Origin: Reichenbachiella versicolor
Lineage (GTDB): Bacteria; Bacteroidota; Bacteroidia; Cytophagales; Cyclobacteriaceae
Reading direction: 5' to 3'
NCBI RefSeq assembly: GCF_003171675.1
Contig: NZ_QFZQ01000006.1
Span: 124,001 to 188,000, forward strand
Length of the DNA stretch: 64,000 bases
Shown: positions 1 through 64,000 of the stretch, in pieces
Numbering within the stretch: position 1 is the stretch's first letter
Layout: every line of letters begins with the position of its first letter
Program-made: the position numbers and the translations under genes
Notes under the pieces: model-generated
The model's input: the letters and a program-made list of their open reading frames with translations, nothing else
Databases searched by the model: none
Told to the model about the DNA's origin: nothing

Positions 1-25
1 TAGTCTAAAGTATTCATTTTCAACA

Positions 26-72
26 TATGCGGGCAGTGACGTCACCCGTCGGCACGCTCACTATCCCGCATA
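26..72. repeat. Imperfect inverted repeat downstream of ftsZ
   Basis: The arms are TATGCGGG-c-AGTGA (26-39) and TCACT-at-CCCGCATA (58-72), so 13 base pairs can form around a one- or two-base bulge. The inner part is GC-rich compared with its surroundings. No T-run follows on either strand, so an intrinsic terminator is not clearly supported. It could be a dispersed palindromic repeat or a structured 3' end of the division operon. Confidence 0.5.
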
Positions 73-99
73 GAAGAAAACTTGACAGAAAATATTTTA

Positions 100-163
100 A
101 GTCGATAGTCCTAAGACGATAGCTTATAGACAGATTAAAACCATGAACTACGATCTATCGACT
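100..163. repeat. Intergenic inverted repeat, copy A
   Basis: The arms AGTCGATAG (100-108) and CTATCGACT (155-163) are perfectly complementary over 9 bp. The copy lies just after the ftsZ stop codon. The same arm consensus, AGTCRATAG with CTATSGACT, occurs at four gene junctions of the sugar operon between 22330 and 27151. Confidence 0.6.
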
Positions 164-173
164 ATGGACTCTT

Positions 174-1850
174 TTAGTCTACATTATCGTGTAAGAACTT
201 ATTATTTCCCAGTTCACTATCACCGTTAAGGTTATACCTAGAAACTAAACTCTCATTAGACATAGGAGACTTTTTAAGAGATACCTGCTTGCGCTGATAT
301 GCTGGAACCTCGAATTTCTCTTTATAAGAATTCGTATCAATAGAATACTCTTCAGAAATTCCTTCTAGCTTCTTTCTCCTTGCTTCTGACTGCTCCATGA
401 GTTGAATTTTTCTTGACGGAGGATGAGCCATTCCGTTCAACTCTTCAAGTGGCGCGTCTATTGGCTCTGGATTCTTTTGAGACTCAAGAAACAACTCCTG
501 CATTTCTAAATTAAATGCTTCTTTGTCCTCTTCTTGATCTGATTGAGCTGATGGTTGTTCTTGAACAGGCTCTGGCTTCATGAACTCAAACGATCTCATT
601 TTGGATTGAAAGTCCTGCTCAAACGTTTCATCTATATTGTTCTCAGGAGCCTCATTGGTAAACAAATTGTACTGAGAGTCTCTATTCAAATCGAAGTACT
701 TTTTTTCAGCCTGATCACTACTTGACGGAGTCATAGGAGCTTGCTGTGGAGTCTGTGGCTGAACAATATGTTGCTGCACAGGGGCTACAGGTGCTTGTTG
801 AACAGGCTGTGTCGGCTGTACTGGCTGAGACTGAGGCTGCTGCACTACTTCTGCTACAGGTGCTTGCTCTTTCTTCTTCTCATCAAAACCTGTGGCAATT
901 ATTGTTACTCTGATGCTTTCTCCTAGTTCAGAATCAACACCGTGACCAAAAATCACTTCAGCTTCATCACCAGCCATATCTTGCATGAAGTCAGTAATTT
1001 CCATTAATTCATCCATCTTCAATTCGGCTTGATCTCCTGAGATGATTGACAATAGAATTTTTTCAGCACCCGCAATGTTTTGATTATTCAATAGCGGCGA
1101 GTTGATCGCTTCTTCTGCTGCTCTTATGGCTCTGTTTTCGCCTGTAGTTTCTGCTGAACCCATTACGGCTCCTCCAGAATCTGCCATTACGGTTTTAACA
1201 TCTTCAAAATCGACGTTTACATAACCTGGAACCGTGATGATTTCTGCGATACCTTTGGCCGCCGTGGTCAATACATTGTCTGCTTGACCAAATGCTTGGT
1301 TTAGTGAAAGATTTCCAAATACTTCTAGCAGTTTGTCGTTAAGTATTACCAGTACAGTATCACAATTAGCTTTAAGCGCGTCCGCTCCTGCCATTGCTTG
1401 GTTAAACTTTTTCTTCCCTTCAAATCTGAATGGCATCGTAACGATTCCTACAGTTAAAATACCTAGTTCTTTAGCCACTTGAGCTATCACCGGAGCAGCA
1501 CCTGTACCTGTACCACCTCCCATACCTGCAGTGATAAATACCATTTTGGTATCCTCACTGAGCATGTTTCTAATTTCTTCTTTGTTCTCTAATGCTGCGT
1601 CTTTGCCTTTCTCTGGATTGGCACCCGCACCGAGTCCTTCAGTAAGATTGACTCCTATCTGAAGTTTATTAGGAACTGGACTTGTATTCAAAGCTTGCGA
1701 GTCTGTATTGCAAACAATGAAATCGACCCCTGTGATTCCTTGGTTATACATGTGGTTGACGGCATTGCTACCACCGCCTCCTACTCCGATCACCTTGATG
1801 ATCGACTTATGATGAGTAGGCAAATCGAATTTAAATGCACTTTCTGTCAT
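174..1850 (-). CDS. ftsZ: Cell division protein FtsZ
   Basis: FtsZ is the tubulin-like GTPase that polymerises into the division ring at midcell. The 558-residue protein shows the N-terminal glycine-rich stretch (GVGGGG near residue 22) and the tubulin signature GGGTGTG at residues 111-117. After the globular domain comes a long Q/P-rich linker (about 330-400). It ends in FLHDNVD, a C-terminal peptide typical of Bacteroidota FtsZ. The reading frame is open 15 codons further upstream (to 1895), but family members start close to the MTESAFKF methionine, so 1850 is preferred. It is the last gene of the division/wall cluster and is separated from ftsA by a repeat-containing gap of about 140 bp. 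Confidence 0.97.
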   Translation of the reverse strand: MTESAFKFDLPTHHKSIIKVIGVGGGGSNAVNHMYNQGITGVDFIVCNTDSQALNTSPVPNKLQIGVNLTEGLGAGANPEKGKDAALENKEEIRNMLSEDTKMVFITAGMGGGTGTGAAPVIAQVAKELGILTVGIVTMPFRFEGKKKFNQAMAGADALKANCDTVLVILNDKLLEVFGNLSLNQAFGQADNVLTTAAKGIAEIITVPGYVNVDFEDVKTVMADSGGAVMGSAETTGENRAIRAAEEAINSPLLNNQNIAGAEKILLSIISGDQAELKMDELMEITDFMQDMAGDEAEVIFGHGVDSELGESIRVTIIATGFDEKKKEQAPVAEVVQQPQSQPVQPTQPVQQAPVAPVQQHIVQPQTPQQAPMTPSSSDQAEKKYFDLNRDSQYNLFTNEAPENNIDETFEQDFQSKMRSFEFMKPEPVQEQPSAQSDQEEDKEAFNLEMQELFLESQKNPEPIDAPLEELNGMAHPPSRKIQLMEQSEARRKKLEGISEEYSIDTNSYKEKFEVPAYQRKQVSLKKSPMSNESLVSRYNLNGDSELGNNKFLHDNVD

Positions 1851-1908
1851 AGTACTATTATTTATTTTCTGTCTTCTGTCTTTACCCTTCGTCATTTGAT
1901 TCTAGTTG

Positions 1909-1984
1909 GTCATTGCGATTGACGAAGGAGTTCAACAATCGTCTGCTAATTACAAACAGATTGCTTCACTGCGTTCGCAATGAC
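1909..1984. repeat. REP-like palindrome between ftsA and ftsZ
   Basis: GTCATTGCGA (1909-1918) and TCGCAATGAC (1975-1984) are a perfect 10-bp inverted repeat around a GC-richer core that contains the phrase AGATTGCTTC. This GTCATTGCGA/AGATTGCTTC pattern resembles a palindrome found in many bacterial genomes, so a dispersed repeat copy is likely. It lies between two cotranscribed division genes and could shape mRNA stability or the FtsA:FtsZ ratio. Confidence 0.6.
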
Positions 1985-1989
1985 TATTA

Positions 1990-3285
1990 TTACCTCTCTT
2001 CGAAGTCATCTATCAAAATGCCTTTCAGCTTTTCTGATACCTTTTTCCATACATTATCTCCTTTCACAGCAAATTTCTTTTTGCCATTGTATGATACGCC
2101 TATTCTTTCTGTCTCAAAGAACCTATTATCTCTATCATCTAACCCCATGAATCCACACAATACCAATCCGACTGATGTTGCATACATTGGGCTCTTGATG
2201 ATATCTACTTTACTCTTACCTAAGTGCTCATTAGGGAAACCAATTCTAGCATCTAAGCCGGTCATGTATTCAAATAACTGCTTGATTGATACGAGTTGTG
2301 AGCCACCTCCTGTGATCACTATGCCTCCTGCTAACTTATGTTCATAGCCACTGGTAATGATCTTGGTATGAACCATCTCTATGATCTCTTCCATTCTAGC
2401 TTCTATGATTCTAGAAAGGTTCTTGATAGATATCTCTTTTGGCTCTCGATTTTTAAGACCTGGTATGGATACGATCTCGTTATCGTTTGCCATTTCGGCC
2501 AATGCCTGACCAAACTTGGTTTTCAATAGCTCTGCCTGATGATTGAGCACATTACACCCGTCCTTGATGTCTGATGTGATGATATTACCTCCGAATGGTA
2601 TCACGGAAGTATGTCTAATCACATTCTCATGGAAGATGGCGATGTCTGTAGTACCACCTCCAATGTCGACAAGGCAAACGCCTGCCTCTTTCTCCTCATC
2701 ACTGAGTACAGAAAGGCTTGATGCTAATGGCTCTAGGACTAGGTTATCTACTTCAAGACCCGCTCTTTCTACACATTTATTAATGTTTTGAATAGCATTG
2801 GTTTGAGCTGTGATTACATGGAAGTCTGCTTCCAATCTCACCCCTGACATTCCAACAGGGTCTTTTATTCCTGCTTCGTAATCCACTATATAATCTTGTG
2901 GCATCACGTGAATAATCTCGCTCCCCGGAGGAATCACAATACGATACATATCGTTAGTTAATCTGTTTACATCCTCTATGGTAATTTCATCATCACTAGA
3001 ATCTCTGGTGATAGACCCATGATGAATCGAACTCTTGATATGCTGTCCTGCAATACCAACATTAACTACGCCGATTTGCACACCAGACTGCTCTTCTGCT
3101 TCAGAAACAGCTTTCTTGATAGCGTTGATAGTCTTGTCGATATTGGTTACTATACCTCGGATCACTCCGTCAGATACTGCTTTACCCATACCTAAGACTT
3201 CTAACTTTCCGAAGTCATTTTTTCTACCCACGATACAACAGATCTTTGTTGTACCGATGTCTAGACCTACGATTATTTCTTCCAT
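1990..3285 (-). CDS. ftsA: Cell division protein FtsA
   Basis: FtsA is the actin-like ATPase that ties FtsZ filaments to the inner membrane and recruits later division proteins. The 431 residues show the actin-fold phosphate-1 loop near the start (GLDIGTTK, about 7-14), the phosphate-2 motif DIGGGTTD in the middle and the adenosine-binding run GGIVITGGGS in the C-terminal third. The 1C subdomain follows the first loop, as expected for FtsA rather than MreB. It sits directly after ftsQ with a 5-bp gap and before ftsZ, the order usual in Bacteroidota. Confidence 0.97.
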   Translation of the reverse strand: MEEIIVGLDIGTTKICCIVGRKNDFGKLEVLGMGKAVSDGVIRGIVTNIDKTINAIKKAVSEAEEQSGVQIGVVNVGIAGQHIKSSIHHGSITRDSSDDEITIEDVNRLTNDMYRIVIPPGSEIIHVMPQDYIVDYEAGIKDPVGMSGVRLEADFHVITAQTNAIQNINKCVERAGLEVDNLVLEPLASSLSVLSDEEKEAGVCLVDIGGGTTDIAIFHENVIRHTSVIPFGGNIITSDIKDGCNVLNHQAELLKTKFGQALAEMANDNEIVSIPGLKNREPKEISIKNLSRIIEARMEEIIEMVHTKIITSGYEHKLAGGIVITGGGSQLVSIKQLFEYMTGLDARIGFPNEHLGKSKVDIIKSPMYATSVGLVLCGFMGLDDRDNRFFETERIGVSYNGKKKFAVKGDNVWKKVSEKLKGILIDDFEER

Positions 3286-3290
3286 ACCAT

Positions 3291-4058
3291 TTATTTTTTA
3301 CAGACTATTTGATCTTTAAACTTGAGGCTTACGCGCTCATAAGTATTCCATCCCTTATAAGGCAAAATACTTTTGTAGAAAGCCATTAGCTTTCTGAATT
3401 TCTTTTCTACATCTTCTGCCTTACCAAACTCAACTATTTGCTTAGTCACCTGGGGCTGAAGTTCTATTTCTAAATTCTTTTTGATCACCATCATTGCGAT
3501 CTGTGGGTTCCAAAATTTATGATCAACTATGTATTGAATCATTTTGAAAATCTCTTCCCCTTCTTCAGAGTCTCTGATATTGTATTCGTCTATCCAGTAT
3601 TCATTCTCTAACATCACCAACAAAACTCTTGCTGTATAGTGACTTGATTCTGGTAAAATCTCTCCATCAGTACTGACATAGTAATCCTCTCCTTTGCCAT
3701 TCACTATTCTGGCTATTGGTCGGTTTTGTTTGACCTCTATAGATAGTGCTCCGTGAATATCCACAAATGCTTGAGCGTCATCCACGAATTGATGATTTTC
3801 AATTCGTTCTTCTACTTCTTTCAAATTCAGTGCTCCTAGATTCGAGTTTAATAAGTAATCCTGCCCTTCTTGATTCAAAAGCTCCATTACATCAGACTGA
3901 TCGATGAAGTAGTTTTCGAACTGGTTGTCTACGTTAATAGTGATATCAGTAATGAAACGCTCTTTGAGCCTTGCATTACCAAACCCTATTAATATCATCA
4001 GTCCAAATAGTGCTAAGCCGTATTTCGAAGAGGACAATATGTTTTTTATACTCTTCAT
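3291..4058 (-). CDS. ftsQ: Cell division protein FtsQ (DivIB family)
   Basis: FtsQ is the bitopic inner-membrane protein that links early and late division proteins through FtsB/FtsL. The 255 residues begin with a short basic cytoplasmic tail and one hydrophobic segment (about 13-30). A POTRA-like periplasmic region follows, containing a beta-strand pattern around 'IEVKQNRPIARI', which matches the conserved FtsQ motif of the same place. The start codon overlaps the end of murC by 4 bp, so coupled translation is likely. Sequence conservation in this family is low; the call leans on motif, topology and gene order. Confidence 0.9.
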   Translation of the reverse strand: MKSIKNILSSSKYGLALFGLMILIGFGNARLKERFITDITINVDNQFENYFIDQSDVMELLNQEGQDYLLNSNLGALNLKEVEERIENHQFVDDAQAFVDIHGALSIEVKQNRPIARIVNGKGEDYYVSTDGEILPESSHYTARVLLVMLENEYWIDEYNIRDSEEGEEIFKMIQYIVDHKFWNPQIAMMVIKKNLEIELQPQVTKQIVEFGKAEDVEKKFRKLMAFYKSILPYKGWNTYERVSLKFKDQIVCKK

Positions 4059-5437
4059 ATATTCAATAGCTTTTCTTTAATTGGTAATACCAATGTATCA
4101 ATATCTCCTGCACCCACTGTCAATACTAGATTGGGGGTATTCTCGTCGAAGTACTCTAAAACGTCCTCCATCTTGTATCGAGCCACTGTTTTAGCATCCA
4201 CTAGCTTTCCTACTATGTCTGAAGTCACTCCTTCTATTGGCAACTCTCTCGCTGGATAGATATCTAGTAACAGTACATGATCTGCTAATGATAAACTCTC
4301 TCCAAAACCATCCATGAAATCTCTAGTACGAGTAAATAGGTGTGGCTGGAATACTACGGTAATTTCTCGATCTGGATACATGCCTTTTACCGACTTCAAC
4401 AATGCTGTGATTTCTTCTGGATGGTGAGCGTAGTCATCGATCATTACCAAATTTTTGGTATTGATAATGTATTCAAACCTTCTCTTCACTCCAGCATAGC
4501 TGGCCATACCCTTAGCTATGTCAATGGCATTCTTTACCAATCCTTTTGAAGCTGAAATTGCTGCAACTGCATTGGATACATTGTGGTATCCAGGCATTGA
4601 CAATGACAGTCCTGATACTTTACGGTCACTTGATTGGTAGTCAAATTGAAATTTGGCTTCCTTGATCTGAAGATTACTAGCAGTAATTTCTCCTGACTCT
4701 AATGCATAGGTCTGGATGTTAATATTTTCAAATTGAGTCAGATCTAATTCTGATGCTGCCTTTTCTTCAATGAACAAGTGACCATCTTCCTTGATATTCA
4801 TAATGAAATCTTGGAAGGATTCTTTTAACGAATCTTTGTTTCCATATATATCTAAGTGATCTGCGTCTGTAGCTGTGATAATGGCGATATCTGGATGCAG
4901 AGTCAAGAATGATCTATCAAACTCATCGGCCTCTACTACGATTGCCTCATTCTTCGTTCCAATGATCAAATTAGAATCATAGTTGGTCATGATACCTCCT
5001 ACAAACGCGCTACAGTCAACGCCTGCTGACTTGAGTATATGTGCCACCATAGAGGATGTAGTTGTCTTACCATGCGTACCTGCAACTGCAATGGTGAACT
5101 TTGATTCAGTCAACATTCCCAATACTTGTGAACGCTTATATACCTCGTAGCCATTGTCTAAAAAGTGATTGTAAAGCTTAAGATCTTTTGGAATAGCTGG
5201 AGTAAATATGATCAGGCTACCATTCACATCTTCTCTTACTTCTGATGGAATATTAGATATAGCATCTTCGAAGTGAATCTCAATTCCCTCTTCTTGCATG
5301 GTGTTTGTCAAGGCAGTAGGAGTCTTATCATAGCCAGATACTGCATAGCCATTCGCATGAAACCATCTTGCGATAGCACTCATACCTATCCCTCCGATTC
5401 CTAAGAAATAAACGCTATGTAGATTTTCTAATTTCAT
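4055..5437 (-). CDS. murC: UDP-N-acetylmuramate--L-alanine ligase MurC
   Basis: MurC adds L-alanine to UDP-N-acetylmuramate with ATP, the first amino-acid step of the peptidoglycan stem peptide, in the cytoplasm. The 460 residues show the N-terminal UDP-binding glycine motif FLGIGGIGMS (11-20), the Mur-ligase P-loop GTHGKTTT (120-127), and the central DDYAHHP motif typical of MurC. The length is normal. It overlaps both neighbours by 4 bp (murG upstream, ftsQ downstream), as expected for a translationally coupled operon. Confidence 0.97.
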   Translation of the reverse strand: MKLENLHSVYFLGIGGIGMSAIARWFHANGYAVSGYDKTPTALTNTMQEEGIEIHFEDAISNIPSEVREDVNGSLIIFTPAIPKDLKLYNHFLDNGYEVYKRSQVLGMLTESKFTIAVAGTHGKTTTSSMVAHILKSAGVDCSAFVGGIMTNYDSNLIIGTKNEAIVVEADEFDRSFLTLHPDIAIITATDADHLDIYGNKDSLKESFQDFIMNIKEDGHLFIEEKAASELDLTQFENINIQTYALESGEITASNLQIKEAKFQFDYQSSDRKVSGLSLSMPGYHNVSNAVAAISASKGLVKNAIDIAKGMASYAGVKRRFEYIINTKNLVMIDDYAHHPEEITALLKSVKGMYPDREITVVFQPHLFTRTRDFMDGFGESLSLADHVLLLDIYPARELPIEGVTSDIVGKLVDAKTVARYKMEDVLEYFDENTPNLVLTVGAGDIDTLVLPIKEKLLNI

Positions 5438-6543
5438 TTAATCAATCTAATCACTTCGTTAGCAATATCTCTCGCGGCGTCTGGACGCGCCAATGTTTTT
5501 ATATTTTCCCCCAGCCTAATCTGGCGCTCTTCGTCTTTAACCAGTGCTATAGTTTCATCAATCAAGTCTGTAGGTGCGTCTTCGTCTGTAACCAGAAGTG
5601 CTGCATCCTTCTCTACCAATGCCATTGCATTTTTGGTCTGGTGATCTTCTGCAACATTGGGAGATGGTACGAAAACCACTGGTTTACCTACCAGACACAA
5701 TTCTGAAATAGAAAGTGCACCAGCTCTTGAGATAACTACATCTGCTGCTGAATAGGCTAGATCCATTTCTTTGATAAAAGGCATTATTCTTAGAGAAGGA
5801 GTATCTAAATGACTTACCTTTTCTTTCATTTCCTCGAAGTAGAATTTACCAGTTTGCCAAAGTACTTGAACTCCTTCATGCAACATATCTTCTATGCGAT
5901 CTACTATAGACTGGTTGATAGTTCTGGCTCCGAGACTTCCTCCAAGAATAAGAACTGTTTTCTTTGAATCTTGCAATCCAAATTGCGACAAGCCTTCAAG
6001 CTTTTTATTAACTGAATTTAGGATATCTCTTCTCACAGGGTTTCCTGTCATTATCAGCTTTTCTCTAGGAAAAAACCTGTCCATTTTCTCATAAGCGACA
6101 CAGATTTTATCCACTTTATTAGCTAGCATCTTATTTGTCAAGCCTGCATATCCATTTTGCTCTTGAATAAGGGTCGGAATTCTCTTTTTACTAGCAGCAT
6201 ATAATAAAGGAGCACTTGCATACCCACCAACACCTACTACTGCATCAGGCTTAAATTTCTTTAATAGCTTGAATGACTTCAGAATACTGAAAATCACTTT
6301 GAATGGGAATACTAAATTATCTGCTGACAAGCTTCTTTGTAATCCACTGATCCATAATCCCTCTATAGGAAAACCAGCTTCAGGAACCTTTTCCATTTCC
6401 ATACGACCTTCTGCTCCTACAAACAAGAATTCTGTATCAGGGTACTGAGCTTTAATAGCATTAGCAATAGCAATAGCTGGATAGATATGCCCACCTGTAC
6501 CGCCACCACTGACCATTATTCTATATTTCTTCTTCTCTGTCAT
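5434..6543 (-). CDS. murG: UDP-GlcNAc:undecaprenyl-PP-MurNAc-pentapeptide GlcNAc transferase MurG
   Basis: MurG transfers GlcNAc from UDP-GlcNAc onto lipid I to make lipid II on the inner face of the membrane. The 369 residues have the first glycine loop GGGTGGH (13-19), a second Rossmann domain starting with LILGGSLGART, and the donor-site run ISRAGALSISEL, all diagnostic of the GT28 MurG family. The stop of ftsW and the MurG start share a base, and the end overlaps murC by 4 bp. Confidence 0.97.
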   Translation of the reverse strand: MTEKKKYRIMVSGGGTGGHIYPAIAIANAIKAQYPDTEFLFVGAEGRMEMEKVPEAGFPIEGLWISGLQRSLSADNLVFPFKVIFSILKSFKLLKKFKPDAVVGVGGYASAPLLYAASKKRIPTLIQEQNGYAGLTNKMLANKVDKICVAYEKMDRFFPREKLIMTGNPVRRDILNSVNKKLEGLSQFGLQDSKKTVLILGGSLGARTINQSIVDRIEDMLHEGVQVLWQTGKFYFEEMKEKVSHLDTPSLRIMPFIKEMDLAYSAADVVISRAGALSISELCLVGKPVVFVPSPNVAEDHQTKNAMALVEKDAALLVTDEDAPTDLIDETIALVKDEERQIRLGENIKTLARPDAARDIANEVIRLIK

Positions 6544-7703
6544 TATGCTCCTGCTACTTTAAAAGCGTTACCCGATTTAGATGTTCCCAATTCCTCTAAT
6601 TCTCCTCTACTTACACTTAGGATAATTCCTATCGCAATTCCGACAAAAAGCTGAGATGTACCTCCCATACTTACCAGTGGAAGGGTCAACCCTGTGACTG
6701 GCACAAGGCCAACAGCAACTGCCATGTTTATTAATGCTTGAATTACTAGTGCAAAACTTAATCCCGCCGCCAATAGTCCTCCATATGTTTTCTCACTAAA
6801 TGTTACCAAACGCATTCCTCGATAAAGTAATGCTAGATATAAAAACAGGACTACTACTCCTCCAAGCATACCATACTCTTCAACTATAATGGCATAAATA
6901 AAATCTGAATATGGATGAGGTAAAAAGTTCTTTTGTTGACTCTTACCCGGAGCAAACCGTACAGGTCCTCCATTGGCAATGGCTATGTAAGACTGCTCTA
7001 CTTGAAATGGTAATTCGTCTGCCTTAAAAAATGTTTCTATACGACTTATCGCTGTATCTCCTCTTTGTCCAAATGTTATTGCGGTCATTCCAGCAATTCC
7101 TCCTACGAGAACCAACATTCCTAGATACTTCATAGGTACACGACCAATGAACATAATCAGCATACATGTCATAAAAATCATTGCCGCACTGGACAGATTT
7201 GTCATTGCAATCAATCCACAAATCCCTCCTATCCATAGAATCATCGGAATAAATGCTTTTTGAAAGTCGTCTATGTTGTCTTGTCTCTTCGCTAGCATCG
7301 AGGCTAAGGAAACTATCAATGCAAACTTGGCTAAATCTGATGGTTGGAACGCCTGATTAATAAATGGTATCGTGATCCAACGAGATGCATCATTAATATT
7401 GACTCCAAATTTCCAAGTGATAATCAACAGCGGTACTGAAATGATCAACGCAAATCTTGACAACCTTGAATAATATCTGTAATCGATTCTATGCGCTACC
7501 CACATCGCTAGAAAACTCAATACAACTAATGCTGTGTGTTTGAATAGATAATATTCGGTATCACCGCCCATTCTATTGTAGGCCAAGGTACCTGTAGCAC
7601 TGTATACTACTAGAATACTCAATAGTGACAATGCAAAGACTATTCCCCAGATCACTGGATCGCCTTTCAAATTTCTATCTAACCATGCTTTTACTTCATT
7701 CAT
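6543..7703 (-). CDS. ftsW: Lipid II polymerase / division protein FtsW (SEDS family)
   Basis: FtsW is the polytopic SEDS glycosyltransferase that polymerises lipid II at the septum with its class B PBP partner. The 386 residues contain about ten hydrophobic segments and the family landmarks ASRWITIP, FQPSDLAKFALI in the middle, and PVTGLTLPLVSMGGTS near the C-terminus. SEDS proteins include RodA; placement between murD and murG in the division cluster favours FtsW. It overlaps murD by 4 bp. Confidence 0.94.
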   Translation of the reverse strand: MNEVKAWLDRNLKGDPVIWGIVFALSLLSILVVYSATGTLAYNRMGGDTEYYLFKHTALVVLSFLAMWVAHRIDYRYYSRLSRFALIISVPLLIITWKFGVNINDASRWITIPFINQAFQPSDLAKFALIVSLASMLAKRQDNIDDFQKAFIPMILWIGGICGLIAMTNLSSAAMIFMTCMLIMFIGRVPMKYLGMLVLVGGIAGMTAITFGQRGDTAISRIETFFKADELPFQVEQSYIAIANGGPVRFAPGKSQQKNFLPHPYSDFIYAIIVEEYGMLGGVVVLFLYLALLYRGMRLVTFSEKTYGGLLAAGLSFALVIQALINMAVAVGLVPVTGLTLPLVSMGGTSQLFVGIAIGIILSVSRGELEELGTSKSGNAFKVAGA

Positions 7704-9073
7704 TGCTGTGCATGTTTAGATTGTTCTATTCTTTTCAATTCCTGTATGGCTGCTTTGAACCTATCTCCTCTGTCCTCATAGCTATTAAACAAGTCAAAAC
7801 TTGCGCATGCTGGAGAAAGAAGAACTGTATCTCCTGAATTCGATAATTTAAGCGCTTCTTCTGCTGCTTTTTCAGCACTATCCACTTCTTGAAGTACTTC
7901 TACATCTTCTTTGAAAGCCTTAATAAGGTGTTCATTATCTTTCCCTAAACAGATCAATACTCTTACCTTATCTTTAACCAATTCAGCAATTTGATTGTAG
8001 TCATTACCTTTATTAACTCCTCCAGCAATCCAAACTACACCTGAGTGCATAGCATCTAGTGCATAATACACTGCATCAACATTAGTAGCTTTTGAATCAT
8101 TAATGAATCGAACGCCTTCGATCTCCTCTACAACTTCCAATCTATGAGGTGCATTCTTAAAAGTTTTTAACCCCTTCAAAACCTGATCCAAAGTCACTCC
8201 AAATTCCATTGCTATCTGAATGGCAACTATCTGGTTATAAATGTTGTGCTTTCCTAACAATGGCAAATCGTCTTGAGACAAGACTTGAGAGTCATGAGGA
8301 TTATTGAATACGGCATAGCCATATTCACTATATGCACCTTCCAATACAAATTCATCAAGCCTGACTGACTTTTGAAGAGCATTGACTCTATACAAACGAG
8401 CTTGAATATTGTGATCATCACCATTAAAAATGAATGTTTCCCCTTCGGTCATGTTTTGCACAATATTGAATTTAGCATCTGCATATAGCTCCATGCGATA
8501 TTCATATCTGTCCAAATGATCAGGGGTTATATTCAAAATAGCGGCTACATCTGGCTTAAATTCGTCTATGTCATCTAGTTGAAAACTACTTAGCTCTAGC
8601 ACCAAATATTCTGGATCTCTATCTAGTAATAGATTGGATAGACTGTTGCCTACGTTACCTGCTGATTCTACATCTAATCCTGCAGACTTTAGTAAATGTG
8701 TAGTCAATAATGTGGTAGTAGTTTTTCCATTACTACCTGTGATTCCTACTATTTTCGCATCTGTATATCTACTAGCGAATTCTATTTCTGAGATAATTTG
8801 AATTCCAAGAATTTTTATCTCTCGAATTATTTCAACAGAATTAGGAATCCCTGGACTTTTAACTACTTCTACCGCTAGCTCAATTTTCTCAATCGTGTGA
8901 CCATTTTCTTCATAGTCTACACCCAATGACTGAAGCTCATTCTTATTGGTATCAGAAATAGCGCCTCCATCCGACAATAGACACGGCAACCCTTGCTTAA
9001 CAGCAAGACGAACCGCTCCCATGCCGCTTTCGCCGCTACCAAGGACACATATAGAATAAGCTTTTTCTATCAT
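7700..9073 (-). CDS. murD: UDP-N-acetylmuramoylalanine--D-glutamate ligase MurD
   Basis: MurD adds D-glutamate to UDP-MurNAc-L-Ala using ATP in the cytoplasm. The 457 residues open with the nucleotide-sugar site LGSGESGMGA (11-20). The P-loop is GSNGKTTTT (113-121), and the C-terminal ligase domain carries HRLE followed by NDSKATN, the family's glutamate-binding signature. Length and order are normal. The start is 3 bp after mraY ends, and the stop overlaps ftsW. Confidence 0.97.
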   Translation of the reverse strand: MIEKAYSICVLGSGESGMGAVRLAVKQGLPCLLSDGGAISDTNKNELQSLGVDYEENGHTIEKIELAVEVVKSPGIPNSVEIIREIKILGIQIISEIEFASRYTDAKIVGITGSNGKTTTTLLTTHLLKSAGLDVESAGNVGNSLSNLLLDRDPEYLVLELSSFQLDDIDEFKPDVAAILNITPDHLDRYEYRMELYADAKFNIVQNMTEGETFIFNGDDHNIQARLYRVNALQKSVRLDEFVLEGAYSEYGYAVFNNPHDSQVLSQDDLPLLGKHNIYNQIVAIQIAMEFGVTLDQVLKGLKTFKNAPHRLEVVEEIEGVRFINDSKATNVDAVYYALDAMHSGVVWIAGGVNKGNDYNQIAELVKDKVRVLICLGKDNEHLIKAFKEDVEVLQEVDSAEKAAEEALKLSNSGDTVLLSPACASFDLFNSYEDRGDRFKAAIQELKRIEQSKHAQQ

Positions 9074-9076
9074 CGG

Positions 9077-10291
9077 TTATCTTAGTTTTAAGGTTGCTAA
9101 AGTCATAATCGCTAACAGAATCCCTACGGTCCAGAATCGTGTAACGATTTTAGTTTCATGAATATTTTGCTTCTGATAATGATGATGAAGTGGTGACATC
9201 AAGAAAACCCTACGCCCCTCACCATATTTTTTCTTTGTGTATTTGAAATAACTCACCTGAATAATCACAGATAGGTTTTCTATCAAAAAGACTCCACATA
9301 AAATCGGAATCAATAATTCTTTTCTAACGATCAAAGCCAATACGGCTATTACACCGCCAATCGATAAACTCCCTGTATCTCCCATAAATACCTGAGCTGG
9401 AAATGAGTTATACCATAGAAAACCAACACAAGCTCCTATAAACGCTGCAGCAAAAATCACTGTCTCAGAGGAACCTGGTATATACATGATATTGAGATAG
9501 TCTGAGAAAATGACATTTCCTGATAGATAAGCTAAAATCGCTAAAGTACCTCCTATTATTGCAGAGGTACCTGCTGCCAAACCATCAAGCCCGTCTGTAA
9601 TATTTGCGCCGTTTGATACAGCTGTCACTATAAAGATCACTGCAAAAACGTAAAGTATATTAGTATAGTCTTCAAGAAATGCTGGCAACAACCATTTGTA
9701 ATCAAACTCATTATCCTTGACAAATGGGATCGTAGTAATTGAACTCTTTACATCTTCAAATTTGAGATCCTTAATATCCATACCTGAAGTGATTTGCCCT
9801 GCATCTGCAAAATCTCTAACTACAATGTCTTGATGATAAACCATTGTGACTCCAACTATCAGCCCTATTCCGATTTGACCGACAATTTTGAACTTTCCTG
9901 ATAGTCCTTCTTTGTTCTTTTTCTTGATTTTTAAATAATCATCCAAGAACCCGATCAGTCCCATCCACACTGTAGTTACTAGCAATAGGATCACATAGAT
10001 ATTGTCTAGTCTGGCCGTTAGTAAAGTAGGGATAACTATCGCAGCGATAATCATTATTCCACCCATAGTTGGAGTACCTTTTTTCTGTAGCTGACCTTCA
10101 AGACCAAGATCACGTATGGTTTCTCCCATCTGATTTCTCTGCAAAGCCCAGATAATGTACTTACCAAAGAAAATGGTGATCAATAATGAGAACGCAATAG
10201 CAATACCTGCTCGAAACGAAATATACTGAAACACACCTGCCCCTGTAAGGTCAAATGTTTTGTCAAGGTATTCAAATAGATAATACAACAT
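9077..10291 (-). CDS. mraY: Phospho-N-acetylmuramoyl-pentapeptide transferase MraY
   Basis: MraY moves phospho-MurNAc-pentapeptide from UDP onto undecaprenyl phosphate to form lipid I in the inner membrane. The 404 residues show about ten membrane segments and the catalytic landmarks [20 protein letters not shown] and MGDTGSLS, with the MSPLHHHY motif near the end. A charged stretch of about 45 residues around '[11 protein letters not shown]' lies between membrane segments. It makes the protein longer than the E. coli form and is, as I recall, usual for Bacteroidota MraY. Confidence 0.96.
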
Positions 10292-10298
10292 CGTTCAA

Positions 10299-11762
10299 CT
10301 AGTTTTTAAATAGGGCCAACATTTCTTTCAATACTTTTCTATCATCGAAATCAAAACGCTCTCCTTTGATTTCTTGATAGGTTTCATGGCCTTTCCCTGC
10401 CACTAGAATAACATCACCCGCTTGTGCCATAGAACAAGCAGTCTTTATCGCTTCGGCTCTGTCTTGAATGACCAAAGCCTTTCGCATGTAAGATCTACCT
10501 ACCCCTTCCATCATTTCATTAATGATTTGTTTAGGGTCTTCAGATCTTGGATTATCATCTGCGAATATTACCTTATCGCTATGCTTTACAGCAATGGATG
10601 CCATCAGTGGGCGTTTGTCTTTATCTCTATCACCTCCACAACCCACTATTGTAATCACTTGCTCATTGCCAGTTCTAAGACCTTCGATAGTTTGGAGGAC
10701 ATTCTCTAAAGCATCTGGAGTATGAGCATAATCTACTAGTGCTATTATATCACTAGCTGGATCAACTACTTCAAATCGACCAGCCGCTGCTTGTAACCCA
10801 GATAAAGCCATCAATACTTCTTCACTATCTTCACCCAACAGTTCTGCGACAGCGTAAACCGCCAAAAGATTATAAGCATTGAACGCTCCTACCAATCGGA
10901 ACCAAACATTCTTCCCATTGATATCTAGTTCTAAGCCTTGATAACTATTGGTGACTATTTTGGCTTTGTAATCTGCCATGTACTTCAGCCCGAAAGCATT
11001 TTTAGATGCTTTGGTATTTTGGAGCATAATCTGGCCACGTTTATCATCTGCATTAGTTAATGCAAAAGCTGACTTAGGTAAGCCATCAAATAATTTCTTC
11101 TTAGTATTAATATAATTCTCAAAAGTACCATGATAGTCCAAGTGATCATGAGTGATATTCATGAACACTGCACCAGCAAATTCTAGACCTGCAATCCTAT
11201 GCTGATCTATAGAGTGAGAACTCACTTCCATGAAAGCAAACTGACATTGTCCTTCTACCATGTCTGCAATAAGCGCGTTTAAACTCACTTGGTCTGGTGT
11301 AGTATGGGTAGACGGTATCACTGCGTCTCCTATTTTATTTTCGACGGTAGATAACATTCCTACTTGATATCCCATTGCAGAGAATAATCTATGCAATAAG
11401 GTCACCACTGTAGTCTTACCATTCGTTCCTGTTACTCCTACCAACCTAAGTTTAGAAGATGGATTTCCATAAAAGTTCGATGCAATTACCCCTAAAGCTT
11501 CAGCGCTATTATTGGTCTGAATATAAGACACGCTTTCAGCTAAATTTTCGGGTAAATCTTCACATATGACAGCTGCGGCCCCTTGAGCGATAGTCTGAGC
11601 TATAAATTTATGTCCATCTACTTGGGTTCCTTTCACTGCTACAAAAAGTGACCCTTCTGTAACCTTGCGAGAGTCAAAGCATATATCCTTAACCTCAAGG
11701 TTCATATCACCTACTGAGGAAACTAAATTGACTTTATATAAAATATCTTTCAGTAGCTTCAT
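10299..11762 (-). CDS. murE: UDP-MurNAc-L-Ala-D-Glu--2,6-diaminopimelate ligase MurE
   Basis: MurE adds the third stem-peptide residue. The 487 residues contain the P-loop GTNGKTT (112-118), the MurE run THTTPD (152-157), and DNPR at 403-406. The DNPR motif is established as the marker for meso-diaminopimelate specificity rather than lysine, so this organism should have DAP-type peptidoglycan. It lies between ftsI and mraY with gaps of a few bases. The usual neighbour murF is absent from this cluster. Confidence 0.96.
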   Translation of the reverse strand: MKLLKDILYKVNLVSSVGDMNLEVKDICFDSRKVTEGSLFVAVKGTQVDGHKFIAQTIAQGAAAVICEDLPENLAESVSYIQTNNSAEALGVIASNFYGNPSSKLRLVGVTGTNGKTTVVTLLHRLFSAMGYQVGMLSTVENKIGDAVIPSTHTTPDQVSLNALIADMVEGQCQFAFMEVSSHSIDQHRIAGLEFAGAVFMNITHDHLDYHGTFENYINTKKKLFDGLPKSAFALTNADDKRGQIMLQNTKASKNAFGLKYMADYKAKIVTNSYQGLELDINGKNVWFRLVGAFNAYNLLAVYAVAELLGEDSEEVLMALSGLQAAAGRFEVVDPASDIIALVDYAHTPDALENVLQTIEGLRTGNEQVITIVGCGGDRDKDKRPLMASIAVKHSDKVIFADDNPRSEDPKQIINEMMEGVGRSYMRKALVIQDRAEAIKTACSMAQAGDVILVAGKGHETYQEIKGERFDFDDRKVLKEMLALFKN

Positions 11763-11763
11763 A

Positions 11764-13866
11764 TCAACCTAACTTTAGTGTTACTTCATTTTGGTTAACA
11801 ATAGAACTACCTGGCGAAATCGATTGAGTAGTAACTCTTCCAAAACCACTAAACTTCACTTCCACCTTCTTATTCTCTAATATATACAGGGCATCACGCA
11901 AGGTCATCCCTCTTACATCTGGCATCACTTGATTATTATTGGTCAGTTCTCTCCATTGAATAGAATTGTCTTTTATCCTTGTTTTTACCCACTCGGCGTC
12001 TTCTCCTCCATGGTTTGAAATTCCAAATTCATTACAAATCATGTTCAACTCTGATTTGTGTCCAGCTCTGATCACGGGAAATATCTCTGTCAAAATATCT
12101 TGCCCTTCGAATGGATCATTTAACTCCATATCAATAGCATAAATTTTATCGGCTATCTCCTTAAATACCGGAGCAGCTACATCACTACCGTATATTCTGA
12201 ATCTTTTAGGATTGTCAATCACCACAATAGCACTGTATTTGGGTGCTTCTGCGGGAAAGTATCCAGCAAAAGATGTGTAATATTTATTCGTATAGCGACC
12301 ATTGACCACATGCTTAGCGGTACCTGTTTTACCGGCGATTTTATAATAAGAATCATTGATATTTTTGGCAGTACCATCTTCTACTACACCTTCAAGCATT
12401 TCACGCACTTTCACTAATGTGATGTCTGAACATATCTTTTTATTAATTACTTGAGGTGTTTCAAATTCCTTTAATGTTCTATCAGCAGACTTTACCTCCT
12501 TAACAATGATTGGACGAATCATCTTACCATCATTCGCTACAGCATTGTACAATGTCAAAGTATGTAATGGCGTCATTGTAAGCTCATATCCATGTGAAAT
12601 CCATGGCAAGGAAACACCACTCCAAGTAGAGTCTTCTGGGGTTTTAATATAAGGTTTACCCTCACCTACCATTTGAAAACCAAGCGGCTTAGTCAGCCCC
12701 ATATCTTGCAACCTATCTATGAACCTTGAGGGATCATCTCCAAATTGATCAACTATCAGCTTTGCCGTACCGATATTCGAAGACTTCTCAAAAACCTCTT
12801 GTACAGTCAACTTCCCGTATCCACCTGGTTTATGATCTTTCATGACTAAATCATAGAATTCCATCTCTCCCTTACCAGTATCGACTGTATCAAGAAGACT
12901 TATTCTTGAATCTTCAAACAATGCAATCATACTTGCCAACTTAAAAGTAGAACCTGGTTCTCTTGACCCTTGCGAACCTACAGCGTAGTTGTACCGCTCA
13001 TAGTAATTTCCTTTAGCGTTTCGGGACAAATTCGACATTGCTTTAATCTCGCCGGTATGCGTTTCCATTACAACTACACAGCCATAATCAGCATCATTGT
13101 TATAAAGAGCTTTAACTAGTGCTGATTCAGCTACATCCTGTAAGTCAACATTAATCGTCGTAACTATGTCTTTTCCATTTACAGGCTTAACTTCTGTACC
13201 ATCAAAAACAGGTTTCTCTCCTCCAGCTGACAACCTCTGATACAGTGCTTTCCCGTTCCTACCTTTTAGCTGATCATTGAAACTATACTCTAGTCCTACA
13301 ATACCCTTATCTTCATTATTGATGGTACCAATCGTTCTGTATGCCAAAGAAGAAAATGGTTTGAATCGTTTATCAACTTTTTCAAAGATGACTCCACCTC
13401 GCATTCTTCCTTCTCTGAAGATCGGCCATGTGGTCATTTCTTTCTTGATCTGGTAGTTGATCTCCTTTCTATTTAAGACCAAATATTTATCATTTGCTAA
13501 TCTGGCATTATGAATTTTACGCTTATAATATCTTGCATTCTTGTCTTTGAATACTTTTGATAATAGTAAGGCGAGACTATCTATTTGATGATTGTATATC
13601 CTATCAGCACACCTTGTTGGATCAAAAGCCACTTTATAAAAAGGCAATGAGGTAGCTAAAAGACTTCCGTTATCTGAATAGATATTTCCTCTTGTAGCTT
13701 TAATATTCTTATACTTAAGACCAATAGTGGCGGCTTTTTCTTTCCACTTCCCACCATCTACGTTTTGTAAATAGCCAATCTTAAAAATGATCGCTACTGA
13801 AAACAGTAAAATCGCTATATAAGCGACGCGTACACGGAGCAATATGTCTGATCTATGACTACTCAT
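11764..13866 (-). CDS. ftsI: Class B penicillin-binding protein, septal transpeptidase (FtsI/PBP3) with C-terminal PASTA domain
   Basis: This is the septal D,D-transpeptidase that cross-links new peptidoglycan, partner of FtsW. The 700 residues start with a short cytoplasmic tail and one membrane anchor (about 14-30), followed by the non-catalytic pedestal. The transpeptidase motifs are SxxK at S306-TFK309, SxN at S362-S-N364 and KTG at 513-515. The last 65 residues, starting near 'MPDVRGMTLRDA', form one PASTA repeat, an extra domain missing from E. coli FtsI. The start overlaps the ftsL-like gene by 8 bp. Confidence 0.94.
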   Translation of the reverse strand: MSSHRSDILLRVRVAYIAILLFSVAIIFKIGYLQNVDGGKWKEKAATIGLKYKNIKATRGNIYSDNGSLLATSLPFYKVAFDPTRCADRIYNHQIDSLALLLSKVFKDKNARYYKRKIHNARLANDKYLVLNRKEINYQIKKEMTTWPIFREGRMRGGVIFEKVDKRFKPFSSLAYRTIGTINNEDKGIVGLEYSFNDQLKGRNGKALYQRLSAGGEKPVFDGTEVKPVNGKDIVTTINVDLQDVAESALVKALYNNDADYGCVVVMETHTGEIKAMSNLSRNAKGNYYERYNYAVGSQGSREPGSTFKLASMIALFEDSRISLLDTVDTGKGEMEFYDLVMKDHKPGGYGKLTVQEVFEKSSNIGTAKLIVDQFGDDPSRFIDRLQDMGLTKPLGFQMVGEGKPYIKTPEDSTWSGVSLPWISHGYELTMTPLHTLTLYNAVANDGKMIRPIIVKEVKSADRTLKEFETPQVINKKICSDITLVKVREMLEGVVEDGTAKNINDSYYKIAGKTGTAKHVVNGRYTNKYYTSFAGYFPAEAPKYSAIVVIDNPKRFRIYGSDVAAPVFKEIADKIYAIDMELNDPFEGQDILTEIFPVIRAGHKSELNMICNEFGISNHGGEDAEWVKTRIKDNSIQWRELTNNNQVMPDVRGMTLRDALYILENKKVEVKFSGFGRVTTQSISPGSSIVNQNEVTLKLG

Positions 13867-14227
13867 CGCTCACAATAATTTTATAAGGAGGGTCAATACT
13901 CTCTTTAAGACCAAGTGCATTGGCTTTCTTAGCAACTTCAGACTGCTTACTAGTGTACATATAGTCAGCCTTGAGTGTTGTAAAATCTGCACGTAGATCT
14001 TCCACCTCAACTCGAAGTGAAGACATTTTACGAATATTTTTTTCTGCGTAATGAAGGTTACCTATGTAGACTATACAAAGGACGGTAGAAAATAAAATGG
14101 GAAATAAGAACTGAATTGGCAGCCCCTTTTCAAAAACACGTTGTACGTTAATGACGTTTTCTAAGAGCGCAAAGAAGCTTCTCTTACCTGCGGTCGGACG
14201 GGACGATTTCAAGGTGTTGGAAGCCAT
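13859..14227 (-). CDS. ftsL: FtsL-like division protein
   Basis: This 122-residue protein has a basic N-terminal tail, one hydrophobic segment (about 38-58) and a following heptad-rich region around 'MSSLRVEVEDLRADF' that should form a coiled coil. That is the topology of FtsL, which with FtsB/FtsQ activates septal FtsWI. FtsL is poorly conserved, so size, topology and position between rsmH and ftsI carry the call. It overlaps ftsI by 8 bp. Confidence 0.8.
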   Translation of the reverse strand: MASNTLKSSRPTAGKRSFFALLENVINVQRVFEKGLPIQFLFPILFSTVLCIVYIGNLHYAEKNIRKMSSLRVEVEDLRADFTTLKADYMYTSKQSEVAKKANALGLKESIDPPYKIIVSDE

Positions 14228-14240
14228 GGGATTCGGTCTT

Positions 14241-15161
14241 TTAAATTTTTATTGCTACTCTCAGTTTGGCACTTCGTGCCCTGTTATTTTCGTTTATCTC
14301 TTGATCACTGGCCACTATAGGCTTGCGATTCAAGGCTTTAAAGGGTTTTATTTCATTTCCATAAAAGTCCTTCTCTACCTCTCCAAAAAACTTTCCTTTA
14401 TTGATATAGTTTTTCACCGGCCGATCCTCTAGTGAGTGATACGACATGATGACCAACCTTCCATCGGACTTGAGTAGTTCAGCGCTTTGCTCCAACATCT
14501 CTTCTAGTGCTTTCATCTCTTCATTTACCTCAATGCGAATACCTTGAAATACCTGAGCATAATACTTAAACTCTTTTCCTCTCGGCGCAAATGGCTTGAT
14601 CACCTCTAGCAAATCAAAAATTGTATTTATCGATCTACTTGAGCGTGCTTTACAGATTGCATCAGCTAAAGTTTTAGCATTCCTCACTTCTCCATATTGT
14701 CCAAGAATCTTATGTAAATCAGCTTGCTCATATGTATTAATCACTTCATTGGCAGACAGTTTCTGACCTTGATTCATCCGCATATCCAATGGCCCGTCAA
14801 ACCGTGTCGAAAACCCGCGGCCGGGTTCATTGATTTGATGAGAGGATACGCCGAGATCTCCGAGAATCCCATCGACCTGCTTAATACCATGCAACCTGAG
14901 ATACTTCTTGAGATATCTAAAGTTTGATTGCACAAATGTGAAAGAACGATTTTCTATCAAGTCCGCATTTTCTCTGGCATCATCATCCTGATCAAATGCT
15001 ATCAATTTACTCTTTGGATTGTCAAGCCCATCGAGTTTATCCAGGATCGCTTTTGAGTGCCCTCCACCGCCGAACGTCACATCGACATAGATTCCACCAG
15101 GCTTGAGATCCAACCCCTCTATACACTCACTGAGCATAACCGGATTGTGATACTCACTCAT
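14241..15161 (-). CDS. rsmH: 16S rRNA (cytosine-1402-N4)-methyltransferase RsmH (MraW)
   Basis: RsmH methylates N4 of C1402 in the ribosomal decoding site using S-adenosylmethionine. The 306 residues show the family signature YHNPVMLSEC at the very start, the SAM loop VDVTFGGGGHS (about 27-37), a GILGDLGVSSHQ run, and the C-terminal SYHSLEDRPVKN. Length is normal for the family. It follows mraZ by 3 bp, the near-universal arrangement. Confidence 0.97.
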   Translation of the reverse strand: MSEYHNPVMLSECIEGLDLKPGGIYVDVTFGGGGHSKAILDKLDGLDNPKSKLIAFDQDDDARENADLIENRSFTFVQSNFRYLKKYLRLHGIKQVDGILGDLGVSSHQINEPGRGFSTRFDGPLDMRMNQGQKLSANEVINTYEQADLHKILGQYGEVRNAKTLADAICKARSSRSINTIFDLLEVIKPFAPRGKEFKYYAQVFQGIRIEVNEEMKALEEMLEQSAELLKSDGRLVIMSYHSLEDRPVKNYINKGKFFGEVEKDFYGNEIKPFKALNRKPIVASDQEINENNRARSAKLRVAIKI

Positions 15162-15164
15162 AGT

Positions 15165-15605
15165 TTATTCACTCAAAAATTCTTGTGCTAAATCTGAGAA
15201 ATCGTCATCCGTACCCATGTATTGATCATACACTTCAGGATTCCAAATCTCAATAGTATTCCCAGTCCCAATCACCATAGCCTGTTTTTCAAGCTTTGCA
15301 TGATCCAACCAAGCTTTCGGAATCAAAAAACGTCCAGCACTATCAAGCTCGACTTGCACAACTCTCCTAAAAAAGTTTGTCTTCAGTTTTCTTTGGCGGG
15401 CATCGAATTCACTTAAACCAATGAACTTCGATTGTATCTTCTTAAACTCAGGCATAGTGTAGAGCACGAGGTTTGAATCAAACCCCTTCATTGCAACCAA
15501 TTGATTGCTAGACGCTTCAGGTAGATTAGCCTTAATCTTCGCAGGTAAGACTAACCTACCCTTAGCATCCAACTTACACTCATATTCGCTTGTAAAAAAA
15601 GCCAT
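15165..15605 (-). CDS. mraZ: Transcriptional regulator MraZ
   Basis: MraZ is a DNA-binding protein of the SpoVT/AbrB-like double-psi fold that regulates its own division/wall operon. The 146 residues carry the two tandem DxxxR units expected, LDAKGRLVLP near residue 12 and LDSAGRFLIP near residue 90. It is the first gene of the cluster. Four short direct repeats with 10-bp spacing upstream (15655-15690) look like its own operator. Confidence 0.96.
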   Translation of the reverse strand: MAFFTSEYECKLDAKGRLVLPAKIKANLPEASSNQLVAMKGFDSNLVLYTMPEFKKIQSKFIGLSEFDARQRKLKTNFFRRVVQVELDSAGRFLIPKAWLDHAKLEKQAMVIGTGNTIEIWNPEVYDQYMGTDDDFSDLAQEFLSE

Positions 15606-15617
15606 AAGAGTTATAGA

Positions 15618-15650
15618 AAAATATAAACCACCATTGCAAACTTAGACAAG
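15618..15650 (-). promoter_or_regulatory. Candidate promoter of the division/wall operon
   Basis: On the minus strand CTTG (15650-15647) is followed after 21 bases by TATATTTT (15625-15618). The Bacteroidota consensus is TTTG, about 19-21 bases, then TAnnTTTG, so this misses one position in each element. The predicted start of transcription would fall only a few bases before the mraZ ATG, giving a very short leader. Confidence 0.5.
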
Positions 15651-15654
15651 TTCT

Positions 15655-15690
15655 GACACAATCCACCACTTCATGACACTTTTTACCACA
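15655..15690 (-). promoter_or_regulatory. Candidate MraZ operator: four 10-bp-spaced direct repeats
   Basis: Read on the minus strand, the hexamers TGTGGT (15690-15685), AGTGTC (15680-15675), AGTGGT (15670-15665) and TGTGTC (15660-15655) fit WGTGKY and recur every 10 bp. MraZ proteins of other phyla bind short GTG- or TGGG-containing direct repeats with this one-turn spacing in front of mraZ. The array lies directly upstream of the candidate promoter. Confidence 0.65.
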
Positions 15691-15913
15691 AAAATTAAAA
15701 AAACATAAAAACAAGCTTAAATCACATATAAATCAGCGCATTACAAAACCATACATTAACCTCCTAAAATGACTCATACAGCTTGAAAAAATAGAAAAAG
15801 AGAGTTTTATCCACTTAGTGGTATAAAATCCCATAAACTCCCAAAAAAAAGAAAAATAAGAGTTTAACATACCCATAACTACACTTATGATCCGAGAGCT
15901 TTATCTTCACAAC

Positions 15914-17221
15914 ATGAAAATCAACGACAAGAAAACAATCAACGCTTGGTGCTCTTATGATCTTGCCAACTCGGTATACAACCTTATCATAACTACAGCA
16001 ATATTCCCCATATATTACACCAATGCTACAGAAGCAGCTTTTGGAGGAAGTACAGTTAAATTCTTTGGCTTAAGCATCGATAACTCTGTCCTCTACAGCT
16101 ATGCTATTTCATTTTCTTTTTTAATCTCCGTGATTTTCTACCTGACACTTTCCGGAATAGCCGACTATAGAGGTTCAAAAAAAGCTTTCATGAGACTATT
16201 TACTTATCTAGGATCATTCTCATGTATCAGCTTATACTTTTTCACTGGAGCCAACATCGAACTAGGAATAGCTTTAGCAATACTGGCAAGTGTTGGGTAT
16301 GCTTCATCTGTCGTTTTTTATAATGGCTTTTTACCAGAAATAGTAACAGAAGATAAGTTCGACAGTGTAAGCGCCAAAGGGTTTTCGATGGGATATATAG
16401 GGAGTGTGTTTTTACTGGTGATATGTCTTGTTTTGGTATCCGTACCTGAGACATTCGGTTTTATAGACAGTAACGGAGAACCTTCAGCAGGGGCTGCGAC
16501 TCAATTTTCTTTTCTATTGGTAGGTCTATGGTGGTTTGGATTTTCTCATATTGCGTTTAAAGCTCTTCAGGACAAACCAACCGGTAATCCAATCAATAAA
16601 GAGGCTATTAATAAAGGCTTCAATGAACTCAAGTCAGTATTAAATCAAATAAAAGACCAACCTATAATAAAGAACTTTCTTAGCTCCTTTTTCTTTTATA
16701 GTATGGGAGTACAGACAGTCATGTTACTAGCTCCGCTTTTTGCCGCATCAGAAGTAGGAATGGAAAGTTCAGAATTAATTATTGTCATTCTTCTTATTCA
16801 ACTTGTCGCTATTGGAGGAGCAACTCTATTTGCTAAAGTTGCAGAAAAGAAGGGTATTAAACTTTCTATTTCCGTCATGGTAATTATATGGATGGGGATT
16901 TGCGTTGCAAGTTTTTTAATCAAAGACAAAGTTCCTTTCTACATTATGGCAGGAGTACTAGGTTTAGTTATGGGTGGCATTCAATCTGTATCTAGATCTA
17001 CTTACGCTAAATTCATACCTAAAAACACGATGGATAATGCTTCTTATTTCAGTTTTTATGACGTATCTGAAAAAGTTGCTATTGTTCTAGGAACTTTCTC
17101 CTATGGCTTGATTGATCAAATCAGTGGAAGTATGCGAAACTCAGTACTCATCATGGGACTATTTTTCGTTATCGCATTGATTATTTTACAATTGACGAAG
17201 ATGAAACCGACCAAGGATTGA
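15914..17221 (+). CDS. MFS transporter, UMF1/Atg22-like family
   Basis: The product is a 435-residue inner-membrane protein with about twelve hydrophobic segments. The opening 'AWCSYDLANSVYNLII' and the later GGIQSVSRSTYAKFIP are typical of the UMF1 (Atg22-like) branch of the major facilitator superfamily. In fungi Atg22 exports amino acids from the vacuole; substrates of bacterial members are mostly unknown. The frame is open to 15887, but MKINDKKTINAWC at 15914 fits family N-termini better. Its TGA overlaps the ATG of the next gene (ATGA), so the two are likely cotranscribed. Confidence 0.85.
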   Translation: MKINDKKTINAWCSYDLANSVYNLIITTAIFPIYYTNATEAAFGGSTVKFFGLSIDNSVLYSYAISFSFLISVIFYLTLSGIADYRGSKKAFMRLFTYLGSFSCISLYFFTGANIELGIALAILASVGYASSVVFYNGFLPEIVTEDKFDSVSAKGFSMGYIGSVFLLVICLVLVSVPETFGFIDSNGEPSAGAATQFSFLLVGLWWFGFSHIAFKALQDKPTGNPINKEAINKGFNELKSVLNQIKDQPIIKNFLSSFFFYSMGVQTVMLLAPLFAASEVGMESSELIIVILLIQLVAIGGATLFAKVAEKKGIKLSISVMVIIWMGICVASFLIKDKVPFYIMAGVLGLVMGGIQSVSRSTYAKFIPKNTMDNASYFSFYDVSEKVAIVLGTFSYGLIDQISGSMRNSVLIMGLFFVIALIILQLTKMKPTKD

Positions 17222-18522
17222 TATACGAAACAACTAAATGTGCTGTAGCCTTTGCCGTTAAGCGTTTCTACCAGACACTTGAAGTCAAAGGCTATGACAA
17301 CGTCCCTCAGTCGGGTCCTATAATATTGGTGAGCAACCACCCAAACACACTGATGGATCCTTACATCATAGCTACTCAATTCAAAAGAAGAGTAGGTTTT
17401 CTTGGCAATGCATCCATTTTCATCAACCCCATTGCCAAACGGATTCTAACCTACTTCAATGTAATCCCAGTTTATAGAAAACAAGACGTCAAAGACGGAC
17501 AAAAAACAGATAATAGTTCAGCATTTAGTGCTTGCTATAAATATCTTGAAAACAATAATGCATTGTTAATATTCCCTGAAGGTACAAGTGTAAAAGAATA
17601 TCGCTTGCGAAAAATAAAAACTGGCACTGCTCGCATAGCTCTAGGTACTGAAAAACAAAACAACTTCAATCTTGGGGTAAAAATCCTACCTGTTGGACTT
17701 TACTATAACAACCCTACCCAATTTGGCAGCAAAGCATTTATGCAAATTGGAAAACCTATTGATATAAAGCAATTCAAAGAGTACTATCTAAAAGATGAAA
17801 TAGAAGGAGTACAATCATTAACTAAAGTAATTAGAAAATCCCTTACGGAGCTTACAATTAACATTAACAACAAAGAAGATGAACAGGTTTTCATTGATCT
17901 AAAACAAGTATATAAATCTCATCTTAAAGAACTCAACAAAGAACTGAAAGACTTCGAAATGGCTAAAGAAATGACCAATGCCATTATATACTTTAAAACC
18001 TCATTTCCTGAGAGATACAAATCCTTAAAGTCTCGAATCCACTTCTGCGCAGAATACATTAAAGACCACAAACTCAGAATACTTGAAGAAAAACCTAAAA
18101 AAAGACATTCTTTCGTATCCATCAGTAAGCTTTTGATTGGCCTCCCTCTTTTTGTATTTGGATGGCTGCAAAACGCCTTCCCATTCTATGTACCAGATTG
18201 GCTTTCTAGAAAATTAACAAATGAAATCGAGTACAAAGCGTCTATATTAGTTTCAATAGGTTTGTTACTATTTCCTACTTGGTACTTCCTATCCTCTTAT
18301 TTATTCATCCAAACTACCTCCTTTCACTGGAGCATAAATCTAGCATACATTGCATTGCTACCATTATCCGGTGTTTTTGCTATAAAATACAGTAATGTTT
18401 TCAAGAAATTAAAGACTGCTTTTCGTTCGAATAATACGAATTTTGCTGAGTTTAAAGAATCTAGAAAGGAGCTAATTACCGAACTAGACAAGGCAAGAGA
18501 AATATATCTTAACAGATTATAG
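17218..18522 (+). CDS. PlsC-type glycerolipid acyltransferase with C-terminal membrane segments
   Basis: The N-terminal half is a lysophospholipid acyltransferase domain: the acceptor motif is SNHPNTLMDP (near residue 40) and the second block is FPEGTS (near 121). Such enzymes acylate glycerol-3-phosphate or lysophosphatidate at the membrane. The C-terminal half holds a charged helical stretch and two or three hydrophobic segments (about 305-380). At 434 residues it is longer than classical PlsC and resembles the larger GPAT-like proteins. The exact acceptor is not predictable from sequence. It overlaps the MFS gene by 4 bp and precedes an arsC-like gene by 2 bp. Confidence 0.82.
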   Translation: MIYETTKCAVAFAVKRFYQTLEVKGYDNVPQSGPIILVSNHPNTLMDPYIIATQFKRRVGFLGNASIFINPIAKRILTYFNVIPVYRKQDVKDGQKTDNSSAFSACYKYLENNNALLIFPEGTSVKEYRLRKIKTGTARIALGTEKQNNFNLGVKILPVGLYYNNPTQFGSKAFMQIGKPIDIKQFKEYYLKDEIEGVQSLTKVIRKSLTELTININNKEDEQVFIDLKQVYKSHLKELNKELKDFEMAKEMTNAIIYFKTSFPERYKSLKSRIHFCAEYIKDHKLRILEEKPKKRHSFVSISKLLIGLPLFVFGWLQNAFPFYVPDWLSRKLTNEIEYKASILVSIGLLLFPTWYFLSSYLFIQTTSFHWSINLAYIALLPLSGVFAIKYSNVFKKLKTAFRSNNTNFAEFKESRKELITELDKAREIYLNRL

Positions 18523-18524
18523 TT

Positions 18525-18866
18525 ATGACTAAAATATATCACAACCCGAGATGCTCGAAGAGCCGTCAAGCTCTAGCACTATTAGAAGCAAAAGGCGAAG
18601 AAATAGAAATCATTAAATACCTTGATGAGACGTTTACTCCTGCAGAGCTTCAATCGGTAATAGACCTATTAGGTATTTGTGCTTTTGATTTAGTTCGTAA
18701 AGGAGAAACGATTTATAAAGAAGAGTACAAAGACAAAGAAATGACTGATGAAGAGTGGGTACTCGCTATGGTAGAAAATCCAAAATTAATCGAGCGCCCT
18801 ATCGTAATCAAAGACAATCAGGCAGTTATCGGTAGACCTCCAGAAAATGTTTTAGAAATCTTATAA
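18525..18866 (+). CDS. arsC: ArsC/Spx-family thioredoxin-fold protein (arsenate reductase-like)
   Basis: The 113-residue protein begins YHNPRCSKSRQAL, with the catalytic-type cysteine at residue 10, and ends with RPIVI...GRPPENV, the layout of glutaredoxin-dependent ArsC and its YfgD relatives. The sequence after the cysteine (SKSRQAL rather than GTSRNTL) is closer to YfgD-like members, whose substrate is less certain. No other arsenic genes are nearby. It is the last gene of a three-gene run and is followed by the tRNA cluster promoter. Confidence 0.82.
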   Translation: MTKIYHNPRCSKSRQALALLEAKGEEIEIIKYLDETFTPAELQSVIDLLGICAFDLVRKGETIYKEEYKDKEMTDEEWVLAMVENPKLIERPIVIKDNQAVIGRPPENVLEIL

Positions 18867-18881
18867 AATTTCAAAAAGCGC

Positions 18882-18914
18882 TTTGCAGTTCTCGATTTTA
18901 TTCCGCTATATTTG
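18882..18914 (+). promoter_or_regulatory. Bacteroidota-type promoter of the tRNA cluster
   Basis: TTTG (18882-18885) is followed after 21 bases by TATATTTG (18907-18914), an exact match to TTTG-N19-21-TAnnTTTG. The predicted start of transcription is about 40 bases before tRNA-Ser. Confidence 0.75.
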
Positions 18915-18962
18915 CACCTCGTTTCTGAGGGATACACATCAGAGACGGGGAAATTGATCCCT

Positions 18963-19051
18963 GGAGAGGTGGGTGAGTGGCTGAAACCACATGTTTGCTA
19001 AACATGCGAACGGGTTAAACCGTTCCGGGGGTTCGAATCCCCCTCTCTCCG
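18963..19051 (+). tRNA. tRNA-Ser (GCT)
   Basis: The 89-base cloverleaf has the long variable arm of a class II tRNA. The anticodon loop is TTGCTAA between the stem halves CATGT and ACATG, giving anticodon GCT. The T-arm is GGGGGTTCGAATCCCCC. The acceptor pairs GGAGAGG with TCTCTCC, with one G-T pair. No CCA is encoded. Confidence 0.95.
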
Positions 19052-19093
19052 CAGAGACACTTCAAATGGAAGTTTTGAAGTTAAAAAATTGCT

Positions 19094-19167
19094 GGTCTGC
19101 TAGCTCAACTGGATAGAGCAACTGCCTTCTAAGCAGTAGGTTTCAGGTTCGAGTCCTGAGCGGATCA
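19094..19167 (+). tRNA. tRNA-Arg (TCT)
   Basis: The 74-base cloverleaf has anticodon loop CTTCTAA between ACTGC and GCAGT, giving TCT. The T-arm contains GGTTCGAGTCC. The acceptor GGTCTGC pairs with GCGGATC through several G-T pairs. No CCA is encoded. Confidence 0.93.
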
Positions 19168-19189
19168 CTAGAAATTCGATTGTGAATTT

Positions 19190-19264
19190 CGGGGTGTAGC
19201 GTAGCCCGGTTATCGCGCCTGCTTTGGGAGCAGGAGGTCGCAGGTTCGAATCCTGCCACCCCGA
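19190..19264 (+). tRNA. tRNA-Pro (TGG)
   Basis: The acceptor CGGGGTG pairs with CACCCCG. The anticodon loop TTTGGGA lies between CCTGC and GCAGG, giving TGG. The T-arm is GCAGGTTCGAATCCTGC. The C at the first position is typical of bacterial tRNA-Pro. Confidence 0.95.
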
Positions 19265-19275
19265 CAATAAATTAC

Positions 19276-19347
19276 GCTCCGTTCGTCTAGGGGTTAGGAC
19301 GCCAGGTTTTCATCCTGGTAACAGGGGTTCGATTCCCCTACGGAGTA
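19276..19347 (+). tRNA. tRNA-Glu (TTC)
   Basis: The acceptor GCTCCGT pairs with ACGGAGT. The anticodon loop TTTTCAT lies between CCAGG and CCTGG, giving TTC. The T-arm is AGGGGTTCGATTCCCCT. It is the last tRNA of the cluster, just before a terminator. Confidence 0.95.
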
Positions 19348-19350
19348 CAA

Positions 19351-19379
19351 AAGCTCGATCATCTGATCGAGCTTTTTTT
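19351..19379 (+). terminator. Intrinsic terminator of the tRNA cluster
   Basis: AAGCTCGATCA (19351-19361) and TGATCGAGCTT (19364-19374) are a perfect 11-bp inverted repeat, followed by a run of T to 19379. It begins four bases after tRNA-Glu. Confidence 0.9.
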
Positions 19380-19460
19380 GTATCTAGCTATTTAAACACA
19401 TCTAAATCGGACCCTATAGTACTTCTATTATTGAAGAAGTTGAATATGGAGATATAATGG

Positions 19461-19500
19461 TTTCTGATGGTTTCTGATGGTTTCTGATGGTTTCCGATAC
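19461..19500. repeat. 10-bp tandem repeat (TTTCTGATGG)
   Basis: Three exact copies of TTTCTGATGG (19461-19490) are followed by a decayed fourth (TTTCCGATAC). The repeat lies between the tRNA terminator and the lacI-type gene, in a stretch of about 250 bp (19380-19627) with no recognisable gene. Confidence 0.8.
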
Positions 19501-19627
19501 TGATCAATCAGTAAAATTGGAAAGGTAAGTAATTGGAGATTTTTTGCTCACAAAAAGTTTTGATCGAAAAAGAATTAGATTTTTAAGTAACTGAGCTAAT
19601 ATCAAACCTATAATCTATCAATTCATG

Positions 19628-20662
19628 TTACGATGCATTTTCCAATCGAAGCTTTTCTTTGATACTTAAAGTAGATTCCCTGAGAACCAATTCCGTTTTC
19701 ATTTCTTCCTGAATAAGTTCTATCTGTCCATTTATGTGACTTAAAAGAATTTCCGCTGACCGAACTCCCATTCTGAAATCTGGTTGCTCTACAGTGCTCA
19801 GTTTAGGACTCATATGTAAAGCTATGGGTTCATCTGCAAAACCTACTACCGACACTTGATCAGGAACAGCTATATTCTCAGACTTTAACCTCTCTATTAC
19901 TTCAAAGGCTTGATAATCGCTATAAGTCATAACAGCTTCTATTTCTCCCTCCTTGATCAATCTAATTATCCTATCTAACCAATCTATCTCATCAATTGAT
20001 ATCTCCCACTTTTGATCGAAAGGCAAAGAATTTCTTTTCAAACCTTCATGGTATCCAACTTTTCTGGTGAACGAAGTAGAGAGATTCATAGGTCCTGAGA
20101 CATACCCTATTTTATTTCGCCCTTCCCTAGCCAAAGCATCTACTACTTTTAGACACCCCGTAAAATCGTCACTAATAACATAAGAGACATCTAAATCTTC
20201 ACACATTCGATCCACAAAAACCAACGGCGTATCGTCTTCTATAAGATCCAGATAATGATTGAATTCGGAGCTTTCACGAGCTAAGGAAGCTATAACTCCA
20301 TCCACTCTCATTGATCGCAGCATAGAGATAATTTCACGTTCTCTTTCAAGACTTCCTTCATGAACATTGATAATGAGATTAAAGTCTGTTTTATTAACTA
20401 CCTCATTGATACCTGATAAAACTCGGGCAAAATAATGATGAGTAAATTGGGGTAAAATGAGCCCAATCAACCCTGTTTTTTTCTTAGAAAGATTTGCTGC
20501 AAAGGGGTTAGGTTTATACCCCCACTTCTCTGCCAGCTCTAAGACCGAAGCTTTTGTTTTAGCACCTATTCTACCTTCATTGCTGAGCGCACGAGACACA
20601 GTAGAAGTAGACACTCCTAGGGCTTTCGCTAAGTCTTTAATACTTACTCGATCTTTGCTCAT
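19628..20662 (-). CDS. LacI/GalR-family transcriptional regulator
   Basis: The 344-residue protein begins with a LacI helix-turn-helix (VSIKDLAKALGVSTSTVSRAL, about residues 5-25, cited here only as a block) with the usual hinge helix after it. A periplasmic-binding-protein-like sensor domain (GLILPQFTHHYFARVLSGI onward) fills the rest. The frame is open ten codons earlier, but MSKDRVSIKDLA at 20662 is the normal family start. It lies downstream of, and in the same direction as, the anhydrosugar genes, with its own upstream gap. The likely role is sugar-responsive control of that set; its ligand is unknown. Confidence 0.88.
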   Translation of the reverse strand: MSKDRVSIKDLAKALGVSTSTVSRALSNEGRIGAKTKASVLELAEKWGYKPNPFAANLSKKKTGLIGLILPQFTHHYFARVLSGINEVVNKTDFNLIINVHEGSLEREREIISMLRSMRVDGVIASLARESSEFNHYLDLIEDDTPLVFVDRMCEDLDVSYVISDDFTGCLKVVDALAREGRNKIGYVSGPMNLSTSFTRKVGYHEGLKRNSLPFDQKWEISIDEIDWLDRIIRLIKEGEIEAVMTYSDYQAFEVIERLKSENIAVPDQVSVVGFADEPIALHMSPKLSTVEQPDFRMGVRSAEILLSHINGQIELIQEEMKTELVLRESTLSIKEKLRLENAS

Positions 20663-21215
20663 TGTTTTTGCTTGTTCAAACAAATTTAGCAATTTCCCTA
20701 AAATGCAATTATCATCCCCTTCCTCAAAAAAGGCCTCTTCATTCTATAAATAGATTTTTAAACTTATCTAGCTATTACTCGGGTTTGAAAATATCATTCT
20801 CTCGAAGATGGCTCTAATGGTTCAAACCTCAGATGCAGTTCCTCGACTCAAGAGCAAGAGGTATCTCAGGGGTTTTGTTCAATCTCGATATAAGAATCGG
20901 AGAATTAAACTCTTTCGACTAGTATTCCGATTAAAAAACTCTCTTTTTAAAATATTAAACTCTCTTATTAAGGCAGTAAAATTCATTCTACCTACATTTA
21001 AATTCTTTATTCTATTATTTACTCTTTAATAGAACAAAAAATATCCTTTCTCCACAATATTCAATCCTATTCTAAGTCACTTAAGTCTTTTTACCACTAT
21101 CAAACGTCTCTTAACAAAAGAAATAACTCTTATATTCTTCTATTAAATGCTTTACCTCTTTCAACACCTACTTTTTTAACCTAATAAATCAGTACTTTTC
21201 ACTGTTTACCACAAA
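20663..21215. other. Non-coding gap between regulator and sugar operon
   Basis: This stretch of about 550 bp is AT-rich with several short open frames, none with recognisable family features. It must contain the promoter of the LacI-type gene, but no clear TTTG/TAnnTTTG pair stands out. Confidence 0.5.
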
Positions 21216-21247
21216 AAAAGAGCTCGACAACATTGCCGAGCTCTTTT
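21216..21247 (-). terminator. Intrinsic terminator of the anhydrosugar operon
   Basis: AAAAGAGCTCG (21216-21226) and CGAGCTCTTTT (21237-21247) are a perfect 11-bp inverted repeat. Read on the minus strand it ends in a T-run (to 21213). It lies 56 bp after the stop of the RhaT-like gene. Confidence 0.88.
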
Positions 21248-21302
21248 AGCATTTCATTGATATCAAATCAATTAATATTCTTGACTTCCTTTTTGACTAG
21301 AG

Positions 21303-22307
21303 TTATCCTAACCCATTACCTATCGCCACTATGATAATTCCAATGATCATACAAGCAAGTCCAGTATAAAGAAGACCTTTTGCTTTTCCGGAGGCTTTTG
21401 CCCACTCACCTGTGATAATTCCTGACACGATTGCTACTGCTACCGAGACTGTATTAAAAATAGCATACCCTACTGTTCCTCCTGTAGCACCAAGCTTATA
21501 AGCTGCATATGCAAATGCCACTGATGCAGAGAAGTTGAAAATACCCATGATAGTAGCTAAAAATGCATTTTTCCCAAAACTTGGTGAAGCGAACTTACCC
21601 CATAGTTTTTTAGCGGTCAGTTGTTGAGCAAAATATGCTGCGATAGCAACTCCACCGGCCATGTATATGATATACATAACAGCTACAGAGCTCATCCAAG
21701 CTGGATTACCGTTTGCCTCACAAGCTTCAGCTATTACTCCGAAACCTACTGTATTTGCATAGCTAAATCCTGTAGCCAAAAGACCTCCGACTATTGCGAT
21801 GATGATACCTAAGCCCATTGAGCCATCAGAGCTATCTTCTCCTCCTTCATCTTTTTGACGGGTCATACCTGCTTTACCATTTGCTATTACTCCTATCAAT
21901 ACAACAAGAATACCTGCCATGATGGTAGAGAATACGTTCATTGCTGGTAAACCATCAACCATAAACGGTATCAATGATCCAACCAAAATAATAGTACCGA
22001 TGAAAATTGAGAAACCTAACGAAAGACCAATATGATTGATTGCTTTACCCCACATCATTACGCCGATACCCCATAACAAACTTGCTATGATCATTCCTGT
22101 CAAAACTCCTACCGGAATAGAAGCTAAAACTGCACCAAACCCGTCTATCAATGTAAACGCAGCGATATTGGGAATGACGAAAGTGTTAATTGCAAAAAAT
22201 AAACTCCAAGTATTTTCGAATTCAAAATCCTTTGTAAACTTTTCTGGTAGAGCATATAACCCTAGCAATAAACCTGCTAGCACCGCCCAAATAATTCCTA
22301 TTATCAT
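21303..22307 (-). CDS. RhaT-like sugar/proton symporter
   Basis: This 334-residue protein has about ten hydrophobic segments and resembles the L-rhamnose/H+ symporter RhaT of the drug/metabolite-transporter superfamily. The stretch LLWGIGVMMWGKAINHIGLS aligns by eye with the corresponding block of E. coli RhaT. No rhamnose isomerase, kinase or aldolase is nearby, so the substrate is more likely a sugar from the same operon, such as galactose or 3,6-anhydro-L-galactose; that is inference from context. It is the last gene before the operon terminator. Confidence 0.8.
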   Translation of the reverse strand: MIIGIIWAVLAGLLLGLYALPEKFTKDFEFENTWSLFFAINTFVIPNIAAFTLIDGFGAVLASIPVGVLTGMIIASLLWGIGVMMWGKAINHIGLSLGFSIFIGTIILVGSLIPFMVDGLPAMNVFSTIMAGILVVLIGVIANGKAGMTRQKDEGGEDSSDGSMGLGIIIAIVGGLLATGFSYANTVGFGVIAEACEANGNPAWMSSVAVMYIIYMAGGVAIAAYFAQQLTAKKLWGKFASPSFGKNAFLATIMGIFNFSASVAFAYAAYKLGATGGTVGYAIFNTVSVAVAIVSGIITGEWAKASGKAKGLLYTGLACMIIGIIIVAIGNGLG

Positions 22308-22329
22308 AATTCCTTAGTTTATAGTCGAG

Positions 22330-22402
22330 AGTAAATAGTCCAAAGACATAATCCACTTCTCATTAATAATTACATTCTATTAAAGTCCATCTTCTATGGA
22401 CT
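22330..22402. repeat. Intergenic inverted repeat, copy B
   Basis: The arms are AGTAAATAG (22330-22338) and CTATGGACT (22394-22402). A compact hairpin, AGTCCAT (22384-22390) with ATGGACT (22396-22402), is nested in the right half. It fills the gap between the mutarotase and transporter genes. Confidence 0.5.
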
Positions 22403-22414
22403 GTGGTTGATTGA

Positions 22415-23461
22415 TTAAAATTCTAATTTGAATACGGTTGTACTCTTAAATTCTTCTCCTGCCTTTGTGATTGACTTTGGAGAACCTTCTATATTCGGCC
22501 CATTTGGCCATCTATGAGTCTCACAGCAGAATCCTTTATATTGACCATATTGAAGACCATTTTCTCTCTTCAGGTCATCCGAAGTATACTTTCCAGTGTA
22601 TAACAGCATACTTGGTTCAGTACTGCTAACTTCTAGTTTGATTCCTTTAGCTTTATTTTCTACAGCTGCATATGGCTTCAACTCTTCTGCTGCATTATCA
22701 AAAACATAGAAGTGTTCAAATCCACCCCCCATAGCTTCATGAACATCTCCTATCACTTTACCTTCTCTTAGGTCATCTACAGCACCTGCAACGCTTATCA
22801 CTCCAGTCCCTGCTCCAGTTTCATCACAGTCAATCTTCTTATCTGTATATACTGTAGCCGTATGTCCCAATACCTTTTCCTCAAAACCTGATAAGTTCCA
22901 GTATGTATGGTTGGTCATTGACAATGGTGTATCAGCATCAGTAGTTGCTAAGTATTCGATTTTGATTTCATTTTCACTAGTTAGCATGAAAGACACTTGA
23001 GCTTCAACTGTACCTGGAAAACCTTCTTGTCCGTCTGGAGAGGTCAATGAAAATACTAATGTATTTCCTTTTATCTCTGAAGACCAGACTTGCTTATCAA
23101 AGCCTTTAAGTCCACCATGTAGATTGTTTTTACCGACCATTTCAGCTAGCTGATAATCTTTGCCGTTTAGTGAAAACTTCGCGTCTTTTATTTGAGAGCA
23201 GTACCTACCAACTGTACAGCCAAAGTACGGAGCGTTCGCTTTATACTCTTCTCCGAAATAGCCTTCTAGTGTATCAAATCCACAAGCTATTTCCATTTCT
23301 TTTCCCTCTACCGGTAAAGTGATCGATGTGATCGTCGCACCATATTCGGTGATTTTCACTTTCATTCCATTGGTATTGGTCAAAGTAAAGATCTTGACCT
23401 CTTTACCTTGAAGTTGGCCAAAATTTTCTTGTTCTATATTAGTCTTATCTGTCGTCATCAT
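22415..23461 (-). CDS. galM: Aldose 1-epimerase (galactose mutarotase family)
   Basis: Aldose 1-epimerase interconverts alpha and beta anomers of galactose and similar sugars. The 348 residues show the GalM landmarks: ITEYGATITSI near the N-terminus, GCTVGRYC, NNLHGG, TNHTYWNLSG with its substrate-binding histidine, and the C-terminal CCETHRWPNGPN with the catalytic-type glutamate. There is no signal peptide, so it acts in the cytoplasm. In an operon for agar sugars it would serve released D-galactose. Two adjacent ATG codons open the gene; either could be used. Confidence 0.9.
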   Translation of the reverse strand: MMTTDKTNIEQENFGQLQGKEVKIFTLTNTNGMKVKITEYGATITSITLPVEGKEMEIACGFDTLEGYFGEEYKANAPYFGCTVGRYCSQIKDAKFSLNGKDYQLAEMVGKNNLHGGLKGFDKQVWSSEIKGNTLVFSLTSPDGQEGFPGTVEAQVSFMLTSENEIKIEYLATTDADTPLSMTNHTYWNLSGFEEKVLGHTATVYTDKKIDCDETGAGTGVISVAGAVDDLREGKVIGDVHEAMGGGFEHFYVFDNAAEELKPYAAVENKAKGIKLEVSSTEPSMLLYTGKYTSDDLKRENGLQYGQYKGFCCETHRWPNGPNIEGSPKSITKAGEEFKSTTVFKLEF

Positions 23462-23502
23462 TTCTGTTTGGTTTCGGTTTAAGTTTTTATGTTCATAGTC
23501 TA

Positions 23503-23583
23503 TAGACCACAGTCAATAGTTTGAATGGTCAAGTAGATAAAATGTTTTTCAACTGTCATTATTCTCCTATCGACTTTGGTCTA
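23503..23583. repeat. Intergenic inverted repeat, copy C
   Basis: The arms TAGACCACAGTCAATAG (23503-23519) and CTATCGACTTTGGTCTA (23567-23583) are complementary at 15 of 17 positions, around a 47-base AT-rich loop. This is the best-preserved member of the family. It lies between the cycloisomerase and mutarotase genes. Confidence 0.7.
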
Positions 23584-23591
23584 TTATATCA

Positions 23592-24680
23592 CTACACTTT
23601 ATGTGGTGCTAATTTTTCCCAATTGAAGGTAACGCCGGTTCCTGGTTCGTCTGATGCTACAGCTCTGTAGTTTTCAGCGACAAGTGGTCTCGTTGTATAT
23701 TCATCGATTGGAAAACTATGCACTTCCAGCCAGCCTGCATTAGTCTGAGCACTGATCAAGCTTACGTGAAGCTCTTGCATACCATGCGCGCACACTGGAA
23801 TATTGTGTTTTCTTGCTAATTCTGCTACTCTTAACCACCCTGTGATACCTCCACAATTGGATGCATCTGGCTGGATAAAACTAAGTTTAGCTTGATCAAA
23901 AGCATATTCAAATTCATGAATCGTATGAAGGTTCTCTCCCATCGCAAGTGGTACATTCGTAGCATCTGCAATCTTTCCAAAACCTTTATAATCATCTGGA
24001 ATTGTTGGTTCTTCAAACCATGTAATATTGAATTCTTCCATTCTTTTTGAACATTCAATGGCTTTCTCTACACTCATCGAGTAGTTAGCATCTACCATGA
24101 AAGTCACATCTGGACCTATGAATTCTCTTACTGCTTTGATTCGCTCTATATCTTCATCTAGGTTCTCTCTACCGATTTTAATTTTCACGGCTTTGTAGCC
24201 ACGGTCAAGATATTCCTGCATGTTTTTTAGAAGCTTCTCGATTGGAAATTGTAAATCAATACCTCCACAGTAAGCTTTACAAGTCTTGTCAGCTCCTCCA
24301 GCCATTTGCCATAATGGCTTGTCAGCATTCTTGCACTTGATATCCCATAGTGCGATATCAACTGTAGAAACAGCAAAAGAGACTATACCGCCTCTTCCTA
24401 CATAGTGCATATGCCATTCTAAAAAGTCATATATACCGTCAATATCAGTACCATCCATTCCTATCAATGCTGGATTGATATCATTCTCTAGCATTGCCTT
24501 GATTGAATGACCACCTTTACCTCCTGTATAAGTATAGCCAGTACCTTCGCTTCCATCTTCCAAAGTAATCGTAGTAGTGATTAACTCGAAGTGGGTGTGA
24601 TCACCGTGCTTTGCATCACTCAATACTTCTGGAAGAGGCACATTAAACAACTGTACCTTTATATCTTTTATTTTACTCAT
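23592..24680 (-). CDS. 3,6-anhydro-L-galactonate cycloisomerase (enolase superfamily)
   Basis: The 362-residue protein belongs to the mandelate racemase/muconate-lactonizing branch of the enolase superfamily. The catalytic set is in place: KxK at K166-I-K168, metal ligands D197, E223 or E224 and E249, and the HG pair at H299. The N-terminal capping-domain stretch [17 protein letters not shown] and the run YTYTGGKGG match my memory of the characterised Vibrio anhydrogalactonate cycloisomerase. That enzyme turns 3,6-anhydro-L-galactonate into 2-keto-3-deoxy-L-galactonate in red-algal sugar catabolism. The neighbours supply the preceding and following steps. A sugar-acid dehydratase of other specificity (such as fuconate) is the main alternative. 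Confidence 0.82.
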
Positions 24681-24699
24681 AAATTAGTCTGCAGACCAA

Positions 24700-24747
24700 A
24701 GTCAATAGCCCATAGAATAGTTGACTACGGGCTATCTTCTATGGACT
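24700..24747. repeat. Intergenic inverted repeat, copy D
   Basis: The arms are AGTCAATAG (24700-24708) and CTATGGACT (24739-24747), preceded on the left by CAGACCA as in copy C. A nested perfect hairpin pairs ATAGCCC (24705-24711) with GGGCTAT (24729-24735). It fills the gap between the aldehyde dehydrogenase stop and the cycloisomerase start. Confidence 0.6.
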
Positions 24748-24749
24748 TA

Positions 24750-26189
24750 TTAGTATTTCACGTAGAATGTTTTCTTCTCAAGGTATTGTTCGAAACCGTA
24801 CTTCCCGTCTTCTCCTCCACTACCAGACTTTTTGTATCCGTTGTGGAAACCTTGATGCTGCTCGCCATGACCTCTATTGATATAGATTTCACCGAACTCA
24901 AGCTCATCTGTCAACTTAGCGATATTCTTGTAGTTCTGAGTGAATACCATTGCAGCTAGACCGTACTCACATTCGTTAGCCCATTCGATTACTTGATCAA
25001 AATCATTGAATTTGATCACTGGAAGAATTGGACCAAATGATTCCTCATGTACAATCGTCATATCCTGAGTTACATTCTCCAAGATTGTTGGCTCGAACCA
25101 GTGTCCTTTCTCGAATTGAGCACCTTCAGGCTTCTTACCGCCTATTGCTACTGTTGCGCCTTCTTCGAGTGACTTTTGTACTAAATGCTCCATGTGAGTC
25201 AACTCCGAAGCATTCACTTTAGGGCCCATTTCTACGTCTCTTTCAAGTGGGTTACCCAACTTGATTTCTTTAGTCTTAGCTATGAATTTCTCCATGAATT
25301 TGTCATAGATATCTTCATGTACATACATTCTTTCATTACATGTACATACCTGACCACAGTTATCCCATCTAGAGTGGAATGTAGCAGCTACTGCTTCGTC
25401 TATATCTGCATCTGCAAATACGATTGCTGGAGCTTTTCCTCCTAACTCAAGCTGAACATGAGTCAAGTTTTCAGAAGCAGTTTTGAAAATCTGTTGACCT
25501 GCAGGAGTAGAGCCTGTCATAGTTACCATTTTGGTGATTGGAGATGCTACTAATGCATTACCCAATACTCTACCAGATCCAGTCACAATATTTAATAGAC
25601 CTTTAGGAAGACCTACTTTGTTGGCGATATCACCAAGTTCAAGAGTCGCTAGTGGAGTCTCTTGAGTAGGTTTTACAACGATTGAATTACCTGCTACTAA
25701 AGCTGGACCTATTTTTCTACCTGCAAGTGCTAATGGGAAGTTCCAAGCTGTAATAGCTACTACTACTCCTCTTGGAATTTTGTGAATATAAATGTGCTCA
25801 TTTTCATTGTCAGATTGAACAATATCTCCTTCAAACTGTCTAGCCCAATCACAAGCGTATTCAATGAAAGTTGCGGTCACTTCAACTTCAATTTCAGCTA
25901 AAGAGATGATTTTACCTTGCTCTCTAGTCAGTAATTCAGCCAATCTTGATTTGTTGGCTCTGATCTCAGCAGCAAACTTTCTCATTAGCTCAGCTCTTTT
26001 ACGAGCAGGCCATTTTTTCCATTCTTTTTGAGCTGCTTCCGCTGCTTTTAGTGCGTTTTCAGCGTCAGCTTCAACACCCATAGCGGTAGTTCCTACTTGA
26101 CTTTCATCAATTGGACTATAGATAGATGCTCTTTCTCCAGTTGTAGACTCCGTCCACTCACCGTTGATAAATAATTGGTAGTCTTTCAT
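24750..26189 (-). CDS. AldA-like aldehyde dehydrogenase, probable 3,6-anhydro-L-galactose dehydrogenase
   Basis: The 479 residues are a full NAD(P)-dependent aldehyde dehydrogenase: the catalytic glutamate lies in ELGGKAP, the nucleophilic cysteine in GQVCTCNERMYV, and the cofactor-site run is AWNFPLAL. By eye the whole protein follows E. coli lactaldehyde dehydrogenase AldA, including EGDIVQSD and GEQHQGFHNGYKKSG. Known L-anhydrogalactose dehydrogenases are, as I recall, AldA-like, oxidising the sugar to 3,6-anhydro-L-galactonate. The cycloisomerase for that product is the adjacent downstream gene. Lactaldehyde dehydrogenase activity remains possible. A stem-loop resembling a terminator lies just upstream (26262-26295). 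Confidence 0.82.
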   Translation of the reverse strand: MKDYQLFINGEWTESTTGERASIYSPIDESQVGTTAMGVEADAENALKAAEAAQKEWKKWPARKRAELMRKFAAEIRANKSRLAELLTREQGKIISLAEIEVEVTATFIEYACDWARQFEGDIVQSDNENEHIYIHKIPRGVVVAITAWNFPLALAGRKIGPALVAGNSIVVKPTQETPLATLELGDIANKVGLPKGLLNIVTGSGRVLGNALVASPITKMVTMTGSTPAGQQIFKTASENLTHVQLELGGKAPAIVFADADIDEAVAATFHSRWDNCGQVCTCNERMYVHEDIYDKFMEKFIAKTKEIKLGNPLERDVEMGPKVNASELTHMEHLVQKSLEEGATVAIGGKKPEGAQFEKGHWFEPTILENVTQDMTIVHEESFGPILPVIKFNDFDQVIEWANECEYGLAAMVFTQNYKNIAKLTDELEFGEIYINRGHGEQHQGFHNGYKKSGSGGEDGKYGFEQYLEKKTFYVKY

Positions 26190-26261
26190 TTCTTTATTTA
26201 GTAATGGGTACTGAGTATTTAAGTACTAGTACGACGTTGTTTAAGGTTTATTTAAAAAAGC

Positions 26262-26295
26262 AAATGGCATCAAATGCACAGCTTTGATACCATTT
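26262..26295 (-). terminator. Terminator-like stem-loop inside the sugar operon
   Basis: AAATGGCATCAAA (26262-26274) and TTTGATACCATTT (26283-26295) form a 13-bp stem (one G-U pair in the minus-strand RNA) with an 8-base loop. On the minus strand it is followed by GCTTTTTT. It lies after the SDR gene and before the aldehyde dehydrogenase gene, so it may act as partial terminator or as mRNA 3'-end stabiliser. A 10-bp perfect palindrome, GTACTAGTAC (26223-26232), follows it. Confidence 0.7.
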
Positions 26296-26306
26296 AATAA
26301 TGCTAT

Positions 26307-27077
26307 TTAGCGTCCCATCCAGCCGCCATCTACTAGCATGATAGATCCATGCATATAAGCTCCAGCTTCAGAACATAGGGTCACTACTGGTCCTGCAAAA
26401 TCCTCTGGTAATCCCCATCTTCCTGCTGGAATTCTTGATAGAATTGACTCTGATCTTACTGGATCATTTCTTAAAGCTTCTGTATTATCCGTATTGATAT
26501 AACCTGGTGCGATAGCGTTTACATTGACACCTTTTCCAGCCCACTCGTTAGCGAAGGCCATAGTCAACTGTCCTACTGCCCCTTTAGAAGCTGCATAACC
26601 TGGTACTGTAATTCCTCCTTGGAATGTCAATAGTGATGCAGTGAAGACAATCTTACCTGATCCTCTTTCTACCATCTCTTTTCCAATCTCTCTAGTCAAA
26701 ATGAACTGAGCGTTTTGATTCACTTCTATCACTGTATCCCACATATCATCTGGGTGCTCAGCTGCTGGAGTTCTAAGGATAGTTCCTGCGTTGTTTACCA
26801 AAATATCAATTACTGGATAGTCACCTTTCACAGCTTTGATGAATTCATATAAGCTTTCTCTCTTAGAAAAATCACATTGGTATGCTTTGAAGTTTTTACC
26901 TCTAGCTTTTACCTCTTTTTCTACTTCACTTCCTTCTAGCTCTAGAGATGCACTTACACCTATAATATCAGCTCCAGCTTCTGCCAATCCAACGGCCATT
27001 GCTTTACCAATACCTCTTTTACATCCTGTTACTAAGGCAACTTTGCCGTCTAATTTAAATTTATCTAGTATGCTCAT
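26307..27077 (-). CDS. KduD-like short-chain dehydrogenase, probable 2,5-diketo-3-deoxygluconate reductase
   Basis: The 256 residues form a classical SDR: the cofactor motif is TGCKRGIG (17-24), followed by NNAG, and the catalytic set is N120, S148, Y161 and K165. The C-terminal half, with NVNAIAPGYINTDNT and RIPAGRWGLPED, follows KduD of pectin catabolism by eye. KduD reduces 2,5-diketo-3-deoxygluconate to 2-keto-3-deoxy-D-gluconate. In the L-anhydrogalactose pathway the same diketo acid is made from 2-keto-3-deoxy-L-galactonate, so the enzyme fits that last step. It is followed by a terminator-like hairpin. Confidence 0.83.
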   Translation of the reverse strand: MSILDKFKLDGKVALVTGCKRGIGKAMAVGLAEAGADIIGVSASLELEGSEVEKEVKARGKNFKAYQCDFSKRESLYEFIKAVKGDYPVIDILVNNAGTILRTPAAEHPDDMWDTVIEVNQNAQFILTREIGKEMVERGSGKIVFTASLLTFQGGITVPGYAASKGAVGQLTMAFANEWAGKGVNVNAIAPGYINTDNTEALRNDPVRSESILSRIPAGRWGLPEDFAGPVVTLCSEAGAYMHGSIMLVDGGWMGR

Positions 27078-27101
27078 TTGTTTGTTTAGTATATAATCAG
27101 G

Positions 27102-27151
27102 AGACGATGGTCGATAGAACTCTGTGAACTACAAGCCATCGTCTATCAACT
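27102..27151. repeat. Intergenic inverted repeat, copy E
   Basis: AGACGATGG (27102-27110) and CCATCGTCT (27136-27144) are a perfect 9-bp stem. The family arms appear as GGTCGATAG (27109-27117) and CTATCAACT (27143-27151). It occupies the gap between the zinc dehydrogenase stop and the SDR start. Confidence 0.6.
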
Positions 27152-27154
27152 GTT

Positions 27155-28174
27155 TTATGCTTGGCAGTCAATTAAATATTTCATCCCTGCTGGGTTGTTA
27201 TCAATCGTCTCAAAAATCGATTGGATATTGTCTAGGGTGTCAACTTTGGTAGTTAACTTTTCGAATGGAATAAAGCCTGAAGCTGCTATTCTGATTGCTT
27301 CTTCATAATCATCTTCTTCGTAAAGCCTAGCACCTAATAGCTCAATTTCAGACCAGAAGAATTTGAAAAGATCTACTTTCTTTTTCTCTCCACCGTGAAT
27401 TGCTACCATTACTATTCTTCCTCTCACATTGAGAACTTCTGTCATCGCATCTACACCTGGCTGTGATCCAGAAACTTCAAATGCACAATCGATCATCTTC
27501 TCCTCAGTCAACTCGCTGATTTTTTCAGTCAAGCTTTCTTTGATTGGGTTGATCGTCGTGAATCCAAGCTCTGACAGCATCTCAAGTCTGTTCTCATTTA
27601 CCTCTGAAATGATCACGTTAGCTCCTTTTTCCTTTAACACATATGCGATCAAAGTTCCGATAGGTCCTCCTCCTATTACTAGGCAATTTTCTCCAGCTTG
27701 AACTCTACCAATTTTCACGTCGTGCGTAGCTACTGACAATGGCTCTATAAATGCTCCATTTTTCAATGACATTCCTTCTGGAAGTTTGTGCAAAGTGTAT
27801 GCAGGAACTGTCCAACTGTTTTGGAATGCTCCAGCTGAATCAATACCAATAAACTTTAAATTTTTTCCTACATGTGCGTGGCCTTTGTCGAATGGGTGCG
27901 GCTCTCCAAAGTGCAATGGTCTTACTGCTACTTTGTCTCCAACCTTTACGTTAGTTACACCTTCTCCAATTTCTGCTACAGTTGCACTTGCTTCGTGACC
28001 TACAGTCTGTGGTGGGTTTACTCTTGCGTCCATTACGCCGTGATAGATGTGTACATCTGTACCACAAACGCCACAATACGCTACATCTAATCTTACTTCT
28101 CCTGCGCCTGGGGCTACCTTGGTCCCTTCGCCTATCTCAAATACTCCTTTACTTACGTATTTTGCTGCTTTCAT
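27155..28174 (-). CDS. Zinc-type alcohol dehydrogenase, probable 2-keto-3-deoxy-L-galactonate 5-dehydrogenase
   Basis: The 339 residues form a medium-chain dehydrogenase. The catalytic zinc region shows C37 in CGVCGTD and GHE at 59-61, with a further ligand-like glutamate in FIEPLSV. The cofactor motif is VIGGGPIGT. The structural-zinc lobe, where four spaced cysteines are usual, instead reads 'VRPLHFGEPHPFDKGHAHVGKN' without cysteines. The family includes sorbitol, threonine and galactonate dehydrogenases. The neighbours suggest oxidation of 2-keto-3-deoxy-L-galactonate at C5 to the 2,5-diketo acid. It is the promoter-proximal gene of the set; the assigned substrate is inference. Confidence 0.75.
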   Translation of the reverse strand: MKAAKYVSKGVFEIGEGTKVAPGAGEVRLDVAYCGVCGTDVHIYHGVMDARVNPPQTVGHEASATVAEIGEGVTNVKVGDKVAVRPLHFGEPHPFDKGHAHVGKNLKFIGIDSAGAFQNSWTVPAYTLHKLPEGMSLKNGAFIEPLSVATHDVKIGRVQAGENCLVIGGGPIGTLIAYVLKEKGANVIISEVNENRLEMLSELGFTTINPIKESLTEKISELTEEKMIDCAFEVSGSQPGVDAMTEVLNVRGRIVMVAIHGGEKKKVDLFKFFWSEIELLGARLYEEDDYEEAIRIAASGFIPFEKLTTKVDTLDNIQSIFETIDNNPAGMKYLIDCQA

Positions 28175-28212
28175 TTGTATTGTTGTATAATTTCAATCTT
28201 ACCAAAAAAACG

Positions 28213-28234
28213 GCACTTTGAACAGCCAAAGTAC
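28213..28234. promoter_or_regulatory. Candidate operator upstream of the sugar operon
   Basis: GCACTTTG (28213-28220) and CAAAGTAC (28227-28234) form an inverted repeat matching at 7 of 8 positions around a 6-base centre. It ends about 40 bp before the first gene. An operator for the LacI-type regulator is one reading; the centre lacks the CG typical of many LacI-family sites. Confidence 0.4.
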
Positions 28235-28802
28235 CTACATGTAATAGCCCAGTACGAACGAAAAATCGCCGTATACAAATATTGTTTGTCTAAACTTCAA
28301 CCTCCTTCATACGCACTCAACGATTACTGAACAAACTGAACAGAGCCTCTTGTTGACATGGATTAATCCTCAACAGAGATGTTTTGTTCTATCATCGCAA
28401 AAGAATCACAACCTCAACCTTCTTCTGAGCAGATTTGTTTTTAATATGAACATATTCGTCCACTGAATGAATTACATCTATGAAAATGAGATTTTCAAAT
28501 AAAATTTTTGCGAGAGTGTGATCATAAGGTTAACCCTGAAACAAAATGATTATTCAAACTCAACACTTATGACTTATCATCTTGACAATTACTTATTCTA
28601 GTAGTTGAGTAAAACTTATGCTTATGACATCTCTCTAAACTTATCAAGCTATCTCTGCTATTGAATATCTATGGTATTCTTATCACTGAGCTTATCCTAT
28701 TCCCTAAAACAAAACTGCCCTTTAACAAGAGACAGATTGTGGGGTTTTAACAGTAGAAATTCCAATCATTATATCCTTATAGAGATAGTTCGTTTATCTT
28801 GT
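28235..28802. other. Non-coding gap between GH86 gene and sugar operon
   Basis: About 570 bp without a supportable gene. It must hold the promoter of the sugar operon and the 3' end of the GH86 transcript. I see no convincing terminator hairpin and no complete TTTG/TAnnTTTG pair. Confidence 0.5.
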
Positions 28803-31013
28803 TCATTCGACTATCATTTTACTTGTATAACTATCCCCATCTGCAATCATATTGAGTATATATACGCCTGCTTCCAAATCGGCAATATTAATTTCAACTT
28901 GACCAGACTTAACCTTGATTGTTTTGACTGTTTTACCATCCAGTGTTTTGAAATTCAATAGTCCATGTATATTCCTTGAAGGAAACCCTACTTCAATTGA
29001 ATTGGTGGCTGGATTAGGGGTTATATCTAGTGATTTTTTATTTATACTAGTTTTTATTCCTAGACTTAGGTTTTCATCATTGTATTCACTGCGTTTGATC
29101 TTTCTAGAGTGTTCAAAGACTTGCAATGCTACACTACTAACATGTCCACCATCGTCTTCAAAAATAACTTCAACTGAATTAGAAGCAGCAATCAAATAGT
29201 TTGGAACCTCGATCTCCAATACTCCAAAAAAGGTTTCCCGATCTACTTGCTTATCTCCGCGAATATTGGCGGGAACATATAAGTCTTCTCCATTGAATTT
29301 GACTATTGGTCGAAGATTTTTTCCATGATCTCTACCTAAGCCTAATCTTAATATACCCTCTCCATTAGTACCTTTTGACACATTATTTATGGAGAAAGTA
29401 ATTGGTCGACCAGACTTAATCTCTTGTAGATAAGTCTTAGCATAATATTTGGTCTCTTTAGATACATGATTCATTGTGACATCATTCGATAATTCGATCT
29501 TCATTATTATCGTTCCTTCTGGCTTTAAGGTCATTGTTTTTGGAATACTTGATCCCGTAGTCCTGGAAATTTCCGTTCCCTGATTTTTCAGAAACATTTG
29601 CTTAACTTCAACACTACTTACTTGGTTAGTTTCTAGTCCAAGTGCATTGAGTGAGACTTCTACTGGGTCAAATTTTAAATTGTTGATAATAACGAAAGCA
29701 ATGTCACCTTCAACATAACCATCTACCATCAAATCCAAATTGGTTGAGTATGTGTCGATTCTCGTTCCCTTTACTTCTGCCCACAACTCGTACACCTTGA
29801 CCATATCTGTATACACCCATTGTCCGGATAAGGCATTCGGTTCGTCTTCCATCCTGAGTAAACGATGATTGTAAGTATTATCCACTGATGTAGTTCCCCA
29901 TTTAGCTTTGATAGGAAGGAAGTTAACAGTTTTGTTAATGATATCTGCACGCTCCATAAACTGGAGCATCATCGAGTTAACAGACTTGTTGTGTAACCAG
30001 TCTCTGTATCTGGACCATGGACCAAAATAATCATGCATCTGTGCTCCATATTCTGAAATCATAAATGGCTTGACTTTATTAAATTTCATATAACTGTACT
30101 GCTCCATAATATCGAAGGTAGCTTCCATATTGCTCCCTTTTCGGTATTGTTCTTTTCCTTGAAGAGCTGGAAAGTCATAAAGGTGAATAGTCCAATAATC
30201 CATCTTTTCTCCTGCAATATCCATGAAGGCCTTCCATCTGTCATTCCATTCTCCAAAATTGTCTGCTTCATGATCTGGAAATGCTGTACAATATCCCCCT
30301 ATCTTAATATTTTGATTATAGTCATGAATGGCATCTGCTACTCCATTATGGAATTTGAAGATATCTTGAAGGCTCTCATCACCAAATTCAAATAGATGCC
30401 AAACTGGCTCATTAATTACTTCTAAGTATTTCGGAGTAGGTTGTCCAGAAGCCCCTCCATTTCCATAAGTAGCTTGAATGTATCTTCCCATATACTCCCC
30501 TGTCGCTGTTCCAAATGATTCTTCCCCGGTATCAACTTGGGAAAAAGACCATTTTTCAGAACCTATCTCTTGACCATCAGGCCAAAACGGGTGTAATTGA
30601 GCCGCTAGTATCTGATCGTTTCGATCTTCATAGGCATGCCAGTCGGTTTTGTTGATATACTTGTTTTTAATAGAAGTTCCGTTTGCAATAATGTCTACTG
30701 GATTCGCATATCCTTTCCTTGCAGGATCTTCTCCTACTGCGTTGTTAAGATACCATGTGATAGTCCCAGTATTCCTCCCGAGATAAACATCGTATCCTTT
30801 CAGAAAGTGCTCTCTTACATTTGCAATCTTATTATCTCCATCCCATTCATCTTCAATCACATCTGCATGAATGGCTACAAATTTGTTTCGGTCAAATTGA
30901 TCTATATCTCCTAATTGATGTTTTACATCAAAATTGACATCTATTACTATCTGTGCCTGTAAATAGCTCGTAACTCCTAGTATCAAAGTCAATATCACTC
31001 CCCTCTTGTTCAT
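28803..31013 (-). CDS. Secreted GH86 beta-agarase/beta-porphyranase with T9SS sorting domain
   Basis: The 736-residue protein has a signal peptide (about 1-20, ending LQA), then a glycoside-hydrolase clan A barrel. The acid/base glutamate is probably E202 in EVINEPVWH and the nucleophile E321 in ISEYGAQ. The opening FDRNKFVAIHAD and the later KYLEVINEPVW fit my memory of GH86, a family of endo-acting agarases and porphyranases. A beta-sandwich region follows, and the last 70 residues (NPATNSIEVGF onward) are a type A sorting domain for type IX secretion. Whether it prefers agarose or sulfated porphyran cannot be told. It follows the SusC/SusD/lipoprotein genes, separated from them by an intrinsic terminator. 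Confidence 0.82.
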   Translation of the reverse strand: MNKRGVILTLILGVTSYLQAQIVIDVNFDVKHQLGDIDQFDRNKFVAIHADVIEDEWDGDNKIANVREHFLKGYDVYLGRNTGTITWYLNNAVGEDPARKGYANPVDIIANGTSIKNKYINKTDWHAYEDRNDQILAAQLHPFWPDGQEIGSEKWSFSQVDTGEESFGTATGEYMGRYIQATYGNGGASGQPTPKYLEVINEPVWHLFEFGDESLQDIFKFHNGVADAIHDYNQNIKIGGYCTAFPDHEADNFGEWNDRWKAFMDIAGEKMDYWTIHLYDFPALQGKEQYRKGSNMEATFDIMEQYSYMKFNKVKPFMISEYGAQMHDYFGPWSRYRDWLHNKSVNSMMLQFMERADIINKTVNFLPIKAKWGTTSVDNTYNHRLLRMEDEPNALSGQWVYTDMVKVYELWAEVKGTRIDTYSTNLDLMVDGYVEGDIAFVIINNLKFDPVEVSLNALGLETNQVSSVEVKQMFLKNQGTEISRTTGSSIPKTMTLKPEGTIIMKIELSNDVTMNHVSKETKYYAKTYLQEIKSGRPITFSINNVSKGTNGEGILRLGLGRDHGKNLRPIVKFNGEDLYVPANIRGDKQVDRETFFGVLEIEVPNYLIAASNSVEVIFEDDGGHVSSVALQVFEHSRKIKRSEYNDENLSLGIKTSINKKSLDITPNPATNSIEVGFPSRNIHGLLNFKTLDGKTVKTIKVKSGQVEINIADLEAGVYILNMIADGDSYTSKMIVE

Positions 31014-31057
31014 TTGATATATTGTTTATTCAAAAAATGGTTTAGGATAAAAAAAGA

Positions 31058-31087
31058 AACAGAGATCGATATACACCGATCTCTGTT
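31058..31087 (-). terminator. Intrinsic terminator between lipoprotein and GH86 genes
   Basis: AACAGAGATCG (31058-31068) and CGATCTCTGTT (31077-31087) are a perfect 11-bp inverted repeat with an 8-base loop. On the minus strand it is followed by TCTTTTTTTA. Only about 45 bp remain before the GH86 start, too little for an obvious separate promoter, so GH86 may depend on read-through. Confidence 0.85.
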
Positions 31088-31100
31088 CCCAGTTAAAGTA

Positions 31101-32648
31101 TTAATTCATGGGTCTTGGTTCCCATAGACGCAGTTCTACATCGTCCAGCCATAGCGTACCTCCATCAAGCAACCTGAAGTAACAATATGTTGAAATTGAA
31201 CTAGCATTAAATACCTTAGAAATCTGATGCCATTGATTAAATGATACACTACTGAAAGTGGTTTCAGCTTGTGTACCCCAATCTTCAGGTATAAATAAAC
31301 CTATTTGATTGAAAGTCCCTGCGCCTGTAGCTGCAGTCACATAAATCCAACCTGAGAGCCTATACTGAGCTCCTGCTTCTATTGGGGATCCAAATGGGTC
31401 TGTATTATTTAGAGCTTCTGCGAATCCTCCATCTAATCCTACAAATTTCAAACTGTTAGATCCTGTTCTAGCAAAATCAGTAACTACCGAAACTGTTTGT
31501 CCTAAGTCAGCCCCATTCCAATAAACCTGTCCCCAATTCGAAGAACTTGATCCTTCAAACCCGCCTTGAACTTCTAAAAGATTATCCGCACCAAAATCTA
31601 CTCTTTCGCTAAAATCTGTAACCAATACTCCGTCAGAAGTCATTAGACTACCAGCTGTAAAATCAACAGTAACAGTATCTGTATTGTATAGAGTTTCCTC
31701 ACTAAAAGTGATAACTACTACGTTTTGTTCACCTGCCTTTAGATCGATTGAAGAAACTAGAGGTTTAATTTCTATCCCATTATTCTCGATCAATATATCA
31801 AAATCACTAGGGTTGATTGTGGTAGCATCCATTTCTCTGCTGAAGTTCAATTCTACCTTGTTATCAACTTCTGTCAATGCATCTAAATCAACAGGATCCG
31901 AGGAAGGAACTACTTTGATAAAATCGCGAAAAACTACTGTATCAATACCTGCTGGTCGAGTTCTTCTAGCTAAAAAAACGGCATCGTAAGTACCTACTTT
32001 TTTATACTTGACAGTAGTCACATCAGCTGTACCAGCTTCCAAATCTGCCGCTACATAGTCTACTCTAGCAGGGTCACTCCCATCAAGCATGTATATTAAT
32101 TCCGCTGGTTCCCCTGTTGCTGTATAAGAATAACTTACACTCCTACTTGAAACAACTTCGTTTAGTGCACCTGTTGACATGTCTAATGATGATTCTACAT
32201 TTCCATCTTTGTCCAGTCTTTGCCCAGTTATAGTAAGCCTTACAGAGTCCAATACGTCTACAATAATCAAACTATCATAAGATGTCTCTTCTTGCTGAAA
32301 ACCATTGATGTAAAACGGTTCACCAAAATCTAGAGAAAGTTTAACCTCGTGCTTACCTGGCTCTGAAAAAACAAAATAATCTAAATCTGCTGTTGACATA
32401 GATGTACCTGTACTCACTGCAGTCCCTATATTTTCAGGCAGGGTCCAAGTCCTTGAAATCACACCTGAAGACACATCAGCAAATGTAATAGAGTCATTTA
32501 CCTGAACTTGATTACCAAAATTGGTCTGATTATTATATACTACAAGGTTCTTTGAAGTTTCACCTGGAGCCTCGTATTGATCTTCGCAGGAGCTAACTAT
32601 CACAAGTGCGATGGTTGCTACTGATATATATTTTAATAACTTCTTCAT
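31101..32648 (-). CDS. Surface glycan-binding lipoprotein candidate (SusE/F position), set 1
   Basis: The 515-residue product has a lipoprotein signal (VSSC near residue 20). The N-terminal region looks PKD-like (ITFADVSSG then EPGKHEVKL). It is followed by Ig-like sandwich segments and a C-terminal jelly-roll stretch ending WLDDVELRLWEPRP, the pattern of carbohydrate-binding modules. It has no enzyme motif. Position directly after SusD indicates an outer-membrane protein that holds the polysaccharide for the SusCD pump. MKKLL at 32648 is preferred over the codon two positions earlier. The ligand, presumably agar or porphyran, is inferred from the neighbouring GH86. Confidence 0.72.
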   Translation of the reverse strand: MKKLLKYISVATIALVIVSSCEDQYEAPGETSKNLVVYNNQTNFGNQVQVNDSITFADVSSGVISRTWTLPENIGTAVSTGTSMSTADLDYFVFSEPGKHEVKLSLDFGEPFYINGFQQEETSYDSLIIVDVLDSVRLTITGQRLDKDGNVESSLDMSTGALNEVVSSRSVSYSYTATGEPAELIYMLDGSDPARVDYVAADLEAGTADVTTVKYKKVGTYDAVFLARRTRPAGIDTVVFRDFIKVVPSSDPVDLDALTEVDNKVELNFSREMDATTINPSDFDILIENNGIEIKPLVSSIDLKAGEQNVVVITFSEETLYNTDTVTVDFTAGSLMTSDGVLVTDFSERVDFGADNLLEVQGGFEGSSSSNWGQVYWNGADLGQTVSVVTDFARTGSNSLKFVGLDGGFAEALNNTDPFGSPIEAGAQYRLSGWIYVTAATGAGTFNQIGLFIPEDWGTQAETTFSSVSFNQWHQISKVFNASSISTYCYFRLLDGGTLWLDDVELRLWEPRPMN

Positions 32649-32666
32649 GTCCATAATAGTTTAGTC

Positions 32667-34403
32667 TTATTCTGATGCAGTTTCATCTGCTGTGACATTT
32701 AGTCCAGTATTTATTTGAACTTCACTTGTAGGTATTGGAAAGTAATCTCTTATCTCACTATAGTTAGCCAGAGCTGTAATGAAGTCGGGTCTAACCCTTG
32801 CGAGGTACAATGGAGCTATTCCTTCTATTGCATCATAATTGTCAAGCTTCCATTGTTCATCAGAAGCTAATATGGCCCACTGTGACTCAACCAACCCCCA
32901 TCTAACAAGATCCTTCCATCTATGCCCCTCAAAGCATAACTCTAGTGGGCGCTCTACTAATCTAATATGAGTCAACAGGTTTGCAATAGTAGGAGAAACT
33001 TCTTCAGCTACTCCATATCTCATGGCGCTTCGATGCAACGCTGGAAAAGTGTTCATAGAAACTGCCGGACTACCTGTAACAGGCCGATCTAAATAATCAG
33101 TAATCGTACTTGCCCCTGCTCTGAATCTGATTTGATCTAGAATATCAATAGCGTCTGTCACTGCATCAGTAGCTCCGGCTTCTAGAATCGCTTCTGCGTA
33201 CATTAGTAGGATATCAGCATACCTGATATGTCTAAAATTAATACCTGATCGTTCTAAACTTGCATCTTCAAACTCTAAGTGATACCAATTAGAGTGTTTT
33301 TTCACATATCCACTTTGACCAAAACCAAATGCTGTAATATCCACAATGTTTTGCCCATAATAAGTCCCTGTACCTTGAGCGTTTGCTATGCTTGCTTGAA
33401 GTCTATTAGATTCCTGTCCATCGATTCGTTCATTCATAAACATTTCATGCAAATAGTAGGTAGGTAAAACAGTATTGTACCCTCCTACATTTGTTTGTGC
33501 CATTTGTCTATTCATCGATGTGGCTTCAGCACCTACTTCATTGGTGTTATCATCAATTTTGTTCCCGTTCACATCTGGCACCAATACTTCAGAATAATTC
33601 ACTTCAAAGATCGACTCACTATTGAACTCGTTTGTATGAGACCAGTTATCCAAAATATTTGGGGTCAGTGCATAAATCCCTTCATCAATAATCTCTTTGA
33701 ATTCTTTTGCTGCATCTGTCCATTTACTATCGTACAAATAGACTTTACCTTTCATAGCTGTCGCAGCTCCCCAAGTAACTCGTCCTGTATTATCAACACC
33801 CGACCATTGAGTAGGTAGATACTTCTTTGCAGAATCTAAATCAGGCATAATAACCTGATTAGTCACCTCACTGATTGTGGAAAATGGTTTATCAAAATCA
33901 TCGCTAGAAACAGGAATCTCAGTATGAATAACAGCCCCATTGTACGAATGGGCAATTTGGAAATAAAAGAATGCTCTCAAGAATCTAGTTTGAGCCATTA
34001 TTAGTTTTTTCTCTTCAGCTGTCAGTGTTACTTTTTCATCTTCCAGATACTGTAACACTTGATTGGCTCTGAAGACACCTATGTACAACTCATTCCATTT
34101 TGTCTGAACATGCTCTGTAGCATCTGTAAAACTCAATGTTCCAAAGGCATCATGAGGAAACCAAAACTCGGTTGCTCCTAAATCACCCTGTACCATTTCG
34201 TAGGTTAAATTCGCTCCACTTACAGATTTGAATTGTAGTGCTCCATAAACGGTATTCAGTGCTTTATCAAAATCAGAACTTGATTCCCAAAATACCTCTG
34301 GAGTGATGGCATTTGGGTTTACTTCTGTCAAAAACTCATCCTCTTGACAACTTGTTGCTAGCAAGAAGACTGGTACCAATAAGGTATATAATATATTTTT
34401 CAT
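32667..34403 (-). CDS. susD: SusD/RagB-family nutrient-binding outer-membrane lipoprotein, set 1
   Basis: SusD proteins cap the SusC channel and capture oligosaccharides. The 578 residues start with a lipoprotein signal (LLATSCQED), then show the SusD-like helical N-terminus (NPNAITPEVFW) and TPR-like repeats. The C-terminal part has the family signature RRPLELCFEGHRW in the form RPLELCFEGHRWKDLVRWG. The frame is open six codons earlier, but MKNILYTLL at 34403 gives a normal signal peptide. It follows susC by 18 bp. Confidence 0.93.
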   Translation of the reverse strand: MKNILYTLLVPVFLLATSCQEDEFLTEVNPNAITPEVFWESSSDFDKALNTVYGALQFKSVSGANLTYEMVQGDLGATEFWFPHDAFGTLSFTDATEHVQTKWNELYIGVFRANQVLQYLEDEKVTLTAEEKKLIMAQTRFLRAFFYFQIAHSYNGAVIHTEIPVSSDDFDKPFSTISEVTNQVIMPDLDSAKKYLPTQWSGVDNTGRVTWGAATAMKGKVYLYDSKWTDAAKEFKEIIDEGIYALTPNILDNWSHTNEFNSESIFEVNYSEVLVPDVNGNKIDDNTNEVGAEATSMNRQMAQTNVGGYNTVLPTYYLHEMFMNERIDGQESNRLQASIANAQGTGTYYGQNIVDITAFGFGQSGYVKKHSNWYHLEFEDASLERSGINFRHIRYADILLMYAEAILEAGATDAVTDAIDILDQIRFRAGASTITDYLDRPVTGSPAVSMNTFPALHRSAMRYGVAEEVSPTIANLLTHIRLVERPLELCFEGHRWKDLVRWGLVESQWAILASDEQWKLDNYDAIEGIAPLYLARVRPDFITALANYSEIRDYFPIPTSEVQINTGLNVTADETASE

Positions 34404-34421
34404 CTTTCCGTGCTTTATCAA

Positions 34422-37400
34422 TTAGAACTGTAATTGGATTCCTCCTAGGAATTTTCGAGTAATAGGGTAACTTCCACTATCAACTCCTCTGGTAAATAAT
34501 CCGTCACCTCCCACTTCTGGATCGTAACCTTCATATTTGGTAAATGTGAATGGATTTTGGGCAGTGAAATACAATCTCAACTTTGAGATTCTGTCATTAA
34601 AGACTTTGGAAGGAAAGGTGTAGCCCAACGTAATATTTCGAATTCTCAAGTATGAACCATCCTCCAGGTAATAATCTGACCTCCCTCGGAAGTTGCTATG
34701 TTCCTGATTGTTTCTTGCCATAGGAATATCAGAATCAGGATTGGATGGAGTCCACATATATAACATATCTCTATGTCTGCTTGTACCATAGGCATGAAGC
34801 TTAGAGCCATTGTATATTTCTGCACCATAAGAGTAATAGGCTTGAACAAATAGATCGAAGCCTTTGTATTGAGCGTTGAATGCTAATCCTAACTCAAATT
34901 CGGGCATCCCTGACCCTCTATATACTCTATCAGCATCAGTGATTACGCTATCTCTAGCATCCATTATACCATCACCATCTGTATCTATAGTTAACTGATC
35001 CTCATACATCAAGTCCCCTATCATATAGGTTTCTTTCATTCCTGCTTGATACTTTTCTAATTGCTCTTCCGTCTTAATCACTCCTTGGTTTTTCACCAAA
35101 AAGAAAGCCCCTGCTTCGTACCCTTGGACTAGATAAGTAGTATAATCTACTCTATCTCCTCTGGATGCTACGGGTCTACCACCTGCAAAAGCTAGTCCTT
35201 CAATCCCATTTAGATTCGTAACTTCGTTAGTGTTTTTAGTAAATGTCGCGTTGATAGACCACTTAAACTCTGAAGAACTCTCTCTGTAGCCAAGTGCCAA
35301 TTCCACTCCTTTATTGACCATATTACCAGCATTTACCGTCTGTCGATTGTAACTATCCGCATCTCTCGTTTGCCATACACCTGATGATGGAGCTACTTGC
35401 TCAGGAAGAATCATATCTTCTTTATCATTGTTATAGAAGTCCATGGTGAATGTGACTCTGTTCTCTAAGAATGCCATGTCTACTCCTATATTTCTAGAAA
35501 TTGTTGTTTCCCAACCTATAAGGGGATTGTAGTACCTTCTCTGAATAGAGCCAATTCCGAGCACCTCTTCCCCTTCTCCTCCAAAAGGATAGTTGACTCC
35601 TGTCTCTATGATTGGCTGCCAGTCATAAGCTCCATCAGTTGATTGGTTACCTACTTGTGCATAGCTACCTCTGATTTTTAAAGAGTTTATAAAGTTTAAT
35701 TCCGAAATATTTTGAAAAAATGACTCTTCACTAATATTCCACCCTGCAGAAAGTCCGAAAAAGGATTGATATCTATTGTCCTTAGAAAATACTGATGTCC
35801 CATCATGTCTAATACTAGCTGATAACAGATAACGTTCATCATACCCGTATTGAACTCTCAGCATTTTTCCTGCTAGATTTCTTGAGGAATTACTTCCTAA
35901 AGGTTTTTCAGGCGAAATACCTGCATCAAATACCTGTGTATTATTACTAGCCAAGCCATTTACTTTTGTAGTGACATCTTTACTATCAAATGCTTCGTAG
36001 GCCAATACCCCGGTAACTCCCAGATTATGCACACCAAATTTCTTTTGATAATTGAGAATATTCTCCCAAGTAGTTTTTTTATTAAATACAAACTCCTCTG
36101 TCAATACTGCCTGAGTTCTACCGCTACCTGATACACTATTTGGCCCAAAGACCAACATTTTAGGTTCGAAAAATTTTCTTCGATAGTTCCAATCATTTCT
36201 TCCCAAGTTTACCTTGTAACTAAAACCTTCGAAAAATTCATATTCCAAATTCAGTGCTACATTATTTGTGTTGATCGTTCTCTCATCTCTATTATTGATG
36301 ATTTGAGATAAGTAACTGTATTGCTCTACATTATCACTAATAATAAAAAACTCATCATTGCCTAACGGATCCAAAGCATTAATACCCGGGTTATATGGCA
36401 TTTGTACTACAGCTTGCTCATATATCTGCCAAGGTTCCTGAGACTGTTGTTCTTCAGAAAAGGACATAGAAGCAAAGGCTTTAAACTTCCCTTTGGTATA
36501 TGTACCGTTAACTCTAGTTGTGATTCTATCATAATCGGAGTTGATCAGAACTCCTTCTTGATCGAAGTAGTTAACATTAGCATTAAATGTTAAATTCTTC
36601 TCTCCTCCCATCAAGTTCAAATTATAACTCTGCATCAATGCATTATCATTTTGAATATCTCCTACAAAGTCATTATTGATAGAAAGTGCATCAGGGTTAA
36701 AAAATAGAGCTTGAGGCTCCTGATTCAATGGTTTCAACTTTTCATGATTGACATAAAACTGATCTTGCGTATTGAGCAGTGGTGTACCAGAAGTAATGTT
36801 CTGAATACCAGCATAAGCTGAGAAGTCTACTTTCATTTGACCTGCCTTACCTCTTCGTGTCGTGATCAAGATCACACCATTAGAAGCTCTGACACCATAG
36901 ATAGCAGCAGCAGCGCCATCTTTCAATACTTCTATAGACTCTATCTGTTCATTTGCTATCCTAGGATTATCTTGATAGGGTATCCCATCTACTACATATA
37001 GAGGTCCAGAAGCACCTTCTGCCACTGACCCCAATCCTCTAATTTGGATGTTGGCAACTTCACCTGGTCGTCCGCTTGAAGCTTGGACATTCACCCCGGC
37101 TACCTGACCTTGAATAGCATCACCAAGATCTGGAGTTGCATTTTTCAAAAGTTCGTCAGCTTTTAAAGAAGCTACTGCTCCGGTGACTTCCTTTTTCTTT
37201 TGAATACCATAGCCTACTACTACGACCTCTTCGAGTTCTTCGATATCGATCTCCAACTGGATATCAATCTGAGATCGACCTCCAATAATCACCTCTTTAG
37301 ACTTGTAGCCGATAAAACTTACCACGAGGGTCTCTGCATCACTTGGCACTGAGAAAGAGTAATCTCCTTCTATATCAGTGATAGTACCTGTTGTAGTACC

Positions 37401-37553
37401 TTTTACTACAACTGTAGCTCCTGTGACAGTCGAACCATCAGAAGCATCTTTCACCTTTCCTGAAATCTTATTTTGGGCTTTTGTTGATAGAGTAACTCCC
37501 AAAAATAAGAATAGCATTACTGTACGTTTTAAAAACGTAAATAGTCGTTTCAT
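34422..37553 (-). CDS. susC: SusC/RagA-family TonB-linked outer-membrane transporter, set 1
   Basis: This is the TonB-dependent channel that imports oligosaccharides into the periplasm. The 1043 residues comprise a signal peptide (about 1-26), a carboxypeptidase-regulatory-like domain (GKVKDASDGSTVTGATV onward), a TonB-box/plug region (VVVGYGIQKKKEVTGAVAS) and a 22-strand barrel. PLYVVDGIPYQDNP in the plug is the usual SusC signature. It opens the set-1 operon. The divergent regulator gene lies 294 bp away, with paired direct repeats between them. Confidence 0.95.
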   Translation of the reverse strand: MKRLFTFLKRTVMLFLFLGVTLSTKAQNKISGKVKDASDGSTVTGATVVVKGTTTGTITDIEGDYSFSVPSDAETLVVSFIGYKSKEVIIGGRSQIDIQLEIDIEELEEVVVVGYGIQKKKEVTGAVASLKADELLKNATPDLGDAIQGQVAGVNVQASSGRPGEVANIQIRGLGSVAEGASGPLYVVDGIPYQDNPRIANEQIESIEVLKDGAAAAIYGVRASNGVILITTRRGKAGQMKVDFSAYAGIQNITSGTPLLNTQDQFYVNHEKLKPLNQEPQALFFNPDALSINNDFVGDIQNDNALMQSYNLNLMGGEKNLTFNANVNYFDQEGVLINSDYDRITTRVNGTYTKGKFKAFASMSFSEEQQSQEPWQIYEQAVVQMPYNPGINALDPLGNDEFFIISDNVEQYSYLSQIINNRDERTINTNNVALNLEYEFFEGFSYKVNLGRNDWNYRRKFFEPKMLVFGPNSVSGSGRTQAVLTEEFVFNKKTTWENILNYQKKFGVHNLGVTGVLAYEAFDSKDVTTKVNGLASNNTQVFDAGISPEKPLGSNSSRNLAGKMLRVQYGYDERYLLSASIRHDGTSVFSKDNRYQSFFGLSAGWNISEESFFQNISELNFINSLKIRGSYAQVGNQSTDGAYDWQPIIETGVNYPFGGEGEEVLGIGSIQRRYYNPLIGWETTISRNIGVDMAFLENRVTFTMDFYNNDKEDMILPEQVAPSSGVWQTRDADSYNRQTVNAGNMVNKGVELALGYRESSSEFKWSINATFTKNTNEVTNLNGIEGLAFAGGRPVASRGDRVDYTTYLVQGYEAGAFFLVKNQGVIKTEEQLEKYQAGMKETYMIGDLMYEDQLTIDTDGDGIMDARDSVITDADRVYRGSGMPEFELGLAFNAQYKGFDLFVQAYYSYGAEIYNGSKLHAYGTSRHRDMLYMWTPSNPDSDIPMARNNQEHSNFRGRSDYYLEDGSYLRIRNITLGYTFPSKVFNDRISKLRLYFTAQNPFTFTKYEGYDPEVGGDGLFTRGVDSGSYPITRKFLGGIQLQF

Positions 37554-37695
37554 TCACTTATGCTTTTATTACAAAAATTTAGTCCTGCACCTCCTTCCTC
37601 GGTATTATCCTATATGTATATCGGTCAATATTGAGCAAGAAAATGCATGATCAAATATGAAAACCAAACTGTCTATCAACGAGAAACATTACTAT

Positions 37696-37753
37696 ACTCC
37701 AACTGTACATTTTTTTCTTTTCGAAAGCTATATCACTAGACTCCTACTGTACA
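37696..37753. promoter_or_regulatory. Paired 14-bp direct repeats in the susC/regulator gap
   Basis: ACTCCAACTGTACA (37696-37709) and ACTCCTACTGTACA (37740-37753) differ at one base and are 44 bp apart, close to four helical turns. They lie in the divergent promoter region of susC (set 1) and the TPR-HTH regulator, so they are a good candidate binding site for that regulator. The rest of 37554-37847 shows no gene. Confidence 0.55.
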
Positions 37754-37847
37754 CTTTTGTAATTCATCTGCATTTTGAGGCTTTATTTACGCTTTTTTCC
37801 TTTATTGCTTATCACAATTCGATTATTAACTACTGGATGAAAAGACT

Positions 37848-39479
37848 ATGTTGAATGTGAGCACTAGACATTTATATATTCTCCTTTTGGCAATGTGGAT
37901 AACTCCGAGTCTATGTAAAAGCACAGATAGACATAACAAGGCCTTGGAGTATTTAAGAATAGTTACTGAGCTTAAATACACAGAACCTGATAGTTCTCAG
38001 GCCATGTTAGGAGAAGCACTAGGAATTTTCCAAGCTCAAAACGACACACTAAATATTATCAAGACTTTCGTAGCACAATCCGACCTGAATGCTCATTTTG
38101 GAGAGTTTGGTAAGGCTTATGACAGATACTGGGAAGCACTTCTTCTTGCTGAGACTATCAATCATGATAATGCACGTGCCTCAGTATATAGTGGACTAGG
38201 ATGGCTATATATTTTATACAATAGAAAAGATGAAGCCATAAAGTATTTTAACTATTCTATTCATATTCACAAGCGTATGATATTCGACATGCGTCTTGAT
38301 CCTCAGGTATTAATGAATGACTATTACGCTCTAGCTACTTTCTATAGGAAGCGAGATAATTTACAAATGGCAAAAATTTACCTTGACAGTTGTATCGCAG
38401 TGTCTGCGCGTACAAATGTCAACCTTATTGACAGACCTTTTATTCGTGCTGAGTTAGGCTATCAAAGCTATTTAAGAGGTGAGTATAAAAAAGCTCTAGA
38501 TCAATTATTAGCAGTGGAAGAACGGTTCAGAGAGTATTCTCCTGGATATCTCGTCATTCTTCATCACTTCATTGGACTGATTTATATGGAAATGGGACAA
38601 TATAGAAACAGTGAAAAAAGCTTTTTAACATCAATTGAAGCCAATAAAAACTACAGAAGCCATCATGATATGATGCATCTGATTCACTTCGACCTTGCAG
38701 AACTGTATAGTAAAATGGCTAAATATAAACCTGCATATGAAGCGCTTATGATTAGCAAAAATCTAAGTGAAGAGAGCTTTGGTAGCCTTAGCTCCATCAA
38801 TAGTGAATTCCTAGAGATAAAGGATGAGTTTAGAATACATACAGAACAAAAATTAAAACGAGAACAAGAAATCGAAAACCAAAGATTAAAGCAACAACAG
38901 AAAATTTCCAACCTCCAGTTATTGATACTTTCTAGTGCGACACTTACTCTAATACTTTCTATCATTTTTATCTATCGATTTTTACGCATCAAATACAAGG
39001 CAAAGCGTAAAATGCTTGAGCATAAGCGTGAAGTAGATCGAGAAAAGTCTAAAGAAGTATTGGAGATAAAGAACAAAGAGCTGATTTCATCTGCATTGCA
39101 GGTAATTCAGAAAGAAGAACTTCTCAGCGAACTAAAAGAACAATTGTTGACATTAAAAAAGACCCCAGATAAAAACAAAATCAACAAATTAGCTAGAAGT
39201 ATCCAAATCAATTCTGATAACAACTGGGAAGAATTTGAGGCTCGATTCGTGTCTGTTAACACAAGGTTTTATACTGACTTGAATAATAAATTCCCCAAAC
39301 TGAGTCAAGGAGATCAAAAGATCTGTGCACTTATCAAGCTCAACTTTTCTAGTAAGGATATGGCTAAACTTCTAGGAATATGTGTTGAGAGTGTTCACAC
39401 TACTCGGTATAGACTGAGAAAGAAATTAGGACTAGAAAGAAGTGATAACTTGGAAGATTTCATTGCTAACATTGGATAA
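37848..39479 (+). CDS. Membrane-anchored TPR sensor with C-terminal LuxR-like HTH (SusR-like regulator)
   Basis: The 543-residue protein starts with a signal-like hydrophobic segment (about 8-24). A TPR-rich region of about 300 residues (units such as GLGWLYILYNRKDEAIKYF) should lie in the periplasm. One membrane segment (about 355-378) is followed by a long basic coiled coil. The end (about 485-528, SSKDMAKLLGICVESVHTTRYRLRKKLG) is a LuxR-type helix-turn-helix in the cytoplasm. This resembles TPR-HTH regulators of Bacteroidota and the one-component logic of SusR: sensing in the periplasm, DNA binding inside. It is divergent from susC set 1 and probably activates it; the ligand is unknown. 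Confidence 0.8.
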   Translation: MLNVSTRHLYILLLAMWITPSLCKSTDRHNKALEYLRIVTELKYTEPDSSQAMLGEALGIFQAQNDTLNIIKTFVAQSDLNAHFGEFGKAYDRYWEALLLAETINHDNARASVYSGLGWLYILYNRKDEAIKYFNYSIHIHKRMIFDMRLDPQVLMNDYYALATFYRKRDNLQMAKIYLDSCIAVSARTNVNLIDRPFIRAELGYQSYLRGEYKKALDQLLAVEERFREYSPGYLVILHHFIGLIYMEMGQYRNSEKSFLTSIEANKNYRSHHDMMHLIHFDLAELYSKMAKYKPAYEALMISKNLSEESFGSLSSINSEFLEIKDEFRIHTEQKLKREQEIENQRLKQQQKISNLQLLILSSATLTLILSIIFIYRFLRIKYKAKRKMLEHKREVDREKSKEVLEIKNKELISSALQVIQKEELLSELKEQLLTLKKTPDKNKINKLARSIQINSDNNWEEFEARFVSVNTRFYTDLNNKFPKLSQGDQKICALIKLNFSSKDMAKLLGICVESVHTTRYRLRKKLGLERSDNLEDFIANIG

Positions 39480-39794
39480 CTTCCTCTCGTATTCAGATCA
39501 CTCTTGTGTTTGATTATGTAGATTATCTAAGTCATTTATAAAAAGCAACTTACTGTGCATCATTTAGATCATGATAAGGTTTGAAAAAATAAATAGCTGT
39601 CAAGCCTCTATCAAGAAATAGATACAATTCATCTTATATCACAATAACAAGTAAAAAATATTTAGATAGTAGACTATCGTTTTTAGGGTAAAGAATTCAA
39701 GGTGAGTTTCTAATAAATTCAGAAGATATACTCTATCTGTATATGGTATTATGCGTATTCACATAAAAATTGACTAGATCTTTATACAATAAAA
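39480..39794. other. Non-coding gap downstream of the regulator
   Basis: About 315 AT-rich bases between convergent genes. No gene, clear repeat or promoter is seen. Confidence 0.5.
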
Positions 39795-39842
39795 AAATGC
39801 TTTTTTGCAACACCTAATAAAAGGTATAACAAAAAGGCATTT
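39795..39842 (-). terminator. Intrinsic terminator of SusC/SusD set 2
   Basis: AAATGCTTTTTTG (39795-39807) and CAAAAAGGCATTT (39830-39842) pair at 12 of 13 positions directly, or fully allowing a G-U pair, with a smaller ACCT/AGGT pair nested inside. On the minus strand the stem is followed by TTTTTATTG. It lies 30 bp after the set-2 lipoprotein stop. Confidence 0.75.
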
Positions 39843-39871
39843 AATAATCTAGTTCCTTAGGTCAACACTAC

Positions 39872-41599
39872 TTAAGGCCTATTATTTTCATTAACTAAAT
39901 TAATTTCATCAATATACAAGGTTCCAACACTATTTGGGGCTACTTCAAAAGTCAGATGAAATCCATTTTCTACTGGATCTGTTTCAAGATCTATAGAACT
40001 AGATAAAAAAGTCCAGCCACTAACAATATCACCTGGATCTACATCATCAAGTCTTATCAACTGATTCAATAATCGATAACCGTTATTATTATAGGATCTC
40101 TCATCTCCATCTACAACACCATTAAATACCCTCTGGTAAACTTTATTGATTCCAATTCTATCATCTACATACACCCGTATAGTATAATTATATGTACCTG
40201 AGGTCCATCTATAAAAATCATCAATTCCTATAGGGCTAAATACTTTTTTCCACCCTGGGGCGGAATTAGAAATAATTTTAAGACTAGAGTTACCTGCTGA
40301 TACTTGTTCGTTTGAAGCTTCAACATGATTACCGTCCGATAGAGCTGTACTGTTGTATTCCCAATCTATGTTGTTCCCTTCAAATCCAAATACTATAGAA
40401 TTAAGTTCAATATTTGAAGGTGTACTAACCAATATATCAGTAAAATACTGGAGCTTACGTTGTCGTTTCCTTATAGATCCTCCGTCATAGGTCACTAGGA
40501 TATCATCATCGTTATATAATGGGTCTTCCACAGAAATTTCAATCAAGTTACCCTTTCCGGCAACCAAACTAACTGAAGTTACTGGAACATCTACTTGAGT
40601 AGTTACTCCCCTATGAGGATTAGTATAAGAAACAGAGAAAAACTCTTCCTGATCCATAAAATCGTCTACTGATACTTCTAGTAATATCCTTATTTTACCA
40701 TTTGGACATAATGCTATTTCTTCTTGATAATTAATCGGCTCAGTGGATTCCACCACTTTCACCACCAGAGGAATTACTTTAACAACCGAATCTTCTGGTA
40801 ATGGGATATCATTGAACCTTCCTTTTCTTTCTACTCTAATATTGCCTGCTACATTGTATCCAAGGTCGGAATAGGACACTGTCACAGACTCATCGGTATC
40901 GGAAGTAACCATCCCTCCCCTCAATTTCCATAACCTTCCAGTTGGATTTCCTTGATCTGATTGATCTATGAATGTAAGTTCTTCTCCTTCCTCTACTGTT
41001 AAAGTATCCCACTCAACTGGATTCCCTAAAGGAAACTCATCCGGACCAACAGACAGTATAGTCTCAGTTCCATGCACCACTTTAAAACTTGCCTTCAAAG
41101 TATCAAAAACTCTAAAGTAAAACGTGGTATCCATTACCCAAAGGTCTAATTCAGAGTCAAACACTGTCCCTGTACTATCGGCTATGGTACTGGTACCTAT
41201 ATTCATTGTCTCTATTTTGGTCACTGAATCCGAAAAAGTATTATAAAACCTTACTCTTGCACTTCCCAGTTGTGCAAACAAAATGTGTGCTGAAGGGTTA
41301 CTAGTGATGGTATCTTTAGATTTTATAGCCTCATAAAGGTTTCCATCACTATCGAATCCTTCATTCAAGAAATAATTTCCTGACGTAACAGACCAGATGT
41401 GAGATTCCGCCCCTTGAGATAAATCCAAAAAAGATACTGAATTCCCTATAGAAACATACATTGTATCCTCTATAGGGTCAGAATGTCCGACTAACCACCC
41501 CAAGTCCTTCAATTCATTGGGAGCTTTATATTCGCTTTCACAGGCCCATACTCCCAGTACTACAAGAGCCATAATTAACGTTTTTACAAAATTATCCAT
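39872..41599 (-). CDS. Surface glycan-binding lipoprotein candidate, set 2
   Basis: The 575-residue product has a lipoprotein signal (GVWACESE, cysteine at about residue 20). Two PKD-like segments follow (VSFLDLSQGAESHIWSV and LTFIDQSDQGNPTGRLWKL). The C-terminal sandwich stretch, with 'SIVFGFEGNNIDWEY' and ending in LYIDEINLV, has the look of a carbohydrate-binding module. Layout matches the set-1 lipoprotein, but the sequences have diverged widely. It follows susD set 2 by 12 bp and is the last gene before the terminator. The glycan bound is unknown. Confidence 0.7.
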   Translation of the reverse strand: MDNFVKTLIMALVVLGVWACESEYKAPNELKDLGWLVGHSDPIEDTMYVSIGNSVSFLDLSQGAESHIWSVTSGNYFLNEGFDSDGNLYEAIKSKDTITSNPSAHILFAQLGSARVRFYNTFSDSVTKIETMNIGTSTIADSTGTVFDSELDLWVMDTTFYFRVFDTLKASFKVVHGTETILSVGPDEFPLGNPVEWDTLTVEEGEELTFIDQSDQGNPTGRLWKLRGGMVTSDTDESVTVSYSDLGYNVAGNIRVERKGRFNDIPLPEDSVVKVIPLVVKVVESTEPINYQEEIALCPNGKIRILLEVSVDDFMDQEEFFSVSYTNPHRGVTTQVDVPVTSVSLVAGKGNLIEISVEDPLYNDDDILVTYDGGSIRKRQRKLQYFTDILVSTPSNIELNSIVFGFEGNNIDWEYNSTALSDGNHVEASNEQVSAGNSSLKIISNSAPGWKKVFSPIGIDDFYRWTSGTYNYTIRVYVDDRIGINKVYQRVFNGVVDGDERSYNNNGYRLLNQLIRLDDVDPGDIVSGWTFLSSSIDLETDPVENGFHLTFEVAPNSVGTLYIDEINLVNENNRP

Positions 41600-41611
41600 C
41601 GCTCTATTAAT

Positions 41612-43381
41612 CTATAGTTTACTATTTGATTGGCTTTCATCGATAGGAATAGGCCAGTATCCATTTCCTTCTACTGAATAATTTTTAGCTGCTGTGACAT
41701 AGTCTGCAGGAATATCTTCCGCGGAATCATTCATCGAATTAGAAGCAGGTCCCTCTTGAAGCCTAGCCTTTTCGGTCCTTCCATTGAATGTATGGTCAAT
41801 AATATGATATTCTCTAGTTGAAAGATCTTTATATCTGTCTTTTGTCACACCCCAGCGACGAAGGTCAATTACTCTTTCATTGTTTCCTTCTAAACAAAGC
41901 TCAAGAGGTCTTTCTTCATACATAATGGCATTCATAACCATATCTTTATCATAAGTCAAGTTATCATACTCTTGTATAGTACCAGCTCCCCTTAATTGAA
42001 GCCCCCATCTAGCTCTCACTTCGTTGATAAGGCTCAAGGAACGTGTCATATCAGGCCCTGTATGGGCCAAGCACTCGGCCTGCATCAAATAGACATCTGC
42101 TAATCGACATAAAATCACATTCTTGCCAGACCGCTGATTAGTCTCTCCAGCTAAAAGTTTTTCATTTGACGTAATATCGAAATTGGTGAGTTTCTTAAAA
42201 TAGCCTACCACACCATTATTGAATTTAGCAGTAGCAATAGTCGATACTTTCTGATAATATGTCGTGATATCATCATGAACTAGAGCAGCCATAGCAGAAG
42301 CTCTTAATGAAACTGGTCTTAGCTCATCATCACTTGGATCGCTCGGGTCTCCCTCATTAATTATATTTCTACTATCTGAAGGGTTCATAACTTCAGACTG
42401 ATAGGCGTCTACAAGCCATGCAGCCATGGTAATATCTTCAGAGCCTCCTGCTTGATTGGCTGGTGCAAAATGTCGAGCCCATCGATTAATAAAGCTTTCC
42501 TCATCATTGATATCTCCATCTACCTCTCGAACAATCGAATAATTGATTTCTAATATGGACTCATTATTAAACTCTCCCGCATCGGTGAACATTAGATCCA
42601 TATCACGAACTAACTCATATCCGTATTCGGAAAGATTTTCCAAAATATCTTCCAAATAGACTTGCGCCTCAGCATATTCTTCTTGATATAAATAACTCTT
42701 TCCAAGCATAGCCGCAGCAGCTCCTTTGGTTACTCGACCTAGATTCAGTTCATTTGAAGAATACTGATAAGGAAGATTCTGATAAGCGTACTCTAAATCC
42801 TCTCTAAAAAACGCAATCACATTCTCTGAACTAGCAAACTCCTTATCAAAATCATCTAAATCTGCAATCTTGTCCCTTATGATTATTTCACCTTGATTAT
42901 AGGTAGAATGCAAATAAAAGTGCATCAAGCCTCTAAAAAAACGGGCTTGTCCCATCTGAATTCTCCATTGATCTAGATTCGCAGCTACATACTCTTGAGG
43001 TAAAGAGTTCAAGGCATAAATAACTTGATTGGCTCTAGCTATTACAGTGTATTTAGCTTCCCAATCCCTTCCAATATCAATATCACTACTATTGTAAGTA
43101 TGATCATACCAATTAGCAAGGCGTACAGATACTGTAGAGCTCAACCTTGCTTTAGGTACTCCAAGGTCAGATCTAAGAGTGCTAGCAACTTTACTGTGAA
43201 CATAGTGATTTAGCATAGCTCCATACACTGCTGTAAGAGTTTCGTTAGTTTCCGATAGGTCTTTCCAAAAGTTCTCAGCAACCACTTCATTTGGATTCTC
43301 TTGATCCAAAAACTCCTCACAGGCCATCATACTAATCACTGTGAATACAGGAGTCAATATTTTTAATATCGTATTATTCAT
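41612..43381 (-). CDS. susD: SusD/RagB-family nutrient-binding outer-membrane lipoprotein, set 2
   Basis: The 589 residues begin with a lipoprotein signal (ISMMACEEF), then the SusD-type NPNEVVAENFWKD run and TPR-like helices. The C-terminal part has the family signature EERPLELCLEGNNERVIDLRRWG. It lies 18 bp after susC set 2. Differences from the set-1 SusD are large, so the two SusCD pairs likely take different oligosaccharides or have long been separate. Confidence 0.92.
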   Translation of the reverse strand: MNNTILKILTPVFTVISMMACEEFLDQENPNEVVAENFWKDLSETNETLTAVYGAMLNHYVHSKVASTLRSDLGVPKARLSSTVSVRLANWYDHTYNSSDIDIGRDWEAKYTVIARANQVIYALNSLPQEYVAANLDQWRIQMGQARFFRGLMHFYLHSTYNQGEIIIRDKIADLDDFDKEFASSENVIAFFREDLEYAYQNLPYQYSSNELNLGRVTKGAAAAMLGKSYLYQEEYAEAQVYLEDILENLSEYGYELVRDMDLMFTDAGEFNNESILEINYSIVREVDGDINDEESFINRWARHFAPANQAGGSEDITMAAWLVDAYQSEVMNPSDSRNIINEGDPSDPSDDELRPVSLRASAMAALVHDDITTYYQKVSTIATAKFNNGVVGYFKKLTNFDITSNEKLLAGETNQRSGKNVILCRLADVYLMQAECLAHTGPDMTRSLSLINEVRARWGLQLRGAGTIQEYDNLTYDKDMVMNAIMYEERPLELCLEGNNERVIDLRRWGVTKDRYKDLSTREYHIIDHTFNGRTEKARLQEGPASNSMNDSAEDIPADYVTAAKNYSVEGNGYWPIPIDESQSNSKL

Positions 43382-43399
43382 TTCGATTCTGTTTAAGGA

Positions 43400-46300
43400 T
43401 TAAAATGTTAATTGAAGTCCTAACATGTACACAGCACTAATAGGATATGTTCCTCTATCCAATCCTCGGTTCACATTGTTGTTTCCATCTTCGATTCCTC
43501 CTACTTCAGGGTTGAACCCGTCGTAGTTGGTGAAGGTCAAAGCATTTTGAGCCGTAGCGTATATTCGTAGTCTACTTACACGAATCTGCTGAGTCAGTTT
43601 TCTAGGTAAGCTATATCCTATAGTAGCAGTTCTCAACCTGAGAAAGCTTCCATCTTCGACCCACAAATCATTCGCAGCCCGCATATTGACCGAAGAGTTA
43701 GTTTCATTTCTAAGAATTGGAATATCACTCTCAGGATTGACAGGAGTCCACATATATACAAGGTCTCTATGTCTCCCCCTTCTATAGGCATATGCCTTAC
43801 TACCGTTCACTATTTCATGTCCAACTGATGCATACCAGTTCATAGTGAAATCAAAATTTTTGTACGCCAAAACTAGATTCGCACCTACTTCAAAATCCGG
43901 AAGGGGGCTTCCACTATAGATCTTATCATTATCGTCTACTATTCCATCTCCATTAATATCCAACCTTATTACATCTCCTAACCCTACTACATCAGGATCT
44001 AACTTTTTTTGCTCTTTTAATTGCTCTTCAGATTTAATGACACCATTTGTCTTCCACATATGATAATAGCCGACTTCTCTCCCCACAGCTATAGCAGACA
44101 CTGATGCTGGATCTCCTGAAACTGACTGGCTTCCATCTAGTAATCTAAATTCGGTATTACCATTGATAGAAGTGACTTCATTAACATTCTTTGAAAATGT
44201 ACCGTTCAATGCCCAACTAAAATCTCCGAGCTTATCCTGATAAGTAGCTGCTAATTCTATTCCCTTATTGACCATGTTTCCCACATTTTGGATCAAGTCA
44301 TTTTCTTGATATGTACCAGCAGAAAGTGGTAGTCTAATAGGGAATAACATATCTTTCTTCTCAGTATAATAAAAGTCGGTATTCACAATAATTCGATTCT
44401 TTAGAAATCCTATATCAGCTCCCAAGTTGTATTGAACCGAAGTCTCCCATTTAACGTCAGTATTAGGATATTGCTCGATCGAAGTACCGGAGATAATAAT
44501 GTTACCAAAAACATAATCATTTCCTCTAGCCAATGAGGCCAAATAGCTATATGGAGGGATCCTTTCATTGCCGACAGTACCATAACTCGCTCTAATTTTG
44601 AGATTGTCTGATATTGCCGATAATGGCTTCCAAAAGTTTTCATCTGCTACATTCCAGGCTACAGAAAAAGCTGGAAAAACTCCCCATCTATTTTCTTTAC
44701 TGAAATTGGATGACCCATCTCGTCTGATACTTGCAGTCAATAAGTACTTGCTCTTGTAATCATACATGACACGACCTATAGTACCTACAGTGGCAATCAC
44801 ATAATCAAGTCCCGCAGGACTTTGTATAGAGGTCACAGTAGGAGCAAAAGTTCCATTGTCAAGTACATCAACCTTGTCATTAGCTAAACCTTGAATTGAG
44901 GCAGCAAAAGAAGTATTAGTTCTTCTATCAAATTCCATCAATGCCATAGCGATCACTCTATGGTCACCTACTTGTTTAGTGTAATTGACCCCTCCATTAA
45001 TCGTTTGAGTAGACATTCGGCCAGCTATCTGATCTATAGAACTTCGAGTGGGGTCTACAGATATATCCCCTGTTTCAATATCTGTAGCTGAATATGGTGG
45101 TTGATAATTCTTGCTTAATTGGTTAGTAGTCGAAACCCCAACAGTGGAGCTTAATGAAAACCCATACCCCAATTCATAAGATAAATTCGAACTGGCGTTA
45201 AACCTATCTCTACTTCTAGTTTGTTTCCTCCTCAAGGATGCCAAAAGACCACTAGCTATCCCCTCTGTTCCAGATCCAAAAAAATCTATATTTTCAGTTT
45301 CAAAACTCAACTCTTCTTGATAAGGTCGATACCGGATACCGTTTAACAGTAAATTACCTGGTATCTGCTCTCGATCTTCATATGTATAAGACATACTTGT
45401 CCTCCATCTCCATTTATCCCTATTGTATTGAGTGCTAACTCTTACATTATATCTCTTAAAATAGGAATTCACAATAGTACCATCCTGATCAAATGCTCCC
45501 AAAGTAACGTTGTAACCAAACTCATTTGACCCTCCTGATATATTCATCGAGTATTGCTGGGTAGCAGCAAAATCATTTTGAACAAAATCATACAAATCTG
45601 TATTGTTCGAAGCCCACTCAGGTCTATTGTATATACTCGAAGATCCAGCCCCCGCGTATTTCCTTTGATTTTCTTCAAAGTATATTTGCTCATTTGTACT
45701 CATTAATGGTACACTTGAGGTTATCTGATTCACGCCATATGACCCATCGAAACTTACTCTCATATTTCCTTCTACAGGATTTCGAGTAGTAATCAAGATG
45801 ACACCTGCTGCGCCCCTAGTACCATAGACCGCTGCGGATGCTGCATCTTTCAGTACATCAATTGATTCTATTTCACTTGGAGATAATCTTGGATCTCCAT
45901 CTTGAGGCACACCGTCCACAACATACAGAGGAGTATTCGCTCCTGTCAATGAAGTGACACCTCTTATCAGAATACTCGATTCAGAGCCCGGAGCTCCTGA
46001 AACAGCTGAAACATTAACGCCTGCGATTCTACCCTGTAGAGCATTACCTATATCCGATGACACAAAATTTCTCACCTCATCACCAGATACTCTAGCCACA
46101 GCTCCTGTTACTTCTTTTTTCTTTTGCTCACCATACCCAATCTTAACAATCTCCTCCAATATTTTCATATCAGACTCCATTGTAATATTTATAATAGAGG
46201 CATTAGCCCCTCTCTCTACAGTCTTCATACCTATAAATGAAAACACCAACACATCTGTTTTCTCAACTTTTATATTGTAGTAACCATCTATATCCGTGAT

Positions 46301-46474
46301 TGTCCCTGTAGAAGTACCTTTTATTAGTACGTTGACTCCTGGCAATTCATATCCCTCTTCAGCACTCGTAACTCTTCCTGACACTTCTAACTCCTGACCA
46401 TATAATACTGATGTATTGACCATGCAGAAAAGTAAAAACGAAAAGTACAAGCACCTTTGGTTCCTTATCCTCAT
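43400..46474 (-). CDS. susC: SusC/RagA-family TonB-linked outer-membrane transporter, set 2
   Basis: The 1024 residues comprise a signal peptide (ending VLYGQ, about residue 27), a carboxypeptidase-regulatory-like domain (VSGRVTSAEEGYELPGVNV), a plug with IGYGEQKKKEVTGAVAR and PLYVVDGVPQDGDP, and a C-terminal barrel. It shares these blocks with the set-1 SusC. It is divergent from the sulfatase gene across 326 bp, so both may answer to the same signal. Confidence 0.95.
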   Translation of the reverse strand: MRIRNQRCLYFSFLLFCMVNTSVLYGQELEVSGRVTSAEEGYELPGVNVLIKGTSTGTITDIDGYYNIKVEKTDVLVFSFIGMKTVERGANASIINITMESDMKILEEIVKIGYGEQKKKEVTGAVARVSGDEVRNFVSSDIGNALQGRIAGVNVSAVSGAPGSESSILIRGVTSLTGANTPLYVVDGVPQDGDPRLSPSEIESIDVLKDAASAAVYGTRGAAGVILITTRNPVEGNMRVSFDGSYGVNQITSSVPLMSTNEQIYFEENQRKYAGAGSSSIYNRPEWASNNTDLYDFVQNDFAATQQYSMNISGGSNEFGYNVTLGAFDQDGTIVNSYFKRYNVRVSTQYNRDKWRWRTSMSYTYEDREQIPGNLLLNGIRYRPYQEELSFETENIDFFGSGTEGIASGLLASLRRKQTRSRDRFNASSNLSYELGYGFSLSSTVGVSTTNQLSKNYQPPYSATDIETGDISVDPTRSSIDQIAGRMSTQTINGGVNYTKQVGDHRVIAMALMEFDRRTNTSFAASIQGLANDKVDVLDNGTFAPTVTSIQSPAGLDYVIATVGTIGRVMYDYKSKYLLTASIRRDGSSNFSKENRWGVFPAFSVAWNVADENFWKPLSAISDNLKIRASYGTVGNERIPPYSYLASLARGNDYVFGNIIISGTSIEQYPNTDVKWETSVQYNLGADIGFLKNRIIVNTDFYYTEKKDMLFPIRLPLSAGTYQENDLIQNVGNMVNKGIELAATYQDKLGDFSWALNGTFSKNVNEVTSINGNTEFRLLDGSQSVSGDPASVSAIAVGREVGYYHMWKTNGVIKSEEQLKEQKKLDPDVVGLGDVIRLDINGDGIVDDNDKIYSGSPLPDFEVGANLVLAYKNFDFTMNWYASVGHEIVNGSKAYAYRRGRHRDLVYMWTPVNPESDIPILRNETNSSVNMRAANDLWVEDGSFLRLRTATIGYSLPRKLTQQIRVSRLRIYATAQNALTFTNYDGFNPEVGGIEDGNNNVNRGLDRGTYPISAVYMLGLQLTF

Positions 46475-46800
46475 ATTCTACCGTTTATTTTTATCAAAAT
46501 TGATAGCTACAAAGCTCAAACAGTCTAATCTTGAAGATGTTGGAAGGCATCACTATACCGTTGGAAATAGTTTAAAACACCCTAAAACGTATATCAAAAG
46601 AAAAGCCATCATTCTAATGTTTTAACATCTTAAATGACCAAATCACATGCCTATATACTCTATTCTCGCCATAGTTATGAAAAACAACACATAAGACATG
46701 GATTCAAACATGACCTAACTCCCCCTCCTCTAACTTGCCCACTATCAAACATCACTGATACCCCTCCGTGATACACAACTATTAAGCATACATTCATAAG
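46475..46800. other. Divergent promoter region of susC set 2 and sulfatase
   Basis: 326 bp without a gene. I do not see the ACTCCWACTGTACA repeat found before susC set 1, nor a full TTTG/TAnnTTTG pair, so control of this set may differ. Confidence 0.4.
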
Positions 46801-48543
46801 ATGATTGACCATTTTCAGACTCGTAACAAACTTATACGCATAGCGGCTTTATGTTTCTCTTTATTATTTACCGCTTTAAACCTCTCAATGGGTGCTACAA
46901 AAGGCTCTCGACCAAACGTAATTATTATTTTGGCGGACGATCTAGGATACGGTGATGTTGGTTTCAATAGAGATGAGTCATTTCCCAAAGACTTAGGTAT
47001 CATCCCTACTCCTAACCTTGACAAATTAGCTAATCAAGGAATTATTTGTACTAATGCACACGTCGCACACCCTTTTTGTGGCCCTAGCCGTACGGCTATC
47101 ATGACAGGTCTCTACCCTCATAGAATTGGCGCTCAATACAACCTTCCTAACAGTATATATTCTAAAAACGGAATTCCTACAGAAGAAACATATTTCTCTA
47201 CAATAATGAATAATTCAGGATATAGCACAATTGCTGTAGGTAAATGGCATCTCGGCAATGTAGAAGGAAAGCATCAACCACAAGATAGGGGGTTTGATGA
47301 ATTCTTTGGATTTCTTGGGGGTGGAAAAAACTACTTCCGAAGCAACTATGATGGAATTTGGTACAAATACAATAACAAAAGCAAAGAATACAATGATCCT
47401 TCATTGTATAACACTCCCAAAGATAGACCTAATCCTAATGAATACTTAAACCCTTTACACAGAGGACGTCACTATGTTGACAGAAAAGAGTTTGGAGAAG
47501 AGGAATATCTTACTGATATCCTCACAGATCAAGCAATCGACTTTATCAATAGAAAATCAGATGAAGAAGCCCCATTCATGATGTATTTAGCATACAATGC
47601 CCCTCACACTCCTCTACAAGCACCAGAAGATGAGATCAGAGCTTTCAAGAGTGCAAACCCAAACTTTGAAAAACTAATAAGAAACAGCTCTTATATTAAC
47701 GATTCAAAACCGATAGCTAAAGCAAAGACAAGTGAGAAGAAACAGAAACTAATCAACAAGTTTGTTGATGCAAGAATCACATATGCGACTATGGTAACCA
47801 ATCTAGACACCAATGTGGGACGTGTGATCAAAACGCTTGAGGAAAAAAGAGAATTGGATAATACAGTTATCATATTTTTCAGTGATAATGGAGGCTATAC
47901 CTATAGCAAAGGTGCGGTCAACTACCCTCTAGGAGGTCTAAAGGGAAGTGTTACAGAAGGAGGACATCGTGTCCCATTTTTTGTTCATTGGCCAGATAAA
48001 ATTAAGAAGCCAGCAACCTACCAATATCAAATTGGAGCTATCGATCTTTATCCCACATTAGTGAATCTTGCAGGTGGAAAAATCCCAACTCATAAGAAAA
48101 TAGATGGTAAAGATTTCATGGACAAAATAATTGCCGGCGAAGAAATAAGACCTGATGAATCTTTGTTTGTTATGAGACCTTTAAATGGATTTCAGAACGC
48201 TGCCGTAATTTCCTACCCATATAGAATTGTCAGACTAGGTGGTAAAGGAGTTTGGAAATTATACGATGTAAATGTTAACCCAGAACGAGAATTAGAAGGT
48301 AATGTAAACGGTACTACAGCCAGTGAAATCATATCAAATTTAGAGAAACAAGGGGCTAACTGGGCTCGAGAGTTTAAGGATGTTAGACCGGCATGGTTTG
48401 ATCACAATCGAGGAAATGGACACCCTCATCAGATCCTTTGGTATGGCAAAGATAACGGTGGTAATCTTGCTACTCCTAAACTACCAGGGTTGGAAAAAAC
48501 ATTCAACGACCCCAACCTTAAAAGTGAACACGTTGTAAACTAA
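46801..48543 (+). CDS. Secreted S1-family sulfatase
   Basis: Sulfatases of the S1 family remove sulfate esters with a formylglycine made from a cysteine. The 580 residues start with a signal sequence (about 10-31), then metal ligands in LADDLGYGDVG (D46, D47) and the maturation motif C93-G-P-S-R97 followed by TAIMTGLYPHRIG. Further metal-site residues lie in FFSDNGG. It needs a formylglycine-generating or anaerobic maturase encoded elsewhere. Next to agar/porphyran genes the likely substrate is sulfated galactan, for instance L-galactose-6-sulfate of porphyran; that is inference. Confidence 0.9.
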   Translation: MIDHFQTRNKLIRIAALCFSLLFTALNLSMGATKGSRPNVIIILADDLGYGDVGFNRDESFPKDLGIIPTPNLDKLANQGIICTNAHVAHPFCGPSRTAIMTGLYPHRIGAQYNLPNSIYSKNGIPTEETYFSTIMNNSGYSTIAVGKWHLGNVEGKHQPQDRGFDEFFGFLGGGKNYFRSNYDGIWYKYNNKSKEYNDPSLYNTPKDRPNPNEYLNPLHRGRHYVDRKEFGEEEYLTDILTDQAIDFINRKSDEEAPFMMYLAYNAPHTPLQAPEDEIRAFKSANPNFEKLIRNSSYINDSKPIAKAKTSEKKQKLINKFVDARITYATMVTNLDTNVGRVIKTLEEKRELDNTVIIFFSDNGGYTYSKGAVNYPLGGLKGSVTEGGHRVPFFVHWPDKIKKPATYQYQIGAIDLYPTLVNLAGGKIPTHKKIDGKDFMDKIIAGEEIRPDESLFVMRPLNGFQNAAVISYPYRIVRLGGKGVWKLYDVNVNPERELEGNVNGTTASEIISNLEKQGANWAREFKDVRPAWFDHNRGNGHPHQILWYGKDNGGNLATPKLPGLEKTFNDPNLKSEHVVN

Positions 48544-48678
48544 CAAATTCATAATCAAGTTATTGTCAAGACTAAATTCTCACACTCTATCAATAACCTT
48601 ACTATCCCTTGGAGAGAATAGAGCATTATTAATCAATTGGTAACCTTGAAGTAAAAAATGAAAAGTTAGATTTGCTAA

Positions 48679-49257
48679 ATGTCCGCTCGTCAGCTCAATA
48701 GTCAAGTGTCCGAATTGAAGTCGGGCAATCATGATACGCTCAGAGAGTTGTTTGATTCTCATTTCGCTTATCTAATGAGGATAGCGTATTCCTTAACACA
48801 GAACCGAGAGGTATCGGAAGAACTGGTTCAAGATGTTTTTGTTTCCCTTTGGAATGGACGCGCCAATTTGAATGAAGACACTTCGTTCAATGGCTACCTT
48901 AATCAAGCAGTCAAAAATCGATGCTATACTTATTTCAGAAGGAAATCTGATTTTGATATTGTAGATATTGATGATGCTCCTCATTCGGATATTAGTATAA
49001 TGTCAGATTGCAACCTAGAAGCTTCCGATCTTGCTCAAAGTATCCGTGTGGCTATTTCATCTTTACCCGAGAAAACAAGAGTTGTTTTTCAAATGAGTAG
49101 AGAGCATGAACTGTCTTATGACCAGATAGCTGAGGAACTAAATATCTCTTCCAAAACAGTCGAATACCACATGACCAATGCTTTGAAACTACTAAGAGAA
49201 TCTCTGAGCCCCTTAGGATATTTATCCTTGATTATGACCATCTCTTATCTTTGGTAA
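48679..49257 (+). CDS. ECF-type RNA polymerase sigma factor
   Basis: The 192 residues show sigma region 2 (FDSHFAYLMRIAYSLTQNREVSEELVQDVFVSLW, given as a block) and region 4 with the helix-turn-helix LSYDQIAEELNISSKTVEYHMTNALKLLRE. It is the Bacteroidota ECF type paired with FecR. The next genes are its FecR anti-sigma factor and a TonB receptor with an STN signalling domain. A substrate bound by the receptor should free this sigma factor to transcribe the receptor genes. Confidence 0.93.
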   Translation: MSARQLNSQVSELKSGNHDTLRELFDSHFAYLMRIAYSLTQNREVSEELVQDVFVSLWNGRANLNEDTSFNGYLNQAVKNRCYTYFRRKSDFDIVDIDDAPHSDISIMSDCNLEASDLAQSIRVAISSLPEKTRVVFQMSREHELSYDQIAEELNISSKTVEYHMTNALKLLRESLSPLGYLSLIMTISYLW

Positions 49258-49433
49258 TATAAAATCAGCCCAAGAAGAAAACCACCTAACTCACTCTTTT
49301 TCAAAAAATTGAACATTAATCCCCTACCGTTTTATAGTCTTAGTTAAAATTTTTTCAAAAAAATTCCATTAATAGACTAGGGTGAGTTTCCAAAAGAGGT
49401 ATTGCTACTTCGGAAACCAAAACTTAATGTCAA

Positions 49434-50435
49434 TTGGAACACGAAAATTTAAACTTGTTAGTCAAGTACCTCAGCCATGAGTTGAACTCAGAAGAGGAAA
49501 AAGCTTTTGAAGCATGGCGACTTTCAAGTGATGCTAACGAAAAGATTATTGCAGATGCTGAGAAAGTATGGCAACAAAGTCCTGATCCTATCTCAGATGA
49601 AGAACTAATAATATCGATTGGAAGTGACAAGGAGAAAGTATGGGCAGGCATCGCTCAAAAAACCAAAGACAATCAGATATGGATATCTTCTAAACCACAA
49701 AAATGGTATTATGGAATCGCGGCTTCGATTGCGCTTTTGATTGGTTTTTTCATACTTCAAAACCAATGGGTCTCTTCTGACTCTGCACATCTGATCTCAG
49801 TCTTAGCCAAAGACAGTATTCGTCAAGTAACACTTCCAGATAGTAGTGTAGTATGGCTACAGGCTAACTCTTCATTGAGCTACTATGATTTTGAAGGTAA
49901 AGAATCTAGAGATGTTATATTGGATGGACGAGCTTTCTTTGAAGTTAAAAGAGATGAATCTAAGCCATTTTCGATTGAGACTAATAACGCATTGGTCACT
50001 GTTCTCGGAACTTCTTTCGAACTAAGTTCTACTGGAGAACTAAATGCTGAAGAACTCATTGTGACTACTGGGAGAGTGGCTTATAGTCCTCTAGAGAATA
50101 GGTCCAAGAAAATAGAACTGATCAAAGGAGAACGAGCAGTATTGACTGGCACGAATAGTCTTCCTTCAAAATCTATCAACTCAGATCGCAACTACCTTTC
50201 TTGGAAAACTGGAATCTTGACTTTTGAAAATGACCCTCTAGAAGTAGTAGATCTAGCACTGTCCAACCATTACGATGTTGATATTCGACTAGATGCATCA
50301 TTACCTAGTGACAAGAGGCTGACGGCAAGTTTCAAGGACAAAGAGCTTGATCAGGTTCTCGATGTCTTATGTGCTCTCTACAACATGAAGTACAAATCTC
50401 AAAACGGAATCATTAACCTATATGTACAGCGCTAA
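49434..50435 (+). CDS. FecR-family anti-sigma factor
   Basis: The 333-residue protein has a cytoplasmic N-terminal anti-sigma domain (about 1-85), one membrane segment (about 91-110, WYYGIAASIALLIGFFI), a periplasmic FecR domain (IRQVTLPDSSVVWLQANSSLSY onward) and a C-terminal DUF4974-type region. The start is a TTG at 49434: an in-frame TAA sits at 49425-49427, and no ATG follows in frame until deep in the domain. A small GTTTCC/GGAAAC hairpin lies just upstream. It relays the receptor signal to the ECF sigma factor. Confidence 0.9.
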   Translation: MEHENLNLLVKYLSHELNSEEEKAFEAWRLSSDANEKIIADAEKVWQQSPDPISDEELIISIGSDKEKVWAGIAQKTKDNQIWISSKPQKWYYGIAASIALLIGFFILQNQWVSSDSAHLISVLAKDSIRQVTLPDSSVVWLQANSSLSYYDFEGKESRDVILDGRAFFEVKRDESKPFSIETNNALVTVLGTSFELSSTGELNAEELIVTTGRVAYSPLENRSKKIELIKGERAVLTGTNSLPSKSINSDRNYLSWKTGILTFENDPLEVVDLALSNHYDVDIRLDASLPSDKRLTASFKDKELDQVLDVLCALYNMKYKSQNGIINLYVQR

Positions 50436-50449
50436 GCGCTACTATCATC

Positions 50450-53062
50450 ATGAAATCAAAATTGATCATATTAGCTATGCTCCTACAGGTGTTGAGCAGT
50501 GTAGCGCAGAAAAAGGATATAAGTGAGCTCCAGATCTCACTCAAGGGAAAAGGAAAGCCGACAGTGGGCTCCGTAATATCTCAGCTTCAAGATAAACACA
50601 ATATAGAATGGGCATATGATGAATCATCATTAGACCTATTGTTGGCTACGAATTTGCCGACTGGCAAATCTATGAAGGTGAAATCAGTACTCAATGACTT
50701 GACGAATGTCACAGGTACTTCTTATCAAATCATGAGTAATCAAGTGATTTTGAAGAAAGACCAAACAGTCGCTGGAAAAAAATTCACCATCAGTGGACAA
50801 GTCGTAGATACGAAAACTGGTGAAGATTTAATCGGTGCCACTGTAAGAGTAGAAGGGAAAACACTAGGAGTAGTTACTAACCTATATGGCTTTTACTCAT
50901 TGACATTGCCCTCAGGTTCGTACAATATATCCTGCTCATATGTAGGATATCAGAAAAAAGTTCAGACGGTTCAACTCACCAAAGACGTAGTTGTCAAGTT
51001 TGATCTATCCAACGATGAAGAAGTGCTGGACGAAGTCGTGGTAGTGGCTACGAGAGAAGAAGATGAAAATATCACCTCGGTAGAAGCTAGTGTGGAACAG
51101 GTGAATATCGAAACAGTCAAAAAGATGCCTGCGCTATTTGGCGAAATAGATATTATCAAAACGGTTCAGCTACTACCGGGCGTCAAGACCTTTGGAGAAG
51201 GAAGTTCAGGATTCTTTGTTCGTGGAGGAAATGTTGACCAAAACTTGGTACTCCTAGACGAAGCTCCTATCTACAACGCTTCTCACCTATTTGGATTCTT
51301 TTCAGCATTCAACCCTGAAGCGATCAAAGATATGAAGCTCTACAAGGGAGGTATCCCTAGTATGTATGGTGGTAGACTATCGTCAGTATTGGATATTAGA
51401 ATGAAAGAAGGAAACTCAAAATCATGGGGAATGGCCGGGGGTATAGGAACTATGATGACTAGACTAGGCGTAGAAGCTCCTGTAACTAAAAAAGGTTCCA
51501 TCATGATAGGTGCTCGTCGTTCGTACCTAGATACATTTGGTAAAGTATCCAACTGGGTACGAGGTAGAAAAAACAATCCTGGAGAACAATTCTTCTTCTA
51601 TGACCTCAATGCCAAAGCCAACTACAGATTCAGCGACAAGGATAGATTGTTTATCTCTGGGTATTTTGGACGCGATGTGATTGCTACTGAAATAGATCAA
51701 AACAGCAAAGTCAGACTAGAATGGGGAAATACGACAGGAACGGTTAGATGGAACCATATTTTCACGCCAAAACTGTTCTCGAATGTAACTTACTACTATA
51801 GTAACTATGACTATTTCTTAGATTTTTCAGATGATGTACTTGCCGTAATCTGGGAATCTAATCTAAGTGAACACAGTGTGAAGCTTGATTTCGGAGCGTA
51901 TTTAAACCCTAACAACACGCTGAAATTTGGAGCACAGACTATTCAACATGCGATCAGACCCGGTAGCATATCTATCGACACTGAAGAGAATGGATTGGAC
52001 AAATATATCATTGAGAAAAATCTCTCTTATGAATCTGCTGCCTATGTCAGCAATGACCAGACTCTTGGCAAACTTAGACTTGACTATGGTCTTCGATTCT
52101 CAACACTTCAAAATGTAGGACCACAGGAAGAATACAAATTAAACTCGGAGTACGTGGTTACGGACACCGTTAAGCATAGAAAAGGAGTATACAACAGTTA
52201 TTACAACTTCGAACCAAGGTTGAGTGCTAGGTATCAGTTGAACAAAACGACTTCGATCAAGTCTAGCTACAATAGAACAGCTCAATATATACAGCTCGCT
52301 TCTAATGGAAACTTTGCGTCTCCGTTTGACATCTGGTTCTCTAGTAGTCCTCAGGTAAGCCCTCAATTAGCAGATCAAGTAGTGCTAGGATGGTTCAAGA
52401 ACTTTAGCAATAACTCTATCGAATTCTCGGCTGAGTTGTATTACAAGTATTTTCATAATGCCATCGACTTCAAGGATCAGGCAGAGCTTCTATTCAATGA
52501 AAACCTAGAAGGTGAGCTTCGCAAAGGAGTAGGAAGAGCCTATGGCCTAGAGTTAATGCTCCGAAAAAACAAAGGAAAGTTGACCGGTTGGGTGAGTTAC
52601 ACGCTTTCTAAGGCTGAACGAAAGACAGCTACTATCAACAATGACAACTGGTACAATGCCAAACATGACAAACCTCATGATCTCTCTATCGTAGCGACAT
52701 ATGAAATCACTCCAAGGATTTCATTGGGTACCAACTTCATCTACTCAAGTGGTGGAGCAGTTACATTCCCTACAGGAAGATACTACTACAGAGGGGCTGC
52801 CGTACCGATATACTCGGAGAGAAACGGAGAGAGATTACCAGCTTATCACAGATTAGATGCATCTCTGATCCTTAAGAACAAAAAGAACGCAAACAGAAGA
52901 TTTCAAGGCGAATGGGTGTTCAGCGTATACAATGCCTATGCTCGCAAAAATGCCTTCACGATACAGTTTAGACAAGATGAAATTGACCCCAATGTCACCT
53001 ATGCTCAGAAACTGGCCATCTTCAGCATCGTTCCTTCAGTCACTTACAACTTTAGATTTTAA
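50450..53062 (+). CDS. TonB-dependent receptor with STN signalling domain
   Basis: The 870 residues comprise a signal peptide (1-19), an STN (secretin/TonB short N-terminal) signalling domain (about 25-110), a carboxypeptidase-regulatory-like domain (ISGQVVDTKTGEDLIGATV onward), a plug (GGNVDQNLVLLDEAPIYN) and a barrel ending NFRF. STN domains contact FecR, which completes the sigma/FecR/receptor cascade. It is not a SusC type: it has no SusD partner and is followed by a DUF4249 lipoprotein. The ligand is unknown; the sulfated-galactan context is only suggestive. Confidence 0.9.
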   Translation: MKSKLIILAMLLQVLSSVAQKKDISELQISLKGKGKPTVGSVISQLQDKHNIEWAYDESSLDLLLATNLPTGKSMKVKSVLNDLTNVTGTSYQIMSNQVILKKDQTVAGKKFTISGQVVDTKTGEDLIGATVRVEGKTLGVVTNLYGFYSLTLPSGSYNISCSYVGYQKKVQTVQLTKDVVVKFDLSNDEEVLDEVVVVATREEDENITSVEASVEQVNIETVKKMPALFGEIDIIKTVQLLPGVKTFGEGSSGFFVRGGNVDQNLVLLDEAPIYNASHLFGFFSAFNPEAIKDMKLYKGGIPSMYGGRLSSVLDIRMKEGNSKSWGMAGGIGTMMTRLGVEAPVTKKGSIMIGARRSYLDTFGKVSNWVRGRKNNPGEQFFFYDLNAKANYRFSDKDRLFISGYFGRDVIATEIDQNSKVRLEWGNTTGTVRWNHIFTPKLFSNVTYYYSNYDYFLDFSDDVLAVIWESNLSEHSVKLDFGAYLNPNNTLKFGAQTIQHAIRPGSISIDTEENGLDKYIIEKNLSYESAAYVSNDQTLGKLRLDYGLRFSTLQNVGPQEEYKLNSEYVVTDTVKHRKGVYNSYYNFEPRLSARYQLNKTTSIKSSYNRTAQYIQLASNGNFASPFDIWFSSSPQVSPQLADQVVLGWFKNFSNNSIEFSAELYYKYFHNAIDFKDQAELLFNENLEGELRKGVGRAYGLELMLRKNKGKLTGWVSYTLSKAERKTATINNDNWYNAKHDKPHDLSIVATYEITPRISLGTNFIYSSGGAVTFPTGRYYYRGAAVPIYSERNGERLPAYHRLDASLILKNKKNANRRFQGEWVFSVYNAYARKNAFTIQFRQDEIDPNVTYAQKLAIFSIVPSVTYNFRF

Positions 53063-53072
53063 TACCTGACAG

Positions 53073-53900
53073 ATGAAAAATATTATAATAACAATTTTGG
53101 TAACCACTGTCCTATGCTCATGCTTTGAGGACAGAATAGACTTGGATCTCAATGCCGAAGATCCCAAACTAGCTGTGGAAGGCTGGATTACAGACCTCGA
53201 CGAGCCACAGTTCATCATTCTATCACTCACGGTCAATTACCTAGGTGATCAAGACCCTAACTATGTCTCTGGAGCACAGGTCACCTTGAGTGACGAAGTA
53301 GAATCCTTTACCATGGAGGAGAGAAATAAAGGACACTATTTCTTGCCATCAGACTGGGAACCTAGAATAGGTGATACCTATTCCTTAGAGATAACATATG
53401 AAGGGCAAACCTATAGAGCTACGGAAAAGATGCGAGCTTGTCCTGAGCTACAAGACCTAGACTACAAAGAGGATGATTTCGATGAGCTATTCGAGGATAA
53501 TGAAGTATTTCCTCAATCATATAGTGTATCATTTTCTTTTCAAGATCCTCCAGGTATAGGTGAAGGATATTACGTCTGTGACTATGTATCAGGAACAGAT
53601 GAGAGAGATTTCTTTATTAACTGGGGATATACCAACGATGAATTCTTTGACGGGGACTTCGTAGAAGATGTAAGTGCCACGTTCATAGATTACCCTCTTT
53701 TCATTGGGGATACAGCAATAGTAGAAATGTTTGCTGTCAGTACTGAAGCATCAAAATATTTAGGAGAAATAGAAAATGAGCTCTTTGGTAACGGTCCATT
53801 CGATTCACCACCGGCCAATGTAATGACCAATATATCGAATGGTGGAGTTGGATACTTCATGATAGGTGCAGTCCAACGAGATACCATCGTCTTAAAATAG
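53073..53900 (+). CDS. DUF4249-family lipoprotein
   Basis: The 275 residues begin with a lipoprotein signal (LCSCFED, cysteine near 17) and show the DUF4249 layout: DLNAEDPKLAVEGWITD at the start, strand-rich middle with PRIGDTYSLEI, and a C-terminal PPANVMTNISNGGVGYF block. DUF4249 proteins usually follow TonB receptors of this type and probably sit on the outer membrane as their partner, a rough counterpart of SusD. It starts 10 bp after the receptor and ends the operon. Function of the family is not established. Confidence 0.82.
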   Translation: MKNIIITILVTTVLCSCFEDRIDLDLNAEDPKLAVEGWITDLDEPQFIILSLTVNYLGDQDPNYVSGAQVTLSDEVESFTMEERNKGHYFLPSDWEPRIGDTYSLEITYEGQTYRATEKMRACPELQDLDYKEDDFDELFEDNEVFPQSYSVSFSFQDPPGIGEGYYVCDYVSGTDERDFFINWGYTNDEFFDGDFVEDVSATFIDYPLFIGDTAIVEMFAVSTEASKYLGEIENELFGNGPFDSPPANVMTNISNGGVGYFMIGAVQRDTIVLK

Positions 53901-53917
53901 TTGTTTTTTGTGAATAC

Positions 53918-53965
53918 AAAAGGTGTGGAATGGGATCCTTCCAGTTCCTGTTCTCACCTTTTTTT
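53918..53965 (+). terminator. Probable terminator after the sigma/FecR/TonB operon
   Basis: AAAAGGTG (53918-53925) pairs with CACCTTTT (53955-53962), with a nested GGAA...TTCC arm, and a T-run follows to 53965. Confidence 0.65.
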
Positions 53966-54157
53966 AAGAGAACTTAACAGCTTAGAAGTATCCCTTCCGC
54001 GATTTCCTTTTTACCGACCGAAACAACATTAACCCATTATATGGGATCCATAAGATAATTACACAAAAAGTACGTTTGAACGGCTCAGATATAGATTTTG
54101 ATAAGTCTCTCAAACGAACTTTATATAACAATTTGACAAATTAAAAATCTGTTGAAA

Positions 54158-55285
54158 ATGATAACTAGTAAGCAAATCATTAATAATGCAAGTCTACTAT
54201 TCACTTTGCTACCTCTCTTGATAGGTCTAATAAGCTGTAGTGAAGATGAAGATAGTTTTGAATCTAGCACCCTCAAAAGTGACATCTCCAATCAGACTTA
54301 TGCTAATATTCTGGAGAGTAAGTTTAACAAGCTACCCAATGAAGCTGAAGTAGCTATAGCACTGGTACACGACGGAATCACCGAATACCTCGGAGTAATA
54401 AATGACAACAAAGTCCTAAAGGGTATCAATAATGAAAACAGCGTATTTGAGATAGGCTCCATTACCAAGGTATTCGCTAGTATTTGTCTCTCTGAAATGG
54501 TATCCTCAAATGAAGCCTCTATGAATGAGACGCTTCAAGAGCAGTTTGATTTTCAACTAAAGGCAGGTGGTAATATCACGCTAGAGCAACTAGCCAATCA
54601 TACATCTGGCTTGCCTAGATTACCTTCTAATCTTGGTGAAATCCAAAATTTTGATCAAGAGGATCCCTATCTATCCTATTCATACGACAACCTCAAAAGC
54701 TATCTGAAAAACCATGCGGAACTAAATAATCCAAGTGGAACGAAGTATGAATATTCTAACTTAGGAATGGGTGTTTTAGGGTATTGTTTGGCTCAAAAAA
54801 AGAATACTACTGTAGAGGAAATGATGCAAAGTATAATCTTTAGCCCACTTGAAATGACCAGCACTACCACCATACTTGACAATGTAGATGCATCTAAACT
54901 AGTGGAACCAAGAGACCCAGATGGCAATATCGTTTCTCACTGGAATTTTGCCGAAACTATGTCCTGTGCAGGATCAATCAAGTCTTCAGTAACTGATATG
55001 GCCAAGTTCATTCTTAAAAACATCGAAGACGATGCAGTGTATAATTTACCTCAGAAAACAACCTTTGAAATAAGTAAGAACCTATACATGGGACTTGGTT
55101 GGCATATAGAAGAAAATGACAATGCCACTATACATACGCACAGCGGAGGTACTGGAGGTTTTGCATCTACCATTATGATTGACAAGGACAAAAAAACAGG
55201 TATCATCGTACTATCCAATGTAGAAGATTATCATAATGCTATTATCCCTGTTTGCAATGAACTGATGGCAGAAATTGGTAAGTGA
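54158..55285 (+). CDS. Serine beta-lactamase-fold lipoprotein (class C/DD-peptidase-like hydrolase)
   Basis: The 375-residue product has a lipoprotein signal (GLISCSEDED, cysteine near residue 27). The active-site set of the beta-lactamase/DD-peptidase superfamily is complete: SxxK in GSITKVF, YxN in YEYSNLGMG, and HSGGTGGF in place of KTG. Such proteins include esterases and D-amino-acid peptidases; resistance is not implied. MITSKQI at 54158 is preferred over a TTG two codons earlier. It stands alone between a terminator and the palindromic array. Confidence 0.85.
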   Translation: MITSKQIINNASLLFTLLPLLIGLISCSEDEDSFESSTLKSDISNQTYANILESKFNKLPNEAEVAIALVHDGITEYLGVINDNKVLKGINNENSVFEIGSITKVFASICLSEMVSSNEASMNETLQEQFDFQLKAGGNITLEQLANHTSGLPRLPSNLGEIQNFDQEDPYLSYSYDNLKSYLKNHAELNNPSGTKYEYSNLGMGVLGYCLAQKKNTTVEEMMQSIIFSPLEMTSTTTILDNVDASKLVEPRDPDGNIVSHWNFAETMSCAGSIKSSVTDMAKFILKNIEDDAVYNLPQKTTFEISKNLYMGLGWHIEENDNATIHTHSGGTGGFASTIMIDKDKKTGIIVLSNVEDYHNAIIPVCNELMAEIGK

Positions 55286-55410
55286 TCCGAGGCAAACAGA
55301 ATTATCACACTAATTACCTGATAGCTTCGGATTATTTGATGGCAAACGATAGCATTATTCTCATTCTAAGAATAAATCAGCGTCATTAAATGACCATACG
55401 CTATAATTCT

Positions 55411-55622
55411 GTGGTCATTCGCTAAAAAAAATGACTCTACGCACTTTTGGAAGGGGTATTCGCTGTTTTGGAAGGCCCATTCGCACTTTTTTATAGCCAT
55501 TCGCATGCGAATACCCCTTTAAAATCAGCGAATGGCACTCAAAAAACCGCGAATGGCCCCTGAAAATGTGCGAATGACCCCAGAAAATCTCCGTAGAGTC
55601 ATTTTTTTCAGCGAACAGCCAT
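55411..55622. repeat. Long inverted array with 21-bp period
   Basis: Nine copies of GCGAAT are arranged head to head: ATTCGC at 55417, 55458, 55479 and 55499, then GCGAAT at 55507, 55528, 55549, 55570 and (as GCGAAC) 55611. Spacings are 41, 21, 20, then 21, 21, 21, 41 bp. Each right-hand unit runs GCGAATGGC(CCC) and then an A-run. The outer arms (55425-55441 with 55592-55608) are perfectly complementary over 17 bp, and weaker pairing reaches 55411 and 55622. The middle contains a 14-bp perfect palindrome around GCATGC. It may bind a protein at two-turn intervals, form a long RNA hairpin, or be a mobile-element remnant. Confidence 0.85.
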
Positions 55623-55697
55623 TTTTTCTGGGTTTTTATAACTCAAAACCACTTAGCGCCATTTCTTTAGAGATTTGGTTTTTCATAAGAATAAATA

Positions 55698-55726
55698 TTG
55701 TAAATACCTAGCTTGTAAATACTTAG
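55698..55726. promoter_or_regulatory. 14-bp direct repeat upstream of the methyltransferase
   Basis: TTGTAAATACCTAG (55698-55711) and TTGTAAATACTTAG (55713-55726) are direct repeats with 15-bp spacing and one mismatch. They lie about 145 bp before the methyltransferase start and could be an operator for its N-terminal HTH. Confidence 0.45.
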
Positions 55727-55838
55727 TATCGGTTTATGTCATTGAACATTTAATATACAACAATTTATAACTCGATAGTCATATTGCCATTTAAAAAATA
55801 AACCCTTTGAATCAATACAAATCTCTAAACAATAAACT

Positions 55839-55846
55839 TAAGTTTG
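55839..55846 (+). promoter_or_regulatory. Candidate -7 element of the R-M genes
   Basis: TAAGTTTG matches TAnnTTTG exactly, 25 bp before the ATG at 55871. No TTTG lies 19-21 bases upstream, so the promoter is incomplete by the consensus. Confidence 0.4.
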
Positions 55847-55870
55847 TAACCATGTATAAGGTTGTGCAAT

Positions 55871-57112
55871 ATGGTTATTAAGAAATATTACACTATTTCG
55901 GAAGTTTCAGAAGTTCTAGACAAAAACAAAGAGACAATTCGTAGATGGGACAGGGATGGCAAATTAAATGCTGTACGTGAACCTATGAGTAACTATCGAG
56001 TTTATAAAAAAAGTGACTTAGAAGTATTTCCCGAATTTCAACGATTGTTTAATAGTGATGAACAAAGCAATGCTGTTAAACCTTTAAAAAACTACTCAGT
56101 TTTAGAGCTATTTGCAGGTGCTGGAGGCCTAGCCATAGGTTTGGAAAAAGCAGGGCTAAATTGTGCAGCACTAAATGAAATTGATAAGTGGGCGTGTCAA
56201 ACATTAAGGAATAATCGACCAAAATGGAAAGTTCTTGAAGGAGATGTTCGTAACCATTCCTTTAACGAATATAAAAATAACGTAAACGTAGTTACGGGTG
56301 GTTTCCCTTGTCAGGCGTTTAGTTATGCAGGTAAAAAACTTGGATTGAATGATGCAAGAGGCACACTATTTTATGAGTTTGCACGAGTGGTAAAAGAAGT
56401 TCAACCAGATATATGCATTGGAGAAAATGTCAGAGGACTTCTTAGTCATGACAAAGGAAAAACTTTAGAAGGAATGATTTCAATTTTAGATGAAATTGGA
56501 TATCGCGTAGTATCACCAGTAAAGGTTCTCAAAGCTATTCATTACAAAGTCCCTCAAAAAAGAGAAAGACTAATCCTAGTAGGAGTTCGAAAAGATCTAG
56601 TTCAAGAATATGAATACCCAAAGCCTTTTAGTAAAATCTATAACCTCGAAGATGCCTTAAAAAAAGGCTCATTATTTAGTGTAGACGTACCTCATTCTGA
56701 AGGAGCCAAATATCCTGATCACAAGAAAAAAGTTCTAGACCTTGTTCCTCCTAAAGGCTACTGGAGGGATTTGCCATTGGATATACAAAAAGATTATATG
56801 CAAAAAAGCTTTTATTTAGGAGGTGGTAAAACAGGAATGGCAAGACGAATTGGATGGGACGAACCAAGTTTAACTTTAACCTGTAGCCCTGCTCAAAAAC
56901 AGACTGAGAGGTGTCACCCAGATGAAACTAGACCCTTTACAGTACGAGAATATGCAAGAATTCAAACATTCCCTGATAAATGGGAGTTTTCTGGATCTAT
57001 TTCTCAGCAGTATAAACAGATAGGCAATGCTGTCCCAGTTAACCTTGCAAAAGAAATAGGGTACTCAATTATCCGTTTTTTAAATGACGTTTATAAACAA
57101 GCCTCTGAATAA
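55871..57112 (+). CDS. DNA (cytosine-5) methyltransferase with N-terminal MerR-like HTH
   Basis: The 413-residue enzyme carries all main C5-methyltransferase motifs: I (LELFAGAGGLAIG, about 78-90), IV with the catalytic cysteine C147 in GGFPCQAFS, VI (GENVRG, glutamate 185), VIII (QKRERLILVG) and X (QIGNAVPV). In front lies a MerR-type helix-turn-helix of about 55 residues (YYTISEVSEVLDKNKETIRRWDRDGKL). Such fusions can let a methyltransferase repress its own gene, as shown for other HTH-fused methyltransferases. The frame opens at a TTG three codons earlier, but the ATG at 55871 is preferred. The following gene is an Eco47II-type endonuclease, so the target is probably GGNCC. Confidence 0.9.
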   Translation: MVIKKYYTISEVSEVLDKNKETIRRWDRDGKLNAVREPMSNYRVYKKSDLEVFPEFQRLFNSDEQSNAVKPLKNYSVLELFAGAGGLAIGLEKAGLNCAALNEIDKWACQTLRNNRPKWKVLEGDVRNHSFNEYKNNVNVVTGGFPCQAFSYAGKKLGLNDARGTLFYEFARVVKEVQPDICIGENVRGLLSHDKGKTLEGMISILDEIGYRVVSPVKVLKAIHYKVPQKRERLILVGVRKDLVQEYEYPKPFSKIYNLEDALKKGSLFSVDVPHSEGAKYPDHKKKVLDLVPPKGYWRDLPLDIQKDYMQKSFYLGGGKTGMARRIGWDEPSLTLTCSPAQKQTERCHPDETRPFTVREYARIQTFPDKWEFSGSISQQYKQIGNAVPVNLAKEIGYSIIRFLNDVYKQASE

Positions 57113-57150
57113 CAATTTTGGTAGATTTGTTTCTTACTAAAGTTACAACT

Positions 57151-57867
57151 ATGCCAAAATTAGAATGGATAAGCGATGTCGATTTAGAGAAAGCTGTTTC
57201 CTTCCTACTTCAAAAAGCAACAGAAGCTAAAGAGAAAACTGATAAAAATTTTGGCAAAAATGTAATTGATCCTTTTTCAGCAATATTTGAAATCGCAGGA
57301 TTTCAAATCGATTATGATACCTGGGTAACTAGCGAAAAAAACAGGCAATCTCAAAAAACATTACAAAATCACATTGGTGAATTTCATCAAAATGTACTTG
57401 GTTCTGTTTCAAATTGGGAAAATATGAAGACTGGTAATGTCATTGACCTAGTTTCAAATAAACATAAAATCATTGCAGAAATTAAGAACAAGTACAATAC
57501 TATTTCAGGTGGGAAACTTGCAGATTTATACTATTCATTAGATGGTCTTGTAATGCCAAAAAATAGTATCTACAAGGATTACACATCATATTATGTAGCT
57601 GTGATTCCTAAGAAAAAAGAACGGTACAATAAAGTGTTTACACCATCTGACAAATCTAAGGGAGCTAAATGCCCACCAAATGAAAAAGTTAGAGAAATCG
57701 ACGGAGCTAGTTTCTATGACTTAGTTACGGGAAAAGAAAATGCTTTAGATGAAATGTATAGTGCCTTACCTGAAATAATTGAAAAATGCACAAACGGAAA
57801 ATGTAAAATTCAAGATACTGATAAACTCAAGGTATTTTTCAATTCTGCATTTGAGAATATTATATAA
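57151..57867 (+). CDS. Type II restriction endonuclease, Eco47II family
   Basis: The 238-residue protein fits the Eco47II family of type II endonucleases, which cut GGNCC. The nuclease core is visible at NVIDLVSNKHKIIAEIKNKYNT (cited as a block): a PD-(D/E)xK-like arrangement with an aspartate, then E-I-K. A TTG opens the frame 11 codons earlier, but MPKLEWISD at 57151 is the better start, 38 bp after the methyltransferase stop. Together with the methyltransferase it forms a complete type II restriction-modification pair. Lysine- and AT-rich codon use suggests acquisition by transfer; this was judged by eye. Confidence 0.85.
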   Translation: MPKLEWISDVDLEKAVSFLLQKATEAKEKTDKNFGKNVIDPFSAIFEIAGFQIDYDTWVTSEKNRQSQKTLQNHIGEFHQNVLGSVSNWENMKTGNVIDLVSNKHKIIAEIKNKYNTISGGKLADLYYSLDGLVMPKNSIYKDYTSYYVAVIPKKKERYNKVFTPSDKSKGAKCPPNEKVREIDGASFYDLVTGKENALDEMYSALPEIIEKCTNGKCKIQDTDKLKVFFNSAFENII

Positions 57868-57963
57868 CAATTCAAAATTCAACTCTTAAGCACCGAAAAA
57901 ATACACCCCCGACGCCATGGAACGAGGCAATCGAGGGCGATCGGTTATCAGCCTAATATTTTG

Positions 57964-58326
57964 CTAACGAAAAAGTGCTACTCCTAGAGTGCTGAAGTTC
58001 AACTCGTCAGTATCGAAATACGCAGATATATCCCATACAAATAGCCTATTGATATCCCAACTGTACAGCGGGTGATATTGAATTATTCTGATATTCGGAT
58101 GACTTTGATAGACATGCTTAGCCAATTGAAGCTTATTCGTCTTGGCATCTATCTTGTAAAAAAAGCTGATCAACAAAATGTCTACAGAGTGGCTTTGTAG
58201 ATACTGACATACTGAAAGACCATCGCTAGGTACCTCGACTACCTCGTACGCTCCTATCTTGGAAAACTCTACTTTGAAATGACTAGAGAGAGCCCCATTG
58301 CTCTCCAGTAATACAATCCTCTTCAT
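57964..58326 (-). CDS. Receiver-like protein lacking the phosphorylatable aspartate
   Basis: This 120-residue protein follows the fold pattern of a response-regulator receiver: MKRIVLLESNGA for strand 1, VDILLISFFY for strand 3, IRIIQYHPLY for strand 4 and AYFDTD for strand 5. The position expected to hold the phosphorylated aspartate (after ILLI) is serine, and the usual acidic pair after strand 1 reads ES. No output domain follows. MKRIVLL at 58326 is preferred over a start 31 codons earlier. It could be a pseudo-receiver or the remnant of a LuxR-type regulator that lost its C-terminus. Confidence 0.55.
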   Translation of the reverse strand: MKRIVLLESNGALSSHFKVEFSKIGAYEVVEVPSDGLSVCQYLQSHSVDILLISFFYKIDAKTNKLQLAKHVYQSHPNIRIIQYHPLYSWDINRLFVWDISAYFDTDELNFSTLGVALFR

Positions 58327-58424
58327 ACACTCACCTAACACGAAAGGCCTTAAATAAAATAAGGGTGAAACTTTAACTTGTCCGTTCAAGAGGCATTCGG
58401 AAGCCCACACCACAGACAAGCAAA

Positions 58425-58444
58425 GCTCACCCTATAAGGTGAGC
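58425..58444. other. Small hairpin in a gene-poor gap
   Basis: GCTCACC (58425-58431) and GGTGAGC (58438-58444) form a perfect 7-bp stem with a 6-base loop, without a T-run on either strand. The surrounding gap (58327-58716) holds only a 75-codon open frame with no family features. Confidence 0.5.
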
Positions 58445-58716
58445 GTATGCTTACTATATTCTTGTGGTGACGAAAGTTCCGAATTTTCTTGAACAAGAAT
58501 AATACAGCTTACGCTATAATATTTTTAATAAATGTATTTCTCTATATGCTACGTATTTTGCCGCAAACATACGTAAACCAGAGAATAACTAATATTTTTT
58601 CAATCCATACCACACATCATTTTAGACTTCAAACAATAACGGTTTTAAGCAAGATAGGAAAAATCAGTGTGAGATCGCACACTACTCTACGATTTTTATT
58701 AGATCAAATTTGTTAG

Positions 58717-58956
58717 GTGCGAATTGATCTTAGACATAAGGATTTCTTAATCGCTTTTGGAAAGCGAATAGAAAAGTTACGTAATTCGAAAGGATGGTCC
58801 CAGTATGAATTGTCCTACAAAACGAACATCGAACGATCATCTCTTATTAAAATAGAAAAAGGAACTATAAATACTGGCGTTGCAGTACTTCCAGAATTAG
58901 CCAAGGCCTTCGACATCTCAATCCCAGAGCTATTGTCATTCGACTACGAGAGTTGA
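58717..58956 (+). CDS. Small XRE-family HTH regulator
   Basis: The 79-residue protein is a single Cro/C1-type helix-turn-helix (FGKRIEKLRNSKGWSQYELSYKTNIERSSLIKIEKG, cited as a block). The start is GTG at 58717: a TAG lies directly before it in frame, and the domain begins within ten residues. It lies about 850 bp beyond the endonuclease gene on the same strand. It resembles in size the controller proteins of type II restriction systems, but the distance makes that link weak. Confidence 0.75.
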   Translation: MRIDLRHKDFLIAFGKRIEKLRNSKGWSQYELSYKTNIERSSLIKIEKGTINTGVAVLPELAKAFDISIPELLSFDYES

Positions 58957-59188
58957 TACATCACTCACTCCCCAAAAAGCAATAATGTTATTTCCCCCTT
59001 CCAAAACGAGGGCGACTTGAGAAGTAATACAAGTCAACCAAAGCCTAAGATTAAAAACCTACTTAATCTGTTTTGCTTTACTAAAAGCTTAGAAATAAAT
59101 TCCTACTTGTAAATTAGATACCCTCAAGATTAGTATTGTAAATCCATATAATACATGATCTATCGTGGACTAATATACTTCTACTAGC

Positions 59189-59704
59189 ATGAAATTAACT
59201 GACAAGCAAGACGATAACCAAAATGGTATTTTTTATCTAAACCATAAACAGGAATGGATTGATACCTCATCCATTTTCAAAATAACTGAAGAAGGTGGGA
59301 AACTCAGAGTACAAAACAACAACGTCAACTGCTTGTTCACCTCACTGACACCTGAATCATTTGACAATCACTACAACAAGTATGCTCAGCATTTGAACCT
59401 TGACTTTGAACCTTTAGAAATTCAGAGTGCTATTTATCAACTTTCGAAAACCGAACAAGAGCAACTAAAACAGAGCATTATTACTTACTGGATGTATTTC
59501 TATTCAGTGAACAATCCCAACATAAAAGTTATAAAGTCTGATTTCGAGCACCCTTGTATGGTCGATCAAGTGTTAGAAGTTTTAGATGTCAAGTATGGAC
59601 CTAATTCGTCCGTAAGTCTAGCACTCGGAGCAAAAATACTAAGGCAGTCACTTAACCAATATACCGAAACAGTCAATCAAAGAAAACGGCATTATGACCG
59701 ATAA
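59189..59704 (+). CDS. Hypothetical protein
   Basis: The 171-residue product has no signal peptide or membrane segment. It is hydrophilic, with a strand-rich N-terminal half (IFYLNHKQEWIDTSSIFKI) and a helical C-terminal half ending in a basic tail (QRKRHYDR). I do not recognise a family. It stands alone; two TTGTAAAT sequences lie upstream (59107 and 59136), the same octamer as in the repeats before the methyltransferase gene. Confidence 0.6.
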   Translation: MKLTDKQDDNQNGIFYLNHKQEWIDTSSIFKITEEGGKLRVQNNNVNCLFTSLTPESFDNHYNKYAQHLNLDFEPLEIQSAIYQLSKTEQEQLKQSIITYWMYFYSVNNPNIKVIKSDFEHPCMVDQVLEVLDVKYGPNSSVSLALGAKILRQSLNQYTETVNQRKRHYDR

Positions 59705-59840
59705 TACGGGAATTAAGTCCTTGAAAAGAGATATACAACTATCTAAATTAAGCTCCCTTAAACATTAATAAAAGACCAACTTAAAAACTGAATCTATTAT
59801 TATATTAGGGATATAGTCATCAAACTGAAACCCCTGAAGA

Positions 59841-60407
59841 ATGGAAGAAATTAAACAGTTCATTGACAGCATCCATCCAATGAGTGATTCTGATTGGAAT
59901 CTATTTTCTTCAAAGCTCCACAAGGAAAAACTAGGGAAGAACGCTCCAATTATAGAGATGGGAGCCATCGAAAACTACTTATCCTTTATATCTAAAGGGA
60001 TAGTAAGGTTTTATATCCCACATATCGAAAACGAATTGACTTTTGGATTTCTATTTGAAAATGAATTTGTGACTGCCTATGACTCTTTTATTACCCGCAC
60101 TCCTTCTCCTTATCAGATAGAAACACTGTCCGACACTACGCTATGGCGAATATCATTCGACGACCTTCAAGAAATCTATAAAGAAACCAAAAGTGGAAAT
60201 TTGATAGGCCGTAGAATGGCAGAGAACATGTTCTTGATCAAATCCAAAAGAGAACTGTCCCTACTCAACAAAACCGCTGAAGAACGCTATCTAGACCTGT
60301 TCCAAGAGCGACCCAAATTACTCCAGCAGATCCCATTAAAGTACATCGCATCATATATAGGTGTCACTCCTCAGGCTCTCAGCAGGATTCGCAAACGCAT
60401 TACTTAA
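59841..60407 (+). CDS. Crp/Fnr-family transcriptional regulator
   Basis: The 188 residues form a cyclic-nucleotide-binding-like domain (ENYLSFISKGIVRFY, later GFLFENEFVTAYDSF) and a short C-terminal helix-turn-helix (IPLKYIASYIGVTPQALSRIRKR). There are no Fnr-type cysteines, and the nucleotide-pocket arginine is not evident, so the effector is unknown. Bacteroidota carry many such proteins next to the gene they control; here that is the DoxX-like membrane protein 64 bp downstream. Confidence 0.88.
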   Translation: MEEIKQFIDSIHPMSDSDWNLFSSKLHKEKLGKNAPIIEMGAIENYLSFISKGIVRFYIPHIENELTFGFLFENEFVTAYDSFITRTPSPYQIETLSDTTLWRISFDDLQEIYKETKSGNLIGRRMAENMFLIKSKRELSLLNKTAEERYLDLFQERPKLLQQIPLKYIASYIGVTPQALSRIRKRIT

Positions 60408-60471
60408 CCTAGGTTCATTGTCTACTCTAATATGATTTATTCCCTTTGTAATCGAATCAAAAGAAGACAAA

Positions 60472-60927
60472 ATGAAACCATTAGTAGTACTCCTATCAAG
60501 CTTTGTGATTGCTGTTTTTGTGATAAAACTGATTAGCAAAGATTATAACTTTACCTTATCAGCCAGAATAGCCATGTCTGTTATGCTGTGTTTTACGGCC
60601 ATCGGACATTTCATATTTACCAAAGGAATGTCAATGATGATCCCGCCATTTATTCCATTTAAGACAAGCCTAGTTCACCTTACAGGACTATTCGAAATTC
60701 TTTTAGCGATTGGCTTACTCGTACCAAACCTAAAAATGGTAAGCGGATGGGCATTGATCATATTCCTAGTATTGATGTTACCAGCCAATATTAACGCTTC
60801 GGTTCACCACATCGATTATCAAAAAGGAACATTCGACGGAAATGGCCTTTCCTATCTCTGGTTCAGAATTCCATTACAACTCCTCTTTATTGCTTGGACA
60901 TACTTGAGCTCTATACAAATTTTTTAA
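60472..60927 (+). CDS. DoxX-like four-helix membrane protein
   Basis: The 151-residue protein has four hydrophobic segments: about 3-20, 33-50, 66-85 and 90-107, plus a final one near 130-147. The stretch FTAIGHFIFTKGMSMMIPPFIPFK and the following LTGLFEILLAIGLL match the DoxX-like family. Members are linked with quinone or thiosulfate metabolism or with stress responses, but most have no proven role. It is probably controlled by the Crp/Fnr-type protein just upstream. Confidence 0.8.
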   Translation: MKPLVVLLSSFVIAVFVIKLISKDYNFTLSARIAMSVMLCFTAIGHFIFTKGMSMMIPPFIPFKTSLVHLTGLFEILLAIGLLVPNLKMVSGWALIIFLVLMLPANINASVHHIDYQKGTFDGNGLSYLWFRIPLQLLFIAWTYLSSIQIF

Positions 60928-61147
60928 AGTAGAAATAATCTATCTTAAAATACCTTGAAAATTAAATGTCGTATTAAGGAATAAGACTACCATTACACAA
61001 TGGTTCGTAGAGTAAGATGAAGGTTAGATACCAGAAACGCAATTAAATAGACGATATTGAGATTAAAACCAAAAGAGTAAATAATATGGAGCAATTGAAT
61101 TCGGATCAAACGTGAATTCTTATGCAAATTAGAAAACATCTCAACTA

Positions 61148-61636
61148 TCAAAAGTCAAGTAATAAAACAACATTGTAGTTATCATTATTGAGTGTTGTCT
61201 CAATATACCATTGAATTCCATCATCCAAGTAATTTAAACTCCCTTCACCTTCTATTGTATTTTTCCCTGCCCCAAAGCACTTCGTATCGAGAGAGTTAAT
61301 CATCTGAAGTTTATAAGTTCCTTTGTTTTGGACGACTAGTATCAAATAACACATGAGATAATTATTGTCATTACTATAAATTGTAGTTACAAAACCTCCT
61401 CCATTTGAATCAATTGTTACAGGGTAAATAGGATCGTTATTACTTTGGTACCCATTTATAGTAACTAGGTTAGAAACTGTTATGCTACCTGACAGTGAAG
61501 AGAGATTATACACCATAAACTCAATTCTAGCTTCATTTTGTCTGGGTCTATACCTCTTGACAATTAGGACTGAGATAGCAACTGCACAAAACATCAGTAT
61601 TAAACAGCGATATCTACAAATAATAATCGTCCTCAT
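61148..61636 (-). CDS. Hypothetical membrane-anchored protein, relative of the next gene
   Basis: The 162-residue product has one N-terminal hydrophobic segment (about 9-26) and a strand-rich remainder outside the membrane. Its C-terminal region (GIQWYIETTLNNDNYNVVLLLDF, cited as a block) and a central 'PIYPVTIDSNGGG' resemble the matching parts of the 143-residue protein encoded just upstream (61713-62144), so the two are probably old duplicates. No known family is recognised. Confidence 0.55.
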   Translation of the reverse strand: MRTIIICRYRCLILMFCAVAISVLIVKRYRPRQNEARIEFMVYNLSSLSGSITVSNLVTINGYQSNNDPIYPVTIDSNGGGFVTTIYSNDNNYLMCYLILVVQNKGTYKLQMINSLDTKCFGAGKNTIEGEGSLNYLDDGIQWYIETTLNNDNYNVVLLLDF

Positions 61637-61712
61637 TGAGAATTATAAATACAATAGCCATGATTCAAATTATCAAACTTGAATCATGGCCGATCTATTC
61701 TATTGTAAAAGC

Positions 61713-62144
61713 TTAATCACCAACACGTGCCACGCTAACATTGATAACATAAGACAGGTCAGTTATTTGAGTTTCAAAAGCCCAAGTAAACCCTTCCCAG
61801 ATGTCTGTTGTACTACCATTGTCGTTTAGTTTATACGAAGGTCCGCCATTTCCTATTTGAAAAGATGCGCTCCTTTCAGACATAGAGTTATTGAATTTTA
61901 CGCTACATCCAGGGATTTCTTGAACTACGTAATTCACTTTCCCAATTATACCTTGACGAGAGGAAGTAGCTGCTCCTTCTACAGATTCCTGTCCACCGTT
62001 TGTACCTACATTCATTGGAAAATCACCTTGAGGTGTTGTTATTTCTCCTTGAGTTGCAGAAGCATTAGTAATAGACATTGTAGCAGGGTGGCCTGCTGTA
62101 GTTTGATTGGTCATTTGAACAGTTACTGTTCTTAAATTGCTCAT
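61713..62144 (-). CDS. Hypothetical strand-rich small protein
   Basis: The 143-residue protein has no signal peptide or membrane segment and is rich in S, T, N and G. It starts 'VTVQMTNQT', has PMNVGTNGG in the middle and ends FTWAFETQITDLSYVINVSV, suggesting an all-beta sandwich. Size and pattern recall aegerolysin-like proteins, but that is an impression only. It has a weakly similar, membrane-anchored neighbour at 61148-61636, 76 bp downstream. Confidence 0.55.
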   Translation of the reverse strand: MSNLRTVTVQMTNQTTAGHPATMSITNASATQGEITTPQGDFPMNVGTNGGQESVEGAATSSRQGIIGKVNYVVQEIPGCSVKFNNSMSERSASFQIGNGGPSYKLNDNGSTTDIWEGFTWAFETQITDLSYVINVSVARVGD

Positions 62145-62575
62145 TATTATTAAGTTTAAAATTTGCCCTACTCTATTTATTACAGGCTTTTCGGGTTCTG
62201 CCCTGTATTCAAATACAATTAGTAGCTACCGAATTGAGTATTGTTTTTGATTACGATTCAAGGTTAAGGCCTGAAGGGAGGATAATGAAAATTAATGTAT
62301 GAACATCAATATATTCTGTGTGAGTGTCCGTCTTTACTGTATGTGAAGAACATATCCATTGCTAACGGTATAATCTGTAATCCATATAAGTATACTTCTA
62401 CGGTAATGTAAATTCACCTTGTTTACTCAAGACAAGTAAAAAGAAACTATTACATAGTAATGAAGCTCTCTAGCCAAAGTATACAGCATATCTTTGGGAT
62501 TTTATTTAATGTTCGCTCCAAGAGGTGGGGAATTAAACACAATGACCGCCCTGCGATTAAGTAACAATTGAGAAT
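62145..62575. other. Non-coding gap
   Basis: About 430 bp between divergent genes with no supportable gene. Only weak inverted repeats are seen (for example TGTATT/AATACA near 62200). Confidence 0.5.
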
Positions 62576-62983
62576 ATGAAAAGAATACTTTTTGCACTGA
62601 TGATCTTAGCTGCAATGGCTTCATGTAAGCGTCAGAATCAAGTCAAAAATGAACAAGTAATTGAAAAGGTAACGACCGAAAGCATAATCGATTTACCCGG
62701 AAAGACGCTAGAGTATGATTACGGAGATTATGTCTATCAAATAGACTTCAAGTCGGACAGCATCCTACACTGGGAATGTATCAAGGGAGATGAAAAAGGA
62801 GCCAATGCTGATGAAAACTATGCAACGCAGCGTCTAAATGCCCATACATTCTTCATCTCTTGGGTTGAGGAAAGTGGTCTAGGTGTAAGCCAAGTCATTA
62901 ACTTAAAAGAAAATGTAATCAACTGCTACTTGAAAATAGACAAAGACATAATTCCTCTCGAAGGAAAAATTCGTGAAATATGA
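62576..62983 (+). CDS. MoaF-like lipocalin-fold lipoprotein
   Basis: The 135-residue product has a lipoprotein signal (AMASCKR, cysteine near 17). The mature part shows LPGKTLEYDYGDYVYQIDF, SDSILHWECIKG and FFISWVEESGLGVSQVINL. These fit the pattern of the MoaF family, small lipocalin-like barrels, as I remember it. The family name comes from a monoamine regulon and says nothing about molybdenum, despite the molybdoenzyme gene next door. The ligand is unknown. Confidence 0.6.
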   Translation: MKRILFALMILAAMASCKRQNQVKNEQVIEKVTTESIIDLPGKTLEYDYGDYVYQIDFKSDSILHWECIKGDEKGANADENYATQRLNAHTFFISWVEESGLGVSQVINLKENVINCYLKIDKDIIPLEGKIREI

Positions 62984-63082
62984 AATTCACGAAATGTGCT
63001 AGTAAGTACATCATGAGCTAATATGCTTATGATGTACTTATCCACTTTGACTTAATTCAAGACCAAGGTTAAACACTTTAAA

Positions 63083-64000
63083 TCAACTAACCTTCTCTAT
63101 CCTCACCTTCACTGACTTACTTATAGGTGTATTACTTTTATCCGCAAACTGATCATGAGGGATCAATACATTAGCCTCGGGGAAGTAGCAAGCTAAGTTG
63201 CCTTTTGGAATATTGTAAGGAATCACTAAGAAGTTCTCTGCTCTACGAACTTGTCTATCATAGGTACTAGTCAAATTGACCACATCAGACTTTTTCAACT
63301 CTAACTCTTTTGCTTCATCAGCATTGATCATGACTACCCTCCGTTCATTGAAGATACCACGATAACGATCATCCAGCCCGTATATAGTAGTATTGAATTG
63401 ATCATGTGTTCGGATTGTCATCAACAAAAATTCATCCTTATCCAGATCATGAGCAGGTAGCGGTGTCACACTAAATTTAGCCTTTCCACCTGGCAACTTC
63501 GAGAAGTCCCCCGTTCTAGTATGATTTGGAAGGTCAAAGCCTGCCTTCTTAGCCCGCTCTGAATAATTGTCAAAACCATTAAAAACTTGTGATATTTTCT
63601 CTCTAGTCAGATCATAGTTGATCCCCAACTCCAGCCATTGGATCTTCGACTCATCACCGAAGTAAGCCTCAGCCATATTGGCCACTATCTCTGGTTCGCT
63701 CATCAAGTTATCAGACGCAGGCTGCAACCTACCTTGCGACTGATGAACACGCCCCATGCTGTTTTCCACTGTCACAAACCTCTCCTTACCGTTAGTCTTA
63801 TCCGCCTCTGATCTACCCAGTGTAGGCAAAATCAAAGAAGTCTTACCTGGCACCAAGTGTGTTCTATTGAGTTTGGTACTAATTGACACAGTCAGATTAC
63901 AATTCATCAATGCCTCTCCAGTGTAAATAGTATCAGAAGCCGCTGACAGGAAATTCCCTCCAAGCGCAACAAAAACCTTAGCATCTCCCTCATGCATCGC
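63083..64000 (-). CDS. FdhF/YdeP-family molybdopterin oxidoreductase, C-terminal part (runs off the window)
   Basis: The visible 304+ residues are the C-terminal part of a large molybdopterin enzyme. They include KVFVALGGNFLSAASDT and TSLILPTLGRSEAD of the cofactor domain. The final domain, with FLLMTIRTHDQFNTTIYGLDDRYRG and NIPKGNLACYFPEANVLIP, is the molydopterin-dinucleotide binding fold. The wording 'RTHDQFNTTIYGLDDRYRG' is typical of the FdhF/YdeP branch, distant relatives of formate dehydrogenase with few proven substrates. The N-terminus, where an Fe-S site would be seen, lies beyond position 64000. Confidence 0.88.
   Translation of the reverse strand, partial: AMHEGDAKVFVALGGNFLSAASDTIYTGEALMNCNLTVSISTKLNRTHLVPGKTSLILPTLGRSEADKTNGKERFVTVENSMGRVHQSQGRLQPASDNLMSEPEIVANMAEAYFGDESKIQWLELGINYDLTREKISQVFNGFDNYSERAKKAGFDLPNHTRTGDFSKLPGGKAKFSVTPLPAHDLDKDEFLLMTIRTHDQFNTTIYGLDDRYRGIFNERRVVMINADEAKELELKKSDVVNLTSTYDRQVRRAENFLVIPYNIPKGNLACYFPEANVLIPHDQFADKSNTPISKSVKVRIEKVS

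Follow-up and report, generated by a model that had tools for sequence, protein, structure and literature searches.

A probable 3,6-anhydro-L-galactose operon of Reichenbachiella versicolor with a proposed step 3 zinc dehydrogenase from a distinct clade

A route from 3,6-anhydro-L-galactose (AHG) to 2-keto-3-deoxygluconate (KDG) has been published for agar degraders, including Pseudoalteromonas atlantica and Paraglaciecola hydrolytica, which, unlike Reichenbachiella versicolor, are Gammaproteobacteria. In these two organisms the route, cited to Lee 2014, consists of the same four chemical steps as those considered here (PMC5943477). In Aquimarina sp. ERC-38, neighbouring genes encode four enzymes to which the same assignment was given; as in R. 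versicolor, consecutive locus tags designate a zinc dehydrogenase (ZnDH), a KduD-like SDR, an AHG dehydrogenase and a cycloisomerase, the closest characterised PDB entries of the latter three are 4Z9Y, 6J75 and 5XD7, GH86 genes occur in the PUL, and kinase and aldolase are encoded elsewhere (PMC10163077). However, GH2 and GH117 genes adjoin the four genes of ERC-38 (PMC10163077) whereas the GH117 gene of R. versicolor lies on another contig. The agarose PUL of Bacteroides uniformis NP1 likewise contains AHG isomerase and dehydrogenase, GalM and GH86 genes, but its cassette also carries a KDG kinase gene, and the available part of the source names no ZnDH-SDR pair (PMC5849685). In Flammeovirga pacifica WPAGA1 the AHG dehydrogenase gene also adjoins the cycloisomerase gene and activity was found in crude enzyme, but the pathway, in the portions available, is described as ending at KDGal, without steps 3 and 4 (PMC5385347, PMC6581685). 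The dauA-D genes of Zobellia galactanivorans similarly provide for anhydrogalactose oxidation followed by cycloisomerisation, with a DMT symporter in the cluster; there, by contrast, the substrate is the D-enantiomer from carrageenan, a kinase and an aldolase act next, and the two D-enzymes are only 35% and 31% identical to the Vibrio L-enzymes (PMC5698469). With neighbours and route published for other agar degraders, the operon described here is not new.

The window is a stretch of 64,000 nucleotides of R. versicolor contig NZ_QFZQ01000006.1 (positions 124,001 to 188,000). Six adjacent minus-strand ORFs spanning 21303-28174 (Table 1) encode four enzymes, a mutarotase and a RhaT-family transporter, with a GH86 gene upstream, as the initial annotation had reported; ORF positions and Pfam families agree. 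Of 47 cycloisomerase loci on the Bacteroidota side, 32 have all six genes in identical order and strand, and their linkage is therefore not a matter of chance. Three Zobellia loci among those compared share this order. Seven full-size loci of the Bacteroidota side lack one or more of the four enzymes within the flank at the thresholds used. In this marine member of the Bacteroidota, the set very probably represents the L-anhydrogalactose operon that is standard in agar degraders, with steps 1 and 2 read from identity and steps 3 and 4, transport and regulation inferred. The first two enzymes and the conserved operon support the pathway from AHG to KDG that had been read from this region.

Table 1. 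Features of the window, with assigned or proposed roles
Feature	Position	Strand	Basis
Zinc-dependent medium-chain dehydrogenase (ZnDH), proposed L-KDGal 5-dehydrogenase, step 3	27155..28174	-	Pfam ADH_N/ADH_zinc_N, trees, co-occurrence with cycloisomerase
KduD-like SDR, proposed 2,5-diketo-3-deoxy-L-galactonate reductase forming KDG, step 4	26307..27077	-	Pfam adh_short, TIGR01832, PDB 4Z9Y
3,6-Anhydro-L-galactose dehydrogenase, step 1	24750..26189	-	Pfam Aldedh, PDB 6J75
3,6-Anhydro-L-galactonate cycloisomerase, step 2	23592..24680	-	Pfam MR_MLE, PDB 5XD7
Aldose 1-epimerase (mutarotase)	22415..23461	-	Pfam Aldose_epim PF01263
RhaT-family transporter, proposed anhydrogalactose importer	21303..22307	-	Pfam RhaT PF06379
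Terminator-like hairpin, likely operon end	21216..21247	-	Just 3' of RhaT-family gene; 14-pair stem and T run; consensus match only
LacI-family regulator, possible controller	19628..20692	-	Pfam LacI and Peripla_BP_3; downstream of operon
GH86 nearest to agarases, T9SS tail	28803..31013	-	Pfam domains with porphyranase names and Por_Secre_tail; PDB matches
SusC-like, SusD-like and exported protein (three ORFs upstream of GH86), PUL import part	31101..37553	-	ORFs; SusC/SusD read from sequence, not a family call

In the proposed route, GH86 and its PUL partners would cut agarose outside the cell or in the periplasm, and GH117 would release AHG, which the RhaT-family permease may import and whose anomers the mutarotase may interconvert. 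The aldehyde dehydrogenase would convert AHG to 3,6-anhydro-L-galactonate, from which the cycloisomerase would generate 2-keto-3-deoxy-L-galactonate (L-KDGal) by ring opening. ZnDH would then oxidise C5 of L-KDGal and the SDR would re-reduce it in the other configuration, yielding 2-keto-3-deoxy-D-gluconate; a candidate kinase and a KDPG aldolase, encoded elsewhere, would complete the route. The motifs listed below for the four enzymes are taken to have their presumed functional meanings.

In a PDB search the cycloisomerase matched 5XD7, the solved 3,6-anhydro-L-galactonate cycloisomerase, with 639 bits (266 of 360 residues identical, 74%); the next distinct protein was 2OVL, a 'putative racemase' (303 bits). 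The motifs KIKIG (from 166), DAN (197), EEP (223), GEN (248) and HG (299) are present, in agreement with the complete set of catalytic residues noted initially, and H299 is kept, at a position whose aligned residue differs between 5XD9 and 5XD7. Such full-length similarity to the characterised enzyme together with the catalytic residues corresponds to EC 5.5.1.25. The step 1 dehydrogenase, with motifs ELGGK (248) and GQVC (279), scored 745 bits against 6J75 (324 of 479 residues identical, 68%), a 3,6-anhydro-L-galactose dehydrogenase (PMC10163077). A high score was also obtained with 3K2W, named betaine-aldehyde dehydrogenase (623 bits), whereas Aldehyde dehydrogenase A (lactaldehyde dehydrogenase), including 2OPX, reached 446-447 bits; of the two, the characterised AHG enzyme is the closer (745 vs 447 bits), in agreement with EC 1.2.1.92. 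The assignment of the two enzymes to steps 1 and 2, already made in the initial annotation, is supported by close identity to characterised L-anhydrogalactose enzymes, and for these steps the agar-sugar pathway of the lineage can thus be recognised from sequence with good confidence. The dehydrogenase is itself somewhat distant from the Bacteroidota-side group (71.2%, vs 81.5% within that group), a partial counter-example to the paralogue reading of ZnDH described below.

ZnDH carries the motifs GVCGTD (35), GHE (59) and EPL (144), and its PDB matches reached at most 137 bits. It shares its operon with an AHG dehydrogenase, a cycloisomerase and a KduD-like SDR, the setting expected of EC 1.1.1.389, and family and operon context suggest that it is the L-KDGal 5-dehydrogenase of step 3. 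The same kind of evidence points to the SDR (motif YAASK, 161; best PDB match 4Z9Y, 247 bits) as the step 4 enzyme, 2,5-diketo-3-deoxy-L-galactonate reductase. Its best NCBIfam model, kduD TIGR01832, gave 314.8 bits, under the cut-off of 338.85; the protein falls short of the KduD equivalog and is named KduD-like only. The earlier placement of the pair at steps 3 and 4 thus agrees with the families and the conserved operon position but not with a full KduD assignment. It is improbable that, with steps 1 and 2 as proposed, ZnDH and the SDR act on another substrate or another shared intermediate while L-KDGal is consumed via kinase and aldolase. ZnDH-SDR pairs do occur in other operons, the ZnDH clade is a distinct one, and L-KDGal of Vibrio EJY3 is believed to reach central metabolism without steps 3 and 4 (PMC5943477). 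Arguing against such a role are the operon position of the pair, fixed in 36 of the 47 Bacteroidota-side loci, the co-occurrence of this ZnDH with the cycloisomerase in 12 of 12 cycloisomerase-bearing genomes of the Cytophagales sample, and the presence of ZnDH plus SDR in 26 of 32 proteobacterial cycloisomerase loci as well.

With the pair read as steps 3 and 4, the sole unexpected detail of the locus is the branch on which ZnDH lies compared with most relatives examined. Identity comparison (54.8% vs 80.9%) and trees separate its clade from the form usual in Bacteroidota operons, and the sister clade comes from genomes that lack the cycloisomerase; the careful tree comprised 34 rows hand-picked from an 86-row quick tree. 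The nearest named relative is from Marinoscillum, and the sole Aquimarina locus in the trees, which is not that of ERC-38, belongs to another clade. Among 194 sampled Cytophagales genomes a ZnDH match was present in 18, six of them without the cycloisomerase, and a ZnDH at least 82% identical was present in exactly those 12 that possess the cycloisomerase, at a distance of 3.5-3.7 kb in each. This co-occurrence holds for the 194 genomes only: loci of Dyadobacter jejuensis and Fulvivirga, Cytophagales beyond this sample, combine the cycloisomerase with the other ZnDH form. Two genomes (G049 and G077) each carry the window-type ZnDH plus a second copy inside the other operon clade, and the SDR, unlike the adjoining ZnDH, displays no split or extra divergence relative to its Bacteroidota-side relatives; both observations speak against a ZnDH that is merely fast-evolving rather than a different paralogue. 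The chances are about even that, in a lineage made up of R. versicolor, Marinoscillum and a single family of relatives with large genomes, the step 3 enzyme was replaced by a ZnDH of a different paralogous clade inside an otherwise orthologous operon. If so, L-KDGal 5-dehydrogenase activity would have been recruited repeatedly, or it would be an older, broader family property reused in other sugar-acid operons. The divergence makes annotation transfer weaker for step 3 than for steps 1 and 2. In the literature searched, no description of the clade difference was found.

Apart from the ZnDH clade and a pair of L- and D-type gene sets, the locus is ordinary. The nearby GH86 scored 644 bits against 5TA1, 640 against the beta-agarase 8H97 and 245 against the GH86 porphyranase 4AW7; its closest solved relatives suggest an agarase, whereas its Pfam domains carry porphyranase names. 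That the gene set serves 3,6-anhydro-D-galactose from carrageenan, like DauA/DauB of Zobellia, is hardly credible: the Zobellia cluster has enzymes of like kinds and a DMT sugar symporter, but its published route proceeds from the cycloisomerase to a kinase and an aldolase without C5 inversion (PMC5698469). Moreover, the window cycloisomerase does not qualify as a DauB, scoring 147 bits against DauB (5OLC) vs 639 against the L-enzyme, the GH86 is nearest to agarases, and the genome encodes a DauB-like protein (660 bits to 5OLC) at a separate site. Its gene adjoins a RhaT-family gene and an ORF of the size of an aldehyde dehydrogenase gene. The L-sugar (agar) and D-type (carrageenan) sets of the genome are thus separated, each with its own RhaT-family gene, and therefore offer a clean pair for tests of transporter enantiomer specificity.

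Enolase, SDR, ALDH and RhaT families are also found in fuconate, rhamnonate, galactarate and lactaldehyde pathways, but that the set forms one of these is scarcely believable: in the comparison by which the initial annotation proposed to challenge its reading, fuconate, rhamnonate and talarate/galactarate dehydratases scored 101, 106 and 205 bits, far below 5XD7, Aldehyde dehydrogenase A is well behind 6J75, and the RhaT-family protein lies under all five NCBIfam RhaT cut-offs (best 312 vs 369 bits). The protein matches PF06379 with 58 bits (cut-off 27), and falls short of the L-rhamnose symporter equivalog; 41 of the 47 Bacteroidota-side loci encode a homologue with 45% or more identity. It is proposed to import anhydrogalactose, a role that the initial annotation did not know to have been described; an upregulated RhaT-like gene of B. 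uniformis NP1 had, however, been proposed as AHG importer in 2018 (PMC5849685). The mutarotase scores above the NF008277 subfamily cut-off and below that of TIGR02636.

The gene set extends from AHG to KDG and stops there; GH117, the kinase candidate and KDPG aldolase are encoded on other contigs. GH117 shares 72% identity with a protein of Algibacter, for which 3P2N is the best PDB match. The KDPG aldolase, above the NCBI cut-off, adjoins a sugar kinase; the sugar-kinase candidate is below the cut-offs (212 vs 440 and 475 vs 700 bits). In the import part of the PUL, ORF 31101-32654 had no Pfam match.

The best similar protein to the LacI-family regulator across 80 relative loci is only 33% identical. 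A search of 12 intergenic stretches for palindromes and shared words revealed no palindromic site common to the upstream regions of operon and regulator, so that control of the operon by this gene is unsupported. No known leader RNA reached the threshold in the 628-base gap before ZnDH, and Rfam identified four tRNAs only in 18400-38200. A promoter scan gave 66 sites, close to the mean of 57.5 (sd 6.8) expected by chance, and was left unused. Terminator-like sites numbered 15 in the region vs 9.6 (sd 3.1) in shuffles, and the hairpin following the RhaT-family gene is likely the end of the operon.

Six consecutive minus-strand genes, separated by 69-130 bases, encode in order a zinc dehydrogenase, a short-chain dehydrogenase (SDR), an aldehyde dehydrogenase, a cycloisomerase, a mutarotase and a RhaT-family transporter. 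The open reading frames and their Pfam-level kinds agree with the initial annotation. The hairpin preceding the operon, which lies within a 628-base gap, could terminate transcription of GH86 or serve as a leader element; it has no Rfam match at the gathering threshold. According to PMC10163077 and PMC5943477, the pathway, the adjacency of the four enzyme genes and the GH86 context are already published.

Positions of the operon and associated features; those without a contig prefix refer to the window (bases 124001-188000 of contig C19, in a genome of 5.25 Mb in 22 contigs)
Feature	Position	Remarks
Six-gene operon	28174-21303	minus strand
Terminator-like hairpin	21247-21216	after the last operon gene (RhaT family); 15 such sites in the region vs 9.6 expected
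Terminator-like hairpin with T run	28212-28235	precedes the zinc dehydrogenase start by about 38 bases
GH86 gene	28803-31013	upstream of the operon
ORFs readable as SusC/SusD		upstream of the operon, near GH86
Second group of SusC/D-sized ORFs	39872-48543	adjoins sulfatase (46801-48543)
C5-cytosine DNA methylase with MerR-type helix-turn-helix domain	55862-57867	adjoins Eco47II-type restriction endonuclease
GH117	C16:107090-108277	shares 72% identity with an Algibacter protein, which among solved structures best matches 3P2N, a 3,6-anhydro-alpha-L-galactosidase
DauB-like cycloisomerase locus (L089)	C19:202-4954	660 bits to 5OLC

The first two steps are supported by close matches to solved enzymes. 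In a PDB sequence comparison the cycloisomerase scores 639 bits against the 3,6-anhydro-L-galactonate cycloisomerase 5XD7 (266 of 360 residues identical), and the next distinct protein, 2OVL, named 'putative racemase', reaches 303 bits. It had been proposed that closest similarity to enzymes acting on fuconate, rhamnonate or galactarate would speak against the pathway; those enzymes score far below 5XD7 (fuconate dehydratase 101 bits, rhamnonate dehydratase 106, talarate/galactarate dehydratase 205) and therefore do not refute it. The carrageenan enzyme DauB (5OLC) scores 147 bits. The aldehyde dehydrogenase matches 6J75 with 745 bits (324 of 479 residues identical), a 3,6-anhydro-alpha-L-galactose dehydrogenase according to PMC10163077, as against 623 bits for 3K2W, labelled betaine-aldehyde dehydrogenase, and 447 bits for Aldehyde dehydrogenase A (2OPX).

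Assignment of the zinc dehydrogenase to step 3 and of the SDR to step 4 rests on family, position and the published route, which is given in PMC5943477 and PMC10163077 (citing Lee et al. 2014) as AHG (3,6-anhydro-L-galactose) to AHGA, L-KDGal, L-DDGal and KDG. The top NCBIfam model of the SDR is KduD (314.8 bits, under the cut-off of 338.85) and its top solved match is 4Z9Y (247 bits); solved relatives of the zinc dehydrogenase are distant (at most 137 bits). The assignment is tempered by reuse of the pair elsewhere. Eight stretches (one of just 3.5 kb) were inspected in which the zinc dehydrogenase is either a second copy or comes from a genome lacking the cycloisomerase; in five a KduD-like SDR at 71-83% lies nearby, so that the pair is a module of other settings too. 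This reuse suggests that the pair may act on an intermediate common to several routes. The neighbors were scanned in two of these stretches, and among them are IclR regulators, an RraA-like aldolase, a sodium:solute symporter, CoA-transferases and another RhaT-family gene. Two genomes that also carry the anhydrogalactose operon have a second pair with a RhaT-family gene (L134:483-9263 and L133:7129-15870), at L134 together with solute-binding-protein-like proteins, two CoA-transferases and a GFO/IDH oxidoreductase; both loci represent a putative sugar-acid operon.

The transporter had been put forward as a candidate anhydrogalactose or galactose importer, of a kind not known to have been described. 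That idea has a precedent: PMC5849685 suggests that a RhaT-like protein of Bacteroides uniformis NP1, encoded by an upregulated gene, imports anhydrogalactose, and PMC5698469 reports induction of a DMT sugar symporter in the carrageenan cluster of Zobellia.

A scan of public genomes for the cycloisomerase found 84 loci, 80 of which were analysed: 47 Bacteroidota-side (including one Rhodothermaceae MAG), 32 proteobacterial and one from Opitutaceae in neither group. Genes were counted at 80% coverage and an identity of at least 60% (cycloisomerase, dehydrogenase, SDR) or 45% (zinc dehydrogenase, RhaT, mutarotase). All four enzymes occur in 36 of the 47 Bacteroidota-side loci and all six genes in 32, each time with the order and strand of the window. 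The other 11 lack at least one enzyme at these thresholds; four are short (4.4-13.3 kb) and seven span 18.5-21 kb (L010, L020, L023, L034, L039, L041 and L083). The SDR at that position is just 35-36% identical in L039 and L083, with a zinc dehydrogenase at 57%; in L023 the SDR query finds only a partial match, at 89% across 62% of its length, and the zinc dehydrogenase query finds none. Among the 32 proteobacterial loci, zinc dehydrogenase and SDR are both present in 26 and an aldehyde dehydrogenase match at 24-49% in 21; the dehydrogenase at 60%, RhaT and the mutarotase were found within the flank in none.

With the enzyme of Marinoscillum furvescens (Cytophagales) the zinc dehydrogenase shares 84% identity, and with 37 other Bacteroidota-side sequences, which share 80.9% among themselves, 54.8% on average. 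The corresponding window-to-group and within-group values are 82.5% and 82.2% for the SDR (35 rows), 76.8% and 80.9% for the cycloisomerase (47 rows including the Opitutaceae one) and 71.2% and 81.5% for the step-1 dehydrogenase (40 rows), which is thus somewhat divergent too, far less than the zinc dehydrogenase. A careful tree built from 34 hand-picked rows places the window's zinc dehydrogenase in a clade of seven (support 100/100), whose sister (97/84) comprises five copies that occur in genomes lacking the cycloisomerase. The zinc dehydrogenases of other Bacteroidota operons form a distinct clade (15 rows, 100/99), which includes second copies from G049 and G077, two genomes with a window-type copy. 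A quick tree of 86 rows agrees, supporting the sister relation at 85. The other form is absent from the window's genome, where a flavobacterial query retrieved the operon gene at 54% and then matches of at most 35%. No paper on the two clades was found in searches of open-licence PMC papers; they are a modest evolutionary side finding.

Among 194 sampled genomes of the order, the cycloisomerase (E <=1e-100) occurs in 12 and the zinc dehydrogenase (E <=1e-60) in 18. A zinc dehydrogenase at >=82% is present in precisely these 12, and in all of them both genes share a contig, with starts 3.47-3.75 kb apart. The remaining six have copies at 50-59% only and no cycloisomerase at its cut-off. Since 11 of the 12 belong to one family (f19), the twelfth being the window's genome, these are not 12 independent events; 15 further same-family genomes listed have neither gene at these thresholds. 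The pairing cannot be extended to the whole of Cytophagales, since two members by NCBI taxonomy, Dyadobacter jejuensis (L028) and a Fulvivirga (L046), carry the cycloisomerase together with a zinc dehydrogenase of 51-55% identity.

Across the genome, the Algibacter GH117 has nine GH117-like matches; beside the one at 72%, eight lie at 37-44%. Of two KDPG-aldolase family genes, one exceeds an NCBI cut-off (376 vs 275 bits) and adjoins a sugar kinase that is under the cut-offs of its top models. The opposite (D) enantiomer appears to be served by its own gene set at L089, probably a carrageenan D-anhydrogalactose locus. There a RhaT-family gene lies upstream of the DauB-like gene, and the set further includes a 492-aa ORF, taken by size and position as a putative aldehyde dehydrogenase, and an HpaI-like aldolase, which the route perhaps uses. 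Upstream are SusC/D-sized ORFs and a hybrid histidine kinase. Within the window, the second SusC/D set with its sulfatase possibly serves a sulfated galactan.
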